Of a stretch of 64,000 bases of DNA, positions 1 through 64,000 are shown piece by piece; the first letter of the stretch is position 1; every line of letters starts with the position of its first letter. The notes beneath the pieces are model-generated. The model made no database searches and was not told where the DNA came from. It was given only the letters and a program-made list of their open reading frames with translations. A program made the translations under genes and the position numbers. The stretch is from contig NC_092657.1 in the NCBI RefSeq assembly GCF_032118995.1, forward strand, positions 14,490,181-14,554,180. Direction: 5' to 3'. This DNA comes from Asterias amurensis (lineage: Eukaryota > Echinodermata > Asteroidea > Forcipulatida > Asteriidae).

Positions 1-305
1 AACTGGTGTATCCCAACATGAGCATAATAAACAAACAAGCCTGTGAAAATGTGAGCTCAATTTGTCGTCACTGTTGCGAGAAGATGATACAAAAAACCTT
101 GTTGGAAGAAATTGCGGGCTTAGTTGAATAAAAGACTTCTGGCTAGAAGTATTTTATTACTTTAGTGATAAAATAACCTCTTTCTCAAAATCTATACTAC
201 TTCAGAAGTTGCCGTTTCTCACATAAATGCTATCAACAGCTCTTTAATGCTCGCCACCAAGTCAGTTTTAAAGTTAATGGTTATTTTGAGTAATTACCAA
301 ACGTG
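1..305. repeat. Diverged copy of TTAA miniature element, family A
   Basis: The stretch resembles the interior of the better copies at 14535-14914 and 18432-18806. Shared words are the 'ggtgtatcccaacat' start, 'cctgtgaaaat', 'gagctcaatt', 'gccgtttctcaca' and 'gagtaattacca' near its right end. The window edge removes the left terminus. It is the most degraded long copy of the family here. Confidence 0.6.
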
Positions 306-429
306 AACCTTTCCCTTAAATGGTAAAACCGATTACTGATGTTTTCGCAAAAATGATTGTTCGACCAAATAACGTCAAACTACAACTTAAAATCAATGTC
401 GCGTAGGCCCTGTGCGTCTAGCGAATTGC

Positions 430-799
430 TTAAAGCCATTATACACTTTCGGTTAACAGTATTTTTCAAGTCCCACACTTCGTGTATCACATCTTTTAAA
501 ATGACAAACCTGTGAAAAACGGTCAATCGGTCAACGGAGTCAGGAGAAAGTAACGGGGAAACCCACTTTTGTTCTACAAGTTTCACCGTGTCGTGACATG
601 TGTTAAAAAGAATCCGTAATTATCGCGACCGATATTTCATATTGTTTTATTCTGTTTTTTTTTAAAGTAAGGCATTTCATGAAACAATATTTCAAGAGAA
701 GTCTTTTACCATTACCTTTTGTAAACCCTGTAAATTATTTGTAAATCGGTGAACTTTTATTTTATTTATTTTTTTACCGAAAGTGTATAACGGATTTAA
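430..799. mobile_element. TTAA miniature element, family B
   Basis: A non-coding element of about 370 bp begins TTAAAGCCATTATACACTTT and ends in an imperfect inverted copy (accgaaagtgtataacggatttaa). The interior matches the copies at 17759-18126 and, inverted, 20539-20890. TTAA at both ends suggests mobilisation by a TTAA-specific (piggyBac-type) transposase; that family assignment is an inference from the target site alone. Confidence 0.7.
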
Positions 800-1009
800 A
801 GGAAAACACAAATTACCAAAAAATATAAACCTAGTCAGACAAGACGAAAACAATCTGCAATTTCAGTTGTACCGCGATGATTGTTTTAATTGATAGGATC
901 ACTGTTAAATTTAGTGAACAATTAAGTGTTGTGGGTAGATCAGAGTGGCAAACAAATTGTTAAAAACATGAAAACAAAAAAAACAGAAGCGTTGTCCGTT
1001 ATGTTGTTG

Positions 1010-1403
1010 TTAAAGAAACACGTTGCCTCGGATCGGACCAGTTGGTCTTTGAAAAGCGTTTCACACCGTTTGTTCTGAAATGCATATATGGTTAGAAAGA
1101 TGTTTTAAAAGTAGAATATAATGATCCACACACGTATCACTCAAAGTTGCAATGGTTTTCATTTTACGTCGCGAACTAACGCGGTCGGCCATATATGGGA
1201 GTCAAATTTGTGACTCCAACAAATGACCGAACGGGTTTGTCGACGAGGTAAAACGAAAACCACGCAATTTCGAGGCATATTTGTATAGATCATTGTATTC
1301 TACATTTACAACATCTCTCTTACCATACCGATTTTATAACAAACGGTTACAGAATGCTTTTCAAAGACCAACTCGACCGATCCAAGGCAACGTGTTCCTT
1401 TAA
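1010..1403. mobile_element. TTAA foldback miniature element, family C
   Basis: The two halves are inverted copies of each other. The ends read TTAAAGAAACACGTTGCC and, inverted, GGCAACGTGTTCCTTTAA; the arms carry 'gttggtctttgaaaagcg' and its reverse. The centre has the 'gcggtcggccat' and 'gactcc' words on both strands. A second, better-preserved copy lies at 46678-47068. There is no coding capacity. Confidence 0.75.
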
Positions 1404-1495
1404 TGTCTGAGTTTCTTCGATTGTTGCTCAAATTGTGTTAATGTTTGTATTGTTTCAGAGGCTGTGACACTTTGAGTTGTGACCTTGTTCATATT

Positions 1496-1551
1496 TAAAC
1501 GCATTGGACACTATTGAAAATATCTCCAAATAATTATAGGCATAAAACCTT
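1496..1551. repeat. Truncated end of family A element
   Basis: 'taaacgcattggacactatt' followed by 'aataattataggcataaaac' matches one terminus of family A, read inward. The rest of the element is missing, and the sequence passes straight into the transporter exon region. Confidence 0.55.
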
Positions 1552-1597
1552 ATGCCAGCCTACCCTTGCGTACCATCAGTAATCATGTTAAACTTAC

Positions 1598-1829
1598 CAG
1601 ATCCTTCGACCCCCGCATCTACAAAGGCAACCATCCAGCCAATTAACCAAGTCGAAGTGACGAACTGTTCCTGTAGGGTGGGTAACATCATACCTAGGCA
1701 TTTTACCAAAACATTCCAAGCTAGCCTGCTTGTAAATGAACCCAATACGGCAATCCAACCATGAAGACCACCATCTCGAAAAGTATCAACTGAAGATATC
1801 AAAACGCGTTCAAAACAGCCAGAAACCAT
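1598..1829 (-). CDS. First coding exon of an SLC16-type monocarboxylate transporter (partial gene)
   Basis: Read on the minus strand from an ATG at 1829, this exon encodes about 77 residues: a short cytoplasmic N-terminus, then the hallmark DGGLHGWIAVLGSF, a first membrane helix, 'LPTLQEQFVTST' and a second helix starting WLIGWMVAFV. The DGG-x-GW motif opening helix 1 and the LP-x-x-QE-x-F loop between helices 1 and 2 are the N-terminal signature of monocarboxylate transporters (major facilitator superfamily, plasma membrane, proton-linked solute transport in characterised members). The exon ends in a good donor (GATCTG|GTAAGT) at phase 1. Remaining exons would lie at lower coordinates, beyond the window start; nothing in 1-1597 looks like one. 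The substrate cannot be read from this fragment. Confidence 0.75.
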
Positions 1830-2009
1830 CTTAAAATTACCCTAAATAACGTGAATAACTTGTAGGTGAAGATTATGTGGTTGCAGCAACGTTCATGAAG
1901 CCTAATAATAACACGACACTACACCTACACTACACGGCACTACTTTACGTTGTAACAAACACTACAGCCAACTGGATGCGCCGTACCAATACACAGTTGC
2001 TTTTTTGTG

Positions 2010-2262
2010 TTAAAGGCAGTGGACAGTATTGGTAATTGTCAAAGAAAAGCCCTTACAGTTGGTGCATCTCAACATATGCATAAAATAACTAACCTGTGAA
2101 AATAATAAGAAAACACCCTTGTCACACGAAGTTGTGTGCGTTTAGATGGTTGATTTCCAGACCTCAAGTTCTAAACCTGAGGTCTCGAAATCAAATTCGT
2201 GGAAAATTACTTCTTTCTCGAAAACTATGGCACTTCAGAGGTAGCTGTTTCTCACAATGTTT

Positions 2263-2339
<77 letters not shown>

Positions 2340-2625
2340 GACTTGTAATGCGCACATATCCACCCTGCTGGGTGTTCAAGGCGCAGTAAACCAAAACAAA
2401 ACAAAACAAAAAACACAACACAAAGAAAAACAGACACAACAAAATTAGTCATTGAAAACCTGTGACATAAGATAAGTTTTGAGAAGAGACTTGAATTTTG
2501 CGGTACAAAGACAAGATCGAAGATTAAGTGGTATACCATCAACCTCTCCCTATTGCTCGTCACCAAGTAAGGTTTTATGCTAATACTTATTTTTAGTAAC
2601 TACCAATAGTGTCCACTACCTTTAA
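2010..2625. mobile_element. TTAA miniature element, family A, carrying an internal insertion
   Basis: The left end is TTAAAGGCAGTGGACAGT and the right end reads 'agtgtccactacctttaa', its inverted copy. The interior has the family's hairpin 'gacctcaagttc...gaggtctcgaaatc'. Normal length is about 375 bp. This copy is lengthened by an (AAT)n tract and about 190 bp of other sequence between the 'cacaatgtttta' and 'taccatcaacctct' parts of the family consensus. Confidence 0.75.
2263..2339. repeat. (AAT)n microsatellite inside family A element
   Basis: About 25 uninterrupted AAT units. The sequence that follows ('agacttgtaatgcgcaca', 'ccctgctgggtgttcaagg') does not belong to family A, so the tract probably marks the end of a secondary insertion. 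Long Asn, Ile or Tyr runs in its reading frames are artefacts of the repeat. Confidence 0.95.
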
Positions 2626-3759
2626 AGCGTTATCCATTACCTAGAGAAAACACATCAGCACGTTAGGCAGCACTCCAATGTACCCAACCCCAAATAATTA
2701 ACAGCCCCAGCAATGAACCAAACAATTCAGCGGCCCCACATTACACCTACACTACACGGCAATGCTTTACGTTGTAAACAAACAGGCGATCCGAAGCGAC
2801 CCTCGAGTGCACTTTGCGTTCATTCCTTGGTCTATACCAGCCGTCATTCACTACAAGCTACATACTGGTGCGTTCAAGACCTTCCGTCCCGGCGATGCAA
2901 GTCTCTCATAATTCCAAGTTTGTCAGCTAAGTGTCAATTTATCCAATCATTGTTATAATGTGTTGTACACGTATTTGTTGTAATAACAATGCTTAATATT
3001 CGTATAATTCTATGTTTGTATATATTATGTTTGTTTGTGAGACCACACCGGATGACTGTTTTATTTGCATATTTTAGACCAATTTATGTAAATTTACTCA
3101 ACAGATCATATAATTATGGCTGTTGTTGATCAAACAACCGAGAGAGAATTTACATTTGATATTCATTAAAATGCCAGTTAAAGATGCTATGCCAGATTTT
3201 TTGCCCCAAACATTAAAAAATCGAGGTTTAAGTTTGACTTTTAATGGTAATGGTCAGGAACCATGACAAAAATTTAAAACGTTTCTTAAAAAACACATAA
3301 TAATTGGTCACGTGAAACATTGTCGGGATCCCGACAAAAACTAATTTGGAGCGCTTAAATTCACTGCTACTAATAATTGGCGGACTTTTTTGAGCAACGG
3401 CTCAAATGAAAGCTTGTAACTTTCTCGACCCCCATCAAAATACCAGGTCAAATCGGCAAAAAATTTGTCAAAGCATCTTTAATATATAACTTATACTTAT
3501 TATTCACTTGCCTTGAAAAGAAAGCTGATGGCCATTGTCATTAGCCTGAGCTCAACATATGTATACTGACATGAATAGGTTCATGATCCTAGCACTATTG
3601 CAAAATTGCTTGAACCTCGCCAACAATAAAAAGCCTGTAATCTATCACGTCGTTCGTTAATGGACTGGGTAAGCTGTTACCGTATTGTATGTTATGGCAC
3701 GTTGCGTCAAAATATATAAACATTTACGAAAAGTCTTACAATAAACAGGCAAATTACAA
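2626..3759. other. Intergenic, no gene recognised
   Basis: No open frame with recognisable domain content. A ~45 bp segment at 2741-2783 ('acacctacactacacggca', 'ctttacgttgta') repeats 1918-1960, so the two copies flank the family A element at 2010-2625. Confidence 0.5.
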
Positions 3760-3880
3760 AATGTTTGGTTATTTCAACTTGGTTTCAGGTGGTTCCTTCG
3801 ACGTTTACCCCGGGGGAGGGGGGGGGGGGGGGTTGGCGGGTCTTATACAGGCAAACTTTTTATCTGGCGGCTGATACTTC
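3760..3880 (+). repeat. Dispersed poly-G repeat, copy 1
   Basis: The order is 'atttcaacttggttt', 'ggtggttcc', 'gttta', a G-tract of about 20, 'ggcgggtctta', then 'ctggcggctgatact'. The same order occurs at 4297-4410 and, inverted, at 8020-8140. It is non-coding and its element type is unknown. Confidence 0.6.
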
Positions 3881-3883
3881 TGT

Positions 3884-4295
3884 TAAATACACTGACAATA
3901 CTGGTAATTATCAAAGATCAGTCTTCTCACTTAGTGTAAACCGACATATGCATTTTAAAGTAACAAACCTATGGGCATTTGAGCTCAATTGGTCATCGAA
4001 GTTGCGTGAGAACTATTGAATAAAAAAACTTTTTTTTTGCAAAAGTTGTGTGACTTCAGATGCTTGATTTCTAGCCCTCAAAATCTTATTCTGAGATCTC
4101 GAAATCGAATTAAAGTAATTCATTGTAATGAGAAATTGCCACTTTCTACAAAAATATCGTTACTTCTAAGGGAGCTGTTTCTAAAAGGGTGTTATACTAC
4201 CAACATCTTCCCCATACTCGTTACCAAAAAAGGTTTATGCTGATAACTATTTTGAGTAATAATAATAATAATGACTTTTAGTGTCCAGTGAAAGT
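3884..4295. repeat. Family A miniature element, diverged
   Basis: It starts 'cactgacaatactggtaatt' and follows the family order: 'gagctcaattggtcatcgaa', 'gatgcttgatttc', 'gagatctcgaaatcgaa', 'gggagctgtttct', 'tactcgttacca', with a short AAT run before a degraded right terminus. Confidence 0.6.
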
Positions 4296-4296
4296 G

Positions 4297-4410
4297 TTGT
4301 TGGTAATTTCAACTTGGTTTTAAGTGGTTCATCCGATGTTTAACCTTGGTGGTGGTGGTGAGGGGTGTCTGGCGGGCCCTATGCAGCTTGTGTGACGGCT
4401 GATAATTTGT
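4297..4410 (+). repeat. Dispersed poly-G repeat, copy 2
   Basis: 'atttcaacttggttttaagt' then 'ggttcatccgatgtttaac', a GGT/GGG-rich tract and 'ggcgggcc...gacggctgat' parallel copy 1. The start of a third partial copy ('ccatttcaggtggttccc') is visible at 4431-4455. Confidence 0.6.
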
Positions 4411-4446
4411 TTTTGGAATAGTGTTATTGGCCATTTCAGGTGGTTC

Positions 4447-4560
4447 CCCTGATGTTAATAAAGACAGTGGACACTATTAGTAATTACCAAAAATAAGTGC
4501 TGGCATAAAAACTTCCCTGTAACACCGAATGGAGCTCTGTTGATAATATATTAGAGAGGT
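4447..4560. repeat. Truncated family A element
   Basis: 'aagacagtggacactattag', 'taattacc', 'aataagtgctggcataaaa' is one terminus of family A read inward; similarity fades after about 60 bp. Confidence 0.5.
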
Positions 4561-4848
4561 TTCGCAGAGTCGCGGATATTAATACGCATACATATATCGA
4601 ACCGTACGCGTTCGCGTCAAGTGAGCTGTGTAATTATGTTTCGCAGAAATCTAACGCATACCCCCAACTTGAGGCTCAAGAGGGCGCTAATAGACATGGT
4701 GAAAACCCGGTACATTAAAAAATAACCATCCGCTACAACAACATGAACAAACTAGACGTTAGGTGTTTGTGAACAAACACACAAAGCTGTTCCCTGTTGT
4801 TTTGCTTGGATCATGTGCTTAAATGACCAAGGAGTCTATAACTGAAAC

Positions 4849-4998
4849 AATGGGAGACTTTGGAACGCTAGGTGGCAGCAGACTCACCAGGTAAATTTCC
4901 ATGGTTTGTGTAGTTCTGAGCATGCTCACATTACCGAGAACAAGGGATTTTACCTAGTAAGTCTGCTGCCACAAAGCGTCCCAAAAGCCTCCCATTGA
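4849..4998. mobile_element. Foldback element with ~50 bp arms
   Basis: The left arm 'caatgggagactttggaacg' plus 'gtggcagcagact' is repeated inverted on the right as 'agtctgctgccac' plus 'cgtcccaaaagcctcccatt'. The ~50 bp centre contains 'gagcatgctca'. There is no open reading frame and no family name I can give. Confidence 0.65.
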
Positions 4999-5001
4999 GA
5001 A

Positions 5002-5160
5002 TAGGCTGTATATTTCTTGAGATATGGCCTCACTTCCGGTTGACCCAGAAGTAGAGGTCAACTTGAGGTCAAGGTTTTTCAACATGAATCTCCATGCCCC
5101 ATTAAGTTTATAAATTGGTTGGTACTTCTTGAGATATGGTGCTGCAAATATTTTTACTGT
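5002..5160 (+). repeat. Isolated copy of the AGGTCA-rich repeat
   Basis: 'ttcttgagatatggcctcac', 'ttccggttgacccagaagta' and 'gaggtcaacttgaggtcaag' match, inverted, the repeat unit that is tandem at 39915-40480. Two AGGTCA half-sites at 5055-5060 and 5066-5071 are separated by exactly five bases. Confidence 0.65.
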
Positions 5161-5649
5161 AACTTGTCAAGAGAGGGCGGTATATAAGGTGAGTGGTATC
5201 AACATCTCCTTTTTAAAGACAAATGTATGTTTAACTGAGTTGTGTATCCCCAAAAGTTCAATTAAAAAGTTGAATAAATGTAAACACTTGTATTTGACTC
5301 AGGACTGTTAGGCTTGTTTGGTTTCTTGAATTCATGACAGTATTTTAAGAGTCCATTGTCATGTGACAAACTACTAAGGATAAAATCCTTGAATTTGGTC
5401 GGTGGTTTGATGTTTGATCGAGTAGTACGAGATGATTTCACTGAACTGTTAACCACCAAACTCTGTGCTTATGATCACCGTTTTCCGTTTATTGTGTTTT
5501 TCAAACATCATGCATGCACACTGGTTATGCTCGGCTAACAATTGAGAAAAATAAAAGGTATATCTGTCGATTTAAATATTAAAAATCAAACTTAAATATT
5601 TAAAAACAAAAAATATGGTTTTAGTTTTGGGGGATAACAAAAAAATCAT
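5161..5649. other. Intergenic, no gene recognised
   Basis: AT-rich sequence without a supported gene, repeat or RNA. Confidence 0.4.
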
Positions 5650-5736
5650 TTTAACGCACGGACATTCGAACTCGCAGTCGTTTTATGTAATGTCATGACC
5701 GATTACCGCTAGACTATCTGGGCACGCAAGGAACGA
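5650..5736 (-). repeat. tRNA-like segment, probably a SINE head
   Basis: On the minus strand an A-box-like 'tagtctagcggtaatcgg' is followed about 30 bases later by a B-box-like 'gagttcgaatgtcc'. The acceptor halves do not pair well, so this is not a functional tRNA; a tRNA-derived SINE head or tRNA relic fits better. Confidence 0.35.
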
Positions 5737-6085
5737 GTTTTTACGCATTATATAGTTTTACATACATGTAGGGCTGAAACTACGAAATGCGTTTATCTTT
5801 TTACTAGTGTAGTATATAGACGTGGATAAATCCAAGTTACACGCGTCTTTCTAAACACCTGAATTAAACAAGTCTTACGAAATATCTTAAAAAGTTGCTT
5901 AGTTATCCTAGCCAGTTACACGAGGATAGGACAGTCTAAACTTATTGACCGCGATGTCCTTATTGTTAAATACATTGTAATGTAGATAGAGGATTGCGCA
6001 ACAACATGAACATATGATAGACATCAGTATAGATAAATCTTCAGCAGGTCGTTACTTCGATACTCTACAGCCTTGGCTGATTAAA

Positions 6086-6267
6086 AGCAACGCAGTGACA
6101 ATTTCACTGCTGACGAAAGGGTGGCTCTCGTTGAGACCATGAGGGACTTCAATTCCATTATTGATGACAAACGATGCGACACCAAAGCAAACCGGAAAAA
6201 GGTGACGCCTGGAAAGCTATTATATCAGAAAGCGTAAAAAACGATCTGCAAAGGACTACAAATTAAT
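6086..6267 (+). pseudogene. Relic of a SANT/MADF-like DNA-binding domain
   Basis: The plus strand reads NFTADERVALVETMRDF, then 'IIDDKRCDTKANRKK', and after a one-base frame change 'AWKAIISESVKNDLQ' before a stop. The layout (F-T-x-E-E, hydrophobic helix, K-rich turn, A-W-x-x-I) resembles the Myb/SANT- or MADF-type domain found in PIF/Harbinger partner proteins and many transposon-derived genes. The frame change, short length and missing partner domains mark it as broken. It is judged by eye only, and both family and origin are uncertain. Confidence 0.4.
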
Positions 6268-7139
6268 AGTCAGTTTGAAAAAAATTAGATTTGTGTTCGA
6301 AATTGTGGATAGGTGGGTCAAGGAAATAACTGCAAATCGAAAATAATTTGTTACCAAAAAAAAAATAAAAGTTGACATAAAACATAAATAATGAAAAATA
6401 CCCAGCTGGCCAAGATCGTCAATTTAATTCCTGATTAAACTACAAAGTTGTTTGTTTGTTGGTTTGTTTGTTTAAACCATCAGGAAAAGCCATTAACAAG
6501 ATGCCCTTCTTCATACTCTTCTAAGGGGTTCACCTTGTCCCTACAAACTCTTTGTGCACGCTGGTGTTGGCGACCATGACGATTTTCTTGTTCGTCATCC
6601 TCTTATTGTGCAAATGAGAAGATTTGGAGCCCTTCCATTCTGTCCACCTTTATACCTTTCTGTACACATATCTGGCTTTTAAATGGTTCAGAATGCTCAC
6701 TAAACAACCCCGTACCATGTTTAAGAATTGCTATTGTTTGTTATAAACACATGTTTAACTCTAACGTGCATTTAAACGCGGCAAACTAAAAGCAATAGTA
6801 TTACATAAATATTCGATTCATATTTAACACATGATTCTATTGCATTGACAAACAGTGCTTTAACATTGGGTAAAGGTATATACATAGGCACTTCGTTTAT
6901 TTTATTGTTTACTATTTATTAAATTAGAAAAAAACATAATTAATCTGAACATTTTATATGACGTTATATTGTTGCCTTGCTAATGTTGATAAACTTATTA
7001 TTATTATTCAATACCAATAATTCAAATGCAGTTCCTTGGAAAAAAATATATTTTGAGAGTGGGAAAGAAACATAAAACGACTCGATGCACTTTTCAGTTA
7101 TGACATTTGACAATGTTATATTAATAAATTTTCCAAAAA
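6268..7139. other. Intergenic, no gene recognised
   Basis: AT-rich with a few short A and T runs. I see no gene or repeat family that recurs in the window. Confidence 0.4.
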
Positions 7140-7450
7140 CCTCGATCTGTGACGCAACGGGATTCGATCCCGGGATCTTTAGGTGCCGCAGAGTCCAGAG
7201 CCCTTCCACTTGGCCACTGCTCATCTTACTTCAATTGTGTTCAAGTTTAATTTTTAAACCTTAGGATGAACTGCTATTAAACGTAACGTAGTAAACTATT
7301 TTTTATTTTTTTTTTATTTTTTTTTTTTTGGGGGGGGGGGGGGTGTAGAGTCTTGAGTCATTCCACTGGGCCACTGCTCATAGTACTTAAATTGCGTTTC
7401 GAGTTTATTTTTAAGCCCTAATAAATTTGAGTGATACTGCACGATAAGTT
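7140..7450 (-). repeat. Two partial copies of a tRNA-derived SINE
   Basis: On the minus strand at 7226-7140, 'agtggccaagtgg' (A box) and 'gggatcgaatccc' (B box) frame a tRNA-Ser/Leu-like head with degenerate pairing. The segment 'ccacttggccactgctcat' and its flank recur directly at about 7345-7430 as 'ccactgggccactgctcat'. A T-run and G-run (7300-7343) separates the copies. Confidence 0.55.
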
Positions 7451-8019
7451 AAGACTTCGCGGCCGGCCAATCATCGCGCAGTCACCACTGTTTATTTCGC
7501 TTCGGAGTAGTGTTCATAGATTTTGGAGGTACGTCGGCCGGTCGACCACGTCAGAACGAAGGAACAGCTCTCCCTAGGTAGTTCCACCCACAACTAACAT
7601 ACACGACGAACGTTTCACAAGGTGCCTTTATGGTAAGTCATTTACAGGGTGAATATTCATGCATCGGCCTCTGCGATGACGAAACACCACGAAAGCTTAC
7701 CCGCGCCATTCGAATGCGAATAAATAGACGGTGTGCTTGTGAAGCACCCCCGATGACAGTAACTCGGCTGTAACTCGGCTGTTGTAAAAGCACCTATATT
7801 TAAAAATTGATACTAATATTCTTAAAATGAAAATACCAGGAGACGGACAGTTTAATTACCATGATTTTAACACCTTGTGTGTTACAATCAGTGGAGTATT
7901 GTTGTCGCGGTAAGTGCTTACAATTGAACAGTGCCGATTTCCATTGTTGCTGTAATTCCTGTTGACAAGAACAGCTTTTCAAAACCCCCGCTATTAGGTT
8001 TACGCTGAATCAGAGGAGA
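7451..8019. other. Intergenic, no gene recognised
   Basis: A short GC-richer patch (7460-7560) contains gcggccggcc. No gene, RNA or repeat is supported. Confidence 0.35.
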
Positions 8020-8140
8020 GATCATAACACCAGTATCAACCGCCAGACATGTTTTGCTTCATTGGGCCCGCCAGACTCCCCCCCCCCCCCGGTTAACAAC
8101 GGTGGAACCACCTAAACAAAGTTGAAATGACCTATAATAC
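8020..8140 (-). repeat. Dispersed poly-G repeat, copy 3 (inverted)
   Basis: Reverse-complemented, it reads 'catttcaactttgtttaggt', 'ggttccac', a run of about 13 G, 'tctggcgggccc' and 'tctggcggttgatact', as in copies 1 and 2. Confidence 0.6.
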
Positions 8141-8572
8141 TATTCTTAATACCAGTAATCAAACGCCAGATACAAGTTTTGCTGACCCAAAGGCAAATAA
8201 TTATTAATGGAATACTGAGCAGACTTAATATTCATGTGGACAAAACGGTTTCTTAAAATAACTGAAAGGTTTACCACCCGCAGTTCCCTGAGAAATGTAA
8301 TGTCAGTTGTTTTAAAAATTACTGTTGTTCAACTCTATTCACATGGGCAGCCCGTTTTGGCAGCCTTATGAAATTCAAACAAAAACACACAGTTTTTAAC
8401 AACAACAACAACAATGCATGTATGAACGTTTTTCACTTGCCCTTTTGTTTAATTCTAACGAACATTTAGCTATCAATTGAATCGTTTCAGATTTGATTTC
8501 ATATAACCATATGCCTACCGAGGCTTTGACTCAAACCTATATGTAAATTCAGTGTATAATTAAGGTAATTAA

Positions 8573-8724
8573 AGGGTAGCGCTAAATATTTCACGGCCGT
8601 TTAAAATAGACAGGGTCAAATTGCCGTGTGATAAAGGCCCTCGCTTTTGGCTCGGGCCTTTATCACACGGCAATTTGACCCTGCAAGGTTTTAAACGGCC
8701 GTGAAAGAACTAGTCGCTACCTTT
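8573..8724. mobile_element. Near-perfect foldback element
   Basis: 'cacggccgtttaaaatagac' and 'gggtcaaattgccgtgtgat', then 'aaaggccc', are mirrored as 'gggccttt', 'atcacacggcaatttgaccc' and 'gttttaaacggccgtg' around a ~13 bp loop. Outer arms (aaagggtagcg / cgctacctttt) extend the match. The arms are about 70 bp and non-coding. Confidence 0.8.
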
Positions 8725-9037
8725 TATTCCCATTCATAAATGCCTTTTGGTAAAAAGGCGTAATGAAGTAAGAATTTCTGTAAAATGTATCCGTTTTCGA
8801 CGTGCTCGAGCTATGTATGTTTCTACATCTATGGTGTGTACATGTACGACGTCCGTGTGTTGCATTGTTTTGACTAAGACGCCTATTTCCGACAGTTTTG
8901 GTTCCGTTTCTGCGCATGCGCGGTTAGCCTTGGTGCAACATGTTCTGATTTTCCTTTCTTACACTGCGCGGCCAACTCAGTGACAGCACCTGCATCGCCC
9001 GTAACAAGAAACGTCTTGCACCAAGACCCTCCGCGCT

Positions 9038-9128
9038 CAACCGGTTATAAAATGTTTAAACACCCCCGGCCTCACGTGATGCGCTCTCCACAAATAGGAA
9101 TAGCGAAACTGTCTGAGGTATTTACGAT
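9038..9128. repeat. Short direct repeat with E-box and CCAAT-like words, copy 1
   Basis: 'ccggttataaaatgtttaaa', 'cacgtgatgcgctctccaca', 'aataggaatagcgaaactgt' and 'gaggtattta' recur in the same order at 10783-10872. A weaker version (10690-10735) has 'ctctcgaccaataggaat'. Confidence 0.6.
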
Positions 9129-10371
9129 TACTGTTTATTAATTGCTCTTAGCCTCGTGACTATTTCTTGAGGGGACTATAAAGGTGCATTTTGCATGTTT
9201 TTTGCAACATGTAAATCCGACAAAATATCAAGGCAGATATTCTTGAACTGTAAATACATTGTGTCTCCCTTCTTCAATTCCTAAAGCTTTAAATTGTCTC
9301 AAAAGGGGGTAGACGCCCCCTTGCGACTACTTTTGAATCATCATGTACTTGTTTTGAATTATTTTATTTTACCAATTATCATAAACAAATCAGTGTGTCT
9401 TGAAAATGTTTGGAAATAGGTATTTGGTTTTCCCTTCTCCAGTCCCAAGCCTGTTTGGACAAACACTAGTATTAGTTATTGCTCAGACAATGCCATTTGG
9501 TTTAGTTTAGGTCCAAGTTCAAGGTTGACTTTTCACTGGTTTGTTCATCGACTGCGTTCCTGATGCATTTATTAAGTAACACCATTACCTAAAAACATTG
9601 TTTTTTCCCTAATAATATGCTTTAGTCTAAAAATAAAAAAAAAATTAACAAAACACACTTAACATAATTCAATCAAAAACATGTGTTTCACTTGTTATGA
9701 ATGGGTTTGTTTTATTGTCTCCATTCATACGCATTCCAACAGATATTCAATTAAATAAGTAGACAAAAGACCGTGCAAGTTAGGTACGTATTATATTTCA
9801 ACACTTCCAAACAGTATGTTCCCTTTTGGGTTTGCTCAATTTAAAAATCTAAAAAAATAAAAACAGTTGTAATAATATTTTTCTCAACAATCCGCATTTT
9901 AATTTTTAAAACGTTCAAAAACGCGCAACACCTGCACGGTCTATTGTAGTTTACAGTTTTTGACTGATTCATTTGCATTGGCGTCTATAAATATTGCTTA
10001 CTAAAAAGCAATGAAATAGATATTTTATTCAAAACATGTCAAAAACAGCTATTACGTATCTCCACTTATGAATGGTACTAATTGAGGAAAAGGCCACTGC
10101 TATGCCAAAATTAATCAAAAGTGTCAAGAGTAAGAGGCATTTGTGAGCGGATTTACAGTTGTATTAAATCGCCTTTACTTCAATTTATGATATGCATCAC
10201 CGGCAGTTCTTGTGCGCAGAGTTTGATTATCATTCACAACTATAATGTCTGGTCATTAAGTGCAATAATAACGTCTGGTTTTCCAAACCTAAGTGCAATA
10301 ATTACGTCTGGTTTTCCAAACTTACACTCTGATAACTGTATTACTAAGAGAATCAATGTGTGGTGGAGAGG
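9129..10371. other. Intergenic, no gene recognised
   Basis: AT-rich DNA. A ~28 bp direct repeat sits at 10258-10325 ('taagtgcaataattacgtct' and 'ggttttccaaac'). No gene is supported. Confidence 0.4.
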
Positions 10372-10489
10372 TTTTCAACTAGTGGTTTAATCCCAACGAG
10401 GCCTGGTTCTTGATAATTTACCGATACGAAATCGAGGTAAAATTATCAAGAACCGGGCATCGGCGGGTTTAAACCACTAGTTGAAAACC
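10372..10489. mobile_element. Foldback element
   Basis: 'gttttcaactagtggttta' and 'ggttcttgataattt' on the left are mirrored by 'aaattatcaagaacc' and 'taaaccactagttgaaaac' on the right, around the centre 'accgatacgaaatcgaggt'. The arms are about 48 bp and non-coding. Confidence 0.75.
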
Positions 10490-10782
10490 GATTCAACACA
10501 CTTTGATTCCCAGTCATCAATACCTTTTCGGTCAAAAAAACATCAACACTTTTGGTCAAAAAGTTAAATAAATGCAAACATTATAATTGTGCAATGATTT
10601 CTTTCAACACAACCCTCCGCCGCCCTCGGGTAAACAACTCCTTATAAGGGAATGATGTGCGCGTTGCGCGTATCGCGTGATGTGACTGTTTCAGCCGTTG
10701 CTCTCGACCAATAGGAATGAAGAAACTGTATTATAAGCACAGGTGCAAGCTTGCGTGTCACGCCCATGTTTCAACACCTTTT

Positions 10783-10872
10783 ACCGGTCATAAACAAATG
10801 TTTATACACACCCACGTGACGCGCTCTCCACCAATAGGAATAGCGAAACTGTCCGAGGTATTTATGAATAAT
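10783..10872. repeat. Short direct repeat with E-box and CCAAT words, copy 2
   Basis: It contains 'cacgtgacgcgctctccacc', 'aataggaatagcgaaactgt' and 'ccgaggtattta', nearly identical to copy 1 about 1.75 kb upstream. Confidence 0.6.
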
Positions 10873-12665
10873 TATGATTTTAATTCAAAGCTCGGACCGC
10901 TCGGCATTTACGTTTTGTATTGTCTTGGTTTCCATCGTTCTGAAAAAGTGCCATAAATGAGTAATTGTTTGTAGTCATTCAACAAGTTTTTTTGTTGTCT
11001 TCTAATGCTAACACAAAATAATTAAAAGTGAATCAATAAAGTGAAATAAAAGAGAAACCTTCGCCAACATTTCCATTCTTAAACACTCCGACAAACAACA
11101 ATAATTAATGTTTAAAGTTATAGTTCGTAAATTTGATAGTTGCTTCAATAAATTTTAACCACACTTTGAGTGTTCCAGAAAGGAACTATTGTTGTTGTTC
11201 TGATCTTTGCAATCCTTTCTTCTGATCCTAGTTTTTGTTTCCTTGGATGAGTAAATGTTTATAGACACCAATGACGTTTTTCCTCTAATCTAAGGTCCAT
11301 ACATGACAACATTAAGATTAAGGCAATTGAGTATGTTAAGAATAATAAAAGAAACAAAACCTTTTCAGTATGTACTTTCTTAAACACACTGACAACAATA
11401 CATGTTTAAATGAACAGTTCACAATTGATGTAATGTCCGCTTCGTCAATTTTAAACTACCCTCTGAATATTCCAGAAAGGAATGTTGCTGTTGTAATCCT
11501 CTGTGAAATCATTTTTTCCTATCGATTTTTTTGTTGAATCCCTGATTGAGTAAACAATTATAGTTTTTTATATATATATTGTCTTAATCTAAGGTTCACA
11601 CAAAATAAAAGTAATATAATAAAACAATAAGTATATTGAAAGAGGAAAACCTTCTTCAAATATGTACTTTCTTAAACACTCTGACAACAACAAATTGTTG
11701 AACTATTAGTTCACAATTAGTATGATATCCGCTTCAGCAAATTTAATTCACACTGTATTTTCCACAAAGGGAATGTTGCTGTTGTACTGATCTTTACAAT
11801 CATTTCTTCGGATCTTTTTTTTTTGTTTGTTGTATTCCCGAATGAATATTACATTATAGTCAGTTATTTTGTTGTTGTCTAATCTAAAGTTCACACAGAT
11901 AAAAGTAATATTATATAAAACAAAAAGTATATTAAAACTTCAAATATCATGTACTTTCTTAAACACTCTGATAACCACAGCAACGGTTGAATAAAATTTA
12001 AACCACACTCCAAGTATCCCAGAAAGGAATGTCGGTGTTGTATTGATCTTTGTAATAATTTCGTCGGATCAATCTGTTTGTTGGACATGGTTATATTCTT
12101 CAAACATTGTGTTTTTGTGTCAATATAAGGTTCACACATATAACAATAATATTTACACAATTAAATTTTACTAAAAGAGAACAACCTTCTTCAAAATGTA
12201 CCTTCTTAAACGCTCTGACAACAACAAATGTTGGAAATAGCTGTTGACAATAAATGTTATTCTACTTCATCCTAAACCACACTTTTTTGTAAAGTAAGTT
12301 TGTACCGATCTTTGCAGTCATTTCTTATGATCTATAGTTTGGTTTTCTTGGATGAGTACATATCTATAGTCATCCGCAATTCCTGTTTCTAATCTAAGGT
12401 CCACACAAAAACCCAAACAAGATTATTTACAAAATAGGTGTTAAATTTGCACCGGGAAAAGTTAATACTTTAATATAATTAAGGGTATGAACGGAGTAGA
12501 ACAACCTTCTTCAAAGTTTACTTTCTCAAATACTCTGAAAACAACTGTTTTAGCAGTTCGCAGTCAATGATATATTAGTTTCATCAAATTAATTTAAACT
12601 ACACTTCAAGTATTCCAGAAAGGAATGTTGCTGTTGTACTGATCTTGACAAACAATTCTTGCGCT

Positions 12666-12697
<32 letters not shown>

Positions 12698-12714
12698 TTT
12701 TTGGGGGGGGGGAT
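12666..12714. repeat. Poly-T/poly-G simple tract
   Basis: A T-run broken once by C runs into about nine G. It lies inside one unit of the tandem array. Confidence 0.9.
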
Positions 12715-12779
12715 AAGTTCATGTTTAAAGTCTTCAAAAACATATTTTTGTTCTAAACTAAGGTTAATTCACACATATC

Positions 12780-13440
12780 AAAATAAGATTTAGACAATTA
12801 AGACTCGGTTGCTGTAAAAATCAAAGATATTTTTAAAATGTTGGCAGACTTCAAAAAATGGATTTTGGCAAAACTCCATGTATGAGTACATATGGGTACA
12901 CAAAACACAAAAATCGAAAAAAAAAGTTATATCAGACATTGGTTGCCAAGGTTTCGGCCAAAATAACATTTTCAGCAAATTTTCCAAGTTTTTACCTTTT
13001 TTAAGTGTCAAAATATAGGTAAATTGAAAGTACTGGTACGTCTAAAGGGGAGAAGGTTGAAGTTTTTCTTTTACACATATTGCACAACCATGTTCACGCT
13101 TTCAGAAAATTTTTGTAAAAATTAAGTGTGCGATCAACTTTGGATCAAACCACGATTTCAAATAGGGGTGTTTTTGTCATATTGTTTGTAAGCGAAAAAT
13201 AGGGGTATTGTATTGGGCCATAAGTCCGAAAGTGGCACTTTGTGGACTATGACACTTTTATAGTTGGAAGATAAGGTACCAACCTACATAAAAATGTAAC
13301 AAAATGTTTTGGTATTTTAAGTGCGCGAACACAGTTTTGCCGGAAAGTTAGCACTTTGGCAGGGGAAAAACGCAATAAATGACAATTATACATTTCTATT
13401 AGGTAAATTTCAGGTAACTAAAAAAAAAAAAGATATTATG
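12780..13440. other. Block of unrelated sequence inside the tandem array
   Basis: None of the array's recurrent words occur here. It reads 'aaataggggtgtttttgtca' and later 'aaataggggtattgtattgg', a weak internal duplication. No gene or terminal repeats could be defined. Confidence 0.4.
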
Positions 13441-13989
13441 AGAAAACAACTTTCTTCAAAATTTACCTTCTTAAACGCTCTGATAACAACAAATGTTGGG
13501 AATAGCAGTTCACAAAGAATTGTATTACCACTTCATTCTCAACCACCTTTTTTGTAAAGGATTTTGTTGTTGTACTGATCTTAGCAATCATGTCTTCTTG
13601 TCATATGTTTGTTTCCTTGGACGAGTACATGTTTATTTTCGTCCAATAGTGATGTTGTTCTGATCTAGTGTTCACACATTTATGAAAAACGATTTAGACA
13701 ATTAATTATTTTAAAATAGAACAACCTTTTCCAAAATGTACCTTTTTAAACGCTCTGAAAATAACAAGCAGTTCACACTACATGTTATTTCCACTTCATC
13801 CTAAACTGCACGTTTAATAAACAAAATTTGCTGTTGTAATGATCTTTGCAACCACTTATTCCTTTCCATTTTTATCCCTGGACGAGTAGATTACAGTCAT
13901 TCAGAAATATTAATTGTATTTTTAATCTAAAGCTCACACATGTATAAAAATAAATACAAAATAAATAATACACTTATTTTGTTAATTTT

Positions 13990-14345
13990 GATTGTAAATG
14001 CGTATAGTATTTGAGGCATTGCATGGTGAGGTAAAAATGTATATTTTGTGGTTTGCGGTAACACCATGTGTGTATCTACTTGCCAGGTAGAATTTGTTCT
14101 TAGAGAACTGTATTGCTTTATTATACTGCCGCGGCCGCGGAGTAGATAATCAGGGGTTCGGGAGACTTCTCAGTTCTGAAAAGAACTGTCCTGCTGTTTA
14201 ACTATTACCAAGACGGATGGTATAGAACATAGACTTGGACTACTACTTTAGCTTATAGGATTGTAATTAACTGTACTGCCGCGGAGTCAGTTCTGAATTG
14301 GTCTCAACGTTTCGACTAGCATAAGAGGTAAGAGAAGAGTGGTCT
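13990..14345 (-). repeat. Terminal fragment of a retroelement, possibly Penelope-like
   Basis: It shares 'ggtttgcggtaacaccat' and a following 'tctgaaaagaac' block with 31605-31810. On the minus strand it ends 'ctagtcgaaacgttgagacc'. Such 'gaaacgttgag' ends after a small stem are known to me from Penelope-like and related retroelement termini, but no reverse transcriptase is present, so the class is unproved. Confidence 0.35.
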
Positions 14346-14534
14346 TCAAGATTAACAAAATAAGTGTATTTAAATAACCCATCCTTCTTTAAAGTTTAGT
14401 TTCTTAAACACTCACACAACAACAAATACTTGTTTCACTGATGTCAGAAATCATTTCTTCATGACCATTAACACACAACTTGGTTAGCGATGTTTATCGA
14501 CATGTAGTAAACAATGCTTGACTGAAACAAACTG

Positions 14535-14914
14535 TTAAAGGCAGTGGACACTATTGGTAGTTTCTGAAAATAATCATTATCATTAAACCTTTCTTGATTA
14601 CAAGTAATGGGGAGAGGTTGTTAGTATAAAACATTGTGAGAAACGGCTCTCTCTGAAGTGCCTAGTTTTCGAGACAGATGTAATTTTCCACGAATTTGAT
14701 TTCGAGACCTCAAGTTTAGAACTTGAGGTCACGAAATCAACCATCTAAACGCACACAACTTCGTGTGAGAAGGGTTATTTTCCTTATTATCACGCAACTT
14801 CGATGACCGAGTGAGCTCAAATTTTCACAGGTTTGTTATTTTATGCATATGTTGAGATACACCAACTGTGAAGGCTAGTCTTTGACAATTACCAATAGTG
14901 TCCACTGCTTTTAA
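14535..14914 (-). mobile_element. TTAA miniature element, family A, well preserved
   Basis: It starts TTAAAGGCAGTGGACACT and ends 'agtgtccactgcttttaa', giving inverted termini of about 27 bp. The interior hairpin 'gacctcaagtttagaacttg' continues 'aggtcacgaaatc'. It is about 380 bp, non-coding, and inverted relative to the copy at 18432-18806. Confidence 0.8.
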
Positions 14915-15846
14915 CACGTTGAGTCTCTCGCGTCTACATAATCTGTTCAACACCTCTCACCACTTGGAACGTAAACGTAAGATATCATTTGAAAAAGACA
15001 AAACAAAAAAATGTAGCGGAAAAAAAAAAATCAAAATAAACAATGAATCAACAATTGGGTTTTGTTCTCAATGCAATTGTCAAAAAATCCAAAATGATTT
15101 TGCTGTTGTATTGAATACAAATCAAAGTGTTGTACTTTTGTTTAGGCTTACACTTTCAAAACTGTATTATACATGTTTATATTATAACCGATGAGCAGCT
15201 GCACTTTCTTTGTCAAAAGCATTTTAGTCTCATAGTTTGCTCACAACAGAGTGACTTGATTGTTCTGTCTCTTTCAAAATAGCTTTTCCTCAGAAGAACG
15301 AGGGTTAAAGTAAAATGTTCAAGTATAGTACTTCGTATGCGGGAAAGTTAAATGAGAAGCAATAATGAAATCAATTTTGTCAAAAACAAAAACGAATTAT
15401 TTACAGGTTTTCCAACAAATATTTCAGATTACGATCATTAAAACATTTTACAACTTAACAGTAGTGTGTTGCTTCTTCATATACGAGCATCCCGTTTAGC
15501 TTGTATCCGATCTGTTTTTTTAGTGAAATAAACATAACAAACTTTAGTGGCCAGTTCCAATTTTTTTTTTAATTAACCCTTTTTAGACAGTCAAAGGCAT
15601 TTCGCATTAGTTTCACCTAAAAATTTAACAATTTTTTTTGTTTTATTTTTGATGTTGTTTTTGTCCAAAATAAATTGTTTGGAAATCAAGTACGTTAAAT
15701 CAGTACAGCGAGTTTTGTTCAAGACTTGTTATTGTTAAAAATATTTCCTATATCCGACCGTAGGATATGTTTTCAAAAATGTGAATTTGTTTTCTTCGTA
15801 GTTGTTATTCTATATTTGTATCATAGATTTTCCGCTCGGTTGGTAG
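14915..15846. other. Intergenic, downstream of the FReD gene
   Basis: No gene recognised. Relative to the minus-strand FReD gene this is 3' flank. An AATAAA on the minus strand (TTTATT at 15643-15648) lies about 200 bases past its stop codon and may be its polyadenylation signal. Confidence 0.4.
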
Positions 15847-16830
15847 TTACAGAACTTGCCGTAATTTCATGCTGCATTTTTTCAGTGAGTAATGATATCC
15901 TTTCCACGCATACCATTGTATTCCTCGTGCGCCTGACACATCTTCCTGTGGATAGTATATACCATTCAGATGAGCCTTAAAGCAGTATTTAAACCACCAG
16001 GCACCTTCCCAGTTCAAGGCACAATTTTTATTAGTTGCATCATTGTCCCGATCCTTCGCTGAGAATGGACGGCCATTATGATATGACATTGAGTCACCTG
16101 CTGTACTCTGAGCATCATATGAACCAACCTGGAGAGTGTACTTGTCGCCTGCAACAGCAAACTCGCCATAAGAAGCCCAAGATGTGTTGAACTGCCAATC
16201 TTCCATATCTACTCTGAGCTGCCATTGACCTGACCCAGTAAGGTCACGCAGGATATCATTCCCCAACCAGAACTCATTTTGTAGGTCACCAAACCCAGAT
16301 TGGTATTCAGTCCAGTTACGGTAAAAGTCAACAGAGCCATCTTGTCTCCTCTGGAACATGATCCAGCCTCCTCCATCTGTCTTCATATCACAGTAGACAT
16401 GTAATTCATCAGCTAGGCTTGTAGGGTAGATTGTGTATATGCCATTGTCACAGTAACCGGCTTGATGTAACTGAATACAACTGCTATACCTTTTCAGGTC
16501 CGGAATACCAACTAAGAGAGTGTCAACCTTTTCATCGTAGTATACACTTCCTTGCGATTCGATAAAGTCATCAGGGCTGTTTGCTCTGGTGATATTGTTG
16601 AATTCACAAACATGGCTACATAGTTTGTAGTTGAATGACACACACTGTGGATCCATAGAGCAGTCTCGCCCACATATCACAGGAGAAGATACAGTGTTCC
16701 ACTGAAACACATGATTCTCCAAGGCTCGGTTTGTAGCTTGATACATGGTTGGAATAAATTTATGTGGATTCTCACTCTGACAATAAAGTACCATGAGTAA
16801 CAGAGACAGAGCTAAGGCAAGAGCTCCCAT
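15847..16830 (-). CDS. Secreted PAN/Apple plus fibrinogen-related domain protein, single exon
   Basis: Starting at the ATG at 16830 (context ATCATGG), the frame gives 327 residues. Residues 1-18 form a signal peptide (MGALALALSLLLMVLYC). Residues about 22-100 look like a PAN/Apple module (CGRDC, 'CVSFNY', 'CEFNN', 'GSVYY'). Residues about 115-327 are a complete fibrinogen C-terminal domain: GGWIMFQRRQDGSVDF, 'FWLGND', 'SYHNGRPFSAKD', a DRDND calcium-type loop at 260-264, C270 and C283, then the closing 'CSMKLRQ'. The frame is open for 12 more residues upstream but without an ATG. FReD proteins are secreted lectin-like binders, often of acetylated sugars, used in invertebrate immunity; this protein's ligand is not deducible. 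The whole CDS is one exon, unlike the split FReD gene upstream at 27-36 kb on the same strand, so retroposition or intron loss is possible. Confidence 0.9.
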   Translation of the reverse strand: MGALALALSLLLMVLYCQSENPHKFIPTMYQATNRALENHVFQWNTVSSPVICGRDCSMDPQCVSFNYKLCSHVCEFNNITRANSPDDFIESQGSVYYDEKVDTLLVGIPDLKRYSSCIQLHQAGYCDNGIYTIYPTSLADELHVYCDMKTDGGGWIMFQRRQDGSVDFYRNWTEYQSGFGDLQNEFWLGNDILRDLTGSGQWQLRVDMEDWQFNTSWASYGEFAVAGDKYTLQVGSYDAQSTAGDSMSYHNGRPFSAKDRDNDATNKNCALNWEGAWWFKYCFKAHLNGIYYPQEDVSGARGIQWYAWKGYHYSLKKCSMKLRQVL

Positions 16831-16866
16831 GATGAACTTGTAAGTAGTAAAGGTTTCGGATACCAA

Positions 16867-17758
16867 ACGAAAATAAAGAAGCTGGTAATGTTGTCAGTCA
16901 CAATTGTTTATTTTATTAAACAAAATAAATTAACAGTCAACATCAAAGTTGTCTTACTTCAAGTCGTCTGCGAAACTCAAATTTAAACAGGAGCTCAGTT
17001 GATTTGATCCACTTTGTGACACCGTGAAATAGAAAGTGATGGCTTTTTGGATTGTTTCCAACCACGCAAGTCCTGTGGTGTTTTGTATGATAACAAAACG
17101 GTTACCATAGAAACGTCAAATTTATATTCGTTGCTGGTTGATAAAATAATAATGGAAATTCTAATTGCCGTGTACAAGCTACGTGTTTCGGTCCAAATAA
17201 AGAGGCAATATTTGTCTCTCAAAAGGATAAGTGATGCATGCACGCGATAAAACACAAGATAATCGTTTATTTGTGTCTCTGTTTCATAATAAACCACTGG
17301 TCTTGATGAAGTGTCGGCTGATAAAACATTTGTGTGTTTATGCATGTATGTATGCATCTAATCGTTTCCGCAATACTGTATACAACACTGTCCTCGCTCA
17401 GAAGTGGAATACTGAATTAAGTTTAGCCAATTGGGCGCTGCATCTTGCAGCGCTAAGTCTTCAAGCAACAAAGCAATATTGGTTAATAATGCACAACCAC
17501 AGTGGCACTGTATCGCCCCCTACTTGTACGCTCCAACTACCAGGTCAATAGGCGAATTATTTATGGAAGACTAAGCAGACTATATTCACGTCTACATGTG
17601 TAAACTTTGCCGAACTTCATTCAAAATGTGGTAAATAAATCAACAAGGAAATCGAGTCATATGACTATTCAATAGATTTTAATTGTGTTCAAAAACAATC
17701 ATTTCGAATTATACCCTTATCCAGCGTTTTTTTGAAAGATTCGCGAAAAGCTCCGTGT
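16867..17758. other. Intergenic, upstream of the FReD gene
   Basis: This is 5' flank of the minus-strand FReD gene. AT-rich words such as 'aataaaataaac' on the minus strand near 16906-16918 could serve as a TATA-like element, but this is weak. Frames of 70-120 codons here on both strands lack domain content and overlap one another. Confidence 0.4.
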
Positions 17759-18126
17759 GAAGCCATTATACACTTTCGGTAAACAGTATTGTCCAAGTCC
17801 CACACTTCGTGTATCACAACTTATATATAAAATAACAATTCTGTGGAAATCTAGGCTCAATCGGACATCGGAGTCGGGAGAAAATAACGGGAAAACCCAC
17901 TCCTGTTTTCGCGCGTTTCGCCGTGGTATGACATGTGTTTATAACAAATCCGTAATTCTCGTTAACGAGAATTTATATTGTTTTACCGTTTTTTCAAAAA
18001 GTAAAGCATTTCATGGACTAATATTTCAAGAGAAGTCTTTCACCATTACCTTCTGTAAACCCTGTAAATTATTTGTTAGTCTGTGAACTTTTTTTTTTTC
18101 TGTACCGAAAGGGTCCAATGGCTTTA
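17759..18126. mobile_element. TTAA miniature element, family B
   Basis: The ends are 'agccattatacactttcggt' and 'accgaaagggtccaatggct' followed by TTAA. The interior 'cacttcgtgtatcacaac', 'gctcaatcggacatcgga' and 'gtaaagcatttcatgg' matches 430-799 and, inverted, 20539-20890. Confidence 0.75.
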
Positions 18127-18431
18127 ACGTAATCACTCATTTTACATCATAGTTGGGAGCTTCAACTTGTATAGCCGCTTTGTTGCTGCGTGGAGGTATA
18201 ACAAAGAAAACTCACATACATGGCTCAAAGCGTTGTCGTCACCATCACACACAATGTCTGCGTGATGTACTTCCTGAACAAAAATCTGTACCAGCTGATA
18301 AGCCCATCCCAGCGGTCCTGGATAGACCTATGCCGCTGGGGAAGAGCGAAGTAAACTATTCACCATCGATATAGCTAGACCTTCAAGTTGCGATGGTCGT
18401 GGACCACAGTCAATACTTACCAATATAACAC

Positions 18432-18806
18432 TAAAAGGCAGTGGACACTATTGGTAATTGTCAAAGACTAGCCTTCACAGTTGGTGTATCTCAACATATG
18501 CATAAAATAACAAACCTGTGAAAAATTGGCCATCGAAATTGCGAGATAATAATGCAAGAAAAATAACCCTTGTCACACGAAGTTGTGTGCGTTTAGATGG
18601 TTGATTCGGGACTTCAAGTACTAAATCTGAGGTCTCGAAATCAAATTCGTGGAAAATGACTTCTTTCTCAAAAACTATAGCACTTCAGAGGGAGCCGTTT
18701 CTCACAATGTTTTATACCATCAACCTCTCCCCATTACTCGTCACCAAGAAAGGTTTTATGCAAATAATTATTTTGGGTAATTACCAATAGTGTCCACTGC
18801 CTTTAA
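18432..18806 (+). mobile_element. TTAA miniature element, family A, well preserved
   Basis: It starts 'taaaaggcagtggacactat' and ends 'atagtgtccactgcctttaa'. This copy has the full order: 'ggtgtatctcaacatatgca', 'cgaagttgtgtgcgtttag', 'gaggtctcgaaatcaaattc', 'ccgtttctcacaatgtttta', 'ccattactcgtcaccaag'. The left TTAA has decayed. Confidence 0.8.
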
Positions 18807-19959
18807 CAGTCAGGCCTTGCGCAAGGCTGGTATACGTGTTGGTAATAAGTTGACTTTTAAAAATCCCACAAGAGTTTGTGTTCAGATGGACAGGCAGTAA
18901 CCCATCTTATTGTGGCTAAGGAGCTTTTTAGGCAGACTTTTTACGGATCATATGATATCATTACCTTCTTTTCTTTGCAGTATTTATGGGCCGAGGTTTT
19001 AAATGATATAGCTTCATTTGGAAGTGCTTTGCCCAGTTGAAAATCGCGATATGGTGTGATGTAAATTCGAGTGACAGATACCAATCTAATTGAAAATTAT
19101 GTCAAGAGCGTTTCGCGGAGCTTTGTTTTCGAATTGTTTTGCTTTTAATAATATATCTTGCTTTATTCATATTTTGTTATGTTGATTTAATGTGATTTTG
19201 TTTACTTAAGTTTCTACAAGATTTTATTCCAAGCTTAGGCGATCGTGTTTACAGCACCGTCGATACTTGTTTTAAGTTAAATTTCTGGCAAGCGCTTCGC
19301 GAAGCTTTGTCGCGTTTTATCAATTATTTTTCCAAAAGCAGAGTAAACAGTTTCCCGGCCTTTAAGCTGAGCTGATGACGTTAACAGTACAGTCAAATTG
19401 CAGCGAGCAAAGTCTTTAGGTACGTTTCAGTAATTAAGATCCCTTCAAAACCCTTCTGAAAAGTACTATTTTTTTCGCGGAGCTTTGTCTTCAAATTGTT
19501 CTGGCGTTATTCGTATTAAAATATTAATATTTAGTGTCCCCTGCTAAAGTCCCAGTCATGTTAGTATACATATACTATTAATACATTCATACAATGCCTT
19601 TTGGTTTCTTCTAGGTTAACATTTGTATGTCCAAGAATGATTTTTCACTGTTTTGTTATCGCAATCCTGTAGCATCAAGTTGCCATTAACTAAAACATCG
19701 TTTCTAATTAGGCTAAATTATTTTCTGATAGCACATCTTTAAAAAATTAACACATTTAACATAAACACATCAACAAAAGTAAGTCCCCCCTAAACAATTC
19801 GTCATAACATCGTAAGGTAAAACATTTTACCAGTACAACTAATTAAGAAATAATTATATGACATGTTTCCTAAGTGGTGTATGGAAATGAAAGATGTCCA
19901 TGAATTCATGGCTGAATGAGCTCAAATGGAAGACAAAAACTGCCATTCTCAAAAGTCAA
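18807..19959. other. Intergenic, no gene recognised
   Basis: AT-rich sequence. The word 'cgcggagctttgt' recurs three times (near 19112, 19297 as 'cgcgaagctttgt', and 19475), each followed within 30 bp by 'tcaattgttttgc'-like text, suggesting old short repeats. No gene is supported. Confidence 0.4.
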
Positions 19960-20330
19960 AAAGATTGCGTTGTGTTGTTCACCGATCGCGATGAGACGAG
20001 TTCAACCAGTTACCGCCTATGGTGGTGGGAGTGTCATGGTGTGGGGTGGTATAAGCCTTACCAGGAAAACAGGTTCAGGGTAGCTACTGCTTCGCTGGCT
20101 GGTGAAGGCATGATCGAGCGAATGGTGTGGCCGGCAAGTTCCCCCAACCTCAATCCCATCCATGTGGGACCAGCTGAAGCGATCTGCATGTTCCCACATC
20201 AACGCCAACAGCAACCTGGCTCACCTGTCCCATCTTCTGCAAGTTCAGTGGAATGCCATCCCACAGCGGCAGCATGTCACCAGACTGACCAACACCATGA
20301 CCGTGCCAGGCGGTCATGCAACAAACAAGT
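19960..20330 (+). pseudogene. Dead Tc1/mariner-type transposase fragment
   Basis: Two frames of the plus strand give Tc1-family signatures. First comes 'TAYGGGSVMVWGGIS'-like text around 20010-20055. Then, past a gap and a frame change, WPASSPNLNPI is followed by 'HVWDQLKRSACSHIN' and 'WNAIPQRQHVTRLTN'. These are the segment before the second catalytic region and the D-x-x-P-x-LNPIE-HVW end of the DDE domain. The catalytic Asp before WPA and the Glu of NPIE are absent or out of frame, the N-terminal paired-like DNA-binding half is missing, and a central part is deleted. No terminal inverted repeats could be assigned. Confidence 0.8.
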
Positions 20331-20538
20331 TTGTTGCAATAAACAAGTTTTAACAAAATGTCAATTTCCATTTTAAATCGCAAGACAAAGTCAAAATGGG
20401 GGTCATGTCTTTGAACGTTCACGCGGTTTTTAAAGACCTTCCCGATGATATACTGATTAAGACTCCATTTTGTAGATCAAAATATTTTTTTCGAAATAAT
20501 ACATTTTCAAGTTGCACAAATCAAGAATTTGTGGAACT

Positions 20539-20890
20539 CAAAGCCATTGGACACTTTCTGAACATAAGACAATTTAAAAGTTCACATTATTATAAATAAC
20601 TTACAGGGATTACAAAAGGTAATGTAATAGACTTCCCTTGAAATTATATTCCATGAAATGCTTTACTTTTTGAGAAAACATTAAAACTATTATCAATTTG
20701 TTTTAAACACATGTCATGACACGGCGAAACGTGCGGAAACAAGTATGGGTTTTCCCATTATTTTCTCCCGACTCCGATGACCGATTGAGCCTAAATTTTC
20801 ACCGGTTTGTTATTTTATATAGAAGTTTTGATACACGAAGTGTTGGCCTTGGACATTACTGTTTACCGAAAGTGTCCAATGGCTTTAAAG
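20539..20890 (-). mobile_element. TTAA miniature element, family B (inverted)
   Basis: 'aaagccattggacactttct' at the left and 'accgaaagtgtccaatggct' then TTAAAG at the right form the termini. The interior is the reverse complement of 430-799 and 17759-18126 ('ccatgaaatgctttac', 'ccgactccgatgaccgattg', 'gatacacgaagtg'). Confidence 0.75.
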
Positions 20891-21169
20891 CAGTCAAAAG
20901 TTACGTATTTTCCAAAAGGTACAATCTATTCTGTGTGAAAGTCTTTCCCCTGTGTTCTCCTTTAAGAATGTTTAGTAGACATTCTTTATTCGTGAGATCC
21001 AGTCGTGATAGAAACAAACTACACACAGACTCGAAAACCCGTTGGTAATTTGTGAACGTAGTTTGGCTCAACGCTTGCTATCTCATGGACACACGATGGG
21101 TGGATTCTCAACAAGTTTATTGAAAATTAAAAGAACATTACCAAATTGGTTTTGCTAACAAAACATTTG

Positions 21170-21560
21170 CTGGCACTTGTAGACACTTGACAATTCTGTC
21201 TATTGTAAAAAACAGTCTTTTCACGTGGTGTATCTTAACATATGCATACAAAAATAAACCTCTGAAAATTTGAGCTCAATCGGCCGTCGAAGTTGCCAGA
21301 TAATATTGACAGAAAAAAACCTTGTCACACAAAGTTGTGTGCTTTCAGATGCTTGATTTCGAGACCTTAAATTCTAAATTCGAGGTCTCGAAATCAAATT
21401 CGTGGAAAACTACTTCTTTCTCGAAAACTACGTGACTTCAGAGGAAGCTGTTTCTCACAATGTGTTATTATATGAACCTCTTCCCATTACTCGTCAATCA
21501 AGAAAGGTTTTATGATAATAATTATGTTGAGTAATTACCAATAGTGTCCACTGCATTTAA
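21170..21560 (+). mobile_element. TTAA miniature element, family A
   Basis: The left terminus is degraded ('gtagacacttgacaattctg'); the right end is clear ('accaatagtgtccactgcat' then TTAA). The interior hairpin 'gagaccttaaattctaaatt' continues 'cgaggtctcgaaatc'. Confidence 0.7.
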
Positions 21561-22394
21561 GGCAAAAGAAGCTTAAAGACACTGGGCACTGAATATTTGT
21601 CATTAGTTCGTGTGTATGTTGTTACAAATGATTACTTGTCAGTGTGGTCCTTTACCAAAGAACAATTTTTAGCAATGAAGAAGTACTACTTGTAAGACTA
21701 GCAATGTTTATTACATATTTTATTTATGCCCTCTTTCTACAACAATACATAACATTAGTTCGACATTTGACCAGTGGAGATAGAAATAACTGGCTTACCC
21801 CCCCCCCCTTTTAAAGAATATTACAAGGTTCACATTTATCTGCATTTTTAAATGTTTGTTTATTTGCAAAATTTTACAGTTGAAAATTGGAGCACCAAAG
21901 GATAAACAATAAATCCTCCCGTTTTTCAGCTTGATTTTGGCACAAAAGTATAAACAAATCTATCCTCTTCTATTTTTGGCTAAGTTTGTGCAACATTCAC
22001 TTTGTTCTTCCCGAAATATTTTATGGAAATACAGCACAACTTTGAAGGCATCTTCAAGAAAATTTGCTGTTTAAAGCCAAAAAGATAAACAAACAAAAAT
22101 CGTAGATAATTGACAACCTGTTGTTAATACATTTCACTGAAATGATCGGTTTGTCTAGTGACCAATACGATAACACAAACATTGGGTATCTGATCTAGTT
22201 TAAAGTTTGTTTAAGTTAAAATAACCTTATTATTTATTAATTTTTTTGACACGGAAATTTGTTTGACAAAGTTGTCTTTTAAAATGTTCTATGTTCCCTA
22301 CCCAGAAGTAATATTTGTTGTCTTCTTATATTTTAAACATTACGCACAGCCTTCCATTTTGTCACAGGCAAATCTTTCCTGAGTTATAAAATGC
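21561..22394. other. Intergenic, no gene recognised
   Basis: AT-rich with a C-run at 21800-21808. No recurrent family or coding signal. Confidence 0.4.
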
Positions 22395-23000
22395 AACATT
22401 TTAAACGGGTTATGGTAAACAAAGGGGAAGTTAACAACGATTTTATATAATGGTAATGGACCCCAGCATTGTACAAGACAAAACATTACTTTAAGTTTGA
22501 ACAAATACTACATACTGTACTCACATAACCACACAACTTCAATAGACTGTGTAAGTCGACCTCTAGAGAATCTGGACTCTTTAAACCTAGAAAAACAGCT
22601 ACAGCGTGCAGTTTAAATAGTGACGTTATAATTATTATCGACCTTTATCGACCATTGCAATTCTTCCTTTTAAGTCAACTTTATTTTTCTACTGAGTACA
22701 CATTTGTTTTCGACACAGGGGTTTCCTTAATAAATTATAAATGCACAGATTAGTAACGAGTTTTGGTCACTTAGGGGAAAATTAACAAAACATGTATACA
22801 AATGTGTGATGAACCCCAGCAAATGCGCATGGACAATAAATAGCTGAATTTAAATTACAACACTGTACTAGGCGCGCCAAGACAAACTGTACGTACATTT
22901 CCATAAAAACAATCATTAGACTGTGTAAGTCGACCTCGATACAATCTGGACTTTTTGACACTTTTAAAAGCAGCTTTACAGCGTGTAGTTTTAACGTTTT
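22395..23000. repeat. Direct duplication, two ~240 bp copies
   Basis: Copy 1 (about 22395-22640) and copy 2 (about 22765-23000) share, in order, 'gttaacaacgattttatata'-like text, 'gaccccagca', 'tagactgtgtaagtcgacct', 'aatctggact' and 'acagcgtgcagttt'. A diverged segmental duplication, non-coding. Confidence 0.6.
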
Positions 23001-23610
23001 GTGCACTTGTATGGTGATGTAATATTAAATTTCATCCAATGAATCGCGTAAAAAAAACAAAAAACAAAAACGTTAAATAATAGTATTACAAAAAACCAAG
23101 CTAAATGTTTGGTTCTAAGTTTTAAAGTATTAAGTCCACAACATATTTTAGGGTCTTTAAAAACAGTGCAACCAACGCGTTGCAACGGTTCTTTTCAGAA
23201 CCACCACAACTCATTTAGATATTATCGTTACATGTTGTTACCTCAAACCTTTCAATAAAACAAAAGTAATGAGAGATTTTTCGTCGTTGGACTTACACGG
23301 TCTAGTATTAGTTACTACCAACAAGTTTACTTTACGTTGCAAATCACAATCGATGAACAAAATGTAAGATTTTAAAAGTGGCAAGGATAATGGTTTGTTT
23401 TTGATAATTCAACAACGTAGCAGTTTGACCCCCTTTTTGATTGGTAAGTGGTACCATTATTCTTAATCATTTTACAGCCCTATTTATCGAGGTATTATGT
23501 GATGGCCTAAAACCTTTTTGTATCGACAAAGATTCGAACCAACAAATTGATTATCTTTGCCACTTTACTTTGATTCCAGTGCAATAAAAACATTCAATTA
23601 AAACATGCAA
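23001..23610. other. Intergenic, no gene recognised
   Basis: AT-rich, with an A/C-rich patch at 23048-23072. Nothing supported. Confidence 0.35.
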
Positions 23611-24545
23611 TTGAAGTAACATCTAGGTCTATTTTTTATTTTTTTATCTTAATAAAGTTACGTTTAAATAAGGCATTCTTAAATCAGAAACCATTCTTAA
23701 AGCTCGAATTCTGGAGTATCAATATCAATACACGTTTCTTGCTTTTTGCAAAATGTTTTTTTTTTTTTTTTTTTTTTGGATTGTTGTATTTCATTACTTT
23801 CAATACATTATTTGTTTACTTAGAAAATAGTAAAACCCTAAGTCGTCCAACTCGTTTTCCTGGTCGTTAGCATTTGATGTTTGTTTAATTCAACAACAAA
23901 ATTGTTTAGCATTTAACAATGATTTCAACTAGGCATTTAACAATTATTTCAACTATTACCATTGATACATACATCGATATAATAATACATAATAACTCAA
24001 CAAATGTTGAAAGGTTTAAATCTTCTAATGACTTATATAATAAGGTTACCTAAATAAAGATTATGGATTTATCATTTGAGTGTGATTTTTTTCAGAAATT
24101 GAAGTAAAATCTAGGTCCAATTTGTTTTGTTACCTTAATAAAATTACGTTTAAATAAGACATTCTTAAATCAGAAGAAACCATTCTTAAAGCTTGAATTC
24201 TTGAGTATCAATATCAATAAACGTTCCTTGGTTTGTGCAAAATGTTGTTGTTGTTTTTTTTCATTACTTTCAATACATTATTGTTTACTCAGAAAATAGT
24301 AAAACCCTAAGTCGTCCAACTCGTTTTCCTGGTCGTTAGCATTTTGATGTTTGTTTAATTCATCAAAAGAGAATTCTAGCATTTAACAATGATTTCAACT
24401 GTTACCAGTATTACATACATCCATATAATAATACATAATAACTCAACAAATGTTGAAAGGTTTAAACGTTCTTATGACTGATTATATAATAAGGTTACCT
24501 AGATAAAGATTATTGATTTCTCATTTGATTGTGATTTGTTCAGAA
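23611..24545. repeat. Tandem duplication, two ~460 bp units
   Basis: Unit 1 (about 23611-24080) and unit 2 (about 24101-24545) share long words: 'gttacgtttaaataagg', 'cattcttaaatcagaa', 'ctaagtcgtccaactcgttt', 'tcctggtcgttagcattt', 'atttaacaatgatttcaact', 'ataactcaacaaatgttgaa'. Unit 1 has a poly-T tract and an extra 'agcatttaacaa' repeat. Non-coding. Confidence 0.75.
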
Positions 24546-27107
24546 TTCAAAACTTTAACAAACCGTCTGTGATAGTGTAAAATACCTGCTTGGTCACCAA
24601 ATGTAATGAACTCCGTTGCTTACCATAGCGAACTATAAAACAAGTACCAGTTGATGCTCGTTATCATCGTTTGCCTTTAACTTTTAAAGGTCAGTGTTCA
24701 GAAATAAATGTCAATTATAATAATATTCTCGTTGTTCAACAGATATCTTTCTGGTACCATTTTAGTCTAGTTTATCATGTTTTGTTTCACTAAAACCAAG
24801 AGACTTTGTAAATCTATGAAAACTGGCAGTAGGAGAGCTCAATAATGATCTACTTCTTACTTAAAATTTAGTTGAATGATTTTTAACAAGTAGCTGTGAA
24901 CTATTTTAACCGTTAACTATCAGAGGTGTTCTTGTGTTTCTCTCGTCTTGAGTTTGCTTGCTTGTAATTCTTATTTGATTACATTGACACATACCACCAA
25001 CATTGGTTGTTCTGTTTACAATTTCCATCAGTTTTGCGGATTATTGTTTTATCCCCTAAACCATTTCAGCTCTCTGTAGACAGACATGCTGTCACTTATT
25101 AGTCACTATAACTTAATCCAAACACTCACAATAACTATATATCTTCCCTCTAGCCATACATACCCAGCGACGGGGATTTGAATCCAACCCATTGCCCTAG
25201 TTACTGAATTTGTTAAACAATTAACGGCAAGTACCACCACTAAAATAAACACTTTTCCCCTAAATTTAGGAACTTTTCAAAACAATTACAATTGAATTAC
25301 AACATTATAAACCAAAAACCATTCTTAAAACAAAGTTTTTTTTTTACCACAGTTTGGTAAAACGTAATGTTTATTTTAAGGATTTTTGCCATGTTTGCTT
25401 TGTTGACAAAAATATGAAACTGTTTTTATTCTTCTACTCAATCGCAGCTTTCATGTATTTAATTTAAAAAAGAATTCTTTTTAAAACCTAGTCTTGAAAA
25501 TGGTTTCTGAGATGACAATTTTACCAATAATTTACCATATTAATTAACACCAATAGAACACTACCTTAACACACACATATTGATAGGTGCAGATATTAAT
25601 TAAAATTTAGTGAAGTTCTTGAATCAAGCTGGAATGTAATACTTAAGATTGGAAAACAAAAGTTTTGTAAAAGTATTCCCACCTATGTCAAAGCACAGGT
25701 ACAACTTTTCTGTTCATTTATCAGTCAGCCGTCGTTGTTAAAAGTTGTATATATGATGATATGTTTGAAGGTTTCTGTTCAAATTTCAAGAACAAATCTT
25801 TCCCTTGCAAGGCTTAGTTGTTTGTCCAACTGGGAACGGAACTGCATTGTTTGACTAATTTTCCATCAAAGTAGTCCTGTAACATTCACTGCAGTTGGTT
25901 TGCCTCCATGTAAATTGGCCTTGTGTGACAAGGCCCTTACATTATCTCTTACGAAATGACATTAAAACCATCGAGAATTAGGCATGGGAACACAATGTAA
26001 TAATTTCCCTTCAATGTTGTTATGGTATGTTAGGGGGATGTTGATCACCACAAAGCTCGTGACTTGTTTCAAGAGACTTGTTTTAATGTAATATATACAG
26101 GTGAACAAACTGAAAAGGTTAACGTGTTACCATGGCAACTGTTTCATTTTACCATGGTACGCAGTGTTTGATATGGCTGTTTGACAAGTTAGATTGCTGG
26201 GTAAAAGGGACAAAACGCTGTGCCGTTTTGTTTGTAGAAAATAGCAGTCAAAGTATGTAACATTTGCGTGATTTTGATAAAGTCACTGAACATTTATCTA
26301 AAGTTATAATTTTTAAAAGCGGCAATGCTAATTACTTAATACTTCTTAAAAGTTAAATAATCCGTTCGCTATATTCATAAACCCTTTTAAATTTGTTGTT
26401 TACATCAACCTCTACAATAAACCATTCTTAAAATTGGAACTCTGTAAAATTCATATCAATTACAAAGGTTTTGTTTTCCTTAAGTTAAACCCCACTCATT
26501 GCCCATAAATTCATTTCTACCTGTGTTTCCCCTAAACCGTAACGTAACTGTAACTTATTTTGCAGTTTGTTTTTAGGTTTACGAAAAGTTTATTTAACTT
26601 TACATTAATATGATAACTTCTTCTGAATTTTAAAGATGGTTTCAGCAGCTATCTACGAAATACAATTCAAAATTACTTTGATTAAAACAATGCTTAATAA
26701 GTGCACAATATTAATAAATAAAGATTTTAGGGCAAACCTGGCCAATTCAACTACGTAATCTAAAAAACATTTTTGAGCCAAGTAAAATACCAGGTTACCA
26801 GTCATGCTGCATTCGATTTTTTTTTTGCTGATAGACCGTATTGTATAACCCTTTTTGCCATGAAAAGTCGCCATCTTGTAGGGCAGACCGTATGTGAGTA
26901 TGATAAATAATGCACAAACATACTAGTCTGCGTTTCTTGATCTTTTGACGTTGAAATACCAAATTTTTAACGGATTTTTGTAACACATGTTTAAGACTCG
27001 GCTGAACAGCTTTTCAATTTGACAAATAAACGCACCAACATGCGATTGTGTGTTTCCTAATCATTTGACTGTCAATGGGCTTAGCAAATTTTCATCCTGA
27101 AATATTG
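24546..27107. other. Intergenic, no gene recognised
   Basis: About 2.5 kb of AT-rich DNA downstream of the discoidin/FReD gene. I find no exon, RNA or repeat that recurs in the window. Short minus-strand frames near 26653-26986 lack domain features. Confidence 0.4.
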
Positions 27108-27391
27108 TTAGCCACGAGGTGGAGATTGGCGGCGTATTTTGATTTCAGTTTTTACAATACGAGACCCATTCCATTCAGTAGCTCTAATAACTCGTTTGTA
27201 TGGACCCTTAGTACCACCAGGTTGGATATATTCAGCATTAAGGTTATTATCTACACCAGGTATACCAGAGCATCTATTAAACCACCATCCTCCTTCACTA
27301 TTCAAACCTGGGCAGTTTGTGTCGTTTTGGTTATTATCTGTATGATGGTGAATGCTGAAGGCTTGATTGTTGGCAGTCTCAAGAATATCAT
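27108..27391 (-). CDS. Final exon: C-terminal half of the FReD, with stop
   Basis: 284 bases from 'tttttccag|ATGATA', phase 1 in, to a TAA at 27108. It encodes 'DILETANNQAFSIHHHTD', 'NNQNDTNC', 'GGWWFNRC', 'NLNAEYI' and 'WNGSRIVKTEIKIRRQ'. This is the second half of a fibrinogen C-terminal domain (A-F-S, NC...GGWW...C, W-G closing strand). The calcium loop is altered (TDNNQND against DRDND in the 15.8 kb gene). It contains no start of its own and depends on upstream exons. Confidence 0.9.
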
Positions 27392-30300
27392 CTGGAAAAA
27401 CAAAATAAAATACAAATATCATTTGATGCTCTTTTAAAGGATTCAGGTACTTTTTCAAAAATTAAGTAAGCAATTTGTAATGTCTGGTAAGCTTTTGTTT
27501 TAAGTAAAGTTACTGCACGCGTGTTCTAGAATATAAGTTATATCAAAGGTGTAAATTAGCAGGCAATGCTGTTTCAAAACACTTTCAAAACACTGTTTCA
27601 AAAATACTGTTTCACACACGTTTCAGATCGTTTTTATTTCTTTATATTAATATTAAAGCCAAACCAACAAGTAAAACAACACCAGCAGTTGGAATTACAA
27701 TTCAGTTGGGTTATTACTTTCAAGGAACTTACTTATGCATCCAATGAGTTCAATGCTTACAGCTGGATATCCGTCGTCTGTTTGAGTGACACGGATGAAG
27801 CGTGCTCGGATCGGCTGCCGAAACATGATGGTTACCGGTGCGGGTTGCTCCGTGTTACCACGGAATATCTGTAGCACAGGATAGATTGAACAACTTGATT
27901 AAGGTAAAATGTTCTTTTTTTGACACCTTTGCTTTTATATTAGTCACAAAGAAAAACTAAATATATTGTTCATAATGTTGCAATGTTCCTTGTGCGTACG
28001 AGTTTCTGGGATTACCAATTGTCTTTGTTTAAAGCTAAGTTGAGTAACAAGTCCACGATAAACAAAACTCGTCAATTTAAAGAGGCACACCGGCTCACCG
28101 TATACGCAATTTAGTGGTGTAGGATCATAAAACACATTTTTTATAGTGACTGCTCTTCTCCATTCCTGGCAGACCTTTGAAGTCATTATCTTAGTCTATG
28201 TTGTAACCCAAATAGCACAATTCAGCCGGTGTGCCCCTTTACAAAACCAATTTTGTTTGTGCAATGACAGAACCATTTACCCGAGGTTCTCCTTCAGGTG
28301 CTCCCTGGTGGCTAACATAGACCCAAGTAACGTTATCAAGGCTGTATTCTACTTGAAATGACGGTTCGTTTTTCCCTTGTGCTATGACTCCCTCAACTAG
28401 AGTTACTAACAGCAGGTCAATCTGAAGCCGTGCTGATTCGTCTGGAATGATATGGGCTTGCTTAAGAAGGCGTTGTCTACATACCCAGCGTACTGTAAAT
28501 ACAAACATTTGATTGATTGAAGATTTGAATTAAATGTGTTGTTCTCCAGTTCTGTAAAAGTTTGGATTGTCTTTATAAAAGGCTTCTCTATAACACGTTA
28601 GGCTCAAACTGGGCTCTGGTTCGTGAGTTAAATAAAACAATTGTTTTGTTTTGGTTCATCAATTGAGTTTAGAAATACTTCTTCAACAACAAAACTAATT
28701 TGTGAACATTATAATTAAAAAAGTCACCAAGCTTTTGATAAATTTCTGATCATCCAGAGCAATTAAAGCAAAAACACTTGTCCATACTAAGAGAACAAAA
28801 CGGAGAGACATTTCTCAGATCGAAATTTTGCGGGGGAAAACAGTTCCGTTTATCAATCAAATAAGTTGTTATTGCCATTACTTTAAAGAAAGATTACAAA
28901 ACGTGAGTTTACCTTAACTGTTCGAGAACAATCTTGGTTTTAGAGTTGTAAGTTGCTTCAAAAAACTGAGCAAAACTCATTCAAATATGTACACTTCAAA
29001 ATTATAAGTTGTAACTTTGTCAATCACCCTTTTAATGTTTAAAATATTGCTGTGTTTGATTTGTTTGTTTATGTATATACCCAGTTTTCACGATCAGTTC
29101 ACTGTTATATTTAGACGAATATAACTTGTTTTAAAGACAGAGTGTCTCAGACATCTCGTTAGAACTAACCTTGGCATCCTAGTAGTTCAACACGTATCCA
29201 CAGAGAGCCATCAGTCTGGTTTAGTATGATGCGGATATAACGAGTAATGATTGGTGGATTGAACATGCTGGTAGCTACCGAGTCTGCTGTAGTGTTTCTT
29301 CGGATAATCTGTTAAGAAACAAAAACTACAAATTATCATGCTATCTCCATTAAATAGCATGTCACTCACTAGTAAAACAAAAAACATTTAACTTAGCAAA
29401 GCAAAATTATCAATACACATTTTGTATTTTGTTCAAATCAGACTTATGGTCTCGAAATCAATTCAACTGTGCATATCACAACAGTTGAATTGATTTCGAG
29501 ACCATAAGTCTGATTTAAACAAAACACAAAATGTGTAGTTAAAAAGTAGCCATAGAAGCTTAAACTAAACTATCGTTGGCACAGCGACATTGTGGTTGTC
29601 CACAAACAAGTTGAACAAGATCAATCAAATCCGTTTGAATAGTTTTGCTTGTCAGTTCTTAGAGTCGGACTTAATGGATTTGTGAGACCATTATAAAGCG
29701 CCAATTCATCAAGAACACAGCGTGTTATAGTGGGTAAAAATAATGTTTGATACACTTCTCGAATTTGCATTGAAAGTCTGACTCCCTGTCTGATTGAGAT
29801 GGTGAGTGCATTCCGGGTGTGAGGAGCAAAATGCGAGAAGGTGCGAATTGAAGCAGACTTAAGAAGCTTGACAGGTTGACATAATTAGGTTCCAATAACC
29901 TAATCAGTTTACATTAAACATGTATGTTCTTACCTGTGCTGAACCCATAGTATGCCAAGTGTTCTGGTCATCACTGTACTCCAGCCGGTACCCATGACTC
30001 ACATCTTCATTGATTACCTGATCAGATCCCTGCAGCATCATAATTCCCTCTACTATGACATTACTTTCGAGATCAATCTGTAACCATGGGTTGATGTCAT
30101 TAGGATCAGGGCACCAGCCAATAGTATCACTGTTTGCTGATTGAGTGAGTCGTGCATTGCTTTGTTGACAGTTACCATCTTCCCTCTGCTGTGTACTTGA
30201 TGCTGTGATTCTGTAGTCTGGAATGCTGCCATCTCCCATTCCGAGACGATCCAAACAAAAGAAGCGTTCTGTATCAGTTAAAATAAAAGGCAACGCAATA

Positions 30301-33300
30301 ATAGGTTAATCGAAATGCATTTTCTTTTATAATGTATTGTTCGAATTCCGGTCACAGTGTGGTATTTTTCGGAAAAAAACAAGCAAGTGACTTTACCGCT
30401 ACTGACAAAACAATGTTTTCTCAAGTTGAAATTGAAAATGAATCGTTGTATGGTGTTATGGCCGAGCGGATAGAGCACCCAACTCAAGCTCTGGTACTTC
30501 TGTTCAGCAGAGTCTGGGTTAGAATCCCGGTCGTTACACTTGTGTCCCCGACCATGACACTTAACTGTAATTGCCACTCTCCACCCAGGGGTAAATGGGT
30601 ACATGTGGATGAGGGCAGAGATGGTTCTTGTGATTGGTTTTAATAGCCTAGTACCGCATGTTAACGTTGAACAGGCTGCATACTCCCCTCTAGGGAGCTG
30701 AAATAGTTTAAGGAGTAAATTAAGGCCTAGTGACAAGGGGTAATAATGTGAAACGCTTTTGGACGGCCTCCAGGTGTGAAAAGCGCTAAAAAACGGGTTG
30801 TTATTTAGTATTATTAGTAAGGTTTAAGGTTAAAGGTTTATTGTTTCCACAGTAACGTTGTAAAACAGGCAATAATACATACATATTCCAATTAATACAG
30901 TTAAGCCAGGAGGAAATAAATGCACTTTTATAAACTGCAGGGGGGCTCACAAAGAGGTACACCCCTAAAGCGGTTGTATTTAGCCCTTGAATTTCGCTAT
31001 TAATTGTTAGTTGCTTAATCAAAATAGAACATACAAGTATAAAATTATCATTTGCATGTAATACATGTTTAAATGATACATGTTTAGATAAAAAGTAGAA
31101 GTATTTGCAGCGATTGTTTATAATAGTGTCAAAATTCTGTCAAATGAGATCAATATGAATTCAGTAAGTGTTTGCCTAAAATATGAGACGTAGCCCAATA
31201 AAATGGAAAATCAAAGTTTCAACAAACCAAATTAAAGAAGAATTGATGGTTATGTTGTTATCAGTTGTTGTTATACAAATCAACGGGATTGATAAATAAA
31301 TAAATAATTGTTTTGTATGACTTTACCATTACATCCAAGGAGTTCAATACGCAACCCAGGAAGTTGGCCTCTATAGTCAGTTAGTGTGATGCGGATGTAG
31401 CGTGCTCTGATTTCCTCAATGAACATGTTGGTTACTCTGGTATGTCGATCTGTATTTCCAGGGAATCTCTGTGGAAAACAAATGTGATGCTCAATAACAG
31501 CAACTATCTTAGAACAAACAAAACATATTGATTTCGCCCATGTCTCAGGAATCGCTGCTCGTACACGATATAGGCCCTATATTTTTTGTATTTATTTTTT
31601 TTTTTTTTTACTGTTAAGATTAGTAGGATTTGAAATTGTGCATGGTGGATAACGGTATGGAAAGGTTTGCGGTAACACCATATAATGAATATCTATACAT
31701 TAGTTGGGGGTGGTTCTGAAAAGAACCGTTGGTTTCACCGAGAAGTTTCGATCAGTATGCTCTGATCATCTTCTTGAGAGTTGGTATTCCTAAATAAATG
31801 CAGACGCTTATTACTGAAGTTTATTTGTGTAAAACGTGCTGCCGCTCGTTGTTCTGAGGAACACTCTGTTATCAAAAATGTCATGCAGAATCTGGTTTAA
31901 ACGTTCCTTTTGTTCATAATTTTTAAAATGCTGTATACATCTGGAAACACTGAACAAAAGAATGATTGACTTTGAAGGAATAGTGAACTTGCCAGTTTCA
32001 GTGAATTCATTAAGAAACAATATAATCTGCCTAGTACATTACATGTGGTGTTGTTGATTTTATACAATATTCTACATTGAAAGGTTTTCTGTAATGTAGG
32101 TATGAAGTCCTACCTGTGCATCTGTCCCTCCTATGAAGCGCAGGTCTTGCTCGTCGTCACCGTAAGATACGATGAACTCTGTAACCCAGCACCATTTGTC
32201 GTTGTTACCCTGTGTAACAACACCTTGAATCAATACCGGGTGCTTTAGATCCACTTGGAACCATGCACTGTCTCTGCCATTCAATGTTGGACACCAGCCA
32301 CCACGCACAAATAGCCGTCCGTAAGTGTTCAAGCTGCAGTACTGGTCATCAGTAGACGATGTCGTTATGCTTCCATCAGGGATGGTACCATCTCCCATTC
32401 CGAGCTTCTGCTGACAAACTTTATGAGCTGAGAAAATAAATAAATTCATAGTGTTTTAATCAAGCCAGTCTTAAGTGAAAACATTCAGTTTTTGCGAATT
32501 TTGAAGTTAGTCTTGTTAACTTCAGAAGTGTTTAATTTTAATTAATTCTTCTTGAGACCTTGGTTAACCTTAAAAACACGTTTTAATTTGACTTTATAGT
32601 ACATTTTCATAATAGTAGCTAATGTGTAGTCTAATAATTGTTTACAATAACTTTGAAGGGGAGTGAGGTTGAGTGCAAACATGTTCTGACTTTACGACTT
32701 TTTTTCCCCATTTCTATATTTTGCAGTGACTTTATTTGTACTGTGCTCAACTCACAATCGAGTACAGTTTTGAATGTCTCAATTGTATGACTTCGTGTTT
32801 TTGGAGAACGTGGTGAGTGGTCAACAGCATACATCATTAACTTATATCCTTTACCTCTGCATCCACTGAGCTCAATACCTTATGTATTCTAGGCTGTTGG
32901 TTTGCACTTGATGCACCGAATTTGTTATGTGCAGTGTTCTGTGCAAGTCTGGCAATAAATTGTTTTCTAGTTACTTTATAGATGAGATTTACAGACTTAC
33001 GTTCGAAATCAGGATAGGCGTGTCTCGTTTTAAGGGTCTGTGTACTTTGTTTAGGACACCACAAAATGTCTTCAGATTTACACAGTTTGAAAATAAAAAA
33101 AGTCATGAACATAATTTTCGTCTCAGGAGATAAAATTTGTTTTAGCATGTAAAACGTATTTTCGTGACATTGTTTTACACATTTCTCAAAAATTACATCA
33201 GATCAGCAAGCAATATTTTTTATATAAGCTTTTTACTGACATTATCATCAATCTGTGTAAGTTAAATGTAAAGGTAAATCGGTAGACTTTGTGTTTTGTG

Positions 33301-36145
33301 TTACAAAAAGTACCCCAATCCTTATAGTGAGATTATATACAATAAGCCTGACGTTTGAAAAGGTGGTGATTGATTGAAACAATACCTTTGCATCCAAGGA
33401 GTTCAATACGTAGGTCTGGGTCGCCATTCCAGGCTGTTGGTCTGATGCGGATGTACCGTGCTTGAATAGGCTGCTGGAATATATTGGTAACTGGGGTGTA
33501 CCAATCAGTGTTGCCAATGAAAGTCTGTAAAACAAAATACAAACCAGAGGTGGAGACAACAATACATACAAATTGTATTTAACTTTTTGGATATAAATAA
33601 TGGCTGTCCTGCAGTATTGGAGTGGTTATGTTTTTAATGAATATTGGTAACTGGGGTGTTTATCAGTGTTGCCAACGAGTCTGTAAAAAAACAGGGGTGG
33701 AAAAAATAAAGAAATAACAATTATAATTAAGCCTTTGGTCATGAATAATGGTTGTAGAGCTTGATTGGTGTGTCGAGATGGAGTGTGTCTTTGCTGAGTA
33801 CTCTTACCTGTGTAGTAGAGTTCCCATTGACATACAGCCATGCAGTGCCATCAATGCTGTATTGTACATGGTAGTGTTTCACATACCAATCAACGTCTTG
33901 ACAGCCCTGTGTGATGACGCCCTCAATCTGCACTGGCTCTGAACCAGTAAATATTTGGAGCCATGAATGATCGAGTTGATTTTTAGCTGGTCCCCAACAA
34001 CCGTTCAGATTCAGTCGTGCATTACTTGGCGGATAATTTGAACTCCACTGACTAGATGCTGTGATCCTATCATCGGGAATACTCCCGTCTTCCATTCCTA
34101 GTTTGTGTCCACAGTATCTACGAACTGGAAAGAATCAAAAACACTTTAAATCAAAAACAATTAAAAAACCTTTAACTATTTTAAGTAACTGTTGAATTAA
34201 AAATAGCTAAGTCTAGATCGTGCCCGGAGTCAACTAACAGATTTAATTGTGTAAAATGTAATGTTAAATTGAATGGCGGTTTTGAAACGTTAACATAAAG
34301 CAATATATAGTAGTTGAGAACAGGCCCGTCAAACATAGTTTGTGATTCTTTCAAAAAAATACAATAAATGGAGCCTTTAAAACAACCTTGATAGATTATC
34401 AATATAATCAGTGGAGCCCTGGTAATGGTGAGAACAAACTAAAAGTAGACATACCAGTTGGTGGTAACTCGGAGTGCTCAAGAAACATGGTGTAATTGTA
34501 AGGTCCGACGCGGAACTGTTTCTTCAGGAAATGACCCGTTTTATTTTCTTCATTGGTTAGGTCCAGACGGACTGTCCAGTTCCCTTCAGCATCAGTCAGT
34601 TTATGTAGAATCTCATTGCCAAGCCAGAACTCACCATCCATTGACCCAAAGCCTTTCTTGTATTCTGCCCAACTGCGGTTGAAATTGACTGACCCATTAA
34701 CGCGCCGCTGGAACACCTTCAAAGCAATGATTTATATGATAATATTTTGACTTGGCCGTCAGATTTATCTCAATTTTGTTTTAAACATGGGTAACCGGTA
34801 TGAATAATACCCCCTCTAAAACTAAATTCGTACATGTAGAATTACGTCACAGTTGTTATAAATATTCATCTTTGCAAATCACGCTATTCAATCATTTTCG
34901 TGGAGTAATGACTAAATTTTAATACATTTAAAAAACAGTTATTGCATTGGCTGTTATTCTAAAGTAGTTTTCATGAACAAAAAATGGAAGACGTTGCAAA
35001 CTTTGAGTTAAACAGTGGACCAGGTTCGTCTTTAAAAGGTGTAATGGACAAAATGAAATAATGCATTGAACTTGTGGACAAAAGAAAAATTTTAAACCCC
35101 CATATCTGTCAAAAAGACAGTACAAAAGCTATAAAAAGCTACCCTTTTAATCCATGTACTTACAATCCAACCTGTATGCTTCGTCAAATCACAAAACACT
35201 TTAATTCCTTCATCATTCTGGTAGGGATGGATAGTGTAGATACCATCTTCTTTGTATCCAACATCCAGCAAAGCCTGACAATCGGTAAATGTATCTGTTG
35301 GATTAGACAAGAGAAAATGATATTGAAATTTAAATCATTTGTTATGAGGAGTGACATGTATTTCGGTACCCTGTGCTAGAATGATGCAAACTGACTCTAG
35401 TCATTGACGTAGATCGGCGGTCTAGTTCTGAAAACATTAACCTTTAATATGGCAAAGTCAAGGGTTTGAAACCCATCCATGTTGGTTGCCTGTGGAATGA
35501 TATGTTCTTTGTTAAGTATACCGTGCTCTATACGTGGAAGTGTCGTGGCCGAGCCGTTAAGAGCTCCGAATTTCAAACTCTGGTGTTTCTAATCAACAGA
35601 GTGTGGGTTCGGGTTAAGCTAGACTTAACAGTATTGCTTGGTCCTTCTGAGAGACGTGAATCCGTTGGTCCCATGTGTTGTGTAACGCATGTGAAGTAAA
35701 AACCCAGTGCACTTGCCGAAAAGAGAAGGGGTTCGCCCCAGTGTTCCAAGGCTATGATTGCTAAGTGCGCCGTAGCACCTTGTAAACCCTTATTATGTGT
35801 ACAATTGGGTCCCATAATTCATCACTTCAATAACCTATCTTTCTTAAAGTTTGTACTCAGCGCATTGAGTACATTATTGGTGGGGACGTGCGCTATATAA
35901 GACTTCGATATTCTTACCGTATTCAAATAAAAACCAAAGGGTTGTACTTTGGAGTTAAGATGTTCACCATTTAAACAATGAACTTCAAAGTAGTTTCTGC
36001 TTACCTTTTTCAGTGGACTGGCATCGATTCCGTTTTGGTACCTGTTTCATGACTTGTGTGACCCAGTGTTGACCAGGAGTATAACCATCAGGAGGTGGTC
36101 CAAAATGATGAACTATCATCTTACTCTCAGTCAATTCAAGGATTA
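27108..36145 (-). CDS. Split-FReD gene with four embedded discoidin modules (gene span, 5' incomplete)
   Basis: Twelve coding exons can be placed, all with AG/GT borders and matching phases: 36005-36145, 35164-35294, 34455-34716, 33808-34124, 33386-33524, 32114-32427, 31327-31468, 29934-30268, 29170-29308, 28281-28492, 27733-27868 and 27108-27391. Joined, they give about 849 residues with no stop: a linker, the N-terminal FReD half, four F5/8 type C (discoidin) domains, then the C-terminal FReD half. Exons 34455-34716 and 27108-27391 also join directly in phase, giving a continuous FReD of ordinary length. The signal peptide and any earlier exons were not found upstream of 36145. Both domain types are extracellular ligand binders (sugars, lipids, collagen in known members), so a secreted or surface recognition protein is likely. 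Two genes or misassembly remain alternatives. Confidence 0.8.
27733..27868 (-). CDS. Discoidin module D, second exon
   Basis: 136 bases between 'gtgctacag' and GCATAA|GTAAGT, phase 0 in and 1 out. It encodes IFRGNTEQPAPVTIMFRQPI, 'RARFIRVTQTDDGYPAVSIE' and 'LIGC'. The last base is A rather than the G of the other modules, turning the next codon into Asn (A|AT) when joined to the final FReD exon. Confidence 0.85.
28281..28492 (-). CDS. Discoidin module D, first exon, shortened
   Basis: 212 bases, phase 1 in ('tatttacag|TACGC') and 0 out (CCTCGG|GTAAAT). It encodes VRWVCRQRLLKQAHIIPDES, then 'ARLQIDLLLVTLVEGVIAQG' and 'FQVEYSLDNVTWVYV'. Relative to modules A-C about 35 residues are missing, including the ITASS and NARL strands and the G-W segment. 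The frame is kept. Whether the domain still folds is doubtful. Confidence 0.75.
28493..29169. other. Intron between modules C and D
   Basis: AT-rich, no exon or repeat recognised. A further module would be expected to show 'GGATGC' near an acceptor; none is seen. Confidence 0.4.
29170..29308 (-). CDS. Discoidin module C, second exon
   Basis: 139 bases between 'cttaacag' and TGCCAAG|GTTAGT, phase 0 in and 1 out. It encodes IIRRNTTADSVATSMFNPPI, 'ITRYIRIILNQTDGS' and 'IRVELLGC'. The usual F-x-GNT start of this exon is replaced by IIRRNT, the most divergent of the four. Confidence 0.85.
29415..29536. mobile_element. Near-perfect inverted repeat in the module C intron
   Basis: 'acacattttgtattttgtt', 'caaatcagacttatggtctc' and 'gaaatcaattcaactgt' are mirrored after the 10-base loop 'gcatatcaca', with only a few mismatches. 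The arms are about 56 bp. High arm identity points to a recent insertion or to gene conversion between arms. Confidence 0.8.
29934..30268 (-). CDS. Discoidin module C, first exon
   Basis: 335 bases, phase 1 in ('ctgatacag|AACGC') and 0 out (GCACAG|GTAAGA). It encodes FFCLDRLGMGDGSIPDYRIT, 'QQSNARLTQ', 'GWCPDPND', 'PWLQIDLESNVIVEGIMMLQ' and 'HGYRLEYSDDQNTW'. Confidence 0.9.
30456..30830 (+). repeat. tRNA-derived SINE, nearly full length
   Basis: The head has an A box 'tggccgagcggatagagc' and B box 'gggttagaatccc'. The body contains 'caccca' then 'ggggtaaatgggtacatgtg', and the tail 'aaaagcgctaaaaaacgggt' ends in TTATTAG-like repeats. It lies antisense in the intron between modules B and C. 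Confidence 0.75.
30831..31326. other. Intron sequence, nothing recognised
   Basis: AT-rich remainder of the intron between the second exon of module B and the first exon of module C. Confidence 0.4.
31327..31468 (-). CDS. Discoidin module B, second exon
   Basis: 142 bases between 'tttccacag' and TGTAATG|GTAAAG, phase 0 in and 1 out. It encodes RFPGNTDRHTRVTNMF, 'IRARYIRITLTDYRGQ' and 'LRIELLGC'. It has no internal ATG and is short, so length-based gene finding would miss it. Confidence 0.9.
31605..31810 (-). repeat. Terminal fragment of a retroelement, possibly Penelope-like
   Basis: On the minus strand, 'gatgatcagagcatactgat' then 'cgaaac' forms a six-base stem (GATCAG/CTGATC) next to GAAAC, followed by 'gttcttttcagaacc' and 'atggtgttaccgcaaacc'. 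The layout resembles a degraded hammerhead-ribozyme end of Penelope-like elements. It shares blocks with 13990-14345. It lies in the intron between the two exons of module B. Confidence 0.35.
32114..32427 (-). CDS. Discoidin module B, first exon
   Basis: 314 bases, phase 1 in ('ttttctcag|CTCATA') and 0 out (GCACAG|GTAGGA). It encodes VCQQKLGMGDGTIPDGSITT, 'GWCPTLNGRDSAWFQVDL' and 'IQGVVTQGNNDKWCWVTEF', a clear F5/8C first part with two extra Cys and Trp pairs relative to module A. Confidence 0.9.
32845..32912 (-). pseudogene. Decayed relic of a discoidin second exon
   Basis: 'cctctgcatccactgagctc' and 'aatacc', then 'aggctgttggtttgcac', line up with the 3' part of 33386-33524 ('cctttgcatccaaggagttc', 'aggctgttggtctgatgc') but no open frame remains. 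It lies between modules A and B, where a further module would fit. Confidence 0.7.
33386..33524 (-). CDS. Discoidin module A, second exon
   Basis: 139 bases, phase 0 in and 1 out (TGCAAAG|GTATTG). It encodes TFIGNTDWYTPVTNIFQQPI, 'QARYIRIRPTAWNGD' and 'LRIELLGC', the standard F5/8C ending. With the previous exon it completes a 152-residue module bounded by C near the start and the final GC. Confidence 0.9.
33637..33690 (-). pseudogene. Partial duplicate of discoidin second exon
   Basis: 'gaatattggtaactggggtg' and 'atcagtgttgcca', then 'gagtctgtaaaa', repeat the 5' half of the 33386-33524 exon with its acceptor. The copy lacks the 3' half and sits between the two exons of module A, so it looks like a failed exon duplication. 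Confidence 0.7.
33808..34124 (-). CDS. Discoidin module A, first exon
   Basis: 317 bases, phase 1 in ('tctttccag|TTCGTAG') and 0 out (ACACAG|GTAAGA). It encodes YCGHKLGMEDGSIPDDRITA, 'SNARLNLNGCWGP', 'SWLQI', 'IEGVITQGCQDVDWYVKHY' and 'YSIDGTAW', an F5/8 type C domain up to its last third. Confidence 0.9.
34455..34716 (-). CDS. FReD exon, middle of the domain
   Basis: 262 bases, phase 0 in and 1 out (ACTG|GTATGT). It encodes VFQRRVNGSVNFNRSWAEY, 'GFGSMDGEFWLGNEILHKLT' and 'LDLTNEENKTGHFLKKQF', ending 'LPPT' plus the first base of the next codon. In the intact FReD at 15.8 kb the next residues would be D-S-x-x-x-H-N-G; here that half is encoded 7 kb away at 27391. Confidence 0.9.
35164..35294 (-). 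CDS. FReD exon, N-terminal start of the domain
   Basis: 131 bases between 'ccaacag' and GGATT|GTAAGT, phase 1 in and 0 out. It encodes DTFTDCQALLDVGYKEDGIY, then 'TIHP', 'CDL' and 'GWI', the opening of a fibrinogen C-terminal domain (compare DNGIYTIYP in the gene at 15.8 kb). Confidence 0.85.
35541..35925 (+). repeat. tRNA-Ser-like SINE
   Basis: The head 'tcgtggccgagccgttaaga' with 'gtgtgggttcggg' gives A- and B-box-like words. The body and tail end 'gacgtgcgctatataagact'. It is unrelated in body to the SINE at 30456, so it is a second family. It lies antisense in the first intron found of the FReD gene. Confidence 0.6.
36005..36145 (-). CDS. Exon 1 of those found: linker before the FReD
   Basis: 141 bases, entering in phase 1 after 'ttttatttag' and leaving in phase 1 at GAAAAAG|GTAAGC. 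It encodes 47 residues (ELTESKMIVHHFGPPPDGYT, then 'WVTQVMKQVPKRNRC') with no domain I recognise. Its phase fits the next exon exactly, which is the main support. Confidence 0.6.
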
Positions 36146-36795
36146 CTAAATAAAATGAACAATCTCTGAGTAATTTCACTGTAATGTTTTTTGAGTTGGA
36201 GTTAATAACTTGCAATGTAAGTACTTGATAACTGAACTCGCTTCAAAGCAGTGTTCTTGCTAAACCACTCATCACAAAAGACAATTACTAAACAAGTTGG
36301 CCGTCCATCACTTTCCCTTTTCTGTAGGGCCAAATTTCCCGTCTCTACTTACCGTCACGTTCGATCATCACTCTTTGTAAGCGCCGAACATCAACCAAAA
36401 AACATTCCTGCTAACATTTGGAATATGCCTCACGTAGGCGAGGAGGAACTTGCTACGTATGAGGAGCATCTTCGGTAACGGTAAGCATAGCCAAGCAATT
36501 TTGCACAAGGTGTCCACTGTCGAAATCGGGTCTGAGCGGGTGGACTGTGTCACCTGACCTGAAAGTCAAGGCTCTGCTTATTGCTGCATTGGCTAACGAT
36601 CACTGCTCTATGCTTACTGTGGAAGGGTTTAGTTTCTGTGCACGCACTTAAGCAAACGTTATGATTGACGTAAGCGCAAAATGTCCTGCTTCCTTAAGCG
36701 CAGATATTGTGTGCTTATGGTAAATAGACGTGAAATTGTGCCCTCTTTAATTGTTACTGGAGCGCTGTCCACCCATATCGCAAGGTTGGCGACGC
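36146..36795. other. Upstream flank of the last exon found; no exon recognised
   Basis: I searched both strands for a signal-peptide exon ending in phase 1 and found none convincing. 'ttaagcgcagatattgtgtg' near 36690 also occurs, slightly changed, near 43960 ('aagcgcagatattatgcgct'). Confidence 0.4.
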
Positions 36796-37553
36796 TCATT
36801 TATGCTACTTTCACACTTGGGCGAATATTCTTGCAAATATGATATTTGAAATTCGCGCTTGAATTACCAATTTATTACGCAGTACCAGTGCCTTATACCA
36901 ATGCTTACGAAAATCGATGGCGAATTACCTTCTTCGCAACATTCGCTGAAAGTTAGGTAGCGCTTCGTATCGCCCCTCGATGAAAGATGAATATTTAAAT
37001 TTCGCGTTGAATTCGTCCAACATGAAGGTTGAATAGTGAATATGTTTATCTCGGTCTCAACCCTCGATCGTCCTCGATCGTCCTCGGTCGGCCCTCTCCT
37101 TACCAATATATTACGAGTGCTTACCAACGACTGCCAATGCCTTTACGAATGTTTTAACACTTACGCACGCTTTACCAACGTTACTAATCTTACGAAAATC
37201 GACGTTGAATGACCGTCTTCGAAACATTTGCTGAAATTTACAAACCAGTTTGTAAATTGACCGATCTTCGTAAGAAGGTGGGGGATAATTTGTGAACGTT
37301 ACCAACGCTTACGAAGACACGGCGAATGTTGCGAAGTTTGAGCGAGTGTAAAATATTTCCTTGCGTTAGCAAATTCGCTAGCATATTCACCGTTTAAGAG
37401 CAGAATAGAGTTACCGATCTTCGTAATGAGGTGGTGAATGACTTGCGGACGTGGTGAATTTGTGGCGAATGTTTCAAAGTTTGAGCGATTGTTAAATATT
37501 TCCGTTCGTAGGCACATTCGCTAGCATATTCTCCCTAGTGTGTGAGTAGCAAT
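36796..37553. mobile_element. DNA element with ~33 bp terminal inverted repeats
   Basis: The left end 'tgctactttcacacttgggc' then 'gaatattcttgc' is mirrored at the right (reverse complement 'tgctactcacacactaggga' then 'gaatatgctagc'). The interior contains two imperfect ~125 bp direct copies (37261-37390 and 37412-37535) sharing 'accgatcttcgtaa', 'gcgaatgtt', 'aagtttgagcga' and 'cattcgctagcatattc'. It is about 0.76 kb with no transposase. Confidence 0.65.
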
Positions 37554-38579
37554 AGGTACAGCTCAAACTTGCCTTGATTGTGTTGTGACTAACAGCACCA
37601 GCTTTCAAATTCGCAAGAAACACACTTGATTTTAAAAACCAATGTACTGCTGTTAAATCATTTCGTGATTGTTAACTGCCGAGTGCTGGTCAACTAAATA
37701 CAGTGTATTGAAGTTCAAATTGAAGTTGGACACACACATCTTGTTTCAATAATGAATGTCCGCCTGGGCGGCAAGTCTGATCTCAATGACGGGTGGTATC
37801 TCAACGTACACATTATGCCATAGCACTACACATCCCTATGTATCGAAAACAACGATACCTTGTACTAAAATGATGCTCTTGTTGGCAATGACCTGCAGCC
37901 AAGGTAATAGCACACAAGATAACACATTGCCAGCTCAGCTAGGAATAGAGATCCCCCTGTAATTAAGCAGCTGATTTCCTTTGTTCTTGTTAATGTTATT
38001 ATATAAGAACCTTTCAAGTCTACACTTAAATTTGAGAAACGCCGGATAGTAATGTTTTTTTACTCGCGATGTTTTTACTGAATATGCATGAAACCAGATA
38101 CCGACGGACCCGATCGAATGTTGATCACCACGCGGTGCTTCTTTTCCACATTTTTTCATTTTAGTCGGCTATGTTCAGGGATTAAAAAGGTCTGCAATCC
38201 TACCCTTAACAAATTTACACATCACATTTATGCCCTGGTTAAAGTTATAATTTCATTTTTGGACAGTAATCTGATAAAAATTATTATTATGCGACACCAC
38301 TTTCGCAAAACAATGTTTATCTGTAGGTTCTGGGTTTGCCGCCTCCTTATTCGTGGAATTGGCCGCCCAGTGATGAAAAGTAGGTAGCACCGCCTATAAT
38401 GTTCTCTTTTCAACCACGTCCACAGCATTACTATTTAAAACAAAAACCTCTGCTGAAATATTGACTGATTTTTGCAGTTCGTAATTATAGACGATACATT
38501 TATATGAATCAGAAGTGCTTAATAAGTATGTTTTTCTTCTAAATTTGTACAAAAAGAGGCTTGATTTTTCACCCCCAAA
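37554..38579. other. Intergenic, no gene recognised
   Basis: No exon with domain content. A short plus-strand frame near 37870 reads like a signal peptide (MMLLLAMTCSQG) but has no supporting neighbours. Confidence 0.4.
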
Positions 38580-38585
38580 ACGCCA

Positions 38586-38712
38586 GAAAGCTCTGAGCTC
38601 CAGGGGGCTTTGCCCCCCTGGACCCTCACCGGGGCTTCGCCCCTGGACCCTACCAGGGGCCGTAAGGCCGGTCCATGTACCCCACCCAACAAATTGGTTC
38701 GAGCCCCCCAAA
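38586..38712. repeat. GC-rich cluster of three hairpins
   Basis: 'cagggggctttgcccccctg', 'ggggcttcgcccc' and 'ggccgtaaggcc' are three perfect or near-perfect short hairpins in a row, with 'ctggaccct' repeated between them. Base composition jumps sharply against the AT-rich surroundings. Confidence 0.7.
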
Positions 38713-38719
38713 AAACATA

Positions 38720-39330
38720 ATCCTGGGTGCGCCGTTGGTTCAGTAGCGACTGGGGATGTGCGGGTTAGACATTGGAAATCGGCCTTTGCGAAGCCTTGCC
38801 TTGAAGGAGCGAGTATTATGTAAGCAGGCCTCAGCTCTAGCTATGCGCTTAGCCTTACGAGCCGGAAGTAGTATCTCATCACTGTCACGGAACCAGTCAT
38901 GCTGCTGATGTTGGCGATGAGACAACTAGCTGTCCCTGACTTCAGAGTGGAACATGGTCTTAGCATCTTCAGAGCTATCTGGCAAAGAGGTAGAGCTGAA
39001 TTGACCAGTGAGCAATTTCTGAAACTGGGCAAAGTGCAGTATGTCCTTAGTAGCAGTAGTGGCGGTTGCAGGTGAAGTTCTCGGCTGAGCTTGGTGAAAC
39101 CATTTAGAGAGCAATATCATCAGCTCACAGCGAACAAGCTTGGTCTGTGCTAGCCTTGCCCAAGGCAGTCGAATTATTCACTCCGAAAAAAGACCGCCGC
39201 TGTATAAAAACCCACCCGTATTCACTGTGCGTAACATCGCACGACACGATGCCCCCGTACACTATCCGCATGCGGAGGCCGTCAGGCCGACAGCCTTGTA
39301 GGGTCTGTGTTGAGGCCACTGACCTCATTA
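38720..39330 (-). pseudogene. Possible coding relic, family unknown
   Basis: Several minus-strand frames carry coding-like composition, e.g. 'WFRDSDEILLPARKAKRI' followed by basic text, and 'FAQFQKLLTGQFSS'. They are in different frames and interrupted. It resembles a decayed transposon-encoded protein more than a host exon, but I cannot name the family. Confidence 0.3.
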
Positions 39331-39914
39331 CTATAATAAGCGAAGAGTTCCCATGGTCAGCTCATTACCATAATGCCCGCGAAAGACGAGACATGTCTAC
39401 ATCACAAGGTAAATTAAAGGTTTTATATACAAAATACCGCTGGTCCATTTTGCACAATCTGACATAGCAGTAGAAAGAAAAAGAAGCATTCTTCCCTTCC
39501 AACATCAACAGTGCTGTTTTCCCATCGTGCAAAGAAAGAACACTGAATAGGCTTAAACCCTATAATGGCTAGCATTTTTTGATGGCTTCATAAAGACTTT
39601 TAAATGTATGTTTCTTCTAAAAAAAAGAAAAAATTGGGCAGGAGAACACTTATGCAATAGAAAATATTTAGTCCGTGAAAAACAAAACTAGTATCCTACC
39701 GACCTATAGTTTTTTCCCATGGTTTTCAGTTGTTTTCTGCAATGGGCAGGGGTCCGTTTATATCCAGCACCACGCAGGCAGTCGGCCAATTTTTAGAAAA
39801 CTTTTCCATATCTTGTAGGCCTATGCCCATCTATAGCTGGTTTGTTTACTGCATGCTGCATCGTCGGCCCAAAATGCAATTATAAACTCCTCATGCATAA
39901 AATGTTAACATGTG
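39331..39914. other. Intergenic, no gene recognised
   Basis: Nothing supported. Confidence 0.35.
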
Positions 39915-40480
39915 AAAAACCGTGACCTCACGTTGACCTCAAGATATATATAACGGATTTTCATTTCTTTTCTTCATGTGTAGACTTTTTGGGCATTAAA
40001 ATTAAACTTTAAAAGGCGTGACCCCAGGTTTACCTCTACTTACGGTTAAACCGGAAGTGGGACTTACACAACCGATTTTCAAACTGTTTTCAGTTATAGA
40101 CTCCCTGTGCATCATAAATTTGTTTGAAAAAAACTTTGACCACATTTTAACCTTTACTTCCGGGTCAACCGGAAGTGGGACCATATCTCAAAAAGTACAC
40201 AGGCAATGATCAAACTTTTTCAGTTATATACTCAAAATATTAACTTTGAAAAGAGTGACCCCAGGTTGACCTTTACTTCAGGGTCAACCGAAAGTGGGAC
40301 CATATATCAATATATACACAACCAATATTTAAGTTATTTCAGTTATAGTCTCCTTGGGCATTGCATATTAGTCTTTTGTAGCCAAATTGACCTTTACTTA
40401 CTGGCAACCGGAAGTGTGACCATACAAATATATTAAGATCTACACAACTTTTTTCCAGTTATTGATTCCTTGGGCAATGA
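39915..40480. repeat. Tandem repeat, unit about 120-130 bp, AGGTCA/CCGGAAGT-rich
   Basis: At least four units share 'gtgaccccaggttgaccttt', 'acttccgggtcaaccggaag', 'tgggaccatatctca', 'acacaaccaat' and 'ttcagttatagactcc'. A perfect TGACCT-N5-TGACCT stands at 39923-39939, and near-matches at the same spacing open later units. An isolated inverted copy is at 5002-5160. Confidence 0.75.
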
Positions 40481-40659
40481 AGCACATAATCTCAGCAAAA
40501 CAACACGGAACAGCTTGGTCTAGTTAACATTGCGCTTGAAGCACATTGCGGCACAAATCTTGAGGATCACAAATTTATCTCGACAAGTGTCGTAAATGGG
40601 TTTGAGGTGCAACTAGTCAAGTAGTATATTTCACTAGGCCCCCTTCAGTGGGCACACAA

Positions 40660-41990
40660 CGTTATTTCAACGTTGGATATTGGTTGATTTGGCGTCGCAA
40701 CGTTGAAGTACCATAAATCAACGTCGTTTCACATTTGCGACGTTGACTTTAGGTTGTTCTTTGACATTGCATAAACGTTGGATAAAGGTTGTTTTTGGGT
40801 TGCGAAAATTACCACCAAAAATCAACGTTGATCCAACATCAGTCTGCCAACGTTGTATCAATGTACTGTTTTTGACGTAAGTACAACGTTGGATAAAGGT
40901 TGTTTCTGCGTCGTGATAATAACAACCAAAAGTCGAAGTTGAGCCAACATCAGTCTGCTATCGTTGTATCAACGTAACGTTTTGGTCGTAAGTACAACAT
41001 TGGATAAAGGTTGTTTTTGCATCAGGGTAATAACAACCAAAAATCAACGTTGATCCAACATCAGTCTGCCAACGTTGTATCAATGTAATTTGTTTGACGT
41101 AAGTACAACGTTGTATAAAGGTTGTTTTTGAGTCTGGATAATAACAACCATAAATCGACGTCGATCCAACATCAGTCTGCTGACGTTGTATCAACGTAAT
41201 GTTTTGGTCGTAAGTACAACGTTGGAAAAAGGTTGTTTTTGCGTCTGGATAATAACAACCATAAATCGACGTTGATCCAACATCAGTCTGCCGACGTTGT
41301 ATCAACGTAATGTTTTGGTCGTAAGTACAACGTTGGAAAAAGGTTGTTTTTGCGTCTGGATAATAACAACCATAAATCGACGTTGATCCAACATCAGTCT
41401 GCCGACGTTGTATCAACGTAATGTTTTGGTCGTAAGTACAACGTTGGATAAAGGTTGTTTTTGCGTCGGGATAATAACAACCAAAAATCAATGTTGATCC
41501 AACATCAGTCTGCCAACGTTGTATCAATGTAATGTTTTTGAAGTATGTAAGCCTACAACGTTGGATAAAGTCAATGTTGATCCAACATCAGCATGCGATG
41601 TTGTAATAGCGTTATGTTTTTCCCGTTTGATTTCGTTGCATAAAGGTTGTTTTTGCGTCACGGTAATAACCTCAAATCAATATTGGTCCAATATCAGTCT
41701 GCTAACGTTGTATCGACGTAATATTTGTTGACGTATGTGCAACGTTGGATGTTTTTACCTCACGATAATAATAACCCCAAATCAATGTTGATTAAACATC
41801 AGTCTGGTAACGAATTGTTTCAACATGAGGTTTCTGACATACACTGTTGGATAAAGGTTGTTTTTGCGTCGTGATGATAAACAACCTAAAATCAACGTTG
41901 GTCCAACCCGTCATCAGTCAGGTAGTTTCACAATTTGGATAAAGGTTGTTACTGCATTGCATAATAACCTACTAAAATCAATGCTTATTC
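40660..41990. repeat. 111-bp satellite array built on CAACGTTG words
   Basis: About eleven units of 'tacaacgttggataaaggtt', 'gtttttgcgtctggataata', 'acaacc', 'aaatcgacgttgatccaaca' and 'tcagtctgccaacgttgtat'. Exact spacing between 41221 and 41332 is 111 bp, a multiple of three, so the minus strand stays open for 189 codons across five units as a 37-residue repeat. The inner units (41100-41460) are the most alike. The open frame has no start context, no domain and degenerates with the array, so I read it as a by-product. Confidence 0.85.
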
Positions 41991-42969
41991 TTCCAATGGA
42001 CAGTTTAACAAATTGGCAATGTTTATTTTACAATTATTGTGCCATCAACATGTCATCTTTTGTGGAAAATGTATGTCTCGGCGGGAAGGGTTTTTGTGCA
42101 CTCACCAAAATATGTGACACAATTTGTGTGTTCTGAATAAAATTAATAGACAACTTGCTGGCAGAGATTTCGGGATAAGACCGGCGAAATGTGTCTTATC
42201 TGATGAGGTCATGTTACAATCACTACTTTTCTGTAAATTGATTCAAAAGCAATAGCAGAAAAGCATGATGTGTTGCTTTCCAATCACTGGTTTCCCGTAT
42301 AAAATAAAGAATTCTCTTCAAAGTACTTTTGTTTGTTTTTAAAGCTTCCCATGACCAGACGCAATTATATATCAAGGGTTGCTTTACATTTCATACCCCA
42401 TCTCGCCATAATCTTCGCTCTTCTCGAGATCCATTTTTGCTTACCAATCCAAAAAACTTCTGAAAACACATCTCTTCCCTGTTTAAGCGTTTCTCTTTTT
42501 CTAATTTTTTTCGAACATTGTGTATGTAGCTTTTCCGCTAAGATTTTTTTGTTTAATGTGCATTTAAGTTTTTGTAAGCACTGTGATATAGTTTTCTATG
42601 GGGAGCATTTCTAAATACCTGTTTTTCTCAATAGTATTAATGTGGGACCAATGATGGCCTTATCTCGACATTTACCACATTGGACTTATGTGGGAACTCA
42701 GTGCTGAGCCAACGCCGGTAATATAGTGCTGACACAATGTTGGCAGCATTTAAGCTATAAACTATAGCTATCATTGATTTTTTGCATTGGGTTACATTAT
42801 CGGCGAGCTGCCGTGGGCAACTTATGTTGAACTATTTGGTCATACTACGACAATAAGGGGCAATTCATAAAATATAACTGTCCTAACAAAATAGTTACAG
42901 AATTGTTAATATTGTAAAACATGTTTGATGATTGACGTTGACGTTTTGTTTGCATAATCAAGATGCGAA
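41991..42969. other. Intergenic, no gene recognised
   Basis: No gene is supported. 'taccacattggacttatgtg' with 'caatgttggcagcat' near 42670-42750 suggests weak relics of the adjacent satellite. Confidence 0.35.
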
Positions 42970-43660
42970 CCAATCGATCACGCCATTGTTGACCCAACAT
43001 TGATCCAATGTTGGTTTAACGTTGACATAATATGCAAGTTGGGGGTCACGTGGCCTAGAAGTGTGTTTTTGATAATAAAACAATTTGGTTTAATTAAGTT
43101 ATCCGAGGTAAGTTTCTGTACTTTTGTGTTTAATTCGAATGTAAAAAAAATACGAACAACAATAGTCCACGCAAAAATTTGTAATTTAAAAATTTGAATT
43201 AATAATTAAGCAGTTTTTAGCTAAAAACGGAGTAAAACCACGACTAGAAAATTTAGGGATCCTGGTCTACATGAATACAAGACATACAGTGTGTATAGAT
43301 GTATAGACCTTGATAGGTTGTAGTCATGTATTGAGTTACTATATATTCAAGTACCTGTAAATAACAGAGTAGTATTAACTAACACTAATGATAGTTACCT
43401 GAAATAAATAAATAATTAATTAATTAACTAGGTAATTAAAGAGCCATTGTTTCTACATTGTGATTGCAACGATGTTTCTACGTCGGTATTTCAACGTTAT
43501 AACGATTTGCAAATCCAACTATTATTCAACGTTGTTTCAACGTCTAAACTTAGTTGAAACAACGTATAAATGCCGACATTGAAACAACGTTAATTTTCCC
43601 ACGTTGTTTCTACGTCGGCATTTCAACGTTAAAACGATTTGCATATCCAACTATGCTTCA
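42970..43660. repeat. Outlying relics of the CAACGTTG repeat
   Basis: 'ttgacccaacattgatccaa' then 'tgttggtttaacgttg' (42988-43025), and at 43440-43640 two direct copies of 'tttctacgtcgg', 'atttcaacgtt' and 'aacgatttgca' flanking an inverted 'gttgaaacaacg' block. Confidence 0.6.
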
Positions 43661-44647
43661 TGAAAATTCTTGTGCGAAAGGGGTAAATTTTATGCTCTGC
43701 TCTGGAAGCAAATATTCAGTGCTTAACAGAAATGGTGAATTATGCGCTTAAGTCAAGCGAAATGTGTGCTTCCAAGCTCCAACATTATATTCCGCGCTTG
43801 CACTTAAGGCGGAAAATGGTGATCGTAAGCGCAGAGTGTGGTGGTTATAAAAACCATGACATGTTGCTCTATAAGTAGGTTTGGTAAGGCCTATAATTTA
43901 AACGTGTAAAAGTAAAAAATATGACTATGCTTCACTGCGCAGGTAAATATTTGACACTTTACAAGCGCAGATATTATGCGCTTACATAAAGCACACTTCA
44001 CAGCTTCTCGTAATAATAAGAACAATACTAAAAGTCATAATAGTAAAAAAAAAAAAAGAATTAAAAAGGGACAACAGAAAATGACAAAAAGAAAAGGATT
44101 TTAAGGCTGTACCTAACTCGCAAGTCTTAACATTTGAATAAATATTATAGACAAAAGAGCAACGACAAAGAAATATTAACTCATCATATTATTTCACAGT
44201 TGATAGTGCGGTTTGGGACTGAGCAAACTACCGCTGAATGCACTTGACACCAGGAGTCATCTGCCTTACTACCTAAACCGAAACGAGTCCTGAGACCGCA
44301 GCATCCGGAATGATTGTGGTGTTTGATAGTACTTGTCAACGCTGGAATCCGAGCTCTTCTATGTGAATACACACTCGCACATCGAGGACTTTTACCACAG
44401 CGAGGACGTCCACGCTTTGAAAAATTGTGATAAATGCAGCATTATAGCCAGTTTGGACGCCACTGATATATCAAAGCTTGTGGGACTAATCCTCGGTTTA
44501 CGTCATTTACGAGAGGAGTATGTGTGAATTAACACCATTCTGTTGCCGGTTAGCACTCTTGGATTGTTATATCGCCCTCTGTTGATATGACGTTTCCTTC
44601 TTGTAGGTAGTAGAGGCGGCCATTTCTAATTCTAAACTCATTCATGC
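43661..44647. other. Upstream flank of the broken plus-strand gene
   Basis: A 65-codon plus-strand frame at 44333-44527 (ESELFYVNTHSHIEDFYHSE...) has coding-like composition but no recognised domain and ends in a stop, so I do not call it. 'aagcgcagatattatgcgct' near 43960 recurs near 36690. Confidence 0.35.
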
Positions 44648-44797
44648 ATGACGGTAAGCTTATCCGATTTGAGTCGGGTAGCGTGGCCGGTTGCAGCTGT
44701 CATGGGGCACATCATAAACATTGAGTGCATTGCATCCACCAGGACCCTAGAGTCAACCATTCGACCCATGGCAGCTCTCGAGAGAATACAAGAAATG
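44648..44797 (+). pseudogene. Exon X1 of the broken gene (start uncertain)
   Basis: 50 codons ending in a good donor (GAAATG|GTGAGT), phase 0: 'GHIINIECIASTRTLESTIR' and 'MAALERIQEM', likely helical. A possible acceptor ('gccggttgcag') at 44696 offers a shorter version, so the start is open. Confidence 0.45.
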
Positions 44798-45439
44798 GTG
44801 AGTGATCCGAGTGTAAATCAATTTTCATGTACATGTAATCCTTACTGTACTGACTACATCACTATATACAGTCGCTTGAAAACGATTCCTTACACTTTTC
44901 AACAAACACATAGTTAAATGATTTAGGACATTACCAATTTATGTTTATGCATGTGATTAAGAAATAACCCCTACTATTACGTACCCCAGTTAGAATTCCA
45001 CAAGTTCAATCGAACCAAAGTCAATTCGTACACAAGTCAATTCGTACCCGGGTGTACTGATACCCAAGTAAACTCGTACTTGAGTAAATACATTGGTTTG
45101 CTACTGATTCAGAATAGAAAAAAAAAACATCCCTAAACGGTCAAACGGTTAACGGATGACATTACTCTACTAGAAGCAACTAGTAATATTTGTGTCAATT
45201 ATTTGGTGAGGGTGTTATGACACGGTCGCACTAAATACGGACAACTCACGACTCCTCACGACAACTCACGACAACAAATTCTTATCTTCAAGTACGCGCT
45301 AATCATCCAATCAGATTGGCAGAATGGAGTGGTGATAAAAACCTATATTGCACGGCTAGTATCAATACCTTCGGCCTCGTTGGATATGGGACGCAGAAGC
45401 GCTATATTTTTCCGTATTCCACTCGCGCTTGTGTGATAA
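44798..45439. other. Intron X1-X2, left part
   Basis: Contains three close copies of 'agtcaattcgtac'-type text at 45010-45075 and a 'ccaatcagattggc' palindrome near 45308. No exon recognised. Confidence 0.4.
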
Positions 45440-46000
45440 CTTATATTAAATGCACTTTAACAGACCATTTGAACGTAAGTCAACCATTAAATATGTACCC
45501 AAGAGTCATATGCATCGAAATCACCTTGAAACTGTTGAATAAATTGTATGTGTAACTGTAAAAAAGGTGTTTTTACCCCGAATTTACTAACGAACGGAAA
45601 TATTCGCCATTTTGTATTTCGACGTACTTTTTAGCTGCTGATTTGTTCTTTCTTATTAATAACTAAGCCGCCACTGTGTAATTCGGAGTTAAAAGGGGAA
45701 ACTGAAGAATAATATTGTTTTAAACTCCTTGAAAGACATGTTTAACAAGAGTAAATACTCATCTTGCATATTGTATCACCCTTGCGGTATAATATAATCG
45801 TCCAAGAGCGTTGAAAGACAACATGGCGGTTATTGCCGTTCGTTACTAAACTCGGGGTCACAAACACCTTTTTTACAGTTACAAATACAATTGTTTCCAC
45901 AGTTTGAAAGTGATTTGGGTGCATATGACTCTTGTGCATATAAATTTATTTAATGGTTGACTTCTGTTAAAATGTTATGTTAAAGTGCACTTAAGTGCGA
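45440..46000. mobile_element. Long inverted-repeat element in the X1-X2 intron
   Basis: 'gcactttaaca', 'gtcaaccattaaat', 'aagagtcatatgca', 'taactgtaaaaaaggtgttt' and 'taacgaacgg' on the left are mirrored on the right between about 45825 and 46000. The arms are about 150 bp and diverged, with a spacer of about 220 bp. No transposase. Confidence 0.65.
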
Positions 46001-46085
46001 CCCTTATGACATGTTCCACTAAACCGATCGACTTTTGTTCGATGAATAACGTATATGTTACATAATTTGTATGTCTTCTTTCTAG

Positions 46086-46167
46086 TATGAAGAAGGGGAA
46101 AGCGTGATGGCACTGTGACCTCCAGACTCGTCATGGTATCCAGCTGTAATCACCTCCATAACCACAG
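46086..46167 (+). pseudogene. Exon X2, first half of a Tudor-like domain
   Basis: 82 bases between 'tcttctttctag' and CCACAG|GTATTT, phase 0 in and 1 out: YEEGESVMAL, then TGA where a Trp would fit, then 'PPDSSWYPAVITSITT'. The G-x-x-V-x-A ... W-Y-x-A-V-x-x-I pattern is typical of Tudor-type domains, which bind methylated residues in known members. Confidence 0.5.
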
Positions 46168-46338
46168 GTATTTAAACAAGTATCATTACTTTTGTACTGT
46201 GGACACAAGCAATTACAGTTCCTCCGTCTATTGTGATCCACATCACGTGAAGAGCACGTTTTAAAGATAGCACAGATTGTATGTTTCCCCCAAATGAAAT
46301 ACATATAATTAATAAACCGTTTGCCTTTCTTTTTTTAG

Positions 46339-46409
46339 GGAAGTCACTAATCAAGTATTGTGTGCGTTACAAGTTATATGGCATCACACGCTCCTTATTT
46401 GAGCACCAG
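46339..46409 (+). pseudogene. Exon X3, second half of the Tudor-like domain
   Basis: 71 bases between 'cttttttttag'-type acceptor and CACCAG|GTGAGT, phase 1 in and 0 out: 'KSLIKYCVRYKLYGITRSLF' then EHQ. A strand-turn-strand (CVRYKLYG) after the W-Y-P-A-V exon fits the latter part of a Tudor barrel. Confidence 0.5.
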
Positions 46410-46677
46410 GTGAGTAAATGATGATTTCATGTATTGATTCCATCGATGTGAATTTAATAACATGTTATGTTTCTTTATAATATATTATGTTCTGTACAAT
46501 TGAGACGTTTTTCCAAGGTTTACGTGTTGAGGCAAACAAATGTCCTCTCTAAATGTAACAGAGTGCAAAACCACTTGCTGTTTACGGCAAGCGACTAGCT
46601 TTATAGTAAAAGCTGCATAGTAACCAATCCGTGCCACCCCCCCCCCCCCCATGGGTAATACTGTTTGAAAGGATGCT

Positions 46678-47068
46678 TTAAAGGAACACTTGCCTTGGAT
46701 CGGTCGAGTTGGTCTTTGAAAAGCGTCCCGTAACCGTTTGTTATAAAATCGATATGGTTAGAAAGATGTTGTAAAAGTAGAATACAAATATCAACACAAA
46801 TATGCCTCGAAATTGCGTTGTTTTCGTTTTATCTCGTCGACAAACACGGTCGGCCATTTATGGGAGTCAAAACTTTGACTCCCATAAATGGCCGACCGTG
46901 TTCGTTCGCGACGTAAATTGAAAACCGTGCAATTTTGAGTGATACTTGTGTGGATCATTATATTCTACTTTTAAAACATCTTTCCAAGCATATGCATTTC
47001 ATAATATAACGGTTATAAACGCTTTTCATAGACCAACTCGACCGATCCAAGGCAACGTGTTCCTTTAA
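46678..47068. mobile_element. TTAA foldback miniature element, family C, well preserved
   Basis: The ends 'ttaaaggaacacttgccttg' and 'caaggcaacgtgttccttta' are inverted copies, the arms pair over nearly their whole length, and the centre is a 42-base palindrome around 'gggagtcaaaactttgactc'. Homologous to 1010-1403. It lies in the intron between X3 and X4. Confidence 0.8.
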
Positions 47069-47240
47069 GTTCTGACTAGCTTTAGTGGTAATGTATTTTT
47101 TGCCTGTAATTTAAGGGCACGCTGATCCACTTAACCGTATATATTTAATTCGTGTCATAATCCTAATCATATCTCAGTGGTGTTAATTATGTCATTTATC
47201 TTTTCCTTGCTAGCTGGCCCATCAAACATCGGGTTTTCAG

Positions 47241-47259
47241 TCTGATACTTTAAGGTCTG
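47241..47259 (+). pseudogene. Start of exon X4, cut by the Ty3-type insertion
   Basis: After 'gggttttcag' the frame reads SDTLRS in phase 0, then the LTR element begins. The exon resumes after the element as 'VNPNTNCRDDDDPQA'. A diverged second copy of the same unit follows at about 53772. Confidence 0.5.
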
Positions 47260-47411
47260 TGTAGTATTTTATACTGTGAGTCCAGAAACATTGTATAGCG
47301 CCCTCTTCTGTTTGTATTGTGTTCTATATTAAAAGACCTCGTGTGAGCGTCGTTGGTGCCAGGTAGCCATGTTTGTAGGACTTGTTTGTGTCGTCTCCCC
47401 AATATATTACA
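47260..47411 (+). repeat. 5' LTR of the Ty3-type fossil
   Basis: 152 bp, TG...CA, with 'tatattaaaagacctc' in its middle. It is followed directly by 'atggcgacgaggatggga', the place of a primer-binding site; the cognate tRNA is not assigned. Confidence 0.9.
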
Positions 47412-47579
47412 ATGGCGACGAGGATGGGATTCTAGAGACATCTACGAGTTGAAAAAACACAATGGCAGGAATTATAGGAGAGATCGGAGAACAGTTTTTC
47501 ATTGCCAACGCGATCAAGCAGGACCGGCGGTGAGTGTGTTTCTCACAGTGATATGACCCAAATCCTACACTTTACTGAA

Positions 47580-48150
47580 GTTCATGGTGTCCCCAGACAA
47601 GGTTAGCGAGAAATCTCTGGAAGAGTTAAATAAAATTATTCGTAATCATTACTCTCCTCAACCTCTCATCATTGCTGAAAGGTACAAGTTTCATAAAAGA
47701 GAACAAAAATCCGGGGAATCCGTCAACGAATATGTGGTTGAACTAAAAAGACTGGCAAATACATGTCAGTTTGGCACATTTTTAAATGATGCTTTACGGG
47801 ACCGTTTAGTATGCGGGATGCTTAACACACAAAGCCACAAGAAGCTGTTGGCGGAAAAATAAGTTACCTTAGTTAGAGCAGTGCAACTAGCAGTGGCTTA
47901 TGAAATGGCAAATAATCAAGCACAGGAATTTCAGCCACGCTCCATCATGGATTCGACTGAAGCTTCAGTTCGAAATGTTGAAACGACCAAGAAACCCTAC
48001 CGGAAACAGGGCACTATACTCCACGTAAACACAACAATGGTGAAAAGTCTACAGCTGCCGCAGGCAGGACGACAAACAAGGACAGTTGCTGTTACCGCTG
48101 TCTCGAGCAGCAAAGTCCACGGGAATGCCCATACATCAAGGCTACATGCT
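47580..48150 (+). pseudogene. Gag relic of the Ty3-type fossil
   Basis: Text such as 'IIAERYKFHKREQKSGESVN' and 'EYVVELKRLANTCQFG' matches the retrotransposon gag core of Ty3-type elements. It is broken, and its end is displaced by the nested DNA transposon. Confidence 0.75.
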
Positions 48151-48154
48151 ACTA

Positions 48155-49176
48155 CAGGGTGTCTCAAAAAAAAGGTAATCCTACTTTAAAGGGTTTTTAT
48201 GGCCAGACTATTATGTTTACCAGCAGAAAGTATGGCATCATCTTAAAGCTGAAACCTTGTGCTTTCCAATGATACATTTGGTTACATTCCAGGGTCATGC
48301 ATCAGAGAGCACCATTGTCTTGAAAATGTGGTGCAAAAATGCAGTTGGTTCACTTTTAAACCCTTGTCATTCTGGCCTTCAGACAGAGTGTAAACCTCAG
48401 GTTGTCACAATGGTTCAGCTAACGGCAGAACAGAGAACATTTGTGGTCAAGAAATGGTTTGCAACCAGAACTTTTTGCAGGCTACACAGGATGAATTTGG
48501 AGAAGCATTCCCAGATCGAGAACCACCAGCAAAGAAACAATCTGGGCCAATGTGAGAAAGTATGAAGCACATCAGGAACCAACCTCAATCGCAACAAAGG
48601 AAGTTCAAGAAGGCCAAGGACAGCGAGATCTCAGGAAAAAAATCGCTATCCTACGACAGCAACTGATTGACCACCCACGGGAGACAAGTGCAAGACGGAA
48701 TGGTGTTGGACTGAGCCACACCACTTTTAATCGGATCACTCATCTGGACCTTCACTTCCATCTGTTCCACATCTTCACATCCGTCATGAACTTCTGCTTC
48801 CTGATCTTGCAAGAAGACATACTTTCTGTGAGTGGCTTCTTGAGCGGTGTGAGAGAGATCCCAGCAAACTTCTGGTTTCATACCTTTTCTTGGCCACTCT
48901 GCTGTTATTAGCTGAACCGTTTGTGACAACCCGAGGTTTACACTCTGTCTGAAGGCCAAAATGACATGGGTTCAAAAGTGAACCAACTGCATTTTTGCAC
49001 CACATTTTCAAGACAATGGTGCTCGCTGATGCGTGACCATTGAATGTAACCAAATGTGTCATTGGAAAGCACAAGTTTTCAGCTTTAAGATGATGCCATG
49101 CTTTCTGCTGGTAAACATAATAGTCTGGCCATAAAAACCCTTTAAAGTAGGATTACCTTTTTTTTGAGACACCCTG
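48155..49176. mobile_element. Mariner-superfamily element with ~270 bp inverted repeats, inside the Ty3-type fossil
   Basis: The ends are CAGGGTGTCTCAAAAAAA and its inverted copy, flanked by TA, the target of Tc1/mariner elements. The inverted repeats run about 270 bp with roughly 5% difference. On the plus strand past the left repeat, 'LTAEQRTFVVKKWFATR' and 'REPPAKKTIWANVRKYEAH' in shifting frames give the N-terminal helix-turn-helix of a transposase class common in arthropods and other invertebrates (DUF4817-like). The DDE catalytic part is absent: the right side repeats the left end in reverse. It is a 1.02 kb non-autonomous derivative. Confidence 0.8.
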
Positions 49177-49329
49177 TACTGTCAAAAAGTAGGGCACATA
49201 GCGAAAGCTTTCAGGAAGAAACAAGCTAAACAAGCCAAGGGGAGTAACCGAAATTATGTGAAGCAGATACAAGATGGTGACGATTCATCAGATGATGTAG
49301 ATTATGTGGTCTACACAATCAGCTCGTGT

Positions 49330-50370
49330 GCTCATTAAAACAAGGCATTATTTTAATGGTGGACTTAGCGGGTTCTCTAGTGCAGATGGAGTTAGACACA
49401 AGAGCCGCTGTATCAATTGTCTCGGAAAAGACATATCACACTCAGCTGTCATCATGGCCATTGGAGAGTTCATTGGTGAAACTGAAAACGTACGGTGGAG
49501 AACCAATCCAAGTACTCGGAAAAATTGACTCTGCCGGTCAAGTACGAGAACCAGTCCCACACCCTGCTGCCACTGTATGTTGTGGTGGGGGACAAGCCAG
49601 CGTTGTTTGGACGAGACTGGTTAGCAAATATGCAAATCGATTGGAAACGTATATTCAAGGTGCAACAGACCGCTTAACCATCACCGGACACTGGAACACA
49701 ATGTACACCAGCCAAGGACATCACAGGGATAAAGGAACAGTATGCAACTGTTTTCAGTAATAAGAGTGGGCCTATCAAAGAATTTGCTGCCAATCCGGTG
49801 TTCTGCAAAGCACGCCCAGTACCGTATTCACTCAAGGCAAAGGTGAAGCAAGAACTTCAGCGTTTACAAGATGAAGGAATCATCACAAAGGTTAATCGCA
49901 GTGACTGGGCTTCACCTATTGTACCAGTGTCCAAACCAGATGGAAGTCTACGCTTGTGTGGAGACTATAAGGTTTCAGTAAACAAACTGTTAGATACTAA
50001 GCAGTATACCTTACCAAATGCTGGAGACTTGTTCGCTACCTTAGAAGGGGGGGGGGAGTTTTTTTCAAAGATTTATCTCTCACATGCATACTTACAACTC
50101 GAGTTGCAGGCCGAGTCAATAAAGTATTTAACCATAAATACACACAAGGGGCTGTTTGAATACAACAGATTGCCCTTGGGGTGTCTTCTGCTCCTGGTAT
50201 TTTCCAGGGAGTTAATGGATCAAATTGTGTTGGCTATGGAAGGGGTTTGTTGTTATTTGGACGACATACTCATCTCTGCACCGTCCAAACAGAGCCATAG
50301 CAAAATTTTGAGCGAAGTCCTCAAGCGTTTGGAAAGGTATGTTGTGCAGGTTAAGAGCCAAAAATGTAAG
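49330..50370 (+). pseudogene. Protease and reverse transcriptase relic of the Ty3-type fossil
   Basis: The protease-like 'LDTRAAVSIVSE' is followed by reverse transcriptase landmarks: 'GIITKVNRSDWASPIVPVSK', 'LRLCGDYK', 'YNRLPLG' and YLDDILIS. This is the standard Ty3-type order. It is broken in several places. Confidence 0.85.
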
Positions 50371-50509
50371 TGAGGTAAACATTCTGTAGAATACCTAGGT
50401 CATGTAGTTGATGCTGAGGGTATTCACCCTACTACTGAAAAGCTTGAAGCAATCAGTGAGGCACCTAGTCCGACAAATGTAACTGAGCTTAGGTCATTCC
50501 TAGGGCTTT

Positions 50510-50965
50510 TGAATTATTATGGGAAATTTATTCCAAATGCTTCAACAGTGCTTCACCCTCTAAATGAGCTGCTGCGGAAAGAGATTCCATGGAAATGGAC
50601 AGAGGATTGCGAGAAAGCATACAAGGCTAGAAAATCCCAATTAATGGAAAGTACGTTGTTGGTACACTATGATGTGCTTCGTGAACTCCGATTAGCATGT
50701 GATGCTTCAGCGTATGGTATCGGAGCGGTGATTTATCATGTCATGCCAGATGGCCAAACAAAAAAAACAAGTGGCATTTGCATCGCGCACATTGTCGGCA
50801 AGCGAACGAAACTATGCCCAAATAGATCGTGAAGCAATGTCACTTATATATGGAGTTAAGAAATTCCACAAGTATCTCATTGGTCGTAAGTTTACATTGA
50901 TAACTGATCACAAACCATTGACCACGATTTTTAATCCAGAGTCAGCTATTCCAACTGTAGCGGAA
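50510..50965 (+). pseudogene. Connection/RNase H relic of the Ty3-type fossil
   Basis: 'LNYYGKFIPNASTVLHPLNE', 'LACDASAYGIGAVI', 'ASRTLSASERNYAQIDREAM' and 'FTLITDHKPLTTIF' match the thumb/connection and RNase H of Ty3-type elements. The last part (MHRWAIILSAYTYDIEF) lies beyond the nested insertion at 53129. Confidence 0.85.
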
Positions 50966-51429
50966 ATGCATGTGACGGACATGTGACTGTTTAGTGTAGT
51001 CCATGTGTTTGCATGTGCTTGCTGTGTGGCTGGGCGATCGATGCAAGTGGGCGGAGCTTAAGCGCTTGCAGTGACTCAGGCCGGCATGGTACGCGTGCGC
51101 AGTGATCAGGTTAGCGGGGTGCGCGTGCGCAGTTAGCGACCTAGGACCGCATGTGTGTAGAGGCATGGCACCGGGGGTTAGCGGGGAGCGCATCACGGGT
51201 CAGTGTGTTTAGTGGAATGACTCGAGCAAGACGTCCGTATCTAGTATAGTGTTTTCATGGTGTAGTGAGACCATCGTTTATCAAGAGTACGTGTACTGGG
51301 TGATTGTCTTTGGATTAGGGTTCAGTGACAACTTAAGGTCTTAGTCATGTTATGGTTTTTAAGAGTCTGTTTGGCGGTGCTGTCGACGTTGGCGATAGAC
51401 GATTGTAAGTTTGATTTGATTGCAGTTAT

Positions 51430-51570
51430 CGGAGATATCTTGTATCCTTGCATTTTATTTGATAGGCCAGGGGTCTCATACACGAGTTTATCCTTGCATT
51501 TTATGTGATAGGCCAGGGGTCTTAAACGTGGTTATCTTTGTATTATTATATGATAGGCCAGGGGTCTACG
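51430..51570. repeat. Three ~50 bp direct repeats in the insertion
   Basis: 'tccttgcattttatttgata' then 'ggccaggggtct' occurs three times with small changes (near 51439, 51492 and 51536). Confidence 0.8.
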
Positions 51571-51619
51571 GAATTGTTATTGCAATAAGTTGTTGAGTAT
51601 CTCTGGGTGTATGTCCATG

Positions 51620-51840
51620 TAATTGTGTTTATGTGACACGCTAGTCGAGTGTATAGTTTCCAGTCACAAATGCTTTGGCTTGTGACAAGATAAAGAACAC
51701 CTTCTAGTAGTTTAAGAATTAAGTTAGGCTGTGATTGTGTTTATGCGACACGCTAGTTGAGTTTATAGTTTCCGGTCGCAAATGCTTTGGCTTGTGACCA
51801 GGTAAAGAACACCTTCTGGTAGTTTAGGAATTAAGCTGGG
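51620..51840. repeat. Two ~120 bp direct repeats in the insertion
   Basis: 'gtgtttatgtgacacgctag', 'tatagtttcc', 'aaatgctttggcttgtgac' and 'taaagaacaccttct' occur twice, ending 'aggaattaagctggg' in the second. Confidence 0.85.
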
Positions 51841-52084
51841 TTTTCGTGGTTATTGTACTGCACTAGGAACGTGTAGAGGCACACTGTAAAAGCTTTTGGC
51901 TTGCAGTAAGTGTGAACACAGTTCGGGAAGTGTGGTTTGGTGTGGTTATTTTCGGGTATTTGTTGTTTTCTTGTACCGGTTGTTGTACCCGATATTTATA
52001 TTTTGTTGTACCCGATATCTCCGTGGGCAGTGGAGACCTTTTTGGGGGACACACTGTGATCAGTTGCACAAATATAAGGGTTTC

Positions 52085-52725
52085 AAATATATAAAGTAAA
52101 AGTAAAGGGAGGTTTACAGGATTACAAATATATAAAGTAAAAGTAAAGAGAGGGTTAAATGATTACAAAGTAAGTGTCATCAGGTTAAAAAGTGAGCGTC
52201 ATCGGGTTACAGGGTTACTTTGGATATAGCAAAGGGTTACTTGGAGTTACTTTGGATATAGCAAAGGGTTACTTGGAGTTACTTTGGATATAGCAAAGGG
52301 TTACCTGGAGTTAAAATGGATGTAGCTAATGGTTACTTGTGGTTACTTTGGATGTATCAGAGGGTTACTTGGAGTTACTTTGGATGTAGCAGAGGGTTAC
52401 TTGGGGTTACATTAGAGGAAGGGACAAATATATAAAGTAAAAGTAAAGAGAGGGTTAAATGATTACAAAGTAAGTGTCATCAGGTTAAAAAGTGAGCGTC
52501 ATCGGGTTACAGGGTTACTTTGGATATAGCAAAGGGTTACTTGGAGTTACTTTGGATATAGCAAAGGGTTACTTGGAGTTACTTTGGATATAGGAAAGGG
52601 TTACTTGGAGTTAAAATGGATGTAGCTAATGGTTACTTGTGGTTACTTTGGATGTATCAGAGGGTTACTTGGAGTTACTTTGGATGTAGCAGAGGGTTAC
52701 TTGGGGTTACATTAGAGGAAGGGTA
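52085..52725. repeat. Nested tandem repeats in the insertion
   Basis: Two ~312 bp copies (about 52113-52423 and 52425-52736) start 'caaatatataaagtaaaagt' and are almost identical. Within each, 'gttactttggatatagcaaa' then 'gggttacttgga' repeats five to seven times with period about 30. Confidence 0.9.
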
Positions 52726-53563
52726 TGTGTATTCATTGGGTATGTTGTAGTACGGATTTAATGTTTTGTTGAGATGTATATTCCTTGACCCTAAGAGAAA
52801 GGTGCTTAATAAACGAATCCCTGCCCAATTATGTATATGATTTGATTGAATATTGATTTGTGCAGTAAAGGATCTAGCGATCAGTTTTACCGACAGCCAA
52901 TTTGTCAAGGTTTCTCTGCTTACGTGTAACTTGTGTTTGTATACCTAACATAATTGGACTGATCATTACGCAATCGGCGGTATATTTCCTCCAAAACGTA
53001 CCTCGTCTCACAGCCTCAAGACCCCTCGATGGTCTTTAAGTCTGGAGAATAGTTACGCCAAGGATCAAATTGCAATTTGCCTGTAATAATTTGCAATTGC
53101 CCGCCACACAACTTTGGCTGATGCACGCATGCATCGTTGGGCAATCATATTATCTGCCTACACCTATGACATTGAGTTCAAAAGGTCAGGGGATCATGAA
53201 ACGCGGATGCGTTATCTAGGTTACATATAAAAGTGGATCATACCACTCATGAGGAAGTAAAGTATTTCTCATACTTAGACGAGTTACCAGTCACTGCTAA
53301 GGATATTAGTAGAGCTACACCATATTAATGTTGTTTAGTTTTCAAATGGTTTAATAGCAAAGTACATGTACTACTTTACATTGCATGTAACTGATGTAAA
53401 CATTACATGCATTCCATTGGCTAAAGCAAAAACAACAAACAGCTAACTATATTGCTGATTTTCATTCAGCAGGTTTTTTCTCAATAGGTTTCAACCAAGG
53501 CTTTTAGTTAAATAAGCCTGTGTCATTGTAAAATGGGTTAAAATTCATTTAAGGGGGAAGGAG

Positions 53564-53715
53564 TGTAGTATTCTATACTGTGAGTCCATATATATTGTAT
53601 AGCGCCCTCTACTGTTCGTATTGTGTTCTATATTAAAAGACCTCGTGTGAGCGTCGTTGGTTCCAGGTAGCCATGTTTGTAGGACTTGTTTGTGTCGTCT
53701 CCCAAATATATTACA
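53564..53715 (+). repeat. 3' LTR of the Ty3-type fossil
   Basis: 152 bp, TG...CA, about eight differences from the 5' LTR by eye. Confidence 0.9.
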
Positions 53716-53720
53716 GTGTG

Positions 53721-54306
53721 TCAACCCCAACACCAATTGCAGGGATGACGATGACCCACAAGCTTTTTTTCGGTCTGATCCTTAAAGTTCTGTCAACCCC
53801 AACACCAGTTCCTGGAATGACGATGACCCACAAGCTATTTTAGAAACTGCCGAGCTTCACCAAAGCAATGAAGCTGTAGGATGTGAAACAAATGATTTTA
53901 GTGAGAACTGGCCGTAACAGTCATGCAGACCGATAATGTCGGTGGACAAAGGAAATGGGGCAAAAAGCAATTTTGCTTTTACTGTGATGAGCCTCAGGCC
54001 AACTTACCCCGTCATCTTCAGTCGCGTCACAAAGAGGAGAGGGAAGTTGTAGAGATAGCATCGGAGACCGACGTTAGTGCACGCAAGAAACTTAGGTTAT
54101 ACATCCGCAATAATATTGGTAATCACAGACGCAATTGCAACGTCCTTAGAGAGGGAAAGGGTGTTCTCATTATAGTATACAGACCTAATCATGAGGCATC
54201 TCCACACGCATATGGACCATGCATACATTGTTATGGCTATTACGTGCGTCTTGATCTTTGGCGTCATCAGTGCCCACTTAAGCCTGCGCTCCCTGCACAG
54301 ACTGAT
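53721..54306 (+). pseudogene. Exon X4/X5: duplicated acidic unit and two Cys/His fingers
   Basis: It resumes the exon cut at 47259. A ~50-residue-coding unit is duplicated ('VNPNTNCRDDDDPQA', then 'VNPNTSSWNDDDPQAIL'), with a TAA between them in the same frame. After 'FSENW' the frame shifts by one base near 53915, and 'WGKKQFCFYCDEPQANLPRH' then LQSRH (C-x2-C-x9-H-x4-H) starts the finger region, followed by 'REGKGVLIIVYRPNH' and 'CIHCYGYYVRLDLWRHQC' (C-x2-C-x11-H-x-C). An ATG at 53923 opens this frame but is probably not a true start. The exon's last bases, CTGAT, are the target site of the BEL insertion. Confidence 0.6.
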
Positions 54307-55021
54307 TGTTGCGAGTTGGATTAATTTAATTTGGACTATTGAGGGCGCTTTGCTTAGCGACGCCACTCGGGATCAAGATCTTGACAATCGTTACGAGTCA
54401 GTTTGTGAAGCAGTTAAATTATCTTTTTTTTGTGTTTAGTTTTGAAGGACCCTGGATCCCAAACCAGCGGTAAGCGGACATTTTAGGCATTGCTAATTTA
54501 TCATTGCTGGTTTTGCTGTTATTTTTGGTGATTTGGGTGGTTATTCTTGGGGTTAAATGGGGTACGTTTATTTGGGATAGTTTCGTATTTTTGTGTAATC
54601 TAGGTCATGCCATTACGGGTGCGTTTCATTACGTGTACGTTAGGCTAGGTGGACTCGGGGACATTTTATGGGTTCTCTTTCCAGTTTATTCATAGGTTTT
54701 GGGAGGGTTTCCTGTAATGGGTTAATTGTTAGTAATTATTTCCATGTCAGGTTTGCTTGATACATAATAGGGCCTGTTTTATATAACTTTAGTTGAGCTG
54801 TAGGTTACAGCGCCCTCTCGTGGTCAGTTTATGAAGTTCCCAGTTTTTCCTGGATTTGTTGTTAAAGGTGTTTTAAAGTTGATAGACAAATATTGGTTAT
54901 TTGTTTTCTGTGTTTTGACCCTAGCTGACGTGCAAGACAGTTGTATAGAGCATTTGTATGTTGGAGATGTGGAATAAAGAAAGAACTCAGAATTAATACG
55001 TTTCAATCAACCGACGTTACA
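54307..55021 (+). repeat. 5' LTR of the BEL/Pao fossil
   Basis: 715 bp from TGTTGCGAG to 'ccgacgttaca'. It contains 'ggaataaagaaagaactcag' (AATAAA) about 45 bp before its end. Confidence 0.95.
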
Positions 55022-55064
55022 GTCAACGCTGTGGTACACCCAAGGTCAGTGAACAAGAGATAAT

Positions 55065-57000
55065 TTGAAGATAAAATTTGGTGAAGAAGAGAAGATAATG
55101 GAAGCCCTTGATGGTATAGAAGCCAAGGCTCCGGCTATGGCTACTCGGGCCAGAGTGAAGCAAGTGATGGAGCTTAGGAAAGAGACGGCCAATGCACTCA
55201 TCGACATGAAAGAAAGCATACAACCAATGCTGCTTACCTTGCCACCAAGAGTAGATGAAGTAAGACCTAGACACTCCAGATGGCTTCAAGAATATGAGAT
55301 ATTTCTAAGTCAACATGACGAGTACATAGCACTAGTTCCAGAAGACCAGAGGCCAACAGTACAGTCAGAACTACAGCCCGAGCTCAACAGTCTTCGAGAA
55401 TTCAAGAACACATTAGATCAGTGGCTAGTATATCACACCCGTCAACCCAATAGAGACAGTATGAGGTCGGTAAGGTCCCGTACTTCTTGTTCAGCGGGAA
55501 GCCGTATTTCCAGTTCCTTATCGATAGGCAGAGCGATAGAGCATCAGAAGACTGCAGAGCTGTTAGCCAGATCTAGAGCACTCCAAGAGAAAGGAAAGTT
55601 GGAGGAAGAAAAGCTCCAGTTTGAAGCAAGAAAGAGAGAAGAGGAATTGAGAATCAAGCAGAAAGAAGAAGCATTTGAGCTAAGAACCGAATTGCAGGTA
55701 TCAAGTGCTAAGGCTGCAATCCTCGACAAATTGGAGCAGAGTAAAATTCGAGACGAGCAAAAGTTGAGCGGCTTTCCCCTTCCCCCCTTTGGACTACACT
55801 CACCAGTGGGTGCGGCCTTCAGCCCTGCTGCACCAGTGTTTGCCCCAGAAGCACAAGCTTTAGACCCCAACAGCTTGACCGATGAACACATCGAAAGGAA
55901 GCCCGCCAATCAGGCCTTTTTGCAAGAAACCAAGGAGCCGCAAATTGAAAGCGCAACTGAGGAAAACAAAACTAAGCAGGATGATCAAGTCTCTATTGAA
56001 TCAACCATATCCGTAGCCAAACATCTCGTCAATGAAATCCGAAAGCCAAACTCTGACCTTACAAAATTTAAAGGAGATCCCTTGGAGTACAAGCGATTCA
56101 TACGGCAGTTTAAGGCCAGAGTTGTTGCCAACACTGTTGATGAGGACGAACGGATGAATTATTTAGAGCAGTTCACAGAGGGAGAGCCACATCACATCGT
56201 AAACGGGTACAGCTGTCTCCCTGCTGAAGTAGGCTATCCTGCCGCCCTTAAGGAAATGGAAAGGCGCTACGGAGATCCGGACTTTCTGGCCAATGCTTAC
56301 ATACAGAGGGCTTTGAGGTGGCCGGAGATAAGACCAGATAACCCAGCCGGACTAGACGCATTTGCGATATTCCTGCTGTTCACTCCATAAATGCAGCAAG
56401 GGTTCTGGAGTACTCAGAGAACATCAAGCGTCTTGTGTCGAAACTCCCTTTCTATCTTCACGACAGATGGCGAAATGTAGTCTCGAACAAGAAAGAGAAC
56501 AACGAGCCAGTGACCTTCACTTATCTGGTAGATCTTGTCCAAAAGGAGGCCAGGAAGGCTACAGATCCAGTGTATGGACGGTTTGCTCTGGGAGGCAAGC
56601 CCAATGACGACAAAACAGGACATCCAAAGCTACCTATCAGAAAGTTTGGATGCGCCTCCACAGTAAATGAGTTTGATGACAACGTCAGGGATGAGAAACA
56701 TGATGGTGCAGACACAGGCCCCAAGTTTGCCGATATAGCAAGTTCAAAGCCCTGCAGTTTCTGTCAAGGACCTGGTCACGCAATGTCGGAGTGCCGAAAG
56801 CTGAGAGCCAAATCACTAACAGACAGGTTGCAGTTTCTGAAGTCCAAGGGACTTTGCTTTGGTTGCCTAAAGTATGGTCATCTGAGCCGACGTTGCAGAG
56901 CAAGAGCCAAGTGCAAGGAGTGCAACGCCACGCACCCGACACTACTTCACAGAGAACGGGAACAACAAGACAACCAAGACTCCCCACGGCTCGACACCCC
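55065..57000 (+). pseudogene. Gag region of the BEL/Pao fossil
   Basis: A long helical, Glu/Lys-rich segment (about 55555-55700) is followed by the Pao-type core 'FKGDPLEYKRFIRQFKARV' and 'MERRYGDPDF', then knuckles CSFCQGPGHAMSEC and CFGCLKYGHLSRRC. This is the usual BEL gag order. It is broken. Confidence 0.9.
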
Positions 57001-57099
57001 CAAGACCACTGACCAGGGGAACTCCTGTTCCACTAACATGTCCTCAGGCACAGACAGGGCCAGATCCCAAATGGGAGCCGGAGCAGGTCTTTGCACCAT

Positions 57100-57560
57100 G
57101 GCAGTCATACCAGTAAGAGTCAGATCCCCAACCACCCATACCACAGTGGAGACCTACGCATTCCTTGACCCCGGCAGTAATGTAACCTTCTGCACCGAGA
57201 ACCTTGCCCAGCAGCTTGGAGTAACTGGCAAGGCCACTACCATGGAATTGCACACCATGGGACAGTCCCAGAAGTTCATCACACACCGTATTTCAGTACT
57301 GGAGGTGTGTGGACTTGACAATGGTTCTACCGTCGAGCTTCCTTTGGTCTACACTAAACCCAAGATGCCTGTCACCAGAGATCTTATGCCAACCCAAGAG
57401 GACATTGATAGGTACGAGCCCCTTAGAGAGATTGAACTTCCTGTAATTCAGGCCGAGGTGGGGATGCTAATAGGCAATAACGTCCCAGCTGCCTATACGC
57501 CACAAGAACTGAGAACAGGACAAGAAAACGAGCCCCCATGGAGCCAGATCAGTGCTTGGA
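57100..57560 (+). pseudogene. Protease region of the BEL/Pao fossil
   Basis: 'AFLDPGSNVTFCTENLAQQL' corresponds to the aspartic protease active-site segment of BEL elements, followed by 'MLIGNNVPAAY'. Confidence 0.8.
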
Positions 57561-57849
57561 TGGTTCATATGGGGCATGGTCAGAGGTAGGGAAGAGCCCT
57601 GCCACCTTTCCAACCTGCAACTAGCCAGAGAAGAAGCAGGTCAACTTCAGAGGTTGGAGAACATGGTGAGAGCATCCATAGACATGGACTTTCCAGAGCG
57701 CCTGGTTGACAGTAAGAAGGAACCTTCCGTTGAAGACAAGCAATTTGAAGAAATTATTGGAACAACTCTGAAGTTGGTGGGAGACCACTACCTGTGTGAC
57801 TTGCCCTTTCGCGAGCCAGCATGCAAGCTTGAGGACAACAGATTTCATG

Positions 57850-58700
57850 CCATGGACCGTCTGATGTCCCTTAAGAAGAAGCTAGGAAACAACCCGACGT
57901 TTAATCGAGACTATGTGACCTCCATGAGCTCACTAATGGAGAAAGGGTATGCCGAGAAGGTCACTGATGCCCCCGAAGATAGCAGAGAACGAGTTGGTCG
58001 ATGGTACATGCCCCATCATGGCATCTACAACCCCACCAAACCAGGCAAGATAAGAGTTGTGTTTGATTGTTCGGCAAAGACTAGAGGAGTCTCCCTAAAC
58101 GATGTACTCCTCCCAGGACCCATCCTCACGAACTAGGTAGTAGATGTTCTGATTCGCTTCAGACAGCAACCAGTTGGCCTAATGGGAGACATTGAGGGCA
58201 TGTTCTTCAAAGTAAGGGTCTCTGAACGCCACAGAGACTTTCTACGATACCTGTGGTTTCCAGAGGGTGACACATCTAGACCACCAGAGACCTACCGTCT
58301 GAAGGCACACCCCTTTGGTGCCGTATCGTCGCCATCTTGCGCTTCTGCAGCTTTGCGTAAGTGTGCAACAGACAACGAACATCAAGAGATCTTGAGAAAA
58401 TTCTACGTCGATGACTATCTCTGTGCCAGTTTTGTTGCCACGGAAGCGATTGAAACCAGGAAGATTGTGAAGGACGTGTGCCGCCGCGGGGGATTCAACC
58501 TTCATAAGTGGGTGAGCAATAGTAAGGCAGTGAACGACTCCATTCCTCCAGAGGAGATATCAAAGTCACAACAGCTGAACATTGAAAGCTTCGACCCGCC
58601 CCAATCAGAGCGGGCATGGGAGTGTTCTGGAATACAGTGGAGGATAACTTTGGGTTTAAGGTGAACCTGAAGCACCGTCCAGCTACTCGTAGAGGCATTC
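57850..58700 (+). pseudogene. Reverse transcriptase region of the BEL/Pao fossil
   Basis: 'GKIRVVFDCSAKTRGVSLND', 'HPFGAVSSPSCASAAL' and FYVDDYL are reverse transcriptase landmarks in the BEL/Pao form. Confidence 0.9.
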
Positions 58701-58899
58701 TATCCGTCATCAGCAGTGTCTTCGACCCATTAGGACTAGCTGGCCCATTCATCCTTCCAGCTAGAATTATGCTGCAGCGTCTCTGTAAGCAATACCTCGA
58801 ATGGGACAAGGAGATTGGAGAAAGGGAAACGGTTGCATGGAACCAGTGGCTGCTGGATATCGTCAAGCTGTGCGACCAAGCGACTTTGTAGACGTTGCG

Positions 58900-59250
58900 A
58901 CCTGCCAACTCCATGCCTTTTCCGATGCTTCTGACGAAGGCTACGGCATTGCCATATACACACGACATGAGGACAGTTCAGGCAGAGTCTTTTGCAATCT
59001 GCTAATGGGAAAATCTAGAGTGGCCCCTCTCAAGAAAGTCACTACCCCAAGGATGGAGTTAACCGCAGCCAGTCTTTCAGTGAAGTTTATCGCACTAATT
59101 ACTTCAGCAATGGAGCTACACTTCAATGTGTTCTACTGGACAGATAGTACCTCCGTCTTGAGATACATTGCAAACAAGACCACAAGATTCCACACATTTG
59201 TGGCAAACCGTATCACTACCATTCACTCCCGTATTGAGCAGTGGCGGCAC
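58900..59250 (+). pseudogene. RNase H region of the BEL/Pao fossil
   Basis: 'HAFSDASDEGYGIAIYTR', 'KVTTPRMELTAASL' and 'YWTDSTSVLRYIAN' match the BEL/Pao RNase H. Confidence 0.9.
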
Positions 59251-59799
59251 GTTCCAACTTTGAAGAATCCAGCAGATATAGCCTCAAGAGGAATTAGTCC
59301 GAAGGTAGACCCTACACTCTGGTTTCACGGGCCAGCCTTTCTTTGGGAGCCGGAATCCAAATGGCCAAAGACAGACAACATCAAGGAGTTGCCTTCAAGG
59401 GACCCAGAGGTCAAGCGAGTTCACACCACTACTCTCAAGTTCCATGAAGGTTCCGCGTTCGTGGACCAGTGGATAAGTCAGTTCTCATCTTGGAGGAAAC
59501 TGAAGACAACGGTAGCATGGCTGATGCGAGCACAGGGGCTCTTCAAGCAGCGCCAGCTATCCAGATATGAGCCAAAGGCAGCAGTGCAAAGTGAGACTGA
59601 GAGTCCTAATCCCCTCACCGTGGACGAATTGGAGAGAGCAGGCACCGAGATCATCAAATATGTCCAGCAGAGCTGCGCCCTTACTGAGTCGGTGAGAAAG
59701 CTTGTCCCTGTGTAGGACGAAGTTGGAGTACTAAGAGTTGGCGGCCGGCTCAGGCACTCAAAGCTGCCAGTAGACATCAAGCATCCAGTAATCCTCCCT

Positions 59800-60950
59800 A
59801 AGGACTCTCACGTGTCAAGGTTGATACTTATTGCAGCCCATCAGAGAGTTGGACATTTCGGAGCCAGCAGCACAATCACTGAATTGAGACGCAAGTACTG
59901 GATACCAAGGGCCAGTCTATTGGTGCGCAGCATCATTGCAAGGTGTGTGCCGTGTCGTAGATATCGCGGTCGTCTCCAGATACAGAAAATGGCAGACTTA
60001 CCCGAAGAGCGTTTGGAACCAGACCAGCCATCCTTTACAAGGTCAGGTGTCGACTACTTTGGGCCGTTCGAAATTAAGCGAGGTAGAAGCATTCTGAAAC
60101 GCTATGGCGTGATCTTCACCTGCATGGCTAGGCGCGCCGTCCATCTGGAAGTTGCTCAAGACCTCTCTGCCGACTCTTGCATCAACGCAGTGCGAAGATT
60201 TGCTGCTCGACGAACCGTCAAGTTTATGAGATCTGACAATGGAACTAACTTGGTAGGTGCGGAGCGAGAGATGCGGGATATATATTGAGAAATGGAACCA
60301 AGCGATGATCGACTCCAGTTGAAGCAGTTGGGCATACAATGGGAGTTCAACTGCCCTCTAGCTTCCCACCACGGTGGAGCCTGGGAAAGGCTCATACGCA
60401 TTACACGGAAGGTGCTGTATGGAGTTATGAAGGAACAGCCAATCAAGCTTGATGACGAAGGCCTTCAGACACTGTTCTGTGAAGTAGAGGACATCCTTAA
60501 CAGCAGACCGATCACCACAACGTCTAACAGCCATGACGATGAAGAGGCACTGACACCCAACCATCTGTTGCGGCCAGACTCCAATAAGCGCTTACCCCCT
60601 GGCATCTTCGTCAAGGAAGACCTGTACCTGAGGAAGAAGTACCTGAGGAAGAAGTGGCGACAAGTCCAGTACCTGACCAATGTCTTTTGGAGAAGATGAA
60701 GCCGCGAATATCTGGTAAGGCTTCAAGAGCGTCAGAAATGGACAAAGGAAACCCAGAACATCAAGGTTGGAGACGTGGTTCTTGTTGCGGACAGCAATCT
60801 TGCGCGGAACAGATGGCCCATGGGGCGAGTCCTTGTGGCTAGTCCAAGTGAAGACGGCTTTGTGAGAAGTGTGACAGTGCGCATAGGATCATCAGAACTG
60901 AGAAGACCAATCACTAAGTTGTGCCTCTTACTGGAAGCGGACAACTAGGA
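59800..60950 (+). pseudogene. Integrase region of the BEL/Pao fossil
   Basis: 'VGHFGASSTITELRRKYWIP' with CVPC is the zinc-binding start. 'GVDYFGPFEIKRGRS', 'SDNGTNLVGAERE' and 'PNHLLRPDSNKRLPPG' mark the catalytic core and the C-terminal BEL-type segment. Confidence 0.9.
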
Positions 60951-61074
60951 ACGGACTGTTGTTTACAGTAACTTTAACCAGTGCTCTATATGGATTGTTT
61001 AGTGGATTTTGGTATGAGTCTCTTAGTTTTGTTAATTGCTCTTACCTGTTGGTTCCGCAATTAGGGAGCCGGGA

Positions 61075-61788
61075 TGTTGCGAGCTGGATTAATTTAATTT
61101 GGACTATTGAGGGCGCTTTGCTTAGCGACGCCACCCGGGATCAAGATCTTGACAATCGTTACGAGTCAGTTTGTGAAGCAGTTAAATTATCTTTTTTGTG
61201 TTTAGTTTTGAAGGACCCTGGATCCCAAACCAGCGGTAAGCGGACATTTTAGGCATTGCTAATTTATCATTGTTGGTTTTGCTGTTATTTTTGGTGATTT
61301 GGGTGGTTATTCTTGGGGTTAAATGGGGTACGTTTATTTGGGACAGTTTCGTATTTTTGTGTAATCTAGGTCATGCCATTACGGGTGCGTTTCATTACGT
61401 GTACGTTGGGCTAGGTGGACTCGGGGACATTTTATGGGTTCTCTTTCCAGTTTATTCATAGGTTTTGGGGAGGGTTTCCTGTAATGGGTAAATTGTTAGT
61501 AATTATTTCCATGTCAGGTTTGCTTGATAAATAATAGGGCCTGTTTAACATAACTTTAGTTGAGCTGTAGGTTACAGCGCCCTCTCGTGGTCAGTTTATG
61601 AAGTTCCCAGTTTTTCCTGGATTTGTTGTTAAAGGTGTCTTAAAGTTGTTAGACAAATATTGGTTATTTGTTTTCTGTGTTTTGACCCTAGTTGACGTGC
61701 AAGGCAGTTGTATAGAGCAATTGTATGTTGGAGATGTGGAATAAAGAAAGAACTCAGAATTAATACGTTTTAATCAACCGACGTTACA
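61075..61788 (+). repeat. 3' LTR of the BEL/Pao fossil
   Basis: 714 bp, about 16 differences from the 5' LTR by eye. Preceded by the purine-rich 'ttagggagccggga'. Confidence 0.95.
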
Positions 61789-62030
61789 CTGATGGTAGCA
61801 GTAGGTGTGTGCGCCAAAAAGCAAGCATACCTAAATTTAACAATTGCTCTTTGTTTCGGGGGCCTGATAACTCGGCCTGTGGCCGTCATCACCTATCCCC
61901 CCCTTTGAACATCGTTCACTGTACACCCCAAACCCCACACACCTAACCCAACGGATTGGCACACTTTTTTTTTTTTGTGCCAGAAAGCAATCAAAGCTAA
62001 GTGTATAAGTTTAATTTATTTTTATTGCAG
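61789..62030 (+). other. Exon end and intron after the BEL insertion
   Basis: CTGATG followed by GTAGCA at 61795 would be the original donor of exon X5, leaving one base in phase 1. The following intron has 'ggcctgataactcggcctgt' and a T-run before the X6 acceptor. Confidence 0.45.
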
Positions 62031-62108
62031 AAGGCTTCACCAGCGATGAGGACAACAGTGATTCAGGTGACTCGTGTGACCCAGCTTTGGGGGACAGTGT
62101 AGATGACA
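62031..62108 (+). pseudogene. Exon X6, acidic segment
   Basis: 78 bases between 'tttttattgcag' and GATGACA|GTAAGT, phase 1 in and 1 out: 'GFTSDEDNSDSGDSCDPALG' then DSVDD. It contains no start codon in frame; the exon borders and the phase match to its neighbours support it. Confidence 0.6.
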
Positions 62109-62537
62109 GTAAGTTTGTAATATTTGTGACTGCCTATATCTCTTGTAGGTATCTTGCATATGCTGGTCCTATTCCCCGTTTACCCCCTAGACCAAAACGC
62201 GATAAGATGCCAGACTCCGTTTGCTTTCAACAAATTTAGGGTGTCATGCACCACCAAATTACAGTCATAACCTAGAGTCACTCTGTAGGCACAGCCAAGT
62301 GATTAGTCTAGATTAGCCCATCTCGGCTACTCATTTTGTACGGTAGGATGAAACAAGATGGCTGCTTCTTGTCAGGCATTTTCTGAAGGTACCTTTATCG
62401 CATCCTTTTGTGCTAAATTGCTTATTAATTTACTCGAGGAGAAAATGTCACATCGGTAAAATGAACATTTTTAGGTTATGTATACGCCCCATTTGATTAT
62501 GTTTACTAATTTACCTCTTCTTTCCTGTGTGTTGTAG
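62109..62537. other. Intron X6-X7
   Basis: Contains a ~58 bp segment (about 62262-62320, 'acagtcataacctagagtca', 'ctctgtaggcacagccaag') that recurs after X7 at about 62742-62800. Confidence 0.5.
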
Positions 62538-62731
62538 GAAGGCCTCCAACCCAAACGGATCCAGCTCCAAAAGCTCGACAAGTCAAGCGTCGACAATTCA
62601 AGCGACGCCCCTGGACTGCCCAGGAAAAGAAATACGTAACCGAGGGCTTGCAGAGACTCATTGATATTGAATCATCCTGTCCTGTGACATTGTATACCAG
62701 AACTTTTTTGACTTTTGTAGAAACACGATGA
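62538..62731 (+). pseudogene. Exon X7, C-terminal basic 'RPWT' segment
   Basis: After 'gtgtgttgtag', phase 1 in: 'RPPTQTDPAPKARQVKRRQF', then KRRPWTAQEKKYVTEGLQRL, 'IDIESS' and a stop at 62729-62731. The basic run plus R-P-W-T-x-x-E-K-K and a following helix is Myb/SANT-like. In the recalled family the segment continues with C and R-x-W motifs, so this copy may be cut short, or a further donor was missed. Confidence 0.6.
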
Positions 62732-63194
62732 CACTTAAACAAAGTACAGTCATAACTTAGAGTGACTCTGTAGGCACAGCCAAATGATAAGTCTAGACCT
62801 TTGGCCTGCCCCCCCCCTCCCCCCCCCCCAAAGAACAAGAAAATGCATGTGCCACCCCAAAAACATTTCATAGAAGGCCAGTATACACATTCACATTAGT
62901 GAACCGCAAGAAAAAGGATTCATGTGTTATGTCCTCACATCGATAGGTTCCATTCGACTTTTGGCAATGTCCTCCATTGGATAGTATGAAAAGCATGTCA
63001 TCAATATGCAGTGTACACATGTATTGGTGGGTGTGTGTGGGTGTGGGCGTGTGTGTGGGTGTGTGTTGGTTGGGGGGGGGGGCGGTGTCGGACAATGGAA
63101 ACAACGCACTGGACGTTTTCCTCAGTTCAAGTAAATCTTAGACCATAGATTGAACATCCACAGACGGACATCTAGCAGTTATGGTGTTCTCAAG
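62732..63194. other. Flank with simple sequence
   Basis: C-run at 62809-62830, (GT/GGT)n-rich tract at 63024-63082. No gene is supported. Confidence 0.5.
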
Positions 63195-63262
63195 ACGACA
63201 CTTTGCGTCGCCGTCGCCGTCGCCGTCGCCGACGCCGTCGCCCTCGCAGCCCTCGGCCCCCT
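63195..63262. repeat. (GTCGCC)n hexanucleotide tract
   Basis: About nine units of 'gtcgcc' with single changes (gacgcc, ctcgca). The repeated Val-Ala frames are an artefact. Confidence 0.9.
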
Positions 63263-63517
63263 TATCTCTTTAAATATTTGGACAGCTCTGTGCAGGATAG
63301 TGAAACAGCGCCCTCAAGAGAAACAAACAGCGTGCAACATGCAACACAATAGCGAAATAAACAACCAGCTGGAAAATATACGAACAACACAGGAAACTAA
63401 AGGAACAACTCCTACAAAAACGAATGTTTCAGAAATAATTTACCATCGGAAATATACCAACCAACAACATGAAAATGTAAAACGCTTTTAGCGGGCATCA
63501 AAATGATCAAACTGATT
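63263..63517. other. Intergenic, no gene recognised
   Basis: A-rich plus-strand sequence. A frame of 113 codons crossing it starts in the simple repeat and is low in complexity. Confidence 0.4.
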
Positions 63518-64000
63518 AAGTGCCAAGACATCGGTTTTTGACAATATCATGATGATGAAGAAACGAGACAGTAAAACTAAATAATTCAACCACCATCAAC
63601 AAGTCAACTATGAATGGGAAATTAATAATCATAATGTCAAAGCCTTCACTTCTATTCACCATGTAAATTTACCCTACCTGTTAACGCCAAGTCATCGGTT
63701 TTTGACAATATCATGATGATGAAGAAACGGAACAGTAAAACTAAATAATTCAACCACCATCAACAAGTCAACTATGAATGTGAAATTAATAATCATAATG
63801 TCAAAGCCTTCACTTCTATTCACCATGTAAATTCACCCTACCTGTTAACGCCAAGTCATCGGTTTTTGACAATATCATGATGATGAAGAAACGGAACAGT
63901 AAAACTAATTAATTCAACCACCATCAACAAGTCAACTATGAATGGGAAATTAATAATCATAATGTCAAAGCCTTCACTTCTATTCACCATGTAAATTCAC
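63518..64000. repeat. 164-bp tandem repeat, runs off the window
   Basis: 'aagtcatcggtttttgacaa' starts near 63525, 63690 and 63854, spacing 164. Units include 'catgatgatgaagaaacgga', 'ttcaaccaccatcaacaagt' and 'catgtaaattcaccctacct'. The later units are almost identical (young array), while the first begins diverged. Confidence 0.9.

What the first reader, a model, noticed from the sequence alone, without database searches (positions are those of the whole stretch)
27108..36145. Fibrinogen-related domain interrupted by four discoidin modules
The FReD is cut between its middle exon (ends 34455) and its last exon (starts 27391), at the residue that is the D of the AGDS segment in the intact FReD at 15.8 kb. 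In the gap lie eight exons forming four F5/8C modules on the same strand, all phase 1 at both outer borders and phase 0 inside. The complete join stays open for about 849 codons. A domain opened to hold four others at one loop is very unusual for FReD proteins as I know them.
Basis: partly seen in the sequence, partly recalled or inferred. Interest (0 to 1): 0.88.

Follow-up and report, generated by a model that had tools for sequence, protein, structure and literature searches.

The report
Fibrinogen-like domain split by discoidin modules
An animal gene appears to encode a lectin-like fibrinogen domain whose two halves are separated by four other binding modules, most likely put there by ordinary exon shuffling into one intron; whether the cell makes the nested protein still needs RNA evidence.

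Summary
On the minus strand twelve exons (36145 to 27108) join in phase over GT-AG introns into 850 codons whose only stop is the last. A fibrinogen-related domain (FReD) is split: exons B and C carry its first part, exon Z its last, and between them lie eight exons for four F5/8C modules, phase 1 outside and phase 0 inside. Pfam finds Fibrinogen_C in two stretches of the full join, and in one complete stretch when the eight exons are left out. Corrections: exon C starts at 34716; the split codon aligns with the G, not the D, of AGDS; module 4 is truncated (116 residues against 152-158); decayed pieces of a module exon lie in two introns. The split corresponds to fibrinogen gamma Gly287, at loop P-1, which varies in length among FReDs. 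Most likely class 1-1 modules were shuffled into an existing phase-1 intron, giving a nested protein; FN2 modules in MMP2 are the precedent. Skipping all eight exons would restore a plain FReD, so isoforms are a serious rival. No transcript, relative or species name was available. New variant of a known kind; moderate interest.

The parts
36005..36145 (-). Exon A, first exon found; 5' end unresolved (ATG at 36119; no signal peptide)
   Evidence: Donor AAG|gtaagc, one open frame. A crude scan for a signal-peptide exon with a phase-1 donor from 36146 to 48000 printed none.
35164..35294 (-). Exon B, start of the FReD
   Evidence: Splice signals; Pfam Fibrinogen_C with A and C; window-profile scan.
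34455..34716 (-). Exon C, middle of the FReD; ends in phase 1 at the split
   Evidence: Acceptor at 34716 restores VFQRR; A-C cover profile 3-115.
33808..34124 (-). D1a, first exon of F5/8C module 1
   Evidence: Phase 1 in, 0 out; Pfam.
33641..33678 (-). Decayed copy of part of D1b inside the D1a-D1b intron
   Evidence: Local score 57, maximum of 100 shuffles 28; 87.5% over 40 aligned columns.
33386..33524 (-). D1b, second exon of module 1
   Evidence: Phase 0 in, 1 out; Pfam.
32855..32918 (-). Decayed piece related to D1b inside the D1b-D2a intron
   Evidence: Local score 45, maximum of 100 shuffles 33.
32114..32427 (-). D2a, first exon of module 2
31327..31468 (-). D2b, second exon of module 2
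29934..30268 (-). D3a, first exon of module 3
   Evidence: module 3 matches a factor V-like venom protein, neuropilins and factors V and VIII in the PDB
29170..29308 (-). D3b, second exon of module 3
28281..28492 (-). D4a, first exon of module 4, truncated
   Evidence: Module 4 is 116 aa; alone 47.0 bits, from profile position 33.
27733..27868 (-). D4b, second exon of module 4
27108..27391 (-). Exon Z, last part of the FReD, with the stop codon
   Evidence: Enters in phase 1; alone 25.4 bits, profile 144-219.
15847..16893 (-). Intact single-exon PAN + FReD gene, used for comparison
   Evidence: Fibrinogen_C 241.3 bits, PAN_1 27.0 bits.

Best explanation
One animal gene in which an array of class 1-1 F5/8C modules came by exon shuffling, with duplication of modules, into an existing phase-1 intron of a FReD gene, at the border of FReD subdomains B and P. 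The main product is most likely a nested protein: subdomain B is made by exons B and C and completed by the returning strand coded in exon Z, subdomain P is made by Z, and the four modules hang out at loop P-1 beside the ligand pocket, adding binding heads to a lectin-like domain. Shown: exon order, phases, open frame, domain homology. Inferred: transcription through the whole locus, the direction and order of the evolutionary steps, folding of the split domain, secretion and ligand binding.
For: Signals and phases agree at 11 of 11 introns and 850 codons are open. The two FReD parts are complementary in the Pfam profile (3-115 and 144-219) and score 133.1 bits as one stretch when joined. The joined FReD aligns with MFAP4 over residues 5-223 of 225. 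No other FReD last exon was found in the window. The introns on either side of the module block are short, 330 and 341 nt. The split codon corresponds to about gamma Gly287. Fibrinogen gamma has 24 residues from AGD to HNG where the intact FReD of this window has 10 (sequences), a difference of 14, which fits the statement that loop P-1 is 14 residues longer in gamma than in tachylectin 5A (PMC1242226 section 6); that this is the same loop is my inference, and the B/P border at 286/287 is recalled. Pieces of a module exon in two introns have decayed while the eight exons and Z stay open. All 4 modules keep a first and a last cysteine and 3 of 3 linkers between them are five residues (sequence), so each module can hang as a bead with its ends together and the FReD halves can stay close (inference; the first-last disulfide of F5/8C modules is recalled). 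Precedent for the mechanism: PMC3927616, passages.
Against: No transcript. No 5' end or signal peptide found. Module 4 is truncated. The P part is more diverged than the first part: split FReD against intact, MFAP4 and ficolin-2 is 40, 40 and 43% identical in the first part and 32, 35 and 39% in the P part, while those three among themselves give 41, 48, 46% and 49, 48, 57% (the ficolin row ends early, 61 columns). At the three Asp of the DxDxD metal motif the split FReD has H, D and N, with one residue inserted. This fits loss of P function as well as change of function. No relative with the same order was found, but no animal genome could be searched.
Confidence: 0.55

Rival explanations
1. 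The eight discoidin exons are a cassette: the main protein is a plain FReD made by splicing C to Z, and the modules are included only in some transcripts.
For: C and Z are both phase 1 at the border, so leaving out all eight exons keeps the frame and gives one complete FReD of 133.1 bits. The phases that allow insertion also favour loss by exon skipping (PMC3927616, passages).
Against: The eight exons have GT-AG signals and stay open while pieces in introns decay. Splicing would have to jump eight exons over about 7 kb.
Confidence: 0.25
2. No protein holds a split FReD: transcripts with the discoidins end in the intron after D4b, and Z is used only in a skipped form.
For: An AATAAA lies at 27638, 95 nt beyond exon D4b.
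Against: AATAAA or ATTAAA occurs 19 times in the 10.2 kb scanned, so one near D4b is expected by chance. D4b has a strong-looking donor TAA|gtaagt in the right phase for Z.
Confidence: 0.1
3. The locus is decaying or misassembled: a FReD gene that took an insertion and has no working product.
For: Truncated module 4 and diverged P half; no 5' end found.
Against: 850 open codons and 11 of 11 GT-AG, phase-consistent introns.
Confidence: 0.1

Closest known systems
MMP2 (gelatinase) with fibronectin type II modules
   Same: Class 1-1 modules inserted internally, as a rule in existing phase-1 introns (PMC3927616, passages). That three FN2 modules lie inside the catalytic domain is recalled.
   Different: Here the host domain is a FReD and the inserts are four F5/8C modules.
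Fibrinogen-related lectins and relatives (MFAP4, ficolins, tachylectin 5A, fibrinogen gamma)
   Same: The joined halves match them; 60 of 60 PDB sequences shown (of 68 matched) align in one stretch. Both P-subdomain cysteines are kept.
   Different: In the full join about 578 residues separate the halves, and the metal motif is altered.
F5/8C (discoidin) modules of factors V and VIII and neuropilins
   Same: Module 3 matches them in the PDB; first and last cysteines kept in 4 of 4 modules.
   Different: In those proteins, as I recall, the modules stand beside whole domains; here they lie inside the coding region of another domain.

Membership tests
FReD (Pfam Fibrinogen_C) | Match over the whole profile | tested here: met
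   133.1 bits, profile 3-219 of 221, when the two parts are joined without the modules; 123.4 bits in two stretches in the full join.
FReD (Pfam Fibrinogen_C) | Continuous in the gene product as drawn from the full join | tested here: not met
   Four F5/8C stretches separate the two parts in the full join. The skipped join would be continuous; which is made is unknown.
FReD lectins of the tachylectin 5A / ficolin type | P-subdomain cysteine pair and DxDxD metal motif | tested here: inconclusive
   Cysteines kept; at the three Asp positions the split FReD has H, D, N, where the three comparison FReDs have DRDND, DRDQD and DQDND.
F5/8C module (Pfam F5_F8_type_C) | Profile match in each of four modules | tested here: met
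   4 stretches, 262 bits; module 4 alone 47.0 bits against a cut-off of 28.2, but starting only at profile position 33.
Exon-shuffled class 1-1 module | Phase 1 at both outer borders, lying in a phase-1 intron of the host | tested here: met
   4 of 4 modules; the C-Z border is phase 1.
Exon-shuffled class 1-1 module | Host intron older than the insert | not testable with these tools
   Needs FReD genes of related animals; none held.
Secreted protein | Signal peptide | tested here: inconclusive
   None printed by a crude scan of 36146-48000; none seen among minus-strand frames of 45 aa or more there.
Nested protein | One transcript joining C to D1a and D4b to Z | not testable with these tools
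   No RNA data.

The most novel reading that the evidence does not exclude
A FReD whose B and P subdomains are tied through a ring of four hanging F5/8C modules, with splicing choosing between a plain FReD lectin and a multi-headed nested receptor.
Probability: 0.15. Interest if true: 0.65.

Novelty: new variant of a known kind. Interest (0 to 1): 0.42.

Why it matters
If the nested protein is made, it shows that the B/P border of the FReD tolerates a very large insert, a natural design for multi-headed lectins, and it is a clear case of modules gained inside a domain rather than between domains. Because inclusion and skipping both keep the frame, this one locus could show how such architectures arise and are kept.

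Tried and rejected
Rejected: two unrelated neighbouring genes, because no other FReD last exon or first part was found in the window and the introns bordering the modules are only 330 and 341 nt. Rejected: exon C starting at 34707, because it loses the canonical VFQ. Uninformative: AlphaFold2 of the intact FReD without an alignment (mean pLDDT 30.2), so no fold search was made; poly(A) motifs. Led nowhere: the window's own genome (none held); tblastn of the exon C protein against phage records (no match); scans of viral and of prokaryote genome contigs (2 and 1 pattern matches, none a relative); search for a signal-peptide exon. Paper searches (no paper; one paper each) added nothing on the question. 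The species was not identified.

Full report
What was checked. The minus strand from 36500 to 26900 was read and an exon model built from splice signals. Twelve exons, A 36145-36005, B 35294-35164, C 34716-34455, D1a 34124-33808, D1b 33524-33386, D2a 32427-32114, D2b 31468-31327, D3a 30268-29934, D3b 29308-29170, D4a 28492-28281, D4b 27868-27733 and Z 27391-27108, are separated by 11 introns, 11 of 11 GT-AG. The phases at the exon ends are A 1, B 0, C 1, then 0 and 1 in each of the four modules. The join has 850 complete codons and only the final stop, while the introns have 5.8-6.1% stop codons in each frame. Exon by exon, 11 of 12 have exactly one open frame and D1b has two (where the last codon of each frame was left out of the test); the frame used is open in 12 of 12.

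Domains. Pfam gives F5_F8_type_C at 262 bits in four stretches and Fibrinogen_C at 123.4 bits in two stretches of the full join. Without the eight exons the FReD is one stretch of 133.1 bits over profile 3-219 of 221. Exons A-C alone score 108.6 bits (profile 3-115), exon Z alone 25.4 bits (profile 144-219; cut-off 22). In the PDB the joined FReD matches MFAP4 at 3.8e-33 over residues 5-223 of 225, and module 3 matches a factor V-like venom protein, neuropilins and factors V and VIII. A six-frame scan of the window with profiles built from its own sequences (open stretches of 18 aa or more) finds, beyond the sequences the profiles came from, nothing better than E = 0.18 for the FReD and E = 0.28 for the modules. 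The only other FReD is the intact PAN + FReD gene at 15847-16893.

Corrections to the finding. The acceptor of exon C at 34716 restores GWI-VFQRR. The split codon aligns with the G of AGDS rather than the D, with about one residue of doubt. Module 4 is 116 residues against 152, 152 and 158, and its Pfam match begins at profile position 33. The modules are 38.5-45.6% identical in pairs, so the duplications do not look recent. Of 121 exon-intron pairs compared (11 exons, 11 introns), 2 reached the printing threshold: decayed pieces related to D1b at 33678-33641 and 32918-32855, scoring 57 and 45 against maxima of 28 and 33 in 100 shuffles each.

Where the split lies. A gamma-chain peptide matches residues 273-356 of 3ghg_C, which puts the AGD of human fibrinogen gamma at 286-288; the split codon therefore corresponds to about Gly287. 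I recall that subdomain B is 192-286 and P is 287-379; no call gives these limits. PMC1242226 (section 6 read in full) says that domain P holds the binding pocket, that strand beta-12 returns from P to B, and that loop P-1 of fibrinogen gamma is shortened by 14 residues in tachylectin 5A and FReDs. From AGD to HNG gamma has 24 residues and the intact FReD here has 10, a difference of 14, so I infer that the insert lies at loop P-1. The cut falls between subdomains, at a place where length is known to vary, and subdomain B still needs the strand coded by exon Z.

How it most likely arose and works. PMC3927616 (passages) states that class 1-1 modules are as a rule inserted in existing phase-1 introns, names FN2 modules in the MMP family as an internal case, and says that the same phases favour loss by exon skipping. 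This locus has those phases. My best reading is a nested protein with four modules at loop P-1. Each module keeps its first and last cysteine, and 3 of 3 linkers between modules are five residues (sequence), so the modules can hang as beads and leave the two FReD halves close; this is inference. The main rival is a cassette whose skipping gives a plain FReD.

Evidence against. No transcript, relative, species name or 5' end was found. The P part of the split FReD is 32, 35 and 39% identical to the intact FReD, MFAP4 and ficolin-2, its first part 40, 40 and 43%; those three among themselves give 49, 48 and 57% in P and 41, 48 and 46% in the first part (three comparison sequences, the ficolin row incomplete). 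At the three Asp of the metal motif the split FReD has H, D and N. This may mean a new use or a loss of the pocket. AlphaFold2 on the intact FReD alone failed (mean pLDDT 30.2), so no model supports the structural argument.

Literature. Ten searches listed no title or abstract start that describes a FReD with inserted F5/8C modules; one search showed 20 of 45 papers and one search showed 12 of 13, and the library lacks most subscription journals. Besides section 6 of PMC1242226 I saw only passages of PMC1242226, PMC3927616, PMC6321704, PMC5638244, PMC8878817, PMC12549020 and PMC2429915. PMC1242226 and PMC2429915 report short insertions in FReD loops.

Verdict. It is a new variant of a known kind; the nested product is likely but unproven.

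Noticed in passing
55053-60285 (+): Reading frames of a BEL/Pao-type retrotransposon; matches above cut-off to DUF1759, Pao peptidase A17 and integrase zinc-binding domains in 3 of the 5 frames scanned there.
   Followed up: partly
47557-50829 (+): Reading frames of a second retrotransposon: reverse transcriptase and RNase H matches above cut-off, a gag match below its cut-off.
   Followed up: partly
29407-29544: Inverted repeat with 64-nt arms, 92% complementary, 10 nt apart, in the D3a-D3b intron; looks like a small mobile element.
   Followed up: no
40774-41570: Tandem array of a 111-nt unit, 7.1 copies; the unit is a multiple of three, so a 209-aa frame (40958-41587, minus strand) stays open through it and is probably not a gene.
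   Followed up: no
52124-52723: A 300-nt unit in two copies with 99% matches, so a recent duplication.
   Followed up: no
63522-64000: Tandem array of a 164-nt unit, 2.9 copies, reaching the window end.
   Followed up: no
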